A stretch of 64,000 nucleotides of DNA from Lytechinus variegatus (lineage: Eukaryota > Echinodermata > Echinoidea > Temnopleuroida > Toxopneustidae): assembly GCF_018143015.1 (NCBI RefSeq), contig NC_054743.1, positions 63,517,244 to 63,581,243 on the forward strand. Reading direction: 5' to 3'. Below are positions 1 through 64,000 of this stretch, piece by piece. Under the pieces are notes generated by a model. It had not been told where the DNA came from. It searched no databases and worked only from the letters and a program-made list of their open reading frames with translations. The first letter of the stretch is position 1. Each line of letters opens with the position of its first letter. The position numbers and the translations under genes are program-made.

Positions 1-44
1 AAAAAAATACATCATCTTTTCTTCCCAACAATATTCATATCATT

Positions 45-352
45 CTGAGGGCCATGGGGAAAATATTTAGTGGGGGGTGCTGATGTTAACTGGAAAAGCA
101 AAAAAAGGTTTTCACTACATGCAAACTGGAGGTATAGGCCTAATTAAATTAGTCCCGAGAAAATTTGAAACGCAAAAAAAGGGGAACACGACTAAAAAAT
201 GAAGGTCGTTTTGGTTACATAATATTTCAATTTTTACACATCTTCCAGAATACCTTGGATGCTGCCCGGCTAGGGAGAGTAATACACGCAGCATCCCTAA
301 GGAAATTATTGGGGTGCTTCATACCCCAGCACCCCCTCTTCACAGGGCCATG
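45..352. repeat. MITE-like repeat, low confidence
   Basis: The two edges carry related inverted stretches (a gggccatg/gggggtgctg motif at the left and cagcacccc/cagggccatg at the right). A similar left-edge sequence recurs near 22182-22330, so this appears to be a dispersed element. The open frame inside it at 165-353 has no protein character and is not called as a gene. Confidence 0.35.
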
Positions 353-540
353 ATCATACCCTTTTTGTGATAGGTCCATGATACTATACTCCTTTGGTAT
401 CGCTTTAGTCTCTGAGTACGTGCTCCTTCCATTCCTTTATTTGGAGGATGACGCTTAGATTAGATGGCGAAAAAATACGTCATTGGTGGGAAAACCCAGG
501 TTCAATGATTATAAGAAAAAAAAACATTTCTATTTCTAGC

Positions 541-720
541 ACGACATTACTCGTCTCGTCTCCGCCATTTTCTTTCGTTGTGACTGTGATGGTTAATTGG
601 TCTGAACATCACCCATGATTAAAATCGTGAAGATCTCTCGATTGTTTTTTTCTCGAAAAAGCCACTTGAATTCTGAAATTTAGATGTAAATCAGCAGCAA
701 TCAGAATCCGGTCATCTCTG
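541..720 (+). other. Possible noncoding first exon of the TRIM gene
   Basis: The stretch ends in a strong splice donor (ctctg|gtaagtgtg, donor at 721). The TRIM coding exon downstream begins with a clear acceptor at 5146 and only 13 bases of 5' UTR, so a noncoding upstream exon is needed. This is the best donor seen upstream, but the link is inferred and the 5' edge given here is arbitrary. Confidence 0.3.
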
Positions 721-969
721 GTAAGTGTGTAATCTCGCGAATGATCTGATTTAGGTTTTCTTGATATTTTGTTTTGATCTAAATTAATGTTCGTCATGGC
801 CATGGGTGGAACAAATTGTTATGAACGTATGTGAGCAATTTTTAAAAGGGATTTAGAAAGCAAGTTATTTGATTATTACGGGAATTAAAGGAAAATGTGA
901 AAAGAGCAAACAATATGAGGAAAACAATATATAGACCCCTATAGTTGATGAGATTTATTTTCATTTGGT

Positions 970-1372
970 CTTGCAACGCCAATTTGTCAAATTACCAACT
1001 CGTCTGCTATCATTTGGTCTATACCATATCAGTTCGTCCACTATCCACATGTTCTAATTGCCATTTCGTCCACCCACCGTTTTGTGTCATAACCAATTGG
1101 TCAAATAGCAATTTAGTCCATAACCATTTGGGCTAAGTGGACTAATTAAGTGTTGATTTGGCGAAATGAATGAAAATAAAATGGATATTATATACCAACT
1201 GGTTATGAGACGAAATGGTCATAGACGAACTGGTGATTAGACAAAGTGATGATTGGACCAAATGGTTGATAGACAAAATGTTGATGGGGGGAATGACATA
1301 GTCATTAGACTAAATGAATGTATAGACAATTTGGTGAGTGGACGACTTAGCAGTAGACGAATTGACAATTTA
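970..1372. repeat. Foldback repeat of GTC/CCAAATGG-type short units, copy 1
   Basis: This stretch of about 400 bp is built of degenerate units such as atttggtc, gttcgtcc and caatttagtcc in the left half and their complements (gaccaaatgg, gacgaactgg) in the right half, so it is roughly palindromic. A second copy with the same order of units lies at 44672-45040. No coding capacity is visible. Confidence 0.6.
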
Positions 1373-1650
1373 CCCATGATGATAATTATCTTGGATTTTT
1401 AAATAATTAGTATAGACTTCAGTGAATCATTTGATGAAATTTTCGTCATCACTGACAAGTTGACATTCTTTTATAGTTAGTATAATTACACATTTTCAGT
1501 CACAAAATAATGACAGCGCCACTAAGCAAACCAATACTTAACCTGACAATTTAGACTGTGCTGATCAATGCATTTTCATGACTTTTTTCAAGGAACTTAT
1601 TAAAATTTCGAGGGACTTGTGCATATATCATTATTGTTTCATCAATAATT

Positions 1651-2012
1651 GGAAGAGCCGTGGTGTAGTGGTTCTGACTCTCGCCTTGTAAAGGAGGGTC
1701 GTTTGTTCGAATCCCACCGCGGTCTAGCGTCCTTTGGCGAGGCGTTAATCTACACTTTGCCACTCTCGACCCAGGTACTAAATGCGTACCCGGTAGGATG
1801 CGAAAGATATTGTATGTTCGATTTTGCCAGCGCCATAATGTGGCTGCGATGAATGCAAGGAATGCTCCCCAGAGAGTGGAAATTGTGCATGTTTCGTGCT
1901 TGATTGAAATGAATCCAATGACCGGGGTAATAATATGCTGTAACGCGCTTTGGGCCACTCTGGGAAAAGCGCTTTATAAAAATTGGCTATTATTATTATT
2001 ATTATTAATTAT
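1651..2012 (+). mobile_element. tRNA-derived SINE
   Basis: The 5' part is tRNA-like: an A-box region (gtggtgtagtggttctgac) followed by a B box (ggttcgaatcc-like, written as gttcgaatcccacc). The body contains the cgacccaggta...ggtacccggtaggat motif seen in the other SINEs of the window. It ends in gcgctttataaa...attattatt. Other copies lie at 28617-28908, 17740-18000 (minus), 54121-54272 and, as fragments, at 7825-7935 and 36962-37042. Confidence 0.75.
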
Positions 2013-2039
2013 GATTATGTCATGACGAATGATCATGTG

Positions 2040-2417
2040 ATCATTGGGTATGTACTTTTATTTTGTCTCATACACTGAAGCATTCTTACTTAATTCAGTT
2101 CTGAATGAATATTCTGAAAAATAATTTCCCAAAAAACTGTCCAGAACCAATGTCACAATCAGCGTCAATTATAACATACATGTAAATATTTAATATTTTA
2201 TCTGTGATATGCAATTGTTTTCATTATTTGTAACTTTGCTTATTCATTCATTGATATGTATTTTTGTTTTGTGTTGTGAATTTCAAATTCAGCTGTCAAG
2301 CTGCATGTGATCATAATGTTTTGATACACATCTTGGTCAGTATTCTGAACTTGATTCGGGTCTATAACAGTGCTAACATTGTGTCAAGTGTCAAAATATT
2401 GACTACAGTTATGTTTC
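2040..2417. other. AT-rich spacer, nothing recognised
   Basis: AT-rich sequence between the SINE and the MITE. No frame, RNA gene or repeat structure could be recognised in it. Confidence 0.5.
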
Positions 2418-3007
2418 TTAAGGGATTTTCCGGGCTGAAAAATAAATAGGGTGAAATTCACAGAGCAAAATGCTGAAAATTTCATCAAAATCAGATAACA
2501 AAGTTATTGACTTTTAAAGTTTATCAATATTTTGTGAAAACAGTTATATGCACATCGTCATGAATATTCATTGACCGATGATGTCACATCCCCACTTTCC
2601 TTTTTCTTATTTTATTAGATGAAATCATAAATGTTTCATTTATTCATACATGTGTAAATGATGTGTCTCCATTATAATGAAATAAGTTGAGGCAATAGAT
2701 AACTTATGCACTTAATCAGTAATTTGTCAATCCAATTGTTTTAGTTCTTGGTAGAACTTTTGAATAAACTTAATTTCATAAATAATACAAAAGGACAAGT
2801 GGGGGTTGACAATCATCATCAGCCCACCTAATAAATATTTATAAAGACATGCCTAGATCTGTTTCACCGGGATAATGCAAATCTTTAAAAATGTACTAAC
2901 TTCGTTATTTGTTATCTGATTTCGATCAAATTTTCAACATTTGGCTATATGAATTTTACTCTTTTTATTCAGATATAAATATCTCTAGCCTGGACTATCC
3001 GTTTAAT
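2418..3007. mobile_element. Palindromic MITE, family with gatgatgtcacatc core
   Basis: The left end (ttaagggattttccgggctgaa...gctgaaaatttcatc) is the inverted counterpart of the right end (gatcaaattttcaacatt...agcctggactatccgtttaa). Both arms contain a gaatattcat / tgatgtcacat-type core. A second copy lies at 4527-5059. Confidence 0.6.
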
Positions 3008-3177
3008 ATGTTTACCTTAATTGCTCTTTACAACGCTTCAATTGTCAATGGTGAAGACAATTATCTTACCCATACTTCCTCGGCAATTGAAAATGCATTG
3101 AGAGTCAAATGAGCTGGAATCTTTGGCTGGAATATATCTCTACTCTTAGCAGGTTAGGGAGTTATGTCACACTCTTA

Positions 3178-3394
3178 AAACAAATCAGTCAAATTGACTA
3201 GACCAGTATAGTCAGCTGGGAGCAACTGATATGGCAATCACTGATATTCATATTTCTGACATATATTCTAGTCAGAAATAACTCTTTTCTAGTACAATAT
3301 GACTAGAAAATAGTCAAATATGACTAGAATAACAGTTTCACCCAGCTGACCCTATTAACTGGTCATTTTTGACTGATTTGTTTTTAGAGTGCAC
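3178..3394. mobile_element. Short MITE with ~24-bp terminal inverted repeats
   Basis: The element starts with CACTCTTAAAACAAATCAGT and ends with the near-exact complement ACTGATTTGTTTTTAGAGTG. The interior repeats gactagaa/ctagtca motifs on both strands. It is about 217 bp long and noncoding. Confidence 0.65.
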
Positions 3395-4009
3395 GATTGG
3401 CTCTCCATAGTTAAACCAAAACTTTGAATCTGCAGCTTGAATTAAACCCGACTTCAGATCAAAATAGGCGAATCTTTGAATCTTTGGTCTTGAAAGGAAG
3501 GTGATGGATTTGACATTAAGTTTGAATGATGATGGTGATAATAATAATGATAATAATAATAACAATGATAGTTACGTTCCATCGTGCTTATTACACTCAA
3601 CATGTGTTTAATAGTACAGTTGTCAGATAGAAGGGGGAATTGCACTTTTACTATGAACCCCGCCCCCTTTTAATACTCACTTTTAATTTACCGTCTCGCA
3701 ATATTCGTTCCACCCCCCCCCCCCGTATTCGGGCTGGATATGGAATCACAAACCAATTAGTAGTTGAATAAGTAATCAATTATTGATATATCTGCAATTG
3801 TACTTTTTCTATTATATTTGAAATAACGTATACGGCATTTTGTTTTGTGTATGTAATCCCACGGTATTGTAAGTCTATTTAATTCTGTATATGTGCATAT
3901 ATATGTATTTGTAATTTCTGTAAACCCGATGTGAAATGAATTTCCTACACAGGACAATAAATACATTCAATTCAATTCTTTGTTTCTAAGCGCTTTACGT
4001 TGTAATTAT

Positions 4010-4262
4010 CATGTGCGGCCCGTCCCCCCCCTGAAAGTGAGGACCTTTTTTATTCAATTATTTTTTTGGCTTGTCAAATTTTCCGCGGATGTAATGACCT
4101 TCAATTTTAGGTGAAAAATTATCTTCTTTTTTTTGCTTGTCAAATTTTCCGCAGACAAAATGACCTTCAATTGTAGGTGAACATCTTTTCTTTCCCTTGT
4201 TAAATTTTCATCGAGAAGATGTGCCCCCCCCCCTCTTCGGAAAATCCTGGATCCGCCCTTTA
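4010..4262 (-). repeat. Low-complexity repeat, ggatccaggattttcc type
   Basis: Read on the minus strand, this begins with gcggatccaggattttcc and a G-run, then has three degenerate copies of a unit containing gaaaatttgacaag and aggtcatt. The style matches the dispersed element at 11658-11937. Confidence 0.4.
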
Positions 4263-4472
4263 TTATCATTACCCCTGTCATCGGATCCTGGAATGAATAA
4301 AACCCAAAAGACGAGAAACAAGTCGAATGTATATAACTAAGGTGAAATTTCATAGTTATGATTTTTACATGCTTGATTTTATGGCATCTTATGCCAGCAT
4401 CTTCCCCTATATGGAATGTAAACTCCACAAATTGTGTCTCCTCAATACTTCATTACTATGCTCTTATGTAAT

Positions 4473-4474
4473 TA

Positions 4475-4526
<52 letters not shown>
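4473..4526. repeat. (TA)n microsatellite
   Basis: An almost uninterrupted run of TA dinucleotides. It abuts, and seems to replace, the left end of the MITE copy that follows. Confidence 0.9.
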
Positions 4527-4527
<1 letters not shown>

Positions 4528-5059
4528 CGTCAAAAACGGAAAACAAATAGCAAAGTTATTGAATTTTAAAGTTTAGTAATATTTTGTAAAAATAGTCGTC
4601 ATGTATATTCATTAGGTGGGCTGATGATGTCACATCTCCACTTGTTCTTTTGTATTTTATTATATGAAATTAGGTTTATTCATTTTTTTCCTCCAAGAAC
4701 TAGAAAAATTGGATTGACAACTGATTTAGCGCATTAGATATTTATTGCTGCAACTTATTTCATTATAAGGGAGATATATTATTCACACAAGTATGAAATA
4801 ATGAAAAAAATATGATTTTATGTTAATAACATAAGAAAATGGAAAGTGGAGATGTGACATCATCAGCTTGCCTAATGAATATTCATGACGACTGTTTTCA
4901 CAAAATATTGCTACACTTTAAACTTCAATAACTTTATCATTTGTTATCCGATTTGATGAAATTTTCAGCGATTTGATGAAATTTTCAGCGTTTTGCTCAG
5001 TGAATTCTACTCTGTGTATTAAGATATAAATATTTTCAGCCTGAACCACCCCTTTAAAT
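4527..5059. mobile_element. Second copy of the gatgatgtcacatc MITE, left end lost in (TA)n
   Basis: Matches 2418-3007 in both arms: the left part holds caaagttattga...attcattaggtgggctgatg and the right part is its complement, ending in agcctgaaccacccctttaaa. A 19-bp stretch (gatgaaattttcagcg) is duplicated in the right arm at about 4955-4990. Confidence 0.55.
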
Positions 5060-5159
5060 AGTTCATACATGTAGAACGTTTAAGAGGTTCATAATGAAAT
5101 AGAATATTTTCTTGACAGTCTATCATATCTTCTCTACCTTCTGCAGGTGAAACGTCAGA

Positions 5160-7019
5160 ATGGCGACTCGAATCAACGACTTGCTTTCACAAAATCTTCA
5201 ATGTCCAATATGCCTCAATGTGTACAAGGAACCGAAGTTACTTTCCTGCTCTCATACCTATTGCAAGGAATGTCTGTCTCGGCTTTTCACGTCTCAGCAA
5301 CACCGCGTTAAGTTGTCCTGCCCAGTTTGCCGTAAGGACACCGCTGTCCCCAGGGGCGACGTCGGCAACCTTCAGGTCAATATTCCTATCCAGGGCATGG
5401 TGGATGATGTCAAGAATCAAAGTCAGCTATGCACCGTCTGCAAAGACAAGGCATTGGCTGCTACCTACTGCCAAGAGTGCGATGACTTCATGTGCGTCGA
5501 TTGCTACAAGACCCATGCCAAGTGGGACAAGTTCGCCGGACATGACGTGGTTAAGGTCGAAGACATCATCTCCGGCAAGGTCGTGACGAAGCAGCGTCGC
5601 AAATGCAAGAAGCATCGGTCGGAGGTCGAGGAGTGCTTCTGTGTCGAGTGTAAGAAGTATGTCTGCTTCCGATGCGGGATGATGGAACACACCAAGTCTG
5701 GCCACAACATTCTGGAGGGACTGGAACATGAAGATCAGCAGAGGGAGAAGATCCATGGGTTGCAGAGCAAGATGGGTGCCAAGAGAAGCAAGGTAGATGA
5801 ATACATCAGCTTCATTGAGAGGCAACAAGCAAGGCTTCAGATCATTCAGGAGCAACTCGCCGATGAGATTAGCCAGACCTGTGAGGAATCTATTCAGCAA
5901 CTGAAAGAGAGGAGGGATATTCTCATCGAGGAATGCAAGAGTCGTTTGAATGTAATGACCAAAGAGCTTCAGGTCATGAAAGATGAGAGTAAGTTAGAGA
6001 TGGGTCAGATTGAGGACGTGGGGAATTTGGTTGGGAATGGCGTCAAGGCACCGCTGGAAGGTGAGGCTCTGGTTGCCCATGACACTCTCTGCCAGGAACT
6101 GGAAAAGATCCTTGCTAAGGGTGATCCCGATTACAGCAAGCCCAAGGGTACAACCAAGAAAGGCCACAAAGTGGCTTTTCAGCGCATACGCTGTCAACAA
6201 GCAGGCCAAAACGAGCTTGATCTAGGCAAGATTGAAGAAGCTGAATGGAGCTTCTCAAAGTCTATCAACTTTCCTGTCAAGGATGGCATCAATTGCTTGA
6301 CATCTATGCCCGATGGAAGAATCGCCGCTGGATCCCGCTTTGGTGGTCTTTATCTAATATCTCCGAATGGCTCACATTCCATTGGCCTTAAAGATGTCCC
6401 GATTAGACGGGTTGTCTTTTTCCCCAATGGGAATGTTGTTATCAGAGATATCCACAATACTATCAGCACTTACTCAAAGACTTTCGCAAAGCTCGAGATA
6501 GCCTTCAAGAGTCTTAGCAGTGATGCTGGTGGGTATGGTGGTCTGGAGATTGACACCATCAACAACACCATCCTCTGCAGTTACACGAAAGCGAAGAAGT
6601 TGTACGTGTTCAAGCAGACCGGCGGGAAACCAGTCAATATCATTCAGTTTGTATTTGAACCCCATGAGATCTTCACTCTGCGTTCGGGTAGGGTCCTGGT
6701 AATGGTCGATGATTTCACGGTTGGTGTTCTTGACGCCATCAGCAGCACCATCCAAAACCGAGTGACCAGAGATGGTCGCTATGCGAGCCCTGCCGTGTGC
6801 ATGGATGGGTCTATTCTCATTGCCTGGGTAGATCATTCAAATGGCTCTGTTTCCATTGAGCAGTACTCACGGGATCTCCACCAGATCAGGTCATTGGTTC
6901 AGAAGACGATTCCGATCCCGCAACATCCCTGGTACCATCTTCGGGAGTTCAGGTCAGGGGAACTTGGCCTTTGCTCTCCTGACCAGTTGCACATCTTCAA
7001 AAAGACCGTTTCGGCCTGA
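5160..7019 (+). CDS. TRIM-type RING/B-box/coiled-coil protein with C-terminal beta-propeller-like region (TRIM56/TRIM2-like)
   Basis: A single-exon coding region of 619 residues. A C3HC4 RING finger is visible as C15, C18, C30, H32, C35, C38, C54 and C57. A first B-box follows (C91, C94, C104, C107, C112, C115, H119, H128) and then a second (C149, H152, C161, C164, C169, C172, H177, H182). A Gln/Glu/Lys-rich coiled coil covers about 185-285. The C-terminal 250 residues show repeated short beta-strand units with Pro-Asp-Gly or Pro-Asn-Gly turns (about residues 385, 415), like an NHL-type or related propeller. This domain order is that of TRIM E3 ubiquitin ligases; many TRIM56-like genes in echinoderms are intronless in the coding region. 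The start is supported by an acceptor (ttctgcag at 5146) 13 bases upstream and by the RING starting at once. Its substrate and any immune role cannot be read from the sequence. Confidence 0.92.
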   Translation: MATRINDLLSQNLQCPICLNVYKEPKLLSCSHTYCKECLSRLFTSQQHRVKLSCPVCRKDTAVPRGDVGNLQVNIPIQGMVDDVKNQSQLCTVCKDKALAATYCQECDDFMCVDCYKTHAKWDKFAGHDVVKVEDIISGKVVTKQRRKCKKHRSEVEECFCVECKKYVCFRCGMMEHTKSGHNILEGLEHEDQQREKIHGLQSKMGAKRSKVDEYISFIERQQARLQIIQEQLADEISQTCEESIQQLKERRDILIEECKSRLNVMTKELQVMKDESKLEMGQIEDVGNLVGNGVKAPLEGEALVAHDTLCQELEKILAKGDPDYSKPKGTTKKGHKVAFQRIRCQQAGQNELDLGKIEEAEWSFSKSINFPVKDGINCLTSMPDGRIAAGSRFGGLYLISPNGSHSIGLKDVPIRRVVFFPNGNVVIRDIHNTISTYSKTFAKLEIAFKSLSSDAGGYGGLEIDTINNTILCSYTKAKKLYVFKQTGGKPVNIIQFVFEPHEIFTLRSGRVLVMVDDFTVGVLDAISSTIQNRVTRDGRYASPAVCMDGSILIAWVDHSNGSVSIEQYSRDLHQIRSLVQKTIPIPQHPWYHLREFRSGELGLCSPDQLHIFKKTVSA

Positions 7020-8390
7020 GATGATCTATCTGATTCCTGACCAATTTTGTCGTTTTTTCGTCTATCAATCTACCTTTTTTGCACATAAACATTAGAAAAC
7101 ATATCGCCCCATAGAAAACGTCATAGATACTCGTTTCTTTTTCTTCTCTATTTTAATTTCAGCGGTTAGACATGGCTTTCATGTGGTTATCAAAAACATT
7201 TGTCTCTTCATTATGTTCATCTCAACCGCTTATAGCCATGAATTAGTTTTGGAAGGGGCGCGCCGAAACGCGCGAAGCGCTCTTTCTTGGGAGGAGAGTG
7301 CAGGGCAACATAAGGGCGATGATGTTCCTCTTTGATTTCGGACCCTGGTCAACGGAATGCGTGACCTTCTTCTGCAGATCAAAATATCGTCCGAAGAGTG
7401 CGATGATCCCCCCTCCCACTGAAATTTCATCATTTTGTACAGCGGCCACGGAATGAACAAAATTATCACGAATTCGCCGCCTTATCATTTTCCGCTTCAT
7501 TGGATTATGTTCTCGCGCCTTTAGGCAAGAAGTAAAACATTTGATTCATAGAAAACGACGCATTCCTTTGATTAAATGTAAAAGTTGACGGAAATTTTGT
7601 TGATACATATGTAATATCAGATTTAAAGACGACAAGAAACGATATCTAAATGATATGTGGGATTTTGTTTTATTCATTTAGCTGTCATACTTCTGTATTC
7701 AAACTGTATATCTTACAGTGTCTTAATGTGACACATTAACTTGATGAGTCTTATCTTACTAATTCCTACCTTACATTTTCCTGATACTTCACACGTATGT
7801 CGTAATTTCCTTCGGCAAGATATTTATCCATATTGTGCTGCACTCGACCCAGGTGAGGTGAATGGGTACCCGGTAGGATTTATTCCTTGAACGCTGTAGT
7901 GCCTATTAATATGGCGGCTCAGCTACAGCTGGGGATACCAAGTATCAAAGCGCAGTTGAGTATATGCACATAGTAACTGCACTATAAGTGGACATATTGT
8001 TTTTTTTTTCATTATTATTCATTATAAACTACAGTGTTTCGTATTGAAAATTGCGAGAAAAAAAAATATATAGCTAAATGATAATTTTCATGTTTGTGGG
8101 ATTTTTTTATAGCTTTCATTCTTATCTACATGTATGAACTTTATTGTTTTGTACTTACATCTTGAAACTCTGTACATCTTGAAACGCTATACATCTTGAA
8201 ACTCTATACGCTTAACAATAAATGTCTTATTTCTACATACTTAGTAATATGTTGTAAAAGTGGAACATATGTATTCAATGCCACATTCAGTTTAGTATAT
8301 AGGCTACTTTACATTGATTTACATTTATCATCGACCGTTTCATGCGATAATTTCATCATTATAATTGTGTTTTGGTATCCCTGTCGGTAT
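7020..8390. other. 3' flank of the TRIM gene, with a SINE fragment
   Basis: This holds the TRIM 3' UTR, whose end could not be placed, and AT-rich DNA. A GC-rich self-complementary stretch lies at about 7255-7285 (gcgcgccgaaacgcgcgaag). The 3' part of a tRNA-SINE (cactcgacccaggtgaggtg...ggtacccggtagg) lies at about 7825-7935. The minus-strand frames at 7230-7500 have no recognisable product. Confidence 0.5.
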
Positions 8391-9760
8391 CCTTGTCGGC
8401 CCCTATATCGATTGAATATGTATTTAAAAAAATTGCTGACATTCGATATTATCCATTTTAAAGCAAATTCCACGTATTGGACTTGGAAAAGGTAGCGGAC
8501 ACATATTCAATTTGGAGACGATAATAGCTTTGTTCAGTTTAATCACTGGTATAGGGGCGTATAAGGGACTAATCAAACATCATAACTGACAATATTTGGT
8601 TTTCTTCAATGTTCTTCATGCCACTCTCCACTCCTAATTTGCATTGTTTTATCGTACTTCATAAATGTTTGTACATTGACTCTTTCAGCATGCGCTGCTG
8701 GTCAATTTTTATTTGCATTATGTAAATAAATAATCATTATCCACCCCTATTTCGGTTAAATATGTATGAAAGATTGCTGACATTCGATATTACCCATTTT
8801 GAAGCAAATTCCGTGTTTTGGCAAGAGTAGGAAGGGGAAGCGGACGCTCCGTATGCTTCAAAATATTTAATTTCAGAGACGGTATGTCCTTTAATATGTT
8901 CTGTTTACTGGTAGAGGGACAATCAAACATCATAACTGACAATATTTGGTTTTCTTCAATGTTCTTCATGTCACTCTCCACTCCTAATTTGCATTGTTAT
9001 ATCGTACTTCATAAATGTTTGTACATTGATTCTGCTGCTGGTCAAATTTTATTTGCATTATGTAAATAAATAATCATTATCAACCCCTATTACGATTACA
9101 TAATTATGTACTAAAAAAGATTGCTGGCATTCGATATTACCCATTTTGAAGCGAATTCCATGTATCATGTGTATTGGCAAGAGTTGGAACGGGGCAGCGG
9201 ACGCTCCGTATGCTTCAAAATATGCTTCACGACGGGTCGTGTGGTCCAGTGGTTAGAGCATAGGACTCATAATCGTAAGGTTGTGAGTTCGAATCCCAAC
9301 TCTGCCATTGTCTCCACTTTGATAAAAAGGCCCGAGAGTGATATCTGTCGTCTATGACGTCAGCCACTATGACTGATTAACCTAGACGTAAAATGTTTCG
9401 TAGGTAATTGGTTTTATACCAGCTTGGCGTTTACCAGCAAAATGCTGTCCTGCCGAGTTCCTAAGGGAGTTACCACAAACAGAAACAGAAAATATCTAAT
9501 TTCGGAGACGCTATGCCCTTTAATATGCTCTGTTTAATTACTGGTATAAGGGGCTAATGTAACATCCTTGTCGACCCCTAGATCGATTGAATATGTATCC
9601 AAAAAATGCTTGGATGCGATATTACCCATTTTGAAGCAAATTATACGTATATAGGAAAGACTAATTGAAAGAGGCAGTAGACACTCTGTGTGTTTCAAAA
9701 CATTTCTGAGACGCTATGTCCTTTAATAATGTGTATATATGAAATGTATGATTATTGGTC
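8391..9760 (+). repeat. Local tandem array, unit about 345 bp, four partial units
   Basis: Units begin near 8391, 8741, 9081 and 9568. Each shares cccctat..cgatt, gctgacattcgatattaccc, ttgaagcaaatt, a cggacgctccgtatgcttcaaaa block and the cctttaatatgttctgttta block. The third unit is split by a SINE (9224-9488). Confidence 0.75.
9224..9488 (+). mobile_element. tRNA-Met-like SINE inserted in the tandem array
   Basis: The head (gggtcgtgtggtccagtggttagagcataggactcataatc) looks like a methionine elongator tRNA with a CAT anticodon loop and is followed by the B box gttcgaatccc. The supposed acceptor arms do not pair, so it is not a functional tRNA. The insertion is flanked by AAAATAT at 9217-9223 and again at 9489-9495, a target-site duplication that restores the array unit. 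Confidence 0.75.
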
Positions 9761-9950
9761 CATTCACCGAATATTCGGTTGGAATGAAAACGAATGTTGT
9801 ACAGAAAACAGTCACTATAATTGATAATTTTACTTCCAATTTAGATGATTTATGCATTGGGATAAATATGTCTGATTTCATTCAATTTACTTTCATTTCA
9901 GTATGAAAATATGACGTAAGTTTTCATTTGAAACAAACCTCAGTACTAAT

Positions 9951-10073
9951 AAATAAAGAGGCTTTAATAGGAGTTAATAATAATAATTTGTGAACAAAGT
10001 TCGGCATTTCTCCTATGTGCTGAAAATTTGTTCACAAATTATTATTACTTCCTATATTAAAGCCTCTTTATTT
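9951..10073. repeat. Near-perfect hairpin, ~48-bp stem
   Basis: The left arm 9951-9998 and right arm 10027-10073 are almost exact complements (aaataaagaggctttaata at the outer end, aataatttgtgaacaaa at the inner end), enclosing a loop of about 28 bases. The loop ends are themselves partly complementary. Confidence 0.8.
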
Positions 10074-10159
10074 ACTACATATTGTGCACGGCGGACGGCA
10101 TTTGCATATTAATGGGTCAGGAAGAAGAGGATGAGCTATTCCAGTTCATCGCGACTTCG

Positions 10160-10240
10160 CCTTGAACCAGAATAGCCTTAATGAGTCTCTGCCTGGCCGG
10201 CAAGCAGTAGATGACAGGTTCGAATCCCACTGGTTCCAAT
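10160..10240 (+). repeat. tRNA-like degenerate sequence
   Basis: A 7-base acceptor-like pair (gaaccag and ctggttc) encloses a B box (ggttcgaatccc). The anticodon and T stems do not pair properly, so this is more likely a SINE head or decayed tRNA copy than a working gene. Confidence 0.35.
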
Positions 10241-10821
10241 TTTTTATGACTAATGATTTTCATTACAGATCGAGCATGCGATCTTAAACACATAGGAGTA
10301 TATTGCCAAAATTTTGTTCAAAGATCCCAGTACCATTTTGAGCTGACTTTGGTGGAAACTAAGCGTATTCAAATCTAAACTGACTTGGGTTGATTGTATT
10401 CATCATAACAGAGAATTCAAACCTTATCATAATAATAAACTATGTTAGATGAATAAAATAAGAGACAATATTTCTGTTTTTGATAGTGTACGTTGTAGCA
10501 CTACATGTTAAGTGTCAAACATACACTCTAAAATCCCTGGTCAGATTGACCGTGCCAACGGTTCTGTCTGTAGGGCTGTAGGCTTATATCAAAATGACCC
10601 AGAATAAGGTCTGATGATCGATAACTTTTTCTGTGTCATCTGGGATCTGACCCAATATATAGAGACCTGGCTGCGTCACATCTTCCCTCGATTAAAAGTT
10701 CTCGGTTGCACTTGGAACGGGGCGTGGTCACAAAAGGTCAGTTTCCGGGTCAATCTTGCTATGAGGGTCATTGAATTAATATTATAAGAAGATGGGATTA
10801 GATATAATGTGGTAGATCGAT

Positions 10822-11040
10822 CGAAAGAAAGAAAGAAAGAAAGAAAAAAAAAAAAAAAAAAGAAAGAAGAAAGAAAGAAAGAAAAAAAAAGAAAGAAAGT
10901 AAGAAGGAATGATGGAAGAAAGGGAGAGAGAAAGGCAGAACAAAAGAAAGAAAGAAAAAGGGAAAGAAGGAAAAAAGAAAGAAATAAAGTAAGAAGGAAG
11001 GAGGGAACGAAGAAAAAGAAAGATAGAAAGAAAGAAAATA
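10822..11040 (+). repeat. Purine-only (GAAA)n-type microsatellite
   Basis: About 220 bases of almost pure G and A on the plus strand, mostly gaaa and gaag units. The open frame across it is only a consequence of the composition. Confidence 0.9.
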
Positions 11041-11657
11041 GGCCTATATTTTACGATACTTAGAATTTTTCAGGAGTTTCTACATTTATTGTAGTCAAAT
11101 TAAATTTACAGTACATAGACATAATCGTAGTATGACATTAAAGTACATTGCACTGTGAAAATTTTTATAACAAAGTTTAGACAATTTCATGATAAGACAA
11201 AGTAGTGAAAAACAAATGCAGTGGCAAACTATATAAGCAAAATGCCTGAGTAATAGCAGCTAAAAGCGAAAAGAGCTATTGGAAACCGATTATGGTGTGG
11301 AACAATCACAGATCATCAGAAAAGGAGAAAGAAGAATTTAAGAATACTTGGATAAAAGATACTTTTTTTAATGAAGCTTTGAAAGAAAAGATGTATGCAG
11401 TGAGTTTGATATCATTGGGCAAATCATTCCATATGTCTGGGCCGTGATGGCTGATCGTTTTGTGTGTTAATGCTTTCGGGTTTGTTAGGTAAATGTTTGA
11501 TGAGTGGAGTGTAGGATATGAATGAATGCCGGGAATGAATGTTGCTATTAAACAAAACTATCTTGAGAGGGTGTTAGATTTGGTTGAGAACTTGTTTCAT
11601 GAAAATTGCACTTTAGAAAATGTGAATGTCATGATTTTTTTCTTTAATGTTTTAAGC
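11041..11657. other. AT-rich spacer, nothing recognised
   Basis: No convincing coding sequence or repeat structure. The stretch around 11400-11530 resembles dispersed repeat sequence in style, but no second copy was found in the window. Confidence 0.4.
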
Positions 11658-11937
11658 AGTGGCGTACCTAGAATTTTCCACGGGGGGCAAAACCGTCCGC
11701 CAAAAAAGGTCTGCAATCACAAATTAAGGATTTCATACCAGAAAAAATAATTGACAAGCCGAAAAAAGGTCTCCAAGCTCGTCAGGGGGGGGGGGGCAAT
11801 AAAGGTCTTCAACCTCGTCAGGGGGGGGGGGCAAAAAATGTATTTTAAGCTCGTCATCAGGGGGGCAGGGATACGTCCTTTGCATGGGTTCTGGCTCGTT
11901 AGTGGGGCAGACTCCCGCCCCCGTAGGTACGCTAGTG
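11658..11937. mobile_element. MITE-like element with gtggcgtacctag ends
   Basis: Starts with agtggcgtacctag and ends with the complement taggtacgctagt. The interior repeats a G-run unit (caagctcgtcaggggg) several times. A truncated left end of the same family lies at about 12702-12730. Confidence 0.6.
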
Positions 11938-13020
11938 GTTTTAAGGTTCCGATCATATAGGATCAGTATGTGCTAAAATAATTGCGAGGGAACAAATGAT
12001 CGATTTATTTCTAAAATTTCATAAGTATTGGTGGGGTTAAAAAACAAGGAATGTTCAGTAAATGGTTATCTAAATATTTTGTAAAGTCGTTAGCAATAGC
12101 TACTATTTTAGATGAAACTTAAGAGAATATAATCTTTAAAAAACGAGGAAATAGAGGAAAACATCGTTATCAAATGCGTAATTTAGCTAATGGATTTGGC
12201 TTGTTTTAGTCAGACAAATATTAAAAAGAAATTCTTTAAAACTTCATCCATTAACTTTTTTAACAATTTGAGCTGGTCGTCAGCTCAGATACAAGCAGTA
12301 TCGATTAAAGCATATTGAAAAGGATGAATCCCAAGCTAGTTTGGCAATTCTAAAATCATTGTTTGTATAGGTCTAATGAGCAAAATGCGCAATTCAGGGA
12401 TTTATTTTTTATTGTTTTCGGTAAACCTTTTATTTCTTCTTTTTTTATCGAACATTATTGGTCTAGCAAAACCTGGTTTTGGATACAGGTATTTGGATAA
12501 CTCAAACTAAATTAGTTTGGCACACGAAACTGAATTAGATGAAGAAGTACATTTCCATTTTTTATTTTGTTGTACTTTTGACAACAATGTTTTTGGACAT
12601 TCCAGACTGATAAAGAAAGCCGCTTATCATATAAACATAAACATTCCGAAAAGCTTCGAATTGTGCCCAAAATGATAAGCAATCCAGTTGGATTTCAATA
12701 AGTGGCGTACCTACCCCCTAAAAAATAATAATAATAATAAATAAATAAATAAATAAATAATATATATATATATAAAAAAAATAGATTTAAAAAATGAGAA
12801 TCTATGCAATTAAAATTTCTTACAGTAGCAAGCGTTCCGGCGATCAATGCAGACCTCAATCAAAACCTAATTTTGTGATAGATTTTGATTATTTCACCTA
12901 GCTTTTTCACACTCATTACCTTTATTTCCTATTGTGCCTCCCCCTTTCTTGGAACTTTAGCCCCCATCCCCCCCCCCCCGCCTCTCCCCTGAATCTATGG
13001 TGCAGGTGGAAACCGACGTC
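11938..13020. other. AT-rich intergenic DNA
   Basis: No gene recognised. It includes a truncated copy of the gtggcgtacctac element near 12702, a short ATAA/TA repeat near 12725-12780 and a C-run near 12965. Confidence 0.4.
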
Positions 13021-13024
13021 GGTA

Positions 13025-13125
13025 TGGTATAAGGTACACTAGTACTAGTATTTAATATAATCACTAGTATAAGGTATACTAGTAATATAATCACTAGTAT
13101 AAGGTATACTAGTAATATAATCACG
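13025..13125 (+). repeat. Tandem repeat, ~31-bp unit, about three units
   Basis: Units containing ctagtataaggtatactagt and aatataatca follow one another, the first more diverged. The actagt palindromes recur in each unit. Confidence 0.8.
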
Positions 13126-13769
13126 TGATGTGGTCACGTCTTTCGGATGGTGACGTTAAAGGTCGGTCCAAGACGTAAATAATCATATCTGATTGATGCA
13201 CTTCTGACAAAACTCAAATACACACACACACACAAACCAAGATCCGGATATAACTGACATGTACATGTAAGAGCGGCGCTCGCGTACGTACCGGATTGAG
13301 TGTAATATTGGTTTCATATCTCGATTTGGCCTATCCGGATTAAAACTAAAGCTTCCTTGGATACCGTGGTGATTGAACCTTTTCTTTTGCGATGGGAAAC
13401 TTCCGAAAATTTCATGCGAATTTCAGTTGAAATCACTTGAATCTCAAGTCAGTTTTATGCTGGTGATGGAAACTTGAATAGGTAAATTTAATTTATTCAC
13501 ACCAAACTCTGTTTTTGTCTGAATAATAGACTCAACTTAGGCCCTACTGAATGTTGACTAAAGGCGAAGACCGAAGTTGCTTCAGTCCCACAAACTGAAT
13601 TCGATGTGACCTAAAGTTAGAACAAGTTGGAAAGACTTTTGACTTTACTTTGTTAGACTTAACTTTTAGATGTAGGCCTTGGGTGGTATTCTGAAAGCTC
13701 AATCAGTGGTCAATTAGCATTTACGTATTCTGAAATTGTGAAAACAGTTAAAGCTACTTAGACCTAGAC

Positions 13770-13845
13770 AGCTGGCAGCCGTCTGTTTCGAGGAGGTTTT
13801 TAACATTTTTTAAAAAATTCCTCGTACACAGACGGCTCGCTATCG
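13770..13845. repeat. Short imperfect hairpin
   Basis: The stretch agccgtctgt...cgaggaggtttt is complemented by aaaattcctcg...acagacggct, around an AT-rich loop. This is probably a small foldback element. Confidence 0.5.
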
Positions 13846-14499
13846 TGCAGCCACCATTAGGGGACTTGCAATGCAAATTGATTATTATGCTATCTGCCCC
13901 ACATGCAAGCTAAACCACTACGATCAAGGGTAGCAGACGACTTTCGATATATCGAGACATTAAAACATTAATAACGATAATGACGTCAATTGTCAATTGA
14001 ATATGAAAATTGTCTTTATTGAATCAAACTTTTGAAAATTAATGCGACCGAAATGCAAATTAATATTCCCTCTTGGCAGAGATGCCAAGTTCATAGACCA
14101 GCTATGCGTGAGATTTTCTGTGAATCTGAGTGAGATCACAGACATTATGTACAAATGTATATGGGGATAGGCTGTGATAATTGCGTGAGACAGAGATTTG
14201 AGTTGAGTTTGCTTGAGTCTCATGCATGATGCGTGAGACTTGGTAGCTCTGTCTTGGCATTAATTGCCAAAAAATAGGGAAAAATCAAGTTAAAAGGAAC
14301 AAAAACGTTGACTTACCTCGGCTGTCATGCAACTTCACTTCTCTGTTTTATCCGAACTTAGTACATAAACATATGGCTATTGAGTCCCCTGTAGAGATCG
14401 TAGAGAATTTCGGTCTCTGTATTTGGTGAGTGAAGCCAACAGAGTTCAGCTGAACAACCAAAATAACAGAGACCGAAGCTTTTGGTCTATTTAGACCTC

Positions 14500-14685
14500 G
14501 TTATGTCCCCTCCACTAATTTTGAAAAATTAGTTCTCCCAAACCCCCTTCTTTTTTGTGTTCTCTTTTCCATCTTTTTTTTTTCTTCTGGTTGGAACCTG
14601 GATTGGAAACTCTCGCTGCAGAATGAAGCATCTTCAGTCTGTCGCCTTACTCACTGAGCTAGCAGGAATTGTTGAAAGCTAAGCC
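14500..14685 (-). repeat. tRNA-like (SINE head?) sequence
   Basis: Read on the minus strand it gives an A-box-like tagctcagtgag followed about 55 bases later by a B-box-like ggttccaacc with one mismatch. No paired acceptor stem is visible, so this is treated as a decayed SINE or tRNA fragment. Confidence 0.3.
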
Positions 14686-16160
14686 TAAGCCATGGGTTTC
14701 ATAACACTACAGTTATCCATCCATTCCATTCCTTATTTTATTTGGCAATTAGTTATGATTGACTATTTTTTTTCACTCGCTGTATAAAAAGTAGGTTAAC
14801 AATTTTATTTATTATTATTTTTTATTATCTTTTTTTTGTATTTCTTGTATATTCATTCCGTTTTTTCTATGAAAAAACAAACAGAACAAAACAAAACATC
14901 TAAATACATGTGAAACAATAAATTGAAGAATAAGATATCAGCAAACAATATGGGGATTACTTCCCGAAAACGATAAGGTTGTTGATCGACGATCTATGTG
15001 ATATTATATAAAAGAAAATAATTTTAACAAGAGGGGATAACGTTTTAACAAGTTTTGGGGTACTTTGAATTCTCAGTGTACCAAGAATCATTTGTGTTAT
15101 ACAGTTACAATTCAAATTCTGGGGTTATAATGACCCGTAAAGTAAAGACAGAGATAAAGGAGTTATGTGATCAAGAAGTGATAAGATAGGAAACAAAAAC
15201 TGATTTGAATGATTGAAAGAGAGACAGGCAAAGAAAGAAGAGCCCCCTCCCTCACCCGTACCAGAGTTACAGGGTTACAACTTTACAGATTTTACGACTA
15301 GTCTACTTTCCAAGAGTATTGGGTATTTATTTTTCTGACTGAATAAACCACTGCCATAGTTTTTGGAATTACACACACTTGAGATTTTTGTATGTATCCA
15401 ACTTTTCCTTCATAAATCTCATAGATATATGCTAGATAAAAAGTGATAAACCTCCATATTTTAAATTTTAGTGGAGGGGACATATGGAAGTCTTGCCAGT
15501 GCCCCTTTCCTTATTTGACAGGGTTGTGTTGCATTGCTCGCACTTGCAATATTATTTATGTGTTATGACCGCCCAAAGACTTTGAGTAGTTACGAGACTT
15601 TTGGTAATATGAAAAGTTCCGTAGCGCTCAATTAGCTGACTATCCAATGGGGAAAGATAATGGTGATAAAAGGTCCATTAAGTCTCATCATATTTAGCTA
15701 ATTTTGGCTTTCATTAATCTTATAAATATCATTAAATTGGTTTACTAAAATAATGTAACCTTAAGTAAGACTAGAGGAAGGAAGGGAATTATTAAAGGAG
15801 AGAAAGGTTTAAAAAGGGGGGAAGAATAAAGGGAAAGAAGGTTTTTATATAATCATGTACAGGCCTAAAATAAGGAATAGAGAAAGTATTTGGTAATAAA
15901 TACATGTACATGTAAATTAGAAAAGAGGGAAAAAGGAAACCATCATTGTGTACATACACGGGGCTACAAGGGTCCACGAATTAGGCCTATTGTGGTCTAT
16001 AAAAGCCTTATGAGTTGTGAATAGTTTATTTTGTATTAAAAATGTTATTTTGATTAAACAAAAGTAAAACATACAAAGACCTCATACATTTTTATTTACC
16101 TGATGTAATTTTCTTTATCTGTGTCTTTGTTGTTAGGCTCAAAGGTCATCAGAAGCAGCC

Positions 16161-16270
16161 ATGGGGAAGAAGAAAGGAAAGAAAAGTGGAAAGAAAAGCG
16201 GAAAAGGCAAGAAAGAGAAGAAGGAGAAGGAGCCTCAGATGACCATCAGGGAAGCCATTTTAGCTTATCA
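16161..16270 (+). CDS. CCDC83: CCDC83 exon 1 (coding part)
   Basis: Residues 1-36 plus two bases of codon 37. The ATG sits in good context (gccATGG). The donor is ca|gtaagt. The basic tail has repeated GKK and EKK groups. Confidence 0.9.
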
Positions 16271-19200
16271 GTAAGTCTTGGCCTTGATCAAAGTCTGTCT
16301 TGGGTTTTGTAAATTCACTAGAGCGTGTCTGTCACTGTCATTGCAATATAGATATTAAAATTAATTGTTATGCCCTATACTTGCTGTGCTGTTTGTGAAA
16401 TGAAATAAAAATGTTTTATTGGAATTCATTTGTTTAATTATTACCTTAGCCGTATAAGACATCTGAGATGGTAATTTACAAAACAGTATGTGCTCGGTCT
16501 CTGCGTGCATCTTATAGCCCTTTCATAAACCCAATTATGCGGCTAATAACAGCATAATTTGGTCGTAAAATCGGAGGAGGACATGAGTTATCCGCATTAT
16601 TTTGATGCTGCTATTATCCGCATAATAGCAGCATCGGGACCAGATTTTGACTTTATGAACGCATTTCGAAAGTAATGCGGATAATTGCCATGGTGCGGTC
16701 ACAAGGTCACCCTTTTCCAGCGCAACGGCATCGGAGGGGGTGTGTGCGGTTGCCATGATGATTATCCGCCTTTTTCAGGACGGGTGCTAGTAAAAATAGT
16801 GCGAATTATTTTCGGAGTTTGTGAACGTAATTTTTATTGAATTATCCGCATTACTCTTAGGCGGCTAATTGGAGGATGGGTTTATGAAAGGGGTATTAAC
16901 TGTGCTTGCAGAGATGGCGCAAATACACCTTTGTATTTTCCCTGGTCTCACATTTGGGTATTTGAGGACGCTTAGAAAGAGAAATGCGTCGTATCAATGA
17001 TCCGTGCAGCAATATTTTTTTACTTCATAATGCTAATCAAAATATGAGACAATGCTGGATTCTGTATTCCCAGGCCAGGGACACGACATATCAATTACAT
17101 CACAGTGGTAAAGCTTTGTGGCTCAACCTGCTCAAAATGACAATAGAGTCCCTTTATTTAAGGGTAAAATATCAAAATTTTCCAGATTTTTGCTCTAGAT
17201 GTCTGATTTGGATTATAATAAAAATATTGACTTGCTGTCTTGCTTTTCTTTTGGGGAACGTCCAATATATTGCCCTTAAAAGAACCATATTGCCCTCGTC
17301 TAAAGACTCGGGGCCAATATGATTCTGTTGCGGGTAATATATTTGATGTTCACCGATCAAATAGAAATATCTGCATATTTTCTAAAAATATAAACACTCT
17401 TCTTATCTGTAGTTCGGGTGAGAATTTCAGGATAAGATCTTTGTAGGTTTAGGTTTCTAATATCCATTCACTAAATTTTGATGATAAGGTTTCAAAGTGT
17501 CATGTTTAAAGAAAACATACCAAGAGATTGTGCTAAAGTAGATATAAACAAAGTCTCATTTGAAATACCAGTAGAATCAATGGCTGAAATGAGATCTAAC
17601 TGCCACTATACATTTGTACAAATAATAGGTGATTCTTATAATTAACATTGTTGACCCTATACCAAAGCTTTAGATCTATAGGATTTCATTTGAGCCTGTC
17701 TTTTATCAATCAATTTTTATGATTTGTTCATATATTTACTCATTCATAATAATATGCTCTATTTATAGTATAGCGCTTAAATTCAATGTTTATAATGTTT
17801 CTTGCCCCGGCTTTAGCATGGCCACCCATTTCAAGTGCTCAAGCATTCAAGGAATTCCTTCCTGCCTCGTACCCATTAACTACACCCGGGTGGAGAGTGG
17901 CAAAAGTAGATAAACAAAATGCCAAAGGGCGCAAGTGCCATGGTGGGATTCGAACCCCCCGGACCTTGCAGAGCAAAGTCCGGCGACTTATCCACTTCCA
18001 TTCATCCATTTCTCGATTTCTACCTCTTTCTTTTCTCAGGATCAATGTCAAAGAAAATGCATTGGAGGAGTGGGATTTGAACCCCCGGCAACTTATCCAC
18101 TTCTATTCATCCATTTGTCAATTTCTATCTCTTTCTTATCTCAGGATCAATGTCAAAGAAAATGCATTGGAAGAGTTTATGTACGAGATCAAGGGACTGG
18201 AGGAGAAACGCCAGAGGAATAAAGAGAGGGTAAAGTTGCGATCAATTACAAGTCTATTTGGGTTCCCTAAACCAATCATAAGTCTGGAAATCAATTGCGA
18301 ATTTGCCATTGATTGCTATTAAATCTGGTGGGTGTTTCATAAAGCTGTTCGTAAAGTTACGCACAACTTTACGCAAGACTGGAACATGTTCTTAGGTCAT
18401 ATATCAATTATAAAGGGATATCATTAAGCACAAGAAGGGATCACCAGTCGTGCGTAAAGTCATTCGTATCTTACGAACAGATTTATGAGACACCCACCTG
18501 CTTCTCAAACAAAGGGGGGTTACCTGATCTGCTACAGTCAAACTCGTTTCATCAATCGTAAAATTGGAACAGAACAGTATTTTTTTACAACACCCCCAAG
18601 ACAAAGAGAGTCAACAAAACAAAACATGTTACAACAGGGCCTGAGTATAACAGGTTTTTTTTTCTTTCGACCAATGCCCACCAGTGAGTTTTTTTTTTAT
18701 ATCGCAAACCATCAGACTGGTGAAATAAATTCAGTGTCATCAAAATCTCAAAAATTAATCAGATTAAATATCAAATTTCCTTATAGATCTAGATGTATAC
18801 TTTCACATGACTGCAAACCTTACAACAGCCAAGTGAATGCAGAGTGGGATTTCTCAATTTTTATTGGTAGAATTTATTGGCCCTTAACTCTATGATATTG
18901 TTTCAGTTTAGTTTATTTCACTTCCATTTTCTGATAATAAACATAACAAACATATATATATATACATATGTATGAATGTGCAAAACAGAATAAGTGTTAT
19001 AAGAATACACTTATAATTAATTAACAAATTCATAGCAAATAGATGAAATATATAGAATTCTTTATGTTCCAGATACATTTTGATGATTAGACAAACTATA
19101 GATTACAGTTAGCATGTGAAAATGAAAATGAGGGACTTATTAAAAAGCGAAGCTTGTAACTGTAAGTCCCTTAGGATAAATTTATAATAATCTTAATAAT

Positions 19201-22200
19201 ATGTAATTAAAAGTAAAGTAAGACAATCTAGACCATATATGAAGAACCACCCATTTCAAGTGTTTTTGCATTATGAATGGGTGTGGCCATATTTGTTCTG
19301 TTCATTTGCAACATTTAGGACTATCAGAAAATAAAGTCATTCTAGCAAAAGCCATTTAATTGTTGGGTAAATGATAATCATTTATCTACCGAGTATAGTA
19401 ACTATGACAATTGCATTTTGAGCAACTATTGTTTCACAGAAAATGGCATGCAGTATGGTTCTACCTAGATTGCACATAATTTACTTTCTTAAAATGACTT
19501 TTTTTTTATAAAGCTTTACCACTGGTTATTGATGAAAAAAATCATTCACTCTGTCTTTTCTTAACAACCTAATAATTTTCTAAAGTTTGATGAATATAGA
19601 AAAGCTAAATTTCATTGATTGAGGGGAAATCATGCACTTTTGAACATTACAATTATTTTAAAAGAATTTGCAATACATGTGATGAAGAACAGGACACTGT
19701 GATTAAAAATATGATTATTTTTCTGAAAAAAGGATTTCTATGATTTGATTTTGGGAATGCCCTGCTTTACAATTTACCCAACACCTAGTTGTCTAAACTC
19801 CAAAAGCTCCAGAATGCTGCAGCACGTTTGGTCACCCTGTCTAAAAAACATGTTCATATCACACCCATTCTGAAATCTTTCCATAAGCCAGTTCGTAGTT
19901 CCTTTCTGCGCATGATCAAAAGATTCTATGCATGATCAGAGGAAGGTCATTTGTACTAAAGTGACATGGTGGTTTAAAATCTAATGAGATAAGCACCAAC
20001 TTTGATGTCTTGATTATTCATAAATTCTTTTGAATAGTGGTTTTCACTTACCTCCACAAAAAACAATGCATCCTCAAATGACTGGAATTTCACAGTTTGC
20101 CAAGTACATTGTGCAACATGCTATGATATGCATTCAAAGTAGGAATGCAACAAATACCTTCATAAAGTGTTCACTGGTGTGCTATTCTAGTCACCTTGTC
20201 TATTCAATTTCTTCATCCTGCTATGTAAGGCAAGCTTATGTAATATGCTTCTTTGAAATCTGCCTATCATAATGAAAGAAATGAAAGGTCATTTGACCAA
20301 AATTGTCCATGAAGTAACTACGAACTGGTCATTGGTTAAAGGTAAACAATCGCATCATTGTCAAAATCCTTCTCTTTATATTCCATGCAATTAACGGCTC
20401 TGCTCCACAGTACAATATCAATCTAATTAACAAATACACTCCTGTCAGGTCCCTACGTTCATCCAACTCTGGTTCCCTAGTTATTCCTAGGTCCGTTAAT
20501 GGGGGGTTCGGGCTTTTGCTCATGCTGGCCCTGTTCTCTGGAATGATGTTCCCCTGGTTATCTGTGAATGCACCTCCATTGACACATTTAAACGTTACCT
20601 TTTAAGACTCATCTATTCAATGCTTCCTACTCTTAATTGTTCCTGAATCTTTATTTGTAATTTTCTTTCTTTATTTCTCTCTTTCTTTTACCAACCCTTG
20701 GGTAGTCTGTCGAGTGGATTTGGCACATTACAAATCACATATTATTAAAACTATCAGATATTTAGTAAAGTGAGATTGGCAACTCTTTTACCATTTCAAT
20801 ATTTTCTCTGAACCTTGAATGCGATAGAATGAGCGTCTGAAGGAGGAGCAGCTGTACCATATCAAAACGCTCCTGAAACAAGCCAAGGAGAGAGACCAGG
20901 AGCTGGAGCAGGTGACCGTCATTAACAAGGAGCAGGTGGAGGTGGCGCTGAAGGAGAAATGGAGATCCTGCAAAGAGGAGGAGAAAGCTATCGAGGGTAA
21001 GTCCAGGGGGCTTCTTTTTGGGGGAGGGGGACGGGAGAGATTCATATCATAGGTGAGCCAATTATCATGAGATAAGATTCGATTTGAAGCTTGGGTAAAT
21101 TACTTTAATGCCAGAGTGGAGATATTTTTGTGTACGCCCGTCCTAGATGGGACGTATTATGGTATCACGCTCAGTGTCCGTCCGTTCATCCGTCCGTCCG
21201 TCTGTTATTCCTTGTAAACACAATAACTTAAGGTTGACATATTCTAGGCTCACATAATTTGGCATGTATTGTGCTAGCCTAAATCCCAGAAAGCCTAATG
21301 ATTTTTAGGTCCAAAGGTCAAGGTCACAGTGACATGTTTTCATCTTACCTTTCCGAAGTCCTTGTAAACAATGCGATAACTTTAGTTTAACTTAACCTAG
21401 GCTCATATAATTTGGTGTGTATATGATACTAGCATGGGTCCAAAGAAGCCGTTTGATTTCAAGTTCAAAAGGTCAAAGTTCAGGTTGCCACCTTCCATTT
21501 TTCTTGCTTGACAAATAACTCCTATTTCCCGCGTCAAAGGCGGGCGTATTATGTGCCCGCCCTCGCCACATTCTTGTTTAGAGTAGTTGAAGACTTGAGG
21601 TGTTGCTCTGCAAGGCTACTGGTTTGTATTTAAGTCATTTTATGATCTGTTTTATGGGTTAAAAATACATTATTTAGTTAATTTTGATTAATCATGAGTA
21701 TGAGGTGCTGTGACATGGTAGGAAATGATTTTAATCATTTGGGGGCCATCTTTTTTTCCTTCTTTTTGTTTTTCATTAGGACGATTGTGAAATTTTGGGG
21801 GCTGTTTCTATCATTTTAAGTGATACTTTTTAGGGGTAAAAAGCAATTGTGCAGGATAAGCAAACATCATTCTGTCTTGTAGTTAGAATATTGATTTTGA
21901 ATAATCTTGAATATATTTTGTTGCAGATATTTGGGCGAATTGAGAAAGCATGGTAGCCCCAATGCATGGATTTTTAAAGGAATTTTAGGGGCTATTTGGG
22001 GTGTCATGAGAGATAAATCGCCAGTCGCCCACATGTATTTCCTGCGCTGTGCTGTGGACGTTATTTGCAAGATTATAGATGTAAAAATGCTATGTGTAAA
22101 AAGTTTGGATAATAATAAAAATAAAATGATCATAAAGTTTTAAAGGGGCATTATATGGTTGTTTCAGAGTGCACAAGCGTACTCAGGGCCCTGGGAACGA

Positions 22201-25200
22201 TTTTTCAATAGGGGGTGCTGGTTTCGAAGAAAAGTTTGACAAGCAAGCAACAAAAAAGATTTTTACTACAAACTTACTTTTTACTACTTTGTAGCATACC
22301 TACATGTACTTGATAACACCCCAGCATCCGGCTCGCTTCCTACAAATCTAATAAATACTACACAGTGAAGTAAACCTAACTATAAACTTTTAACAACATA
22401 TCGTGCCCTAAATTCTTAAGAATTTGATTGGTCTCTTTTTGTGACAGACGGAAATTTCCCGCCTATGCTTTATTGTCGCATCAGTTTCCATTGACGGTGA
22501 CCTTAATGTTGACTTTTACTATCCCATTGCCTTTATTAATAAACACAAATGTTGCTTAATAATTTGCTCATGAGCCTTGTAGTGATATGTTTGAACAAAC
22601 CTATGATATTCCTGCTCCACTATACATATACATTTTAGACATGAAGAACAAAATTTCTGAGACGATAAAGCAGTACGAGGAAGACCTGATCCAGGTGAAG
22701 AAATGGACAGAGTATAAGAACAAAGGGAGCATAGAACATGCAACGCACATCAAACTGCTCCAGGAAGAGCTGGAGGACATGCAGAAAAACTTTGAAGAAA
22801 TGAGAGGTTAGTGAGAGTACAGCGTTTGTTGAAACAGGCCCTAAAGATAAATTTCAGTTGTCGTAACGAATTCAAAATGAGTTCGTACAGAATCCGATGA
22901 AATGACCACAAAGTGTCTGTTTGTGTAAATAAAAAATGAGTGCCAAAGGATTCTGAAAAAATTGTGTAATTGCTGAGAAATTAGGAAATAAGCACCGGAT
23001 TCGGGTCAAGCGTCGGGCCGACATTCAAAGCAATAATAATACACTTTCCCATTTGCGCTTATCTGTGTTGATTATCTTCAGTGTGAACATTTTTCAGTGT
23101 AGATTTCAAGATTTCACTAAGTTCAGTTTATGTAACTGTACCAGATCTAGATCGTCAATGATATAGTAACAATTAAGCTTGGTTTTACACACTTTCTTGT
23201 GAAATCAGGGTTTACTGCAACTACTTTCATTTATCTTTAAATTTTTGTTATTTTAAGGGGAAGGCCATTTCTCTATATAGGCACATTTCTGTATTGCAAG
23301 CATAATTTGGAAGAATTTTGAAAGGCCAGTGAGAGGGATATATATTTATGTAATATTTACTTTGAGGGGAATATGGAATATATTGCCCACAGCAGAATCA
23401 TATTAACCAAAGTCTTTAGACGAAGGCAATATGGTGCTCCCATACACTTGATACGTACAAATCTTGTGTTTGGGTTTCATTGACCAGCTGGGAATGTTAT
23501 CGACTGATAATTCTGCACAGAACTGCAATATGAAAAAATTAATAGTTCAAAGAGTATGAGAGTGTGAACATTGTGTTCCCTTGTCTTGCAGCCAAGCTGA
23601 ACCCTGGCTGGGCCATTATGACAGATTTTCTGTTGGGATAATCAATTACACAGACAAAATAAATTTTTATATCCTGTCATTCAACAGGGTGCTACATAAC
23701 TTTTTAGAAGCACTTGCCCGATTGGGCAAGTAAATTTTTAAATTGTTTGAATATACAGTTGGGGCCAGAAGTTTACATACACCTGGTGAAAAAATTATTT
23801 TTCTCATTTTTTCATCATTTTTTGTCACTCAACCAGTTGAATTGCCAATTAGATCAGAAGAATTATCCAAATACTTTATGCCCAAGGTGAATATTTCATA
23901 TAAAATACTCAGATATATGTAACATGGTTTATAATATCTATATTTCTGAAAAATCAATGGGTCAAAAGTTTACATACAGTTCACTGTTGAAGTGATAAAA
24001 TGTGTTTAAAAAGAGGTGCCATGGCTTTCAGGTGGACTTGATTTCCTTTTAATGACTTGAGAAATGTGATAATGCTATAATGTCATTTGAAAAATGACCG
24101 CAGAATTATGCATACCTCTTCCTTGGACATTTGAAGCATGATTCACATTCCATCTTTGTCAAGGAAAGCTAAATTTTGACCTGATGAATAGGGTTTTGTC
24201 TTTTGAATAGCCTAATGGTAAAAATGTTGACCAGAAGTTCCTGCAGTGATTCAGTGTTGGTATCTATAAATGCTACCACCAATACCGTGTTGATCAGCAC
24301 TCAACATTAGCACCATGGGGAATTCAAAGCAATATACCAAAGACCTTAGGCAGCGTGCTGTTGATTTACACAAGTCCGGTTCATCTTTAGGAGTCATATC
24401 AAAGACCCTGATCATGCCTCGTGCTTCAGTGCAAACCATAATACGCAAGCATAACACTCTCGGCACAGTGCTGAATCTACCAAGATCAGGGAGAAAGCGA
24501 AAACTCAACCGGACAGTAGAACACAGACTTGTGCGTATAGTTCAGCTTATCCCATGGATGGCAAAAAAAAGATTTGCCAGGATCTGGAGGCTTCAGGAAG
24601 CAAGGTATCCCCCTCTACCATCAAGCGGGTCCTCCATGATCATGGACTGAGAGGTTGCAGAGCTAGGAAGAAGCCTCTTCTCCAGGACCGACACCGTAAA
24701 GCCAGACTGAAGTATGCTAATGAACACCTGGGCAGTGGCAGTGGCAGCATCATATTGTGGGGATGCTTTGCAGCAAGTGGTACTGGCTCACTCCAGAAGA
24801 TTGATGGCACCATGAAGAAAGAGGACTACCTGAAAATCCTTCAGCTAAACCTGAAAAGGTCCGCTAAGAACCTCAATCTTAGTCACAATTGGGTTCCAAC
24901 ATGACGGTGACCCGAAACACTCAAGTCCAGACCTGAACCCTATTGAAAACCTATGGAGAGAACTCAAAAAGCATGTTCGGTCAAGGAAACCAAGGAATGT
25001 GACACATTTGTATGCCATCTGCCAAGAGGAGTGGTCAAAAATCTCAGGAGACGTCTGCAAGAAGCTAGTGTCCAGTTGTCCACGTCGACTGAGAGATGTG
25101 AAGACGGATGGAGGCAGTGCTACCAAGAATTAGGGCTGGTGTATGTAAACTTTTGACCCTCCAATAAACTGGAAATATATCTATTATGAACCATATATAT

Positions 25201-28200
25201 GTCTCCAAGTGTTTTTATTTGAAGTATATGCCAGGTATATTTAGAAGAGACCATACTTGTCTGCATCCATGAAATTATATTTTGGCAGGAATGAGTGAAA
25301 GTGTAAAAATTCGAGGATCACTATTTGTCTACTAGGTGTATGTAAACTTTTGGCCCCAACTGTACTTGCCCAAAAATCTATTTCACTTGCCCGAAAAATG
25401 CTTGAAAAAAAGGTTTTACCTCTTCAAAGGAAAGTTTTGCGGTTATTAAAACCATTGACCTTTTTCTCTCTTTTGACATGAACTGATCTACCTTGTTATT
25501 GCATTTCTTTTTCCAAACTGATTTTTATCTTGCCTGCCATGACCAAAATTAAGGTCAATATCATATCATATTGACCCTGATTTTGGTCATTCTACTGTGA
25601 GAATTTTGCTTGCCCAATTCGGGCAAGTAGTTTTGGTCTTTACTTCAAAACACTTGCCCAACTCTAAGTTTTACTTCCCCGGGCAATCGGGCAAGTGCTT
25701 ATGTAGCACCCTGCATTCAAGTAAAACTACATACTATAATTCAATATGCACATGTATTACATCTGTTTGTAAGTGCACAAATTTATTGATTGTAATCCAG
25801 TTATTTTGTCAGCTTGATTAGCTTGATATGGGGATGTACAGATTTAGTAAGTTCTACCCAAGTTGTACATGTCTATCACTAGAAATAAGTATAAATCTGT
25901 CATTGTGTTGTTTTTTTTGAACAGCTCATCTTGAGAGAACTCTAAACATAGCCAAGGAAGAGATTAAAAAAGAAACAACAGAAAGACTAGATGAACAAAA
26001 ATACATAGCCTCCGAGGTGAGTACCACTGCACTATAACTTCTTTGAGGGCATGTTCACACTGGGCTTCATGTTTCACATTTTGAAAATTGATTTGGGATT
26101 GATACATCTAATATGAGGAAATAAGATAAGACATTGGAACAATATGCATCTAATTTGCATAATTTAATTTAATAGAAAAAAAATAAAAAAAACTTTAAAC
26201 AGTGATGTTAAAGAAAAATACCAGTAGTTGCAGTAAACACTGATTTCATGAGAAAGTCTTTAAAACCAGGCTTAATTGTCAGTATATCATCAAGGATCTA
26301 GATCTGATACAGTTACATTAACTGAACTTTGTGAAATCTTGAAATCTACGCTGAAAAATGTTCACACTGAAGATCACCAACACAGATAGGCACACGTGGG
26401 ACAGTGTATTATTATTGCTGGAATAAAGACCCGACGGAAGTGACCGAATCAGCGCTTATTTTGTTTATTTCTCAGCAATTACACAATTTCTTCCAGAATC
26501 CTTTGGCACATATTTTTTATTCATACAAACAGCCACTTAATTGGGTGGTCATTATATTAGATTCTGTAAAAAGTCATTTTGAGATTGTTACTAGAACTGG
26601 AATTTATCTTTAAATATCCTGAGGTACTTTTCAAAGTTTTGCATCATTAAGGATCTGAACGGAAGGGCTTCATCAGATTTACACTCCCATAAAAAACATT
26701 GTTGAAAAAAGCCCCTGTTGAATTCCGTGTACCTGTACCAAGATTATATATTTCTCGCAGATGTTTGTGTCTTTGCATACATGTATGCCTTTACTAATGC
26801 CATTCAAGAAAAGCACTCATATCGTGGAGTGTTGTGACCCATTGGATAGGTCTCTGGACAAAAAAAACAGATGGTCGACCACTTGTTGGTTTAAATCCCA
26901 ATCCTGGCATAGTTAAGCTGGCAGGCATCTTTTCCTTGAAACCCAGGAGTTATTACATGTATGCAGCATTCCCCTTAGAGTGCTTAGAAAATTTTTATAA
27001 AGTAAAGTGATAAGCAACTATATATTTTATTCTTATTGGTGTATGCATGTTTCTCATTCGAACTTTGCTTATTTCCTAACAGAAAGCGATCAAAACTCTC
27101 GACAAGTTTAGTGCCCAAGAAGTCATTGATAATGACTGGTTAAAGAAAGAGGTTAGTATTTTTATCACAAATTAATAGACATCGTTTTGATATATTCATT
27201 GCTATTATATTAACACGTAAATATTACTGGGGGTTTTTATCATTATCTTTTTTATTATCATTATTGGTATTATTATTGCCATTGTTTTTGTCTCACCTGC
27301 GAAGCAAAGTGAGACTATAGGCGCCGCTTTTCCGACGGCGGCGGCGGCGGCGTCAACATCAAATCTTAACCTGAGGTTAAGTTTTTGAAATGACGTCATA
27401 ACTTAGAAAGTATATGGACCTAGTTAATAAAACTTGGCCATAAGGTTAATCAAGTATTACTGAACATCCTATTAGAGTTTCATGTCACATGACCAAGGTC
27501 AAAGGTCATTTAGGGTCAATGAACTTAGACCATGTTGGAGGAATCAACATCGAAATCTTAACCTGAGGTTAAGTTTTTGAAATGTCATCATAACTTAGAA
27601 AATATATGGACCTAGTTCATGAAACTTGGACATTAGATTAATCAAGTATCACTGAACATCCTACATGAGTTTCACGTCACATGACCAAGGTCAAAGGTCA
27701 TTTAGGGTCAATGAACTTTGGCCGAATTGGGGATATCTGTTGAATTCCCATCATAACTTTGAAAGTTTATGGATCTGATTCATGAAACTTGGACACAATA
27801 ATAATCAAGCATCACTGAAAATTTTGTGCAAGTTTCAGGTCTCATGATTAAGGTCAAAGGTCATTTAGGGTCAATGAACTTTTGCCAAATCGGGGGTATC
27901 TGTTGAATTACCATCATAACTTTGAAAGTTTATTGGTCTAGTTCATTAAACTTGGACATTAGAGTAATCAAGTATCACTGAACATCCTGTGCGCGTTTCA
28001 GGTCACATGACCAAGGTCAAAGGTCAATGAACTTTGGCCGAATTGGGGGTATCTGTTGAATTACCATCATAACTTTGAAAGTTTATGGATCTGATTCATG
28101 AAACTTGTACATAAGAGTAATCAAGTATCACTGAATATCCTGTTCGAGTTTCAGGTCACATGATCAACGTCGAAGGTCATGTAAGGTCAATGAACTTTGG

Positions 28201-31200
28201 CCGTGTTGGGGTTTTTGTTGAATAACCATCATATCTCTGTAAGTTTATTGGTCTAGTTCATAAAAAGTGGACATAAGAGTAACCATGTATCACTGAACAT
28301 CTTGTGCAAGTTAGAGTAGTATTCAAAGTCAGCACTGCTGCTATATTGAACCGCGTGATGCAGGTGAGACGGCCAGAGGCATTCCACTTGTTATTATTAG
28401 TTATATTATTGTTATTATTATTAATATACTATGATGAAGATGATGATGATTATTATTAATTTCTAGTTGGAGCTTCACACAGAAGAGACCATTTCGCTCC
28501 AAGGGGAGGTAGAGCGATTAGAACGGGAGAATCTAACAGTAATGAGCGACCTGTTTGACTGTAGAATAGAGGATCTCAAAATATCAAGGTGAGAGGAAAT
28601 GTGAGTTTCCTTGGCATGTGAGTTGTGGGCATGTCATGGTTTAGTGGTTCTGACTCTCACCTTTCAAACAGAGGGTCGGAGTTTGAAGGCTAGCACTGGT
28701 GTGTTTTCCTTCGGCAAGAAATTTATCAATCCACACTGTGCTGCATTCGACCCAGGTGAGGTGATTTGGTACCCGGCAAGGATTTATCCCTTGAATGCAC
28801 TGAGCACAGGTAGTAGTAGCTCAAGCTAAAGCCGGGGTAATAATAGAAGCGCTTTGTATCCTTGGGCAAAAAGCGCTATATAAAACCAGCTATAATTATT
28901 ACTATTATTTCTCCATTCTTGAAAATTTGCAGTTTTTGATATTCTGTATCAATATCCATTTCTCTTCTTAAACTGTCGACCTTTAGAAATTAAATTTAGA
29001 ACGTTGCCAATTGAGCAGTATAAAAAGCACTGATCAAATAGGGTTACAAATCTGTCTCTTTCATAAAATAATCATCATTCACTAATGTTTATTGTTTGGG
29101 ACTTGAAGATATATACCTATATCCCGATCACAAGTATCGATACCGACACGTCATCATAACGTTTCCATGAATCATAACATGCTATTCTGAACCTACGAAC
29201 TTGTCTGAAATCTCTTTATTCGGAGTCCAACATGGTGTCCGAAGTGGGATTCATGGAAAATTTTCCGTAATTAAGACTTGTGCGGACATTTCAAATGCTA
29301 TCTTGGAGAAGGAAAATCACTTTGCAATGCTGATTTTGAGCCTCGAAACGTGAGTAACTTTTGCCGATTTCAGTCATTTCTTACTACAGTCCCAGCTATT
29401 GAAAATGGCGTCTTGTCAAATAGGCATCCCGGTACCACAGCCGATGTGCTGCAAGGGCAATTTGGAGTCAAATTGGAAGGCCTTTGAGGAGTCATGGAAC
29501 GACTACCGCATAGCGACAGAGCTAGATAAGAAGCCAGATAGCGTGCAAGTAGCAACTCTCAGATCAGTGATGGGCCAAGATTGTAAAGATAGATTGGCAA
29601 CCTTACCGATGAGTGATGCAGAGAGACTGAAACCGCAGATCATTGTCAAAAAACTGGCAGAACATTTTGCTCCAGCAAGGAATGTGCTATACGATCGGTA
29701 TGCACTGTTACATCTCTTCCCCGTATGAATTGGTCAAACTTCTCGCAGCTGTATACTATAGCCAAGCACTCCTTTTCAATTTGGGCATAGTTTTGTTCAC
29801 TCCTTGTCAAGGATCTAGATGCAAATGATACTGGCTGCCCATTCTGAAGCAAGGTCGCTCCCAGTCCCTTCTCCGAAGCATCACATTGTATGGTGACCTC
29901 CTCTTTTACATCATAGTACTTGAGCACTGGAGCTTGCGTGAGGAGTTGTTGCACCTCTTTGAGCGTTTCCTCATGTTCCGGTCTCCACTCAAAGTGCACA
30001 TCCTTGTCAGTCAGACGCCTCAGAGGCTCCGCCACATCTGATAGTCGAGGCAAGAATCTTGCAAGGTAAGTAACACTACCCAATAGCCTCTGGACACCTT
30101 TCTTGTCAGTCGGAGTTGGCATCTCCACAACAGCCTGTACCTTCTTTGGATCCGGTTTAAGGCCAGTTGCTGTCAAGAGATGTCCCATGTATGGCACTTC
30201 ACTCAGTCGTAATCTGAGCTTCTTCTTGTTCAAGGTTAGCCCGACCTTTCTTGCTCTTGCCAAGAACTTGCGGAGATTCTTGTCGTGGTCTGCTAAGGCT
30301 TCCTCCAGATTAGCGCCACTGCCATATACTAGGAAGTCATCTGCCACAACATCAACACCAGATAAGCCTTCAATGATCTCATGTTGCCTTCTCTGAAACT
30401 CTTCCGGTGCTGTACATATGCCAAAGGGCATACGAGTCCATCTATAACGACCGAATGGCGTTGCAAATGTCGTCAGTAAACTGCTCCTTTCTGTCAGCTT
30501 CACTTGCCAAAAACAAAACTATGCCCAAATTGAAAAGGAGTGCTTAGCTATAGTATACAGCTGCGAGAAGTTTGACCAATTCATACGGGGAAGAGATGTA
30601 ACAGTGCATACCGATCACAAACCCCTCGTACCAATCTTCAAGAAGGCTATACATAGTGCCCCAAAGCGGCTCCAGAGGATGATGCTAAGACTCCAGAACT
30701 ACCATCTGGATGTGATATACTGTCCAGGGAAAGAAATGTATATCGCTGATTGGCTGAGCAGAGCGTTCTTACCAACCACTGAAGGCAGAGATAAAATCTA
30801 TCAGGAGATAGAACAAATCAATCAGACTGAATACGTCCGAATCAGTGATGCAACGTCTATTCAGCTGCAAAAGGAGACGCTCCGAGATCCAGCACTGCAG
30901 ACACTGACATCAGTAGTAATGAACGGATGGCCGGAGACCAAAGATGATGTTCCTGTAGTAGTACGTGAGTACTACAATTACCGAGACGAAATAACGGTAC
31001 AGAATGGAGTTCTGTACAAGGGCATGAAAGTCATTGTTCCATCAGCCATGAGAGCCCTAATGCTGAATCGAGTGCATAGCAGTCACCTGGGAGTCGACGC
31101 CTGTGTTAGACGCGCTCGGGATGTTCTCTTTTGGCCAGGTATGCAGGCAGAGGTGAAAGAAAAGGTGACACAATGTAGCACCTGCAATGCGTTTCAGCCA

Positions 31201-34200
31201 AAACAACAAAAGGAGCCTATGTTGTCGTATGATATTCCGAGCAGGCCTTGGAGTATCGTGTCACAGGACCTTTTCACTCTTCACAACGAGGACTATCTGA
31301 TAACCGTTGACCACTACAGTGATTACTGGGAGATCGACAAGATAACAGGTGACACCAGAGCAGCAGTCATTGTGGCATGCACAAAAGGCCATTTCGCACG
31401 ATATGGACGTCCAGACAAGGTGATAACAGACAATGGACCCCAGTTTGTTGCCAAGGAGTATGCTCAGTTTGTTACCGACTGGGAGGTTGAGCATATAACC
31501 TCTTCGCCATTGCATGCTCAAAGCAATGGAAAAGCAGAATCAGCAGTGAAAATTGCCAAAACTCTCCTAAAGAAAGCAGCAAAACAAGGAGAAGACATCC
31601 AGTTGGCTTTATTGGATTGGAGGAATACTCCTGCTGATAGTGGTGCCAGCCCGGCACAAAAGATGATGGCTCGACGAACCAACACTCTACTACCAACACC
31701 AGAAGCACTCCTTAAACCACAAGTAATAGGGGGTGTATCACAACACATCAGTCACAAGAAACAGAGGGCCAAGAAATACTATGACCAAACAGCAGCACCA
31801 CTCCCTGAGCTAGAGATTGGACAACCGGTCCGCATCCAGCCTAAGAATCGTGGTTTGGAGTGGGGCAAAGGAATCTGCATGGAGAAAGTTGGTCCACGGT
31901 CATTCTTGGTTCAAACAGAAGCTGGCCGAATGTTAAGGAGGAACCGGAGGTTCTTGAGATCAACCGCTGAACCTCTCATTCCAGACACACAGATGGCTGA
32001 GACAGAGAGCCCAACAACAACACGTGATAGCCCAGAAGATGCTACTATATTCCAGCCAGTGGGTCAACAACCATCCTACGCTGAAGTGACAGCAAAACCA
32101 GTCGAATCGCGTGCTAAGGAGGTACCCGTGAACAACTCTCAGACTCAATCAACAAGCGCTGGTCGCGGAACGAACCAATCGAACTGGCCTACCAAATCTA
32201 CGCGCACCAGAACAGGAATCCAGATGCCAGCGAAATACAATCAGTTCGTTAGCAAATAACCTACACCGTAAGGATGATAACTGAGAGATTGGACTTGTAT
32301 AAAGAAGCAAGTGTATATAATTACAGAACAGTTTTTTTTTTTCTTCGCGTTTGTTGATAGTTTTGATAGTTTTTTCGCGTACGAAGAATATCGAGTTCAG
32401 CTGCAGGAAAATGCCTTGGAATGTGTTTTAAATAAAATAATGATTTTTTCAAGACGTGGGACTCATTTCTTCATTTGACTTCACACACTGGACATTGAAC
32501 TCTGTGCCAAAACTACTGATAAATGGACAAAAGACTCATTTTTTTTCACATGTTTTTTATTTTTTGAATTGATTTGAATGGTATCACTGAATGTAATGTG
32601 ACTGGGATGCAGAAGCTCAGCAAAACGATTCACACAAAACGGGAAGGGAGAAAAAAAGAAGGTAGTTGAAAAAAACAAAATCAATTATCTTTTAATGAAA
32701 GTTTTCACTATCCTTTTTCTATTTTTTAAAAGGAAGGGAGATGTTTGGGACTTGAAGATATATACCTATATCCCGATCACAAGTATCGATACCGACACGT
32801 CATCATAACGTTTCCATGAATCATAACATGCTATTCTGAACCTACGAACTTGTCTGAAATCTCTTTATTCGGAGTCCAACATTTATCATTATGAGAGGCT
32901 CGTCGGTTGAAGACTTTTTCTAAAGACATACTTGTGCAAGATGGCATGGTCCTCTAATGAGAATTGAGATATTAAAGATAAAGGCCTATTTAACCTAACG
33001 ATGAATCCCAAGCACAGGGGACAATAAGGATTAAATCAGAACTATAGGTGAGACCACTTGAACATTGTGGCATTTAAATGTGGTTTGTTATCACTTTGAA
33101 AGAGAAGCAGTTACGGTGTTGTGTTGAATTTGGTCATTCCATGTGTGTGGAAATTCCAGCGTTGCGATTGTCACCAGAGCAAATGTCATGGAGCCATTGT
33201 GTACACTGGTTGACCAATCTTTCAGTATCAACATGATTGATTGATGCTGCAATAAGGGTGCAACTTGATTGTATGTGCTATGAAACGCACAAATTAAGTC
33301 ATTTTAAATGAAAAGCTTAAATGCTTACTCTTCCCAATGTTAATGTATCTGGTTATGATATTCTTTCAAGTCTGTCATCATTAAGTCAATGCCAAATTAT
33401 TTTACCTATTAGGAAGTTTTACCTGACCCAGTTTGAGGATAATGAGGATCTTAACGATGGTGGAATCTTGGAGTTTGACCTGGCCAAGTCTGCAATCAGT
33501 CAGGGTGATGTTCCTCCTCCAATGGCAATCACACAAGGTATGGTAGCCTCTAAAATAAGACCCTTGTCACATTTTGAAAGGATCAGTCTTGGGTTAAAAG
33601 TCAGACATTAGTCGGGGGGGGGGAGGGGGTATTTGTCCACTAGCACTTGCACAAGGTTAGTGTAACCAAGGAGTTGCTGGTAACTCCTTGGTGTAACTTT
33701 ATCTTTGGTTTTCAAATTGAAGATTTATGATAACATTGATACCAAATGTTTGTTTTTGACATATTTTTTCCTTTTTTCCTTGCTATAAATAAGGCAATGT
33801 GTTTTTTTTCTGATTATTGAGTATAATAATAATAATATACTGATTTATATAGCGCAGAAACTATGTGCATATATTCTACTGCACTGCAATTTAGAGCTGG
33901 TGAAATGCTTGAAAACAAAATTAGAAAAGGGGTTACAGAAATGTATGGGATTTATTTGAATAGATAGGTTTTTCAATTTAAGTTTGAACGTTTCTATTGA
34001 TGGACAGGATCTCACAACATACGGCAAACCATTCCATAACGTTGAGGCTGCACAGGCAAAAGCACGATCTCCCAAGGTTATCTTTGTATTACGAGCGGGG
34101 ATGTGAAGAGCAAATTATAACTAGAACTACGTAGTATGTGAGAGTGTCTGTGAACTTTTCTTTGTAAAAGCTCAGAAATATAACGGGGGGCTTGTCCACT

Positions 34201-36690
34201 TAGTGCCTTGTATGCCATTAGCAAAATCTTGAAAGATATTCGTTGGCGAACTGGAAACCAGTGCAGATCTTTTAAGACAGGGTTGATCCTTGAAAATCTA
34301 GAATGACATTGTTATGTATTGTGCACAAACCTGTCTTCCATACATGGATTTGCAGCACCTATTCTCAGTTTCATAATCCTTTACGATCCTGCACGATTCT
34401 TTACAGTGACCACACGCATAGAATGCTGTAGACCCACACTGCAACTTTTTGATATGTCAGCCGATAGTTAAAGGCTAGGGATCGTTACGGTGAGAGGAAT
34501 TTGAAAGATCCTCTTTTTTGTCAGGAATACTTTTTTGGGTGGGGGGTAGAAGAAAGTTGGTATCTATACAGTAACGTTATTCCCTGATTTATTTTTATGA
34601 CCATTCGTCATCAGGACCTCGCAAGCAAAGGCCGCAGAGTGCGACCCAGAGGGCGGTAGAGCAGAAAGTTTTCTCTCTCCTACCACGGGAGCAGGACCAA
34701 GCTGCCAGCGAGGAAGAGGGATATGGGGATAGGGGCGAAGAGGTCTTTGCCCAACATAGCGGAGAGGAGGAGGAATATCTGGGCGGCTTGGACAACTATC
34801 TCAACTTTGATGATGAAGATTTTGATGTAAGTGAATCTTTTTTGAGCTGAAATTACAAGTTTTTTAAATACTTCAATTTAACCCTAATAAGACTGAGGGC
34901 CCCACCCCTCGACATTTTTGTCTCACCTGCGAAGCAAAGTGAGACTATAGGCGCCGCTTTTCCGACGGCGGCGGGGACGGCGGCGTCAACATCAAATCTT
35001 AACCTGAGGTTAAGTTTTTGAAATGATGTCATAACTTAGAAAGTATATGGACCTAGTTAATAAAACTTGGCCATAAGGTTAATCAAGTATTACTGAACAT
35101 CCTGTTAGAGTTTCATGTCACATGACCAAGGTCAAAGGTCATTTAGGGTCAATGAACTTAGACCATGTTGGAGGAATCAACATCGAAATCTTAACCTGAG
35201 GTTAAGTTTTTGAAATGTCATCATAACTTAGAAAATATATGGACCTAGTTCATGAAACTTGGACATAAGATTAATCAAGTATCACTGAACATCCTGCTTG
35301 AGTTTCACGTCACATGACCAAGGTCAAAGGTCATTTAGGGTCAATGAACTTTGGCCGAATTGGGGATATCTGTTGAATTCCCATCATAACTTTGAAAGTT
35401 TATGGATCTGATTCATGAAACTTGGACATAATAGTAATCAAGCATCACTGAAAATTTTGTGCAAGTTTCAGGTCTCATGATTAAGGTCAAAGGTCATTTC
35501 GGGTCAATGAACTTTGGCCGAATCGGGGGTATCTGTTGAATTACCATCATAACTTTGAAAGATTTTTGGTCTAGTTCATTAAACTTGGACATTAGAGTAA
35601 TCAAGTATCACTGAACATCCTGTGCGCGTTTCAGGTCACATGACCAAGGTCAAAGGTCAATGAACTTTGGCCAAATTGGGTGTATCTGTTAAATTACCAT
35701 CATAACTTTGAAAGTTTATGGATCTGATTCATGAAACTTGTACATAAGAGTAATCAAGTATCACTGAACATCCTGTTCGAGTTTCAGGTCACATGATCAA
35801 GGTCAAAGGTCATGTAAGGTCAATGAACTTTGGCCATGTTGGGGTTTTTTGTTGAATAACCATCATATCTCTGTAAGTTTATTGGTCTAGTTCATAAAAA
35901 AGGGAAATAAGAGTAACCATGTATCACTGAACATCTTGTGCGAGTTAGAGTAGTATTCAAAGTGAGCACTGCTGCTATATTGAACCGCGTGATGCAGGTG
36001 AGACGGCCAGAGGCATTCCACTTGTTTGTGATAAGTCTTCCCCTCGAAATTTTTGCCCGCGTCGCTCACTGACTTTTCACTTTCAAGTCTCGCGTAACTT
36101 TTTAGACCAAAATTGAGACCCCCGGGAATGTGTTTCTGAAATTACGCAACATTTCGTAAGTGCATGCAGACCCCAAATTGCTCAAAAACGTGAATTTGTG
36201 TACAAATCCAATGTTGCCTGTTTCCTTTTCAATTATTCAAATTAACTTGATGTTTGGGAATTCAACCCAATTCACAGTTTAATTTTCTCATCCAGGGTGG
36301 TGTGTCATAAAGTCGTTAATTTGTAAAGTCATTCGCGACTTTAACAGTGACTGAAAATGTTCTTACTGTGCCAAGTCACTGCGGTAGAGATATTTCTAGC
36401 ACAAGAAAGGTAAATCCAGTCATGCGCAAAGTTATCTTTAATTTATTATTATGAAAAGGCACCCATCTTTAATTATTCTTTATCCCCTTCTCAAACCCTA
36501 CCAGGACTATCTCAAACTAGGGCCCCTTGAACTCAAGCTGTTGAGCATAGAAGGCCACGCTAAACCCATCCACGAGCACAAGAAACTCTCAGTCAAAGAA
36601 GAGCAAGCCAAGCTCTCCGCGCCGGACGTCTGGCCGGTCACGGGGGACATGTTGAGGTCGGCCACCCGCACTTCTATGCAAGAGACTTGA
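16161..36690 (+). CDS. CCDC83: Coiled-coil domain-containing protein 83 (ten coding exons)
   Basis: Ten exons join in phase with GT-AG borders to give 445 residues: 16161-16270, 18145-18229, 20828-20996, 22639-22806, 25925-26016, 27083-27151, 28467-28588, 33413-33537, 34615-34826 and 36505-36690. The match to vertebrate CCDC83 as I remember it runs the whole length, for instance ERNERLKEEQ, VALKEKW, DNDWLKKE, RKFYLTQ and DYLKLGPLELKLLSIE. The N-terminus is a Lys/Gly-rich tail (residues 1-25), residues 30-270 are mostly coiled coil, and residues 330-384 are acidic. An acceptor at 16135-16136 lies 24 bases before the start, so a noncoding first exon is expected upstream. The molecular role of CCDC83 is poorly known; no enzyme motif is present. 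Introns carry many mobile elements, and an alternative acceptor for exon 2 exists at 18040. The gene converges with RIOX2 on the opposite strand. Confidence 0.93.
16516..16893. mobile_element. Palindromic MITE with ccctttcataaaccc ends
   Basis: The left end ccctttcataaaccc and the right end gggtttatgaaagggg are exact complements. Inner motifs (attatccgcat, gcggctaat) also occur on both strands. It is about 378 bp and lies in CCDC83 intron 1. Confidence 0.75.
17740..18000 (-). mobile_element. tRNA-derived SINE in CCDC83 intron 1
   Basis: On the minus strand the head reads agtggataagtcgccggac...ggttcgaatccc, then the common SINE body (cacccgggtgtagttaatgggtac), and it ends in aagcgctatactataaatag. 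Its head lies only about 140 bases before exon 2 and part of it was copied in a local duplication (see 18040). Confidence 0.75.
18040..18144 (+). other. Duplicate of the exon 2 acceptor and first part of exon 2
   Basis: The acceptor tttctcag and the next 35 or so bases (atcaatgtcaaagaaaatgc...) occur here and again 105 bases later at 18145, where the real exon 2 starts. The intervening sequence includes a piece of the SINE head (tgggatttgaacccccgg). The 105 bases are open in the exon 2 frame, so use of this upstream acceptor would add 35 residues without changing phase. Confidence 0.75.
18145..18229 (+). CDS. CCDC83: CCDC83 exon 2
   Basis: Residues 37 (split codon) to 65, INVKENALEEFMYEIK onwards. 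The acceptor is tatctcag and the donor agg|gtaaag. Confidence 0.88.
18327..18498. mobile_element. Palindromic MITE, gtgtttcataaagctgttcgtaa family
   Basis: The left end ggtgggtgtttcataaa is complemented at the right end by tttatgagacacccacc. Related copies lie at 36297-36468 and 39345-39528. Confidence 0.75.
18500..19760. other. CCDC83 intron 2, left part
   Basis: AT-rich intron DNA. No frame or repeat structure recognised beyond short AT runs. Confidence 0.4.
19763..20680 (+). mobile_element. LINE 3' fragment (CR1/L2-like), split by a TIR element
   Basis: The left piece translates as LQKLQNAAARLVTLSKKH and the right piece carries FAHAGPVLWNDVPL and SIDTFKRYLLRL in different frames. These are typical of the C-terminal end of non-LTR reverse transcriptases of the CR1/L2 type. 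Several stops and frame changes show it is dead. Positions 19888-20328 are an inserted element. Confidence 0.65.
19888..20328. mobile_element. Terminal-inverted-repeat element inserted in the LINE fragment
   Basis: Starts with ccagttcgtagttcc and ends with the complement aactacgaactgg. It interrupts the LINE reading at the position where related LINEs read HWLPV. The interior of 441 bp is noncoding. Confidence 0.65.
20828..20996 (+). CDS. CCDC83: CCDC83 exon 3
   Basis: Residues 66-121 plus one base, NERLKEEQLYHIKTLLKQ onwards. The acceptor is gcgatag and the donor gagg|gtaagt. This is the best conserved coiled-coil segment. Confidence 0.92.
21119..21583 (+). mobile_element. Noncoding modular element with AGGTCA repeats (second family)
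   Basis: Begins after a T-run with tgtgtacgcccgtcctagatg and ends near cgcccgccctcgccacattcttgttta. Two degenerate internal modules share ccttgtaaacaca/ataac, aggctcacataatttgg and an AGGTCA pair (aggtcaaggtca, aggtcaaagttca). The layout resembles the larger elements at 27290, 34920 and 37759. Confidence 0.55.
22639..22806 (+). CDS. CCDC83: CCDC83 exon 4
   Basis: Residues 122-177 with split codons at both ends, DMKNKISETIKQYEEDL onwards. The acceptor is cattttag and the donor agag|gttagt. Confidence 0.92.
22843..23239 (+). repeat. Left arm of a ~400-bp inverted repeat
   Basis: This is the near complement of 26210-26613, sharing for example ttcagtgtgaacatttttca, gatttcaagatttcac and tgtgtaattgctgagaaat. 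The arms face each other across CCDC83 exon 5 and the nested transposons of intron 4. Confidence 0.8.
23756..25362 (+). mobile_element. Tc1/mariner DNA transposon, inactive
   Basis: The element is 1607 bp, flanked by TA (23754-23755 and 25363-25364). Ends read cagttggggccagaagttta and the complement. A second inner repeat (ttaaaagtttacataca type, near 23955 and 25140) gives the long two-block inverted repeats of fish/invertebrate Tc1 elements. The transposase inside is broken. It lies inside a hAT-like element in CCDC83 intron 4. Confidence 0.9.
24315..25157 (+). pseudogene. Tc1-type transposase remnant
   Basis: The N-terminal helix-turn-helix part is open (MGNSKQYTKDLRQRAVDLHK...), then the frame shifts near 24550-24590. 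The central part continues in another frame (KARLKYANEH...GSIILWGCFAASGTGSL). About 50 residues that normally lie between these two motifs and hold the first catalytic Asp are missing. A second loss removes the stretch between QHDGDPKH and SPDLNPIENLW, which normally are some 20 residues apart. The second Asp and the final Glu motif are still visible. The copy cannot encode a working enzyme. Confidence 0.85.
25925..26016 (+). CDS. CCDC83: CCDC83 exon 5
   Basis: Residues 178-208, AHLERTLNIAKEEIKKETTE onwards. The acceptor is tttgaacag and the donor gag|gtgagt. It sits between the arms of a large inverted repeat. Confidence 0.9.
26210..26613 (-). repeat. Right arm of the ~400-bp inverted repeat
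   Basis: Inverted counterpart of 22843-23239. Similarity is high by eye, with scattered substitutions and a few small indels, so both are old copies of one dispersed element or one duplicated segment. Confidence 0.8.
26820..27000 (+). mobile_element. Degraded tRNA-SINE
   Basis: An A-box-like stretch (cattggataggtctctggac) and B-box-like stretch (ggtttaaatccc) are spaced as in a tRNA head, followed by the ttttccttgaaacccaggagt body. Confidence 0.4.
27083..27151 (+). CDS. CCDC83: CCDC83 exon 6
   Basis: Residues 209-231, KAIKTLDKFSAQEVIDNDWL onwards, phase 0 at both ends. The acceptor is cctaacag and the donor gag|gttagt. Confidence 0.9.
27290..28392 (+). mobile_element. Modular AGGTCA element, copy 1 (HINE/Helentron-like?)
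   Basis: The left end is GTCTCACCTGC after a T-run, and its exact complement GCAGGTGAGAC lies at 28360-28370, 22 bases from the right end. A GC-rich head with a cgg run follows the left end. The body is six degenerate tandem modules of about 150-190 bp, each with catcataact, a catgaaacttggac-type line, tatcactgaacatcct, a cacatgaccaaggtcaaagg line and gggtcaatgaact. No protein is coded. Asymmetric inverted ends plus tandem core resemble nonautonomous Helentrons (HINE, pearl, DINE-1); this assignment is inference. Confidence 0.75.
28467..28588 (+). CDS. CCDC83: CCDC83 exon 7
   Basis: Residues 232-271 plus two bases, LELHTEETISLQGEVERLER onwards. The acceptor is tttctag and the donor aag|gtgaga. 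Confidence 0.92.
28617..28908 (+). mobile_element. tRNA-derived SINE in CCDC83 intron 7
   Basis: The head is catggtttagtggttctgac, the body has cattcgacccaggtgaggtg and ggtacccggcaagg, and the end is aaagcgctatataaaaccag plus an ATT repeat. It starts about 30 bases behind the exon 7 donor. Confidence 0.75.
29093..29232 (+). repeat. 5' LTR
   Basis: Begins tgtttgggacttgaagat and ends ggagtccaaca; same sequence as 32742-32881. Confidence 0.9.
32742..32881 (+). repeat. 3' LTR
   Basis: Copy of 29093-29232, preceded by a purine-rich tract (aaaaggaagggaga) as expected for plus-strand priming. Confidence 0.9.
33413..33537 (+). CDS. CCDC83: CCDC83 exon 8
   Basis: Residues 272-313 with split codons, KFYLTQFEDNEDLNDGG onwards. 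The acceptor is ctattag and the donor caag|gtatgg. Confidence 0.9.
33829..34320 (-). mobile_element. LINE 3' fragment (CR1/L2-like)
   Basis: On the minus strand a frame reads GDRAFACAASTLWNGLPY and SIETFKLKLKNL, the typical C-terminal end of a non-LTR reverse transcriptase, and then runs into a 3' UTR ending gcgctatataaatcag plus an ATT repeat. The start of the element is missing. The end matches the SINE tails of this window. Confidence 0.7.
34615..34826 (+). CDS. CCDC83: CCDC83 exon 9
   Basis: Residues 314-384, GPRKQRPQSATQRAVEQKVF onwards and then an acidic part rich in Glu and Asp. The acceptor is gtcatcag and the donor gat|gtaagt. This exon is the least conserved with vertebrates. Confidence 0.9.
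34920..36026 (+). mobile_element. Modular AGGTCA element, copy 2
   Basis: Same ends and the same six modules as 27290-28392, very similar throughout. Five modules carry an intact AGGTCAAAGGTCA. It lies in CCDC83 intron 9. A ccctcga.attttt stretch occurs just before and about 13 bases after the element. Confidence 0.75.
36297..36468. mobile_element. Palindromic MITE, cataaag(c/t)tgtt family
   Basis: Diverged relative of 18327-18498, with ggtggtgtgtcataaag at the left and a decayed complement ending in aaggcaccc at the right. It ends about 36 bases before exon 10. Confidence 0.5.
36505..36690 (+). CDS. CCDC83: CCDC83 exon 10 (terminal)
   Basis: Residues 385-445 and the TGA stop. DYLKLGPLELKLLSIEGHAK is the most diagnostic match to vertebrate CCDC83. 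The acceptor is accctaccag. The 3' UTR end was not placed with confidence; an AATAAA at 37627-37632 is one candidate. Confidence 0.93.
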   Translation, partial: DYLKLGPLELKLLSIEGHAKPIHEHKKLSVKEEQAKLSAPDVWPVTGDMLRSATRTSMQET

Positions 36691-36961
36691 GCGGGTGCAG
36701 ACTGAATGGATTCATTTATTGAAATTGAAACCAGTAGGTTTTAAAATATGTATTTGATCAAATGTTCTTGTTCAAATTTGCACCGGCTGTATTAATATGT
36801 TTGGGATAATTATGAAATTGGGAACCACCGTTCACTTCGTACAGCAGCGCTTTATCCAGTCACACCCATTGGTTCCTTATTTCCACCTCCATTCACTTTG
36901 TACACAAGTGTGCACGTAAAAAACGTGTAGTTTCCCAAAACACGATTTGGCCAATTATAAC

Positions 36962-37042
36962 ATGCAACATTTATATAGCGCTTAATGCAATGTTTCTAAG
37001 CACTGCATACTATAACCCCCGCTTTAGCACAGCTACTCATAT
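36962..37042 (-). mobile_element. SINE 3' fragment
   Basis: On the minus strand this reads gctaaagcgggggttatag...gcattaagcgctatataaatg, the 3' part of the SINE family found elsewhere in the window. The tRNA-like head is absent. Confidence 0.55.
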
Positions 37043-37758
37043 TTATGATAGAAAGTTTATTGAGAGTCTTCTCTCACCAATGAGGTGGATTTCAGTATAA
37101 AATAATGTACATCAGAGAGGGAATTTAGTCAGATTCACAAGTTAACATTCGATCTAATTCAGTGGGTGATGGCGAGAAATGTCTTACACTATTCAAACCT
37201 TCCCCAGAAAGCTTTCAACATTCTTGCATTATCTATTAGTGTTTAACAATTCACAAGGAATGATATATTGCCTTATCATTGATAATCGAATACCCAAATA
37301 TGCAATATTATGCAACCCCAAATGTCTACTCTCTCTAATTATTTGTTTCCCTGACGTAGTTGCAAGCAAACTTCCAACATTTAAAAATGGAAGATGATAT
37401 GCATTCGCTAGAAGAGCTTCCTCTGAAAAAAAATCTATAGCAATGCTATTGTAATATGCAACAAAAACAATCATAATCTTTATGGCATAGTATTTCAATG
37501 TGTTGTAATAAAATGTATAGTTAAGAGTACAGTAGTACAATTATATGTGTGAATATTTATTGAAATGTTAATAGTTTTAATAGGAATTCACTTTGATGAA
37601 AAATTTGATTTAATCAAAGCAGATGAAATAAAGATGTGGTTTGGTGAATATCCGTGAATGAATAACAGAGTTATGAAGTTGGATTTCATGACATCCGAGA
37701 CAACAGCTACTCCATACGTCATGTTATATAAATTCAAGAAAATGGGATTTCGTTTTTT

Positions 37759-38706
37759 GTCTCACCTGCGAAGCAAAGTGAGACTATAGGCGCCGCTTTT
37801 CCGACGGCGACGGCGGCATCAACATCAAATCTTAACCTGAGGTTAAGTTTTTGAAATGACGTCATAACTTAGAAAGTATATGGACCTAGTTAATAAAACT
37901 TGGCCATAAGGTTAATCAAGTATTACTGAACATCCTATTAGAGTTTCATGTCACATGACCAAGGTCAAAGGTCATTTAGGGTCAATGAACTTAGACCATG
38001 TTGGAGGAATCAACATCGAAATCTTAACCTGAGGTTAAGTTTTTGAAATGTCATCATAACTTAGAAAATATATGGACCTAGTTCATGAAACTTGGACATA
38101 AGGTTAATCAAGTATCACTGAACATCCTGCATGAGTTTCACGTAACATGACCAAGGTCAAAGGTCATTTAGGGTCAATGAACTTTGGCCGAATTGGGGAT
38201 ATCTGTTGAATTCCCATCATAACTTTGAAATTTTATGGATCTGATTCATGAAACTTGGACATAATAGTAATCAAGCATCACTGAACATTTTGTGCAAGTT
38301 TCAGGTCTCATGATTAAGGTCAAAGGTCATTTAGGGTCAATGAACTTTGGCCGAATCGGGGGTATCTGTTGAATTACCATCCTAACTTTGAAAGTTTATG
38401 GATCTGATTCATGAAACTTGTACATAAGAGTAATCAAGTATCACTGAACATCCTGTTCGAGTTTCAGGTCACATGATCAAGGTCAAAGGTCATGTAAGGT
38501 CAATGAACTTTGGCCATGTTGGGGTTTTTTGTTGAATAACCATCATATCTCTGTAAGTTTATTGGTCTAGTTCATAAAAAGTGGACATAAGAGTAACCAT
38601 GTATCACTGAACATCTTGTGCGAGTTAGAGTAGTATTCAAAGTCAGCACTGCTGCTATATTGAACCGCGTGATGCAGGTGAGACGGCCAGAGGCATTCCA
38701 CTTGTT
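37759..38706 (+). mobile_element. Modular AGGTCA element, copy 3 (five modules)
   Basis: Same ends as copies 1 and 2, but one module (the fourth) is missing, leaving five and about 948 bp. Four modules keep AGGTCAAAGGTCA. It lies about 1 kb downstream of the CCDC83 stop. Confidence 0.75.
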
Positions 38707-39344
38707 ATAAAAACTGTTTTTGGGTGATACATTCTCAGACACGTCCTTTCATTATGGCCCCCTCCTATAAGAAAAATATTGTAAATCATCAAGTTCCATT
38801 TAGAAAATGGAATTATATTACATGACATATATGGGGGAGCTGCTCGCATATGATGTCACTAATTAAAAACTTGAAAAAATAAAGTCTTTGATGGATTTTC
38901 ATCAAACTGTTGTATATCAAGTACAAATTAACATGAACTTTACCTTTTATTTGCCAATATTTTTCTCTGTTGGGGGCTCTTATTTTTAAACCAACTTATT
39001 ATCAGGGTTGAGCTTCCCCTTCAAACCAATCTGTAGTCATGTTGTGTTATCATACTATCCAGGGTGTTTCATAAAGCTGTTCTTCAGCTTGTAGAAAACA
39101 AAAACATTGTGGAGACTGGAATATATGAAATATCAAAGTTAGCCTCAATTTGCAATCTTTTTTAATCAAATTTTTCACTCTATGACATATTTCAAATGAT
39201 TTCATTTAAATAATGGTAAATTACATATTTTGTACAATATTCAAGTCTTTTGTTATTTCACATTCAGCTTCATGAACCATCCCCAGGATTTATTCTTTAG
39301 TATTTTATAGGAACATAAGTGTACTAATATCCGTCCAGAGGGCT
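38707..39344. other. Intergenic DNA with half of a gtgacgtcatatgcgagcag MITE
   Basis: The stretch 38770-39025 (gagctgctcgcatatgatgtc...gagcttccccttcaa) matches one arm of the MITE at 42836-43328. Nothing else recognised. Confidence 0.45.
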
Positions 39345-39528
39345 GTTTCATAAAGCTGTTCATAAGTTAGGACGACTTTAAGAACAACTGGTGATCCTTT
39401 CTTGTGGTAAATGATATCCACCATTGAATGTTCATTTGGTGATTATTTAGCACATAAGAAAGGTTCACCAGTTCGTTCGCTCTTAAAGTTGCTCTAAATT
39501 TATGAACAGCTGTGATGATATGACCCCC
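39345..39528. mobile_element. Palindromic MITE, gctgtttcataaagctgttc family
   Basis: Left arm ctgtttcataaagctgttcat and right arm atgaacagctgtgatgatatg, with gttcttaaagt/actttaagaac type inner complementarity. Confidence 0.65.
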
Positions 39529-39655
39529 GGGCCCTGTATCGTAAAGCGCAACGATTGATCGTAAGGTTGATTTTTACAAGTGATCATACACAATAATGCA
39601 ATCAATCATAGACATCGGCCCAATAATCAATCACTAAGCTTCATGTTACAGGGCC
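39529..39655. mobile_element. Small MITE with gggccctgta ends
   Basis: Left end gggccctgtatcgtaaagc and right end gcttcatgttacagggcc; inner motif gattgatcgtaa/aatcaatca on both strands. Confidence 0.55.
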
Positions 39656-39659
39656 TAGC

Positions 39660-41390
39660 TATCATATGCATATTTCACCCTTGTGCAATGTGAAATCCTC
39701 GTATGCAAGGAATTACCATTTAAATAATCAAATCGTTCTAAAAGAGCAGTAAAACTTGGATATTTAAAAAAAATTACACTCAGTTTTGTAAGTATAGTAT
39801 TTGAAGTCTCTAAAAATTAGTTTTGGCTACACTTTTTACTATAATCACATAGCAAGCAGTACAGAGGTGAATTATAAAATGACACTGTCTGACCACATTG
39901 CCAATTTGTCTTAACTTTGCATTTTAAGGATTTAAAATCAAATGAACAACTTTCATTTTGTCATCTTACTTTTTCTCTCATTTTGCACTGAATCATTTTT
40001 CATTTTTCTGCTTGTAAGAAGTGATATTAAAATATTTTCGAGGGATTAAAGTCCCCTATAATTAGTTTTAAGCTGATATGCAAATGATGTATTTCTATCA
40101 TTTCTATAGAAAAAGCTTTAATTGTATACATGCATATGTGTAAATTTGAGATTATTTAAAATGGGGCAATGGAAAAATACATTTCGCATGTTATCTGTAT
40201 ACATATGTATAAAAGACTCGCTATTAAATTGTATATTCTTGAATTGTAGGTCTTTTGTCCCGTCTTGTATTTAATAAGTAAAACCTGTTTATAAATATTA
40301 TCAAAGGTATATTGCATAAAGTTCACCTACCAAGTATTTGGTTCAATTTCCATTTAGTCCATTAAAGTGATTGGTTAACATTGGTTTGACTTTTTAAAAA
40401 TATGAGCTAGAAGGTCACACTTGTCACCTGTGTCTGTGAGATGTTACAAAAATGAAGCCCAGAAAAAATTGCGTTCGAAAATAATTATTTAGTGCTTCAA
40501 AAATTGAAATAAAAAGTGACCGGAAACACCATCTTAATTTCATCCCATACACTATGTGTACTACTTAGGTGTCTATAAGACGCCTACCTGGTATTTACAA
40601 AATCGGGGTTTGCCTTGTAGTTTTAGCTTTTCATTCTCAGTAATGGTTGTTTTCAGGTCAACAATCTTGGTTTGAGAATTTTTTAAATCGGCTGCTCACA
40701 AAGTTAAATAATACCTTTAACCATTTTTATATAAATTTTCATTTAGGCTCTATCCCTTTTGTCCAAAATCCACATGGTCTGATATAATTCAGTCATTCTG
40801 GTTAGATGAAATCGTTCATGAACCAAGTTTTCACTTGACAAAGTGAAATAAAAGGCAGATGAAATGGAGACTGGACCATTTGGGCTGTTATGCACGTTTG
40901 CCTGCGTGTCCGGAAAGTCCAATATTAAGGCCCCCCCCCCTCAGAAAAAAAAAATTGTATTGAAGTAACGGTCATTGAAAAATGATGTGTAGGTAGTGCA
41001 TTTTGGGGGGCCTGTTTTTTTTTCAATCTGCATATATACCCAGACGTTGTGTGTTGGGACAATCTTGTTTGAACGGTCATTTGTAAAAGTTACCAAGCAA
41101 AATCTCATCAATTTTAGTCCAAAATGTTGGGCAATATCACAGAGAACAAACGTGAAGATTACAACTATTGAATGCATATTTTTATGTGTAATTCAAAGAC
41201 AAAAAAGAAGGCTACAAAATTTCAAAGAGTCCGGACACCCCACCCCCCTCCCATCCTACCACTACTTACACAAATACCCCCAACAGTCACATTCACACAT
41301 GCATACATGTACATACATGCATCTCACTGAAGACAGGTTCCTTTTGTTATAAAAGTAACTGGTTACCCATACACCCCAGCCCAAGATATC
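39660..41390. other. AT-rich intergenic DNA
   Basis: No coding exon recognised between the convergent genes here. The frame at 40996-41352 crosses simple acaCacatgcatacatg repeats and has no protein character. Confidence 0.5.
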
Positions 41391-41393
41391 TGA

Positions 41394-41631
41394 GCCCTGT
41401 TGTACAAAGAGTTACAATTGATCCGATCAATCGTACCTCTATGGAAATCCATCAGTGTCATAATTCTTTCTACGAAAAATTTGCACAATGTCCTTTTTAT
41501 GTAAAGAGAAACACAGTGAATTTTCAATATACATCACAGCTAGAAAATATTTTGAACAAATGTGCATAATAGATGTTGACGTTGCTGGCCGTCACTCTTC
41601 GTAACTCTTTGTAGAACAGGGCCCAGGATTG
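41394..41631. mobile_element. MITE with gccctgt..tacaaagagttac ends, copy 1
   Basis: Starts gccctgttgtacaaagagtta and ends taactctttgtagaacagggc. The body matches 44239-44513, including cacaatgtcctttttatg and atgttgacgttgctggccgt. Confidence 0.8.
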
Positions 41632-42520
41632 AAGCACCAATCAGACCCCATATACACAACAGATCAAAATATGAAACACCAATATTTTCAAGAATAAATG
41701 GTGACGTACATTTTTGATGAAAATATTTCAGTGAACATTCATCTTTGGACAATTCTGAGGAATGATCTCATTTTTCTGCCCACAACACTTCCTTTTTTTT
41801 CAATGTGATCGCAAAGTCAGTACGAGATGTAATACTGATACTATTGATAACAGTACAAACAAAAACCCTAAGGTAGGGGATATTTCTAGGGTAGGGCGGG
41901 TTACTACTATGCAACACATTTTGGGGGCCTAATTGGTTGGACGTATAAACTTTATGGAAATACCATCAATATTTTCTTTGCAAGCTTTGTACAAAAGTGT
42001 ATTTGATTAAATGTACTCACTGAAATGGTCGACACACAGAATATGACAAGGAAAGTTAAAATATTTTAGTTGAATGTTTTGCATTTTATTCATACAAACC
42101 TGATAGCAAAAACCTTTCAAAAAACACTTTGGCAATTCAAAAGCTGCTTGAATGTTGACATCAGTCAAAATGTCTATAAACTTAGCTTAAAAAGGATGAT
42201 TATTTTCATGATCTTTGCTCCATTTCCTACACCTAAAATTCCCTCTGTAATGAATCATAGAACTGGATTCCTTGGAGCGTTCTTTCTCCATAATATTGAT
42301 CGGGTTTTAAAATCGTGTACCTCAAAATTGACAAATTTTGAGGATGGCTCAGAAAAATGTGTATTTTTCAGTTATGACTATGAACTCACAACCTTCTTTT
42401 GTCCAGAAAAGATTCATTCCATGAATCGGGAAACTCTTTTCAGACAGGATGAGGTTGCCAGCATTGCCATAATTGTAAAATATGGCTTTTTTCTTTTTTC
42501 ATCTTGAAATTATTGCTTCA
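41632..42520. other. AT-rich DNA downstream of RIOX2
   Basis: A 145-codon plus-strand frame (42070-42507) is AT-rich, has no recognisable domain and no sign of splicing, and is not called. The RIOX2 transcript may end in or before this part. Confidence 0.4.
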
Positions 42521-42835
42521 TGTCCCTGACTTCTATATGACCCTTTATCCATTGCGACATAATCCTTTCTGACCTGATAATGCATACCCCTTTTTAATGA
42601 ACCATCCCCAGTCCAAGACTGCAACCAGACCTTCCGCCCACAGTGACATAATTATCTGCAACCTATAACCCAGTCCTTGACTTCTCTGCCAACAAAGACA
42701 CTACCCCTACATCAAGAATGATCTCCCATTCTGCAATGACTGCACCTTGAACTGTCTCCCATCATGGATTACAACCAGACCCTCTGCCCACAGTGACACA
42801 ATCATCTGCAACCATCTGCCAATTACAGGGGAAGT

Positions 42836-43328
42836 TCACCCTGACAAAAAGTTTATTGTAAAAATAGCAGAAAAAAATAATAAAAAATATTGACGAAGGT
42901 TTGAGAAAAATTCATCAAATAATTAAAAAGTTATTAGAATTTCAATTATTTGATTTGTGACGTCATATGCGAGCAGCATTCCTACATAGCGAATGGTAAA
43001 AAATCAACGAAATGTCATTTTCTCAGAAAATTGAAAATGGTTTTCACTGTAACTTTTGTATATCAATAGACAAATCGTTTCACACCCGATCATAAAAAGA
43101 AAGCAAAATGAAGTCATCAGGAACCATACAAAATTTGAAATTCATACATTTTATATTACATAACACATGGGGCAGCTGCTCGTTTATGACGTCACAAATC
43201 AAAAACTTTGAACTCTAATAACTTTCTTACTTTTTAACGGATTTTCCTCAAACCTTCACCAATATTTTTAACTATTTTTTCTGCTATTTTTACCACAAAG
43301 TTTTCTTCATTGTGAACTTCCCCTTTAA
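42836..43328. mobile_element. Palindromic MITE, caggggaagttcacc family
   Basis: Left end caggggaagttcaccctgac, right end gtgaacttcccctttaa. Both arms contain gtgacgtcatatgcgagcag or its complement. It is inserted in the RIOX2-derived array, so it is younger than the array. Confidence 0.8.
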
Positions 43329-43905
43329 CCCCAATTTATGACTTCTACCAGACTCATAGCCCGTCAAGGCATTATCATCCGTGACCTAATGCTGTATAAA
43401 CCTGCCTTAAGAACTATCTTCGATCCCTGCCTTCAACCAAACCCTACACCCGGACTGACACAATCCTCTGTGACTTGATGCAGTGTGTCCAAAAAACATA
43501 AATGTCTCCCATCCTCCTAATGTACCACCAAAAGTGACATGATCACCTGTGACCTAGAGAAAGCCTCTGAAATATCTCCTGTCCCAAACTTCTAACAGAC
43601 TCTTCATCCACCAAGATATTATTATCTGTGACCTAATGCTATACAACCCTGCCTCAAGAACTATCTCCCATCCCCAACTCCAACCAAACCCTTTCCCCAG
43701 AGTGACACAGTCATCTGAAAACTAAAGCAGTGCATCCAAAAATCAAGAATTATCTCCCATCCTCTAATTATACCACCAAAAGTGATGCGATTCATCTGTG
43801 ACCCAACGGCAGCATCTTGAACTATCTCCCATTATGGATTTCAACCAGACCCTCCGCCCATCAAGACATCATCTGTGACCTGAGGCTATCAAGAACTATC
43901 TCGAC

Positions 43906-53930
<10,025 letters not shown>

Positions 53931-54120
53931 GACAACAAATTCTCGAGATTCAGTTCAGGTTCTGGTAATTCTGAAATAAGGACCAAAAAAGGAGGAAAAA
54001 GGTAGAATTATGAAAAAATTAACATCATGCTTCTTTGATTGCTCTCTTTTTATTCATATCAACTTATTGTTGAGGTGGACTTGACCTCCTTTGAATATAC
54101 TGCTGTAGAAAATGAGATCT

Positions 54121-54272
54121 GTGGACCATTGTGGCCCAGCGGTTTAGTCTTCCGACTTTGAAACAGATGGTCTTGGGTTCAAATCGCAGCCATGGCGCGA
54201 TTTTCTTCAGCAAGAAATTTACCCACATTATGCTGCCCTCAACCCAGGTGAGGGGAATGGGTACCTGGTAGT
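54121..54272 (+). mobile_element. tRNA-SINE, 3' end missing, upstream of RIOX2
   Basis: tRNA-like head (ggcccagcggtttagtcttcc and gggttcaaatcgc) and body (ctcaacccaggtgaggggaat, ggtacctggtag), then it stops. Confidence 0.65.
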
Positions 54273-54939
54273 TCAGGCATGCAAAGGTTTAGTCATTCTT
54301 TCATATATAAAATAATGAGCTTTCGTTTTGCATGACAGATGCTTCCACGTCGATGAACTTGACGATCGAAATTGACAAATGAACCATCTGACGGCACATG
54401 TACCAATTTCGTAGGTCTTAGACTGTTGGGGGGGGGGGGGCAAATCACTAATATTATGACAAACTTTTGAAACATTCATACTTTTCATTACCTCAATGAA
54501 AGTGCATCATCATATTACCTCAATGAAAGTTCATCATCACATTTCCCACGAAACTGTCATCAAATGCTATACATTTAATATGCATAATCATATATTCTTT
54601 TGTACTTCTGTTTCAACGGCAAATATGTCCATTGCCAGCCAGACAGGAATCATATGTCTACAATCAGTTCTTTATCAAATCAGAGGCACTTATTTGCAGG
54701 ATAGACACAATGTGACACCTGCCCAGCAGAGAAGTGTAACTGTCAACCATCGGAGAAGCATCCATCGTCCAAAACGAAAGCTTCATGGTGACTGGAACTG
54801 GAAGACTCACCTACCGCACCTGCAAGGAGGATGTTCCAAGACCATTCATTATCCAGATGCAGTCTTCAATTGCGAAGAGTCATGGCAAGTTGATAATACC
54901 CAGTTTTATTGTAGCTGTTCCATGTCCCTCTTTTAACAT
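54273..54939. other. Intergenic DNA upstream of RIOX2
   Basis: A 146-codon plus-strand frame (54496-54936) starts with two copies of a 27-bp repeat coding MKVHHHI. I recognise no family, and no codon or splicing support, so it is not called as a gene. RIOX2 regulatory sequence may lie here but no motif stands out. Confidence 0.35.
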
Positions 54940-55290
54940 CCCCCTTCCTCTTTAATCTCTACCACATGTTACCCCCTATTTATTCCGTTAAACCCTCCTC
55001 TACCTCCCTCCATACCCCTCCTACCATCATATCCTCCTTCTATACCCTCCTCTTCCCCTTCCCTGTCCCTACAGGCTCCCCCTACCAAGACCAACCTTCC
55101 CTAACAAGCATGCCTTCCATATTCCCCTTTCCTCTTCCCCTCCCCTTCTCTATCTCCATCTCTATATTCCCCATTCCAATCCATCTACCACCCCCCAGCT
55201 TTGCCAAACCCTACCCCATCCCATCAGCTCTTCCTCTGCACTTCTTCATTTCACGTCCATCTAACTAGACCATCCCCCCCCCCTCCACCA
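54940..55290 (+). repeat. Pyrimidine-rich tract
   Basis: About 350 bases dominated by C and T on the plus strand (cctcctctacctcc type), with few purines. The open frame at 54966-55268 is a product of this composition. Confidence 0.75.
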
Positions 55291-55389
55291 AACTGTAATG
55301 ATAAAAAGAATATGAAATAAAACAAAATGAACTAAATGAATATCAAATGAAAAAAAAATAAAGTGAGAATATTAATAAAAAGACATATT

Positions 55390-56728
55390 TCCCGCAAATG
55401 TAAATGCTGAGAAGAGCCCTCAGCCCGCCCGGGGCCATACAGCTGGATCACAATGTCAGAAGTCATCTTCAGAACATCTTCCATATCAAGTTTTATTTGT
55501 TTATCCAGCACCTGAGCAATCACTCCAATGTAAGCTGGGGACTTTGAATTGACAGTAAGGTCAAAGGGAAGGGTGCGTTGGATTCCAGCAAGACACGTGA
55601 AAAGGGGACACATTTCAACGCTTCTTGCTGAGACAAATTAGGACATTCGGGAGAGCTGCTAAATCCAAAATAACACTCTGCGTAAATCTCTTTCCAAAGA
55701 ACCACCTCTTCACTAGTGAGGTCACAAAGGTGGAGGTGGATTCGTTGGTGATGGCTCACTTTGAACTCTAACATAATTTTCATGCACTCCTTTGAAGGTC
55801 TCTCTGCTGCAAAGTTGGTTCCATCAGCATGTACCGGTAAGCAAAGGATTAATAGCCTTCCTGTGACTCCCATGGCAAGGATGTGGCCTAGGAGTACCTT
55901 CTGGCTTTCCCATTGTTCTTGAGGGCAGGAGTAATCCAAGCCAACTTCTCTCACAGCACTGACAAGTGGGTTACAGAGGAGTGTGTGAAGTTGGTCTATC
56001 TCTGTCTCACTTATACGGAAAGCATGACATGGATGTATTCCAACTGCTATCCTGAAAGAGGAGTTTCCGGAAAGCGTACCTGAAGGAAATTAGTAAGATC
56101 GCAATAGATGATTACACCGCCACAAGATGAACAGGAAATTTGGGATTCCGACCTACCAGTGCCCCTATGCCATCCTCCCCTCGCTTTCCTGTCAATTGCT
56201 CTAAATGATTGAGATGAAAATGACTATTGAAAGCTTGGAAGGAGCCACATGATGCTTGACCAGGGGGCCCCCGATGAATGGCCACTCTGGAAGGAAGTTG
56301 ATGTTTTGGTGGAAATTGGACCCTTGGGAGATTGGTGACGAGGTGTGACAAACTGACAAGCTTCCCTGTTCTCATTCTGTTCAGTTTCCATCAGTGAATG
56401 CCACTCCTGGCTCTCAACATCATGATCAGGAAGAGCGTTCCTCAGTAACGCCAAAGCCCTCCACTGAAGCAATGAGGCAGGATGGTTGGCGGGACCCATT
56501 TTTTTCCCATGCTCTGTTGGCCATTTCATTAACCATACAAAGTGCTTCATTTCAAAGATGACATGTTTAGGAAGGTTCCATTCATAAGTGGCTTCTCTAG
56601 CCTGGTAATTAACCCAGACCACAAGACAGGACAGGTCTACAATACCTAATATATGTCTAGAGAAGAAACCAAGATATTTTGCCTGGCTGTGAGCTCTTTT
56701 CAGAGAATATTTCTGCCTCAGGCTTTTT
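55390..56728 (-). pseudogene. Degraded tandem copy of the TatD-like gene
   Basis: Three frames together cover what matches the neighbouring gene: QAKYLGFFSRHILG... and GPANHPASLLQWRALALLRN (about 56728-56224), then NSHFHLNHLEQLTGKRGEDG, then REVGLDYSCPQEQW to VLLESNAPF, and a C-terminal part SPAYIGVIAQVLDKQ to IQLYGPG. At least two frame changes (near 56110-56200 and near 55570-55600) separate them, and an in-frame stop lies in the region that should code the strand before GIHPCHAF. The zinc finger and almost the whole repeat linker are absent; the WRALALLRN part runs nearly straight into the hydrolase part. An acceptor-like ctgttcag at 56729 could mark its first exon. Some of it could still be transcribed, but it does not look able to give a full protein. 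Confidence 0.75.
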
Positions 56729-56995
56729 GTAAGTGCCTGAACAGATATTGAAACCTTTCTTCATGTTTCTTTTTATAATAGAAATATTTACATCACGCCC
56801 CCATATCGTGATCGGACGTTAGAACATCGGGGGAAAATGATCATCCTCTGAAACCATTAGTTTAACAAAACCTGAATACAGTCATTTTGGAAGTAAAACA
56901 AAAACCAAGAGAAAAATACATGAAGACCCCTGCCTTGATCCACCAATATAGTGATATTTTTGAAGTGCAGGTATCTCTAAATGCAGAAACTCTTG

Positions 56996-59900
56996 TTAAT
57001 GCCGCCAGGGGCCATACAAGCAAATTGCATTGTCAGTAGTGCTCCTGAGAACAGATTCAAGGTTGCGGTGTTGATATTCTGCGAGCACCTGAGCAATTTC
57101 TCCAATGTAAGCAGGGGAATTTGACTTGGCAGCTAAGTCAATTGGAAGGAAAGGAGCATTAGACTCAAGTAGAAGACGATTATGTGGAACAAGTTTCAAA
57201 GCTTCTTGTTGGGACAACCCAAAATGTTCTGATGAGCTGCTAAATCCAAAATAACACTCTGGGTAACTTTGCTTCCAAAGAGCCACCTCTTCACTGTTGA
57301 GGTCACAAAGGTGAAGGTGGATTCGCTGGTGACGGCTCACTTTACACTCTGACATGATCTTCATGCACTCCTTGGACGGCCTCTCTGCTGCAGGGTTGAT
57401 TTCGTCAGCACGCAAGCGTAGGATCAGCACCCTTCCTGCAACCCCCATCTCAAGAATGATACGTAGCAACACCTTTTGGCAATTCCATTGGACTCTGGGG
57501 CAAGAGAAATCCAATCCAACTTCACTCACAGCACACACCTGTAGGTCACAGAGGTGATTGCGTAGTTGGCTCATGTCTGTTTCACTTACACAAAAAGCAT
57601 GGCATGGGTGAATCCCAACTGCTATCCTGAAAGATGATTTTGTTGGAAAGTGTATTTGATTGAAGTAAGCGGGGTCACTGTAGTTGAGAACTCCACCACA
57701 AAGCTCAATATTGACCCTGGGTCTCCGGCCTGTGACTGCTGCTATGGCATCATGTCCCTGCTTTCCTGTTTCTTGCTCTAAATGGTCCAAATGAAAATGA
57801 CTATCATATGCCTTCAGTGGGACACTAATATCTGCATTAGAAGTATCTCTTGAACTATTTTGAGTTATATCCACAGTAGAGGGCATCGTCTTAGAAGAGA
57901 GGAGTGGCTCCTGCACAACGTCTCTTATGTTATTCCTCACAAAACATGATTCCCCTGCTTTGATCTCAACCTGGATTGGTGCAAGCTGACCAGTCTTAAA
58001 GGAGCCTGATGCTTTTTCAGGAAACGGACCCTTGGCAACTTGGGACAAACCTGACATCCCAGTTCCAGAAGAGGTTGACAATTTGGACGCTGCAGCCAAT
58101 GATATCTGTAAGGAGTCTGGTATCTCAGAAAGGGATGGAGCATTGGAAGTAGGCACAGTGGTTCGCTGTAACAAAACTGGATGTACCTGTATGGAACCTG
58201 ATCCCATTGTGGAATTTGGAGCCATGGAAGGTGAGGTTGTGTATGGTAAGGATTCTGATGGCTCAGCAGATTTTGGTGCTTTCAAAGTTGGGGCTTGGGG
58301 ACTTTGTAAGGATCCCGGTGCCCCAGAAAGGCTTGGAACCACAGAACCCCGAGTTGGGGAAGTTTGGAATAAACTTTTCGAACCATAAAGCTTTGGGACC
58401 TTTGATGAAGGTGGGGCGAAGTCTAATGTGCTAGTTGGTACTGGAATCTCTGCTCCTTGGGAAGGAAGTATCTGTAAGGAACCGGATGCCGCTACAGGAG
58501 TTGGAATCTTGTCAACTTGGGAAGGGCGCATTGGTAAAGAACCTGATGCCACAACAGGGGGTGGAATTGTGGCTAGTTGAGAAAGGGGTATCGGAACAGA
58601 ACCTGATAATGCAACAGAAGTTGGAGTGGCCATTTGGACAGGAGGTATCAGTGAGGAACTTGATGGCCAATTGGGCATTGGAATCGTGGCTCCTAGGGCA
58701 GGGCCCATCTCGAATTTACCTGATGACACAGCTAGGGTTGGAATTGTGGCTCCTAGGGCAGGGCGCATCTGAAAGTTACCTGATGGCACAGCTAGGGTTG
58801 GAATTGTGGATACTTGTACAGGAGGAATCGGGAAAGAACCTGATGACCTAGCAGGCACTGGAATTGTGGTTCCTTGGGCAAAGTGTATATGTGAGGAACC
58901 TGATGGCCTGGCGGATGATATATTTCTGGCTACTTCGGTAGGTTGTATCTGTGAGTTACACGATGGCACAGCAGGCCTTGGAAACATGGAAATTTGCGTA
59001 GAGCGCATCTGTAAGGAGCCTGCAGCAACAGAGGTTAGCAAATTAGCAACTAGGGCAGGGAGGACCTGCAAGGGACCAGGTGGCCTAGCCGGGGATGGAA
59101 TCATGGCAGGTTGAGATGGCTGTATATGTAAGGAACCTGATGGTGCAGTAGTGGTTGAATCCTTTGTAGTAGTGGTTAAATCCTTTGTAGTGGTGGTTAA
59201 ATACTCGACAGTTGCAGCTGCACAAATGTCTCTTACTTGGGAACTTGCTGTATTTGCACGAGTTTGCATGTTCAAAGCAGTCATCTCTGGCTGTGTGGAA
59301 CCAGCTGAATTATTCTTCACCTGGTTTGTTTCAATTCCTAAACTTGATATCAACTCAAATCCTTTCAAAGTATTTTCAGGAAGACCGTTCCTTAGCAATG
59401 CCAAAGCCCTCCAGTGAAGCAATGAGGCAGGATGGTTGGCAGGACCAACTTTAATTGTATCAGTTATTGGCCATTCCATATGTCGGGCCAGGTTCTCCAT
59501 TTCAAAACGAAGATCTTCTGGCAGGTTCCACTGATAGTCAGCTCCTTCAGCCTTGGCATTTAACCAGGACACCAGCTCAGGCAGATTGTCTCTTTGAAGG
59601 ATATGCTTTGCAAAATAATGAAGGCATCTTGCCTGAGAATAAGCTCGGATGGAAGTATATGTCTCACTTGAAGGACGCAGACAGACAGGCATGTGGTCAT
59701 ATATGTGTTTCCTAACAGACCCTGTAAATCGAGCATTACACCCTGTTATTGGGCAGTTTCTTTTTTTAGCCTTACGCTTTTTAGTAGAAGTTGGTGCGTC
59801 CAGAGGCGTGGCATCTTTGCACTCCTTGACATTAACAGTGCTATCAGGGGAGGGTGTCAGGGGAGGGGCTGAACCTGGAAGCACTTTAGTCTCCTTACTC

Positions 59901-60334
59901 TCTTCCCCCTTGCTGCTTGTTGGCGGCCTCCGTTGCTCAGGTCTTATTCTAGATGCTTTTTTCCTGAACTCCGCATTAGTGGAGAGGAGGTCAGCAGAGC
60001 GACGATGTTGTCGACTTAACACAGGATCCCACATGACTTTACCCGGGTCGAAGAAGAGTAAGTCTGGGAAGTGTTCCTTGGGAAGCACATTCTTTGAAGG
60101 ATTCGGGTGTGGATACCTTGAAATGAGCAGATTGTGAGCCATATGGTCGACTAAATGCTCCTGCAGGCATTCAATCCATAGTTCATCATGGGCTGCAATG
60201 GCTAACTTGTACTGCCCATCGATAAAAGACAGCACCTCCTCGACTGGAAGGGACTTGGCCAACAACACACCAGGGTATATCAAATTGCCTTTCTCAGCTG
60301 AACGTTCGATAAGCTTTGCAAATGGACCATCCAT
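56996..60334 (-). CDS. Large protein: zinc finger, 20-residue repeat array, C-terminal TatD-like domain
   Basis: One exon codes 1112 residues from the ATG at 60334. A longer frame exists, but an acceptor (cagctacag) 23 bases before this ATG means the upstream codons are intron. Residues 194-214 form a C2H2-type finger (C194, C199, H210, H214) after a KKRKAKKR run. Residues about 240-350 hold a conserved block (VGPANHPASLLHWRALALLR). About 470-800 is Pro/Ser/Thr-rich with 20-residue repeats. Residues 844-1112 are TatD-like: DSHFHLDHL, GIHPCHA, SEVGLDF, RIHLHLCDL and LLLESNAP in the right order. In TatD enzymes the fourth metal/catalytic His (IHCRxA) and the last Asp (ETDAP) are kept; here they read ILRLRAD and ESNAP, so normal nuclease activity is doubtful. 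I do not know a named vertebrate counterpart of the whole protein; TATDN2 is the nearest for the domain. Confidence 0.82.
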   Translation of the reverse strand: MDGPFAKLIERSAEKGNLIYPGVLLAKSLPVEEVLSFIDGQYKLAIAAHDELWIECLQEHLVDHMAHNLLISRYPHPNPSKNVLPKEHFPDLLFFDPGKVMWDPVLSRQHRRSADLLSTNAEFRKKASRIRPEQRRPPTSSKGEESKETKVLPGSAPPLTPSPDSTVNVKECKDATPLDAPTSTKKRKAKKRNCPITGCNARFTGSVRKHIYDHMPVCLRPSSETYTSIRAYSQARCLHYFAKHILQRDNLPELVSWLNAKAEGADYQWNLPEDLRFEMENLARHMEWPITDTIKVGPANHPASLLHWRALALLRNGLPENTLKGFELISSLGIETNQVKNNSAGSTQPEMTALNMQTRANTASSQVRDICAAATVEYLTTTTKDLTTTTKDSTTTAPSGSLHIQPSQPAMIPSPARPPGPLQVLPALVANLLTSVAAGSLQMRSTQISMFPRPAVPSCNSQIQPTEVARNISSARPSGSSHIHFAQGTTIPVPARSSGSFPIPPVQVSTIPTLAVPSGNFQMRPALGATIPTLAVSSGKFEMGPALGATIPMPNWPSSSSLIPPVQMATPTSVALSGSVPIPLSQLATIPPPVVASGSLPMRPSQVDKIPTPVAASGSLQILPSQGAEIPVPTSTLDFAPPSSKVPKLYGSKSLFQTSPTRGSVVPSLSGAPGSLQSPQAPTLKAPKSAEPSESLPYTTSPSMAPNSTMGSGSIQVHPVLLQRTTVPTSNAPSLSEIPDSLQISLAAASKLSTSSGTGMSGLSQVAKGPFPEKASGSFKTGQLAPIQVEIKAGESCFVRNNIRDVVQEPLLSSKTMPSTVDITQNSSRDTSNADISVPLKAYDSHFHLDHLEQETGKQGHDAIAAVTGRRPRVNIELCGGVLNYSDPAYFNQIHFPTKSSFRIAVGIHPCHAFCVSETDMSQLRNHLCDLQVCAVSEVGLDFSCPRVQWNCQKVLLRIILEMGVAGRVLILRLRADEINPAAERPSKECMKIMSECKVSRHQRIHLHLCDLNSEEVALWKQSYPECYFGFSSSSEHFGLSQQEALKLVPHNRLLLESNAPFLPIDLAAKSNSPAYIGEIAQVLAEYQHRNLESVLRSTTDNAICLYGPWRH
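58141..59160 (-). repeat. Coding tandem repeat, 60-bp unit, about a dozen or more units
   Basis: Within the TatD-like gene, units of exactly 60 bp follow each other from about 58441 to 59160, with more diverged units down to about 58141. Each codes a version of TIPTPAVxSGSLQMxPxQxA. Two short copies of a LTTTTKD unit follow at the N-terminal side (59155-59205). Confidence 0.85.
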
Positions 60335-60419
60335 CTTGGTTTCAGGGATGTGATAACCTGTAGCTGGAAGAAACAAGATAAAAACAAAAAAATCTGATAA
60401 TGAGAAAGACAATACCACA

Positions 60420-61650
60420 CCACATTTTAAGCATCAACAATTAGTTTAGCACCACTCTCTTATCCTGCAACTCCTGCACTATAAAATCCCATTAAAAATC
60501 ATGTCAATATACATTGACATGTCAAACAGTGTCGATATCAAGAATAAAAAAATATCAATACTTACATATACACATTCAGGACAAAGCTTAACTCAGTCAC
60601 CCCATACTATAAAAAATACACTCATCCAATACAAAACAAGTTTTCAAGCGCATTCACCTCAGCACACAGATATCCCCACAGGCTTACATCAGGCAAAAAA
60701 GATCATCAACATCAGGCTGGAAAAAAAATTCCCTCCCAATTTACAAAGGATCAGTATTTTGGGATGCGTTATTCGATAACAGCACCCCAAAATTACAATC
60801 TCAAAAACACTAATGTACATACCTGCATAATAGTCTGCATGTAAGCCGGCACACTCGATGCCAATATGAGTATTACCAATGCCAGTGATCATTGTACTAT
60901 TCGTGTTATAAGCAATGGTACGTAAGTGTACATGCTCAGAACACACACTTATATGGAGTTTGAAATCAAAATTAAAGTTACACAGAAAAGAGCTGCTGCT
61001 CATGCTATACATGTACAGTATGCCTGAAAATCGAATACAAGGAACGGCACAGCACAATATCAAGCACCATTGGTAACGGGTTATGCAAGCACCGTGCATG
61101 CTAGCCATACGAAAGCGCTGTCGCGAACGCACAGCGTCTGGTCCAGCCAAGTGCATTCATGATTGCACCGTTGGCAGCGCGCTATCTGCTGGTATCGGGA
61201 GGGGGGCGAGTAAACATTGATGTGTCGCTACTTCTAAAAATCACATCTAATACAAAATCAGTCGTATTAATACCCTTAAATTCAGCAGAGAATCTGCTAA
61301 ACGAGCTGCAGAACCCTATTGTGCAAAGGATAATATGCATGAAAACAGCTATACTGACCATGAGATGGAATTTGGATGTCTCTCGGATATAAACACAAGC
61401 AAAGGCACCAATCTGATATGTGATTGTATTATTTTTGTAATTTTCTGATTAAGTGACTGGTACGAAGCCTAGGTTTACCACAAATCTAATCATTTCTTGC
61501 ACTCTTTCTTAAGTACTAGCCTCCATTTCACTTTCCCCTTCCTTCTTGATTGGCCCTTGACCATTGCGAGATGAAAAATTAGGGCATGTCTTTATTGGGA
61601 GCTTTTTTGGGAATAAGTTTTCACAGCATCAACATATCAACTTGGTAAAG
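60420..61650. other. Upstream region of the TatD-like gene
   Basis: Likely to hold the noncoding first exon and promoter of the minus-strand gene. The GC-richer stretch 61085-61205 is the most promoter-like, but no motif decides. No other coding exon was recognised; short frames on both strands lack protein character. Confidence 0.35.
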
Positions 61651-61652
61651 AA

Positions 61653-62064
61653 GAGGGTTCCCAGCTTTTCAAGAAAACAAAATTCCCTGATTTTTCCCTG
61701 ATGAAGTTTTAAAAATCCCTGATAATTATTTAAGCCCATTCCCAGTTTCGCATGTTTTCTGAGTTGTTGCAGTGAAATATATGTATTTCAGTATAAAAAA
61801 CAATAATGTAAATCTAATTTTTTTACAACCATAACCAGTCATTCAATGGATGTTGTTTTGATTAGCAACAAAATATAGCAGAGTCTGACTGACTAAGTGT
61901 TTTTCACTTTTGGGCTGATCAAAATTCCCTGATTTTTCCCTCATTTGAGGTATTTTCCCCTGAATTAAGGTATTTTTAAATCAAATTCCCTGAATTTTTC
62001 CTGACGGGAAAAAAGTAGAATAATTTTCTGATTCCCTGATGGACTGGGAAGTTGGGAACCCTGG
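61653..62064. mobile_element. TIR element with gggttccca ends
   Basis: Left end gggttcccagcttttcaaga and right end gggaagttgggaaccct are complementary at the outer bases. The inside repeats aattccctgatttttccctg on the plus strand several times. Confidence 0.6.
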
Positions 62065-64000
62065 AAAAAGACTTTACATTGTCACTCCGCGCCATCATAC
62101 ACTCATATCATCAAAGTTATCAATGCACAGATGATATCCCTGAAGGCTTAAATCAAGTAAAAAAAATAATAATTCGTACTGGGCCAGAGCAAATGCTCCT
62201 CTGATAAACCATGTTTTGTGGGTATCAAACTTACCTCTTTCAAGTACAACAAAATGTGCCTGGCCCAATCAAAAAAACATGTAAGCCAAGCAACACACTC
62301 CAAGTAAACTTAAGCTGACCATTCACCAACTGTCCCAGGTCCAATGATCATTTTATCAAGAGGGTCCACAAAACATAGGGTCCATGAGGCTCACTTTCTC
62401 ATATATGTAGATTGAAGACTTCTGGCTTGGCTTATTCTTCAATGAAAAATTGAAATTTATCCTAGACTATTGACAAAATTGAGGATTTTAATTAATTATG
62501 AGGAAAAATAAGAGAAAAATTGGCTCCATGGACCCTCAGCCTTATGGGAAGCCCTCATTATTATCATGTAATAAGCACTGGACATACAAGCTATAGACGC
62601 ACACTCTTCAAATCGAGAAAATTGCTTTAGCTTTATAACAGTAAGTTCAACGTAACTTCTGCCGTTAGTCCACACACTGATCTCGATAGTCATCAAGGGC
62701 ACCACATACATGCTTGCCCGTTTTGAGGGCAAGTAAAAATGATGTGCAGGTAAGCACTTCTCAAAATCCCTTGCCCCATCGGGCAAGTGGTTAAAAAAAT
62801 ATCAACAAAATCAAACAAATGATCACACAAACAAAACATAATATTCACTCACGGATACACTTTGAAGATAACAATCTTGCAACACAATACTGCAACGTAT
62901 TGATCTGAAGATTGATAACAATGCAGCACCCATTTTCATTTTTCAGCATGGATTATGTTTTTACCCCTTTAGAGCATACAGAGTAAAATACTCAACATTT
63001 TGGTTTAGATGTAATTATTAAATTGAAAACCGGCCAAGATTCTGCCAAAGTCAGATCTACACCTGTAGTACTTTTTTTAGATTAAAAATTTGCTGCTTTT
63101 CTGTCTATACAACCACCAGTTATTAAAACTTTTTGGAACATGCAAAATAATTTGTAATATTTACGCCGCCATCTTGGCCTTTGTCATGGAAAGCAGTTGC
63201 ACAATCGTTGGGCCTACCAATAATAAAGCCAGACTTTTGAAACGAGGAGTTAAAATTGTCCAGGCTTGGTGATCGGCCCGTTGCATATTCCACGAATACT
63301 TTCCCTAACAAAATCTGCAACGTAAAGTTTTGTTACCGCCTGCGATTTATCTACTAGTTCCGAAAATGACTTCAGAGCTAACATTAGATTCTACACTACG
63401 AAAAGTCATGTCAATAATCATTATTTATTAATCATTATTCACTAATCATAATTTCTTTTTCTGGCAAAAGGAAAGAAAATCTTGCAGAGTTTAACTTTGG
63501 TATTTATGCATTATAAAAAGGAAAAAATAATATAAGTTCATGAGCTTATTATTTTCCTACGGGACTTCAAAGTTGCCTTATTTGCATGATATGAAATGTT
63601 GCGCAATCAAAAGAATTGTGCCTCTCTTAGCCCTCATTAATTAAAAAAATGTGTTAAAATCATCTTTACTCTGTCGATATCACATCAAACTTTCAGGATA
63701 TGAAAACTAATTGGGTACCAAAGTAGGACAATATCTTTTAATTGAAAAATCTATTTGGAGTCAGTAGTGCCCTCATTTGACAAGAATGGTGCATAAACTT
63801 CCAATAAAAAAATCTTGAAGACATGAATCTCCTCAAAAAATTGAAAAAAATTTAGTTTAAGCTGTGCACTTTATTCAAAATCCATGCCATTTGCATCAAA
63901 TTCGACAAAATTGTAGATGAATGCATTGCATAGGCATAGGGAAGTTAAAAATAGGGAGTCCATGCACTACTTATTAAATTATCAGTGTCTAGATTGTTGA
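62065..64000. other. AT-rich DNA, end of window
   Basis: No gene recognised. A gggcaagt repeat related to the hAT-like element at 23685 lies at 62712-62795. Palindromic AT stretches (attattcattaatcattatt type) lie near 63415-63455. Confidence 0.45.

Follow-up and report, generated by a model that had tools for sequence, protein, structure and literature searches.

Three copies of one element at the locus

The window, that is, the whole 64-kb stretch of DNA that was analysed, carries three copies (A, B and C, Table 1) of one element that is built of tandem units. The motif AGGTCA-A-AGGTCA (AGGTCAAAGGTCA, DR1) occurs in the window 13 times in perfect form, always on the + strand, and a pattern count assigns four of these sites to copy A, five to copy B and four to copy C, in agreement with the counts given in an earlier note on this DNA. 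When up to two mismatches are allowed, 19 sites, a number that none of 100 shuffles reaches, are found in the window versus 2.18 expected. The 13 motifs are not independent events, given that they represent one ancestral array that was copied three times. The fifth DR1 of copy A carries two substitutions.

The description of the three elements as near-identical was also borne out, with pairwise identities of 97.7, 98.1 and 98.5%. All three copies span from GTCTCACCTGC to CCACTTG and stand between a run of at least five T at the left and TT at the right, and no target duplication was seen. Alignment of the flanks showed that only the T run and the TT are common to the three sites and that the remainder is unrelated. 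Because the flanks cannot be aligned beyond these bases, the copies look like three separate insertions of one master element and not like a duplicated segment.

The copies had been placed relative to a gene named CCDC83, two of them within its introns. Splice sites read by eye do put two copies within introns, while the name of the gene found no such backing, as a two-exon peptide of the host gene gave no convincing match in Pfam or PDB, which need not hold this family. None of the 36 open reading frames of at least 110 amino acids in the window falls inside A, B or C. A tRNA scan found none.

Table 1. Position of the elements and of their parts in the window.
Feature	Position	Strand	Remarks
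Element copy A (highly probable HINE)	27290..28390	+	five full units and one partial; 4 perfect DR1 and one decayed (28167-28179)
Element copy B (highly probable HINE)	34920..36024	+	five full units and one partial; 5 perfect DR1
Element copy C (highly probable HINE)	37759..38704	+	four full units and one partial; equivalent of unit 4 of A and B missing; 4 perfect DR1
5' subterminal inverted repeat (subTIR) GTCTCACCTGC with complementary 7-bp inverted repeat GTGAGAC, hairpin	34920..34945	+	equivalents at 27290-27315 and 37759-37784
GGC-rich microsatellite-like tract	34966..34985	+	length differs in each of the three copies
DR1 of unit 1 in copy B	35129..35141	+	other starts in B: 35321, 35484, 35647, 35800
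DR1 starts in copy A	27496, 27688, 27851, 28014	+	
DR1 starts in copy C	37962, 38154, 38317, 38480	+	
Imperfect hairpin, unit 2 of copy B	35322..35356	+	5' arm is the DR1, 3' arm is AATGAACTTTGGCC; equivalents in other units
3' subTIR GCAGGTGAGAC	35994..36004	+	20 nt before the 3' end; also 28360-28370 and 38674-38684
Weak 3' palindrome (GCC/GGC stem)	36005..36016	+	fold no better than shuffles
Second, more diverged HINE-like element	21130..21576	+	different ends; GTCC tract; two units with AGGTCAAGGTCA and AGGTCAAAGTTCA

Structure and assignment of the element

The 5' end of the element is formed by a subTIR of 11 bp, which is followed 8 nt further on, in all three copies, by 7 bp complementary to bases 1-7 of the subTIR. 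This 26-nt end folds as a hairpin with a z of -4.1 versus shuffles. The 3' subTIR is complementary to the 5' subTIR at 11 of 11 positions in each copy, and the 3' palindrome has a stem of only 3 bp, with z values of -0.6 and -1.1. Between the ends lie tandem units of approximately 160 bp (153-191 bp), the last of which is partial and without DR1. The distances from one unit start to the next are 191, 163, 163, 153 and 162-163 in copies A and B, and 191, 163, 163 and 163 in copy C, with unit 4 of A and B being short by 10 bp between two GGTCA.

Non-autonomous Helentrons (HINEs) are described, in passages of the work of Thomas and colleagues (PMC4067079) and of a paper on oyster (PMC7492417), as having subTIRs, a local inverted repeat, a microsatellite and central repeats, and as inserting at TT targets that are left unmodified. 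Copies A, B and C were filed as HINEs because their features match these descriptions with two exceptions, namely a palindrome that is weak and a 3' subTIR that lies nearer to the end, at 20 nt versus the 38-60 bp that a passage of PMC4067079 gives for mite HINEs. Judged by the same two sources, as far as their passages go, the likeness to HINE or DINE-1-like elements such as Cg_HINE of Crassostrea gigas comprises the subTIR with its local inverted repeat, the microsatellite, the central tandem repeats, the 3' subTIR, the T-rich TT target and the lack of coding sequence. The present copies differ from elements of the Cg_HINE type in the weak 3' palindrome, in the position of the 3' subTIR and in the perfect DR1 of their units. 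The weakness of the 3' palindrome speaks against the fit with HINEs.

Pearl elements, among which are those named CvA, CvE and CvG (PMC11136912), resemble A, B and C in that their arrays are short, with a maximum of six units of approximately 160 bp, according to a passage of PMC7492417, and the passages of PMC4067079 cite the Tsp elements of sea urchin among DINE-1-like elements. For Pearl and Tsp, the likeness to the present copies is one of published descriptions, as far as these passages give them, and not of compared sequences.

We consider that A, B and C are HINEs, and so belong to the rolling-circle elements of the Helitron superfamily, with a probability of about 0.88, and that the DR1 was spread passively with them; this figure does not include any step of protein binding. 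A Helentron Rep/helicase encoded elsewhere would have acted in trans on one master element and copied it, by way of a single-stranded intermediate, to sites rich in T, and the DR1s would have been multiplied as passengers along with the central repeat. Among the 17 of the window's 36 long open reading frames that were scanned for an autonomous Helentron partner, none is Helitron-like. A foldback element or MITE, or a satellite array whose ends arose by chance, is very improbable in place of a Helentron derivative, given that asymmetric subTIRs, local inverted repeat, variable tract, T-rich target and absence of a visible duplication occur together in all three copies, even though the 3' palindrome is weak and the similar Pearl elements were, according to a passage of PMC7492417, originally described as MITEs. 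At the level of the sequence, the earlier note is right that the element brings DR1s ready-made to its places of insertion, 13 perfect ones in the window.

A second HINE-like element in the window

The second element came to notice through a DR1 with one mismatch and through weak similarity to A, B and C. Its inverted arms, at 21133-21147 and 21534-21548, are 80% complementary. Outside A, B and C, tandem RGKTCA pairs with a spacing of 0-2 occur four times in the window, and three of these pairs lie in the centre of this element, two of them sharing a half-site. The score obtained when its units are compared with those of the A, B and C family is reached by 2 of 1000 shuffles and by 1 of 1000 random host windows. 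Once the GGTCA-like stretches are masked, the score is reached in 146 of 1000 cases.

Conservation of DR1 within and between the copies

According to the earlier note, DR1 is the best-conserved part of each module. For the five full units of copy B, in a register set by hand, this holds in so far as the longest invariant run, AAGGTCAAAGGTCAT with 15 nt, contains the DR1; the second-longest is GGTCAATGAACTT. In these units, all 13 columns of the DR1 are invariant versus 66% of the columns elsewhere, which has a probability of 0.004 under independence, while an invariant run of 15 anywhere in the units of B has a P of 0.12. The invariance of DR1 in the units of B is, for this reason, modestly unusual. 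An automatic alignment that includes the partial sixth unit gives DR1 the rank 93 of 151, and this alignment was judged to be wrong at DR1.

In the comparison between copies, no excess of conservation was found at DR1 in the three copies of the window, where 2 of 65 DR1 columns are variable versus 29 of 1037 others, a comparison of three copies and therefore of low power. Variable columns amount to 4 of 70 in the 3' arm of the imperfect hairpin and to 10 of 300 in the 60 bases upstream. The fact that DR1 varies between copies like its neighbours indicates that its conservation predates the insertions, with no sign of selection by the host at this low power.

Related arrays on prokaryote-bin contigs

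A prokaryote collection was scanned for pairs of DR1 that are 134-164 bases apart, which gave 33 loci. Three of them (L129, L134 and L141) have no stop-free run of more than 173 codons, and all three are arrays of units of 147-158 bp. The 30 others, with a longest stop-free run of at least 267 codons, were set aside; 20 of them show a 7-bp periodicity of at least 0.59 and 10 do not, and one of the latter (L148) has two units of 162 bp that are 96% alike.

L129 and L134 lie on contigs of the bin 'Bacteroidetes Glo_2' (Glo) and L141 in a bin of the gill symbiont of Bathymodiolus brooksi. We infer that all three are animal DNA, which in the case of L141 probably comes from the mussel. A search of 12 genomes from the same genus as the mussel symbiont bin gave a match in one, the known one only. 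The array of L129 is flanked by perfect 11-bp inverted repeats, as found by a tool, and a local inverted repeat and a GTCC-like tract are seen by eye. L134 is a related copy of L129, in which the 3' inverted repeat has two mismatches (by eye), and L141 has inverted repeats of 14 nt around its array that are 93% matched, again as found by the tool. Given that DR1 was the query of the scan, its presence at these three loci is by construction, but the HINE-like build and the retention of the whole AGGTCA box are not.

For 15 Glo units that were selected with DR1-like patterns, the top 15 windows of 13 bases fall in the 28-base AGGTCA box, except that one extends a base further, and DR1 itself is placed 12th of 135. 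With all 17 Glo units, including two degenerate last ones, the mean of the box is 0.94 versus 0.74 elsewhere and the 12 best windows are in the box. The DR1 window then takes rank 14 among 135, and rank 3 among the 120 windows of 28 bases goes to the box. The AGGTCA box of the Glo units is, therefore, among their best conserved parts, near the top and not the single best. One Glo unit is short by 7 bp between GGTCAs.

L129 and L134 share their flanks. Between these two loci, 5 of 137 positions differ in the box, as against 87 of 1115 in the remainder of the element (Fisher P 0.08); for the flanks, the count is 82 of 1179. Counting the last degenerate unit as box gives 5 of 157 versus 89 of 1125, with a P of 0.03. 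These differences are a weak hint of constraint on the box.

The pattern of an element end was found in none of the viral contigs, and the unit patterns in none of the viral contigs or of the prokaryote collection. The viral contigs were also covered by a 15-mer scan (at least 120 stretches) and by a scan for paired AAGGTCAAGGTCA, of which the 11 loci look by eye like 6-bp coding repeats and were rejected.

A tandem AGGTCA box common to four families

Four families were compared, namely A, B and C (E1), the second HINE (E2), Glo and the mussel locus L141 (Bathy), each by one stretch of approximately 300-350 bases. Scores of the unmasked pairs were reached by none of 500 shuffles for E1-E2, E1-Glo and Glo-Bathy and by four for E1-Bathy, while E2-Glo (56 of 500) and E2-Bathy (30 of 500) do not clearly exceed shuffles. 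Masking of the box leaves five of the six pairs with scores that at least 69 of 500 shuffles reach, and E1-Bathy with one that is reached by 25 of 500. Since masking removes most of the similarity between families, the central repeats of the four HINE-like families have almost nothing in common apart from the tandem AGGTCA box. Forward GGTCA occurs per 160 bp 2.7 times in B, 1.6 times in the second HINE, 3.4 times in L129, 3.5 times in L134 and 3.8 times in L141, and the rest of the window has 64 in 60,394 bases.

The element itself is ordinary; the motif that recurs across families looks real and testable. The comparison hints that the tandem AGGTCA box may be an old shared core of the central repeats of HINEs, and not a switch that was installed for nearby genes. 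The other option in the earlier note was a role of the motif in the copying of the element. In the broader form of a part played in the life of the element, this is somewhat supported by the box of the four families, from the longest invariant run of B and from the well-conserved windows of Glo, all of them features of the sequence.

The bivalve satellites BIV160/Cg170 offer a further lead. Passages of PMC5139131 describe units of approximately 160 bp with two motifs conserved despite divergence, and some of the arrays within Helitrons. The published primer bivR contains TTTGACCCC, the complement of GGGGTCAAA, and one of the two motifs may be the AGGTCA box. Among the literature matches listed, no report of AGGTCA motifs in HINE or Pearl repeats was found, and neither ggtca nor tgacc appears in the main text of any of the satellite and Helentron papers examined.

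Why the box persists

Binding of the box by a protein of the host or of the element, to the benefit of the element, is the reading that we favour for its persistence, at a strength that is still tentative. It is placed ahead of slippage with homogenisation, of a hairpin and of use as a host enhancer, in that order. DR1 is a binding site of RXR and COUP-TF. HNF4 also binds DR1, according to a passage of PMC3252374. A nuclear receptor of the DR1 type would be the obvious candidate binder of the box.

The box could instead be a product of mutation, in which tandem AAGGTCA units slip and homogenisation of the array keeps them alike, so that it would have no function. DR1 is indeed a duplicated 7-mer, and it is between GGTCAs that unit 4 of A and B has lost 10 bp and one Glo unit 7 bp. 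Slippage by itself does not, however, explain one motif in four families whose repeats are otherwise unmatched, and the exchange that deleted the unit of C falls outside DR1, as judged by eye. For this reason, we regard slippage and homogenisation as a rather unlikely explanation.

A somewhat less likely explanation is that the conserved feature is a hairpin of the single strand, with DR1 as the 5' arm of its stem, which would be used while the element is single-stranded and would not be a protein site. The DR1 region folds at a z of -2.9 or lower in 13 of 14 units, the exception being the decayed unit A5, and the windows of B over DR1 and its partner (n = 17) have a mean z of -3.8 versus -0.6 for the other windows. 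In addition, the four best 45-nt windows of B fall at the region of DR1 and its partner, the two longest invariant runs of B are the two arms of the stem, and host 45-mers reach a z of -3.8 or lower in 2 of 300 cases. A palindrome is found at the box in the units of Glo and of the mussel locus as well, with best z values of -3.4 to -3.8, but there the partner lies upstream and not downstream, and the windows over DR1 have a mean z of only -0.9. Tandem GGTCA persists in the second HINE, where no strong hairpin accompanies it (best z -2.3 to -2.6), a G/A mismatch of the stem is retained in all five units of B, and the variable columns of the 3' arm given above mean that this arm was not spared after insertion. 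The hairpin reading generalises poorly across families.

Use of the DR1s by the host as enhancers, with the motifs as putative receptor sites, is quite improbable. It would fit the perfect consensus in 13 places and the location of two copies in introns, and it has precedents, known from passages of the respective papers, in the ISX of Drosophila miranda (PMC4384637) and in the HNF4 sites of Alu repeats (PMC3252374). ISX is derived from a Helitron and spreads protein binding sites, and, unlike for the putative sites of the present element, both binding and selection were shown for it. Alu is likewise a mobile element that has multiplied HNF4 sites, but it is a human SINE for which binding was measured. 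Against such use stand the lack of any excess conservation of DR1 after insertion in the window and the DR1 of copy A that is already broken.

Returning to the favoured binding of the box by a protein, a wider form of it, which is doubtful as a whole, would make the box a working part that is conserved across Helentron-derived elements of different animals. Families whose ends are unrelated and whose central repeats differ in other respects would retain it because it is bound by a nuclear receptor (of the DR1 type) of the host or by a protein of the element. Such binding might open chromatin or recruit the rolling-circle machinery, for example in the germ line. If this is true, the central repeats would be arrays of binding sites. 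HINEs occur widely in invertebrates, as do the satellites linked to them, and no function is given for their short tandem arrays in the passages of the literature cited here; if one short motif is common to arrays that are otherwise different, these arrays may be binding platforms. Genomes of this kind would then hold many DR1 derived from transposons, which would matter for the reading of maps of receptor binding.

Other repeats and coding stretches in the window

Another HINE-like element, related to non-autonomous Helentrons, is more diverged and has ends unrelated to those of the three near-identical copies A, B and C. It contains two units, each with tandem GGTCA sites. In the flanks of copy B (34900-36070), CCCCTCGACATTTTTG is found on the left side and CCCCTCGAAATTTTTG slightly beyond the right end, which is probably a short repeat that was already present beforehand.

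Given that the Ty3/gypsy-like domains lie on opposite strands, an inversion break is possible, and this retroelement may have been disrupted by it. The pair of TatD-like DNase stretches looks like a local gene duplication; the larger of the two has an extended N-terminal part.

Repeats and coding stretches in the window
Feature	Position	Strand	Remarks
Direct duplication	8564-9223		350-bp unit, 1.9 copies, 87% matches
Second HINE-like element	21130-21576		
Tc1/Sleeping Beauty-type transposase	24294-24904		coding divided between two frames
Ty3/gypsy-like retroelement pieces	29354-32259	both	between copies A and B
Ty3/gypsy-like reverse transcriptase and RNase H	29646-30518	minus	
Ty3/gypsy-like RNase H and integrase	30448-32259	plus	
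TatD-like DNase coding stretches (2)	55520-60433	minus	

HINE-like arrays in prokaryote bins

Three contigs from prokaryote bins (L129 and L134 from 'Bacteroidetes Glo_2', L141 from a Bathymodiolus brooksi gill symbiont bin) contain HINE-like arrays and lack long ORFs, and for this reason their sequences look like animal DNA. The presumed mussel contig carries a further tandem array (L141:3577-4040), made up of 2.8 copies of a 168-bp unit, in which no DR1 is perfect. Animal-like DNA in these loci makes it likely that these public bins are contaminated.
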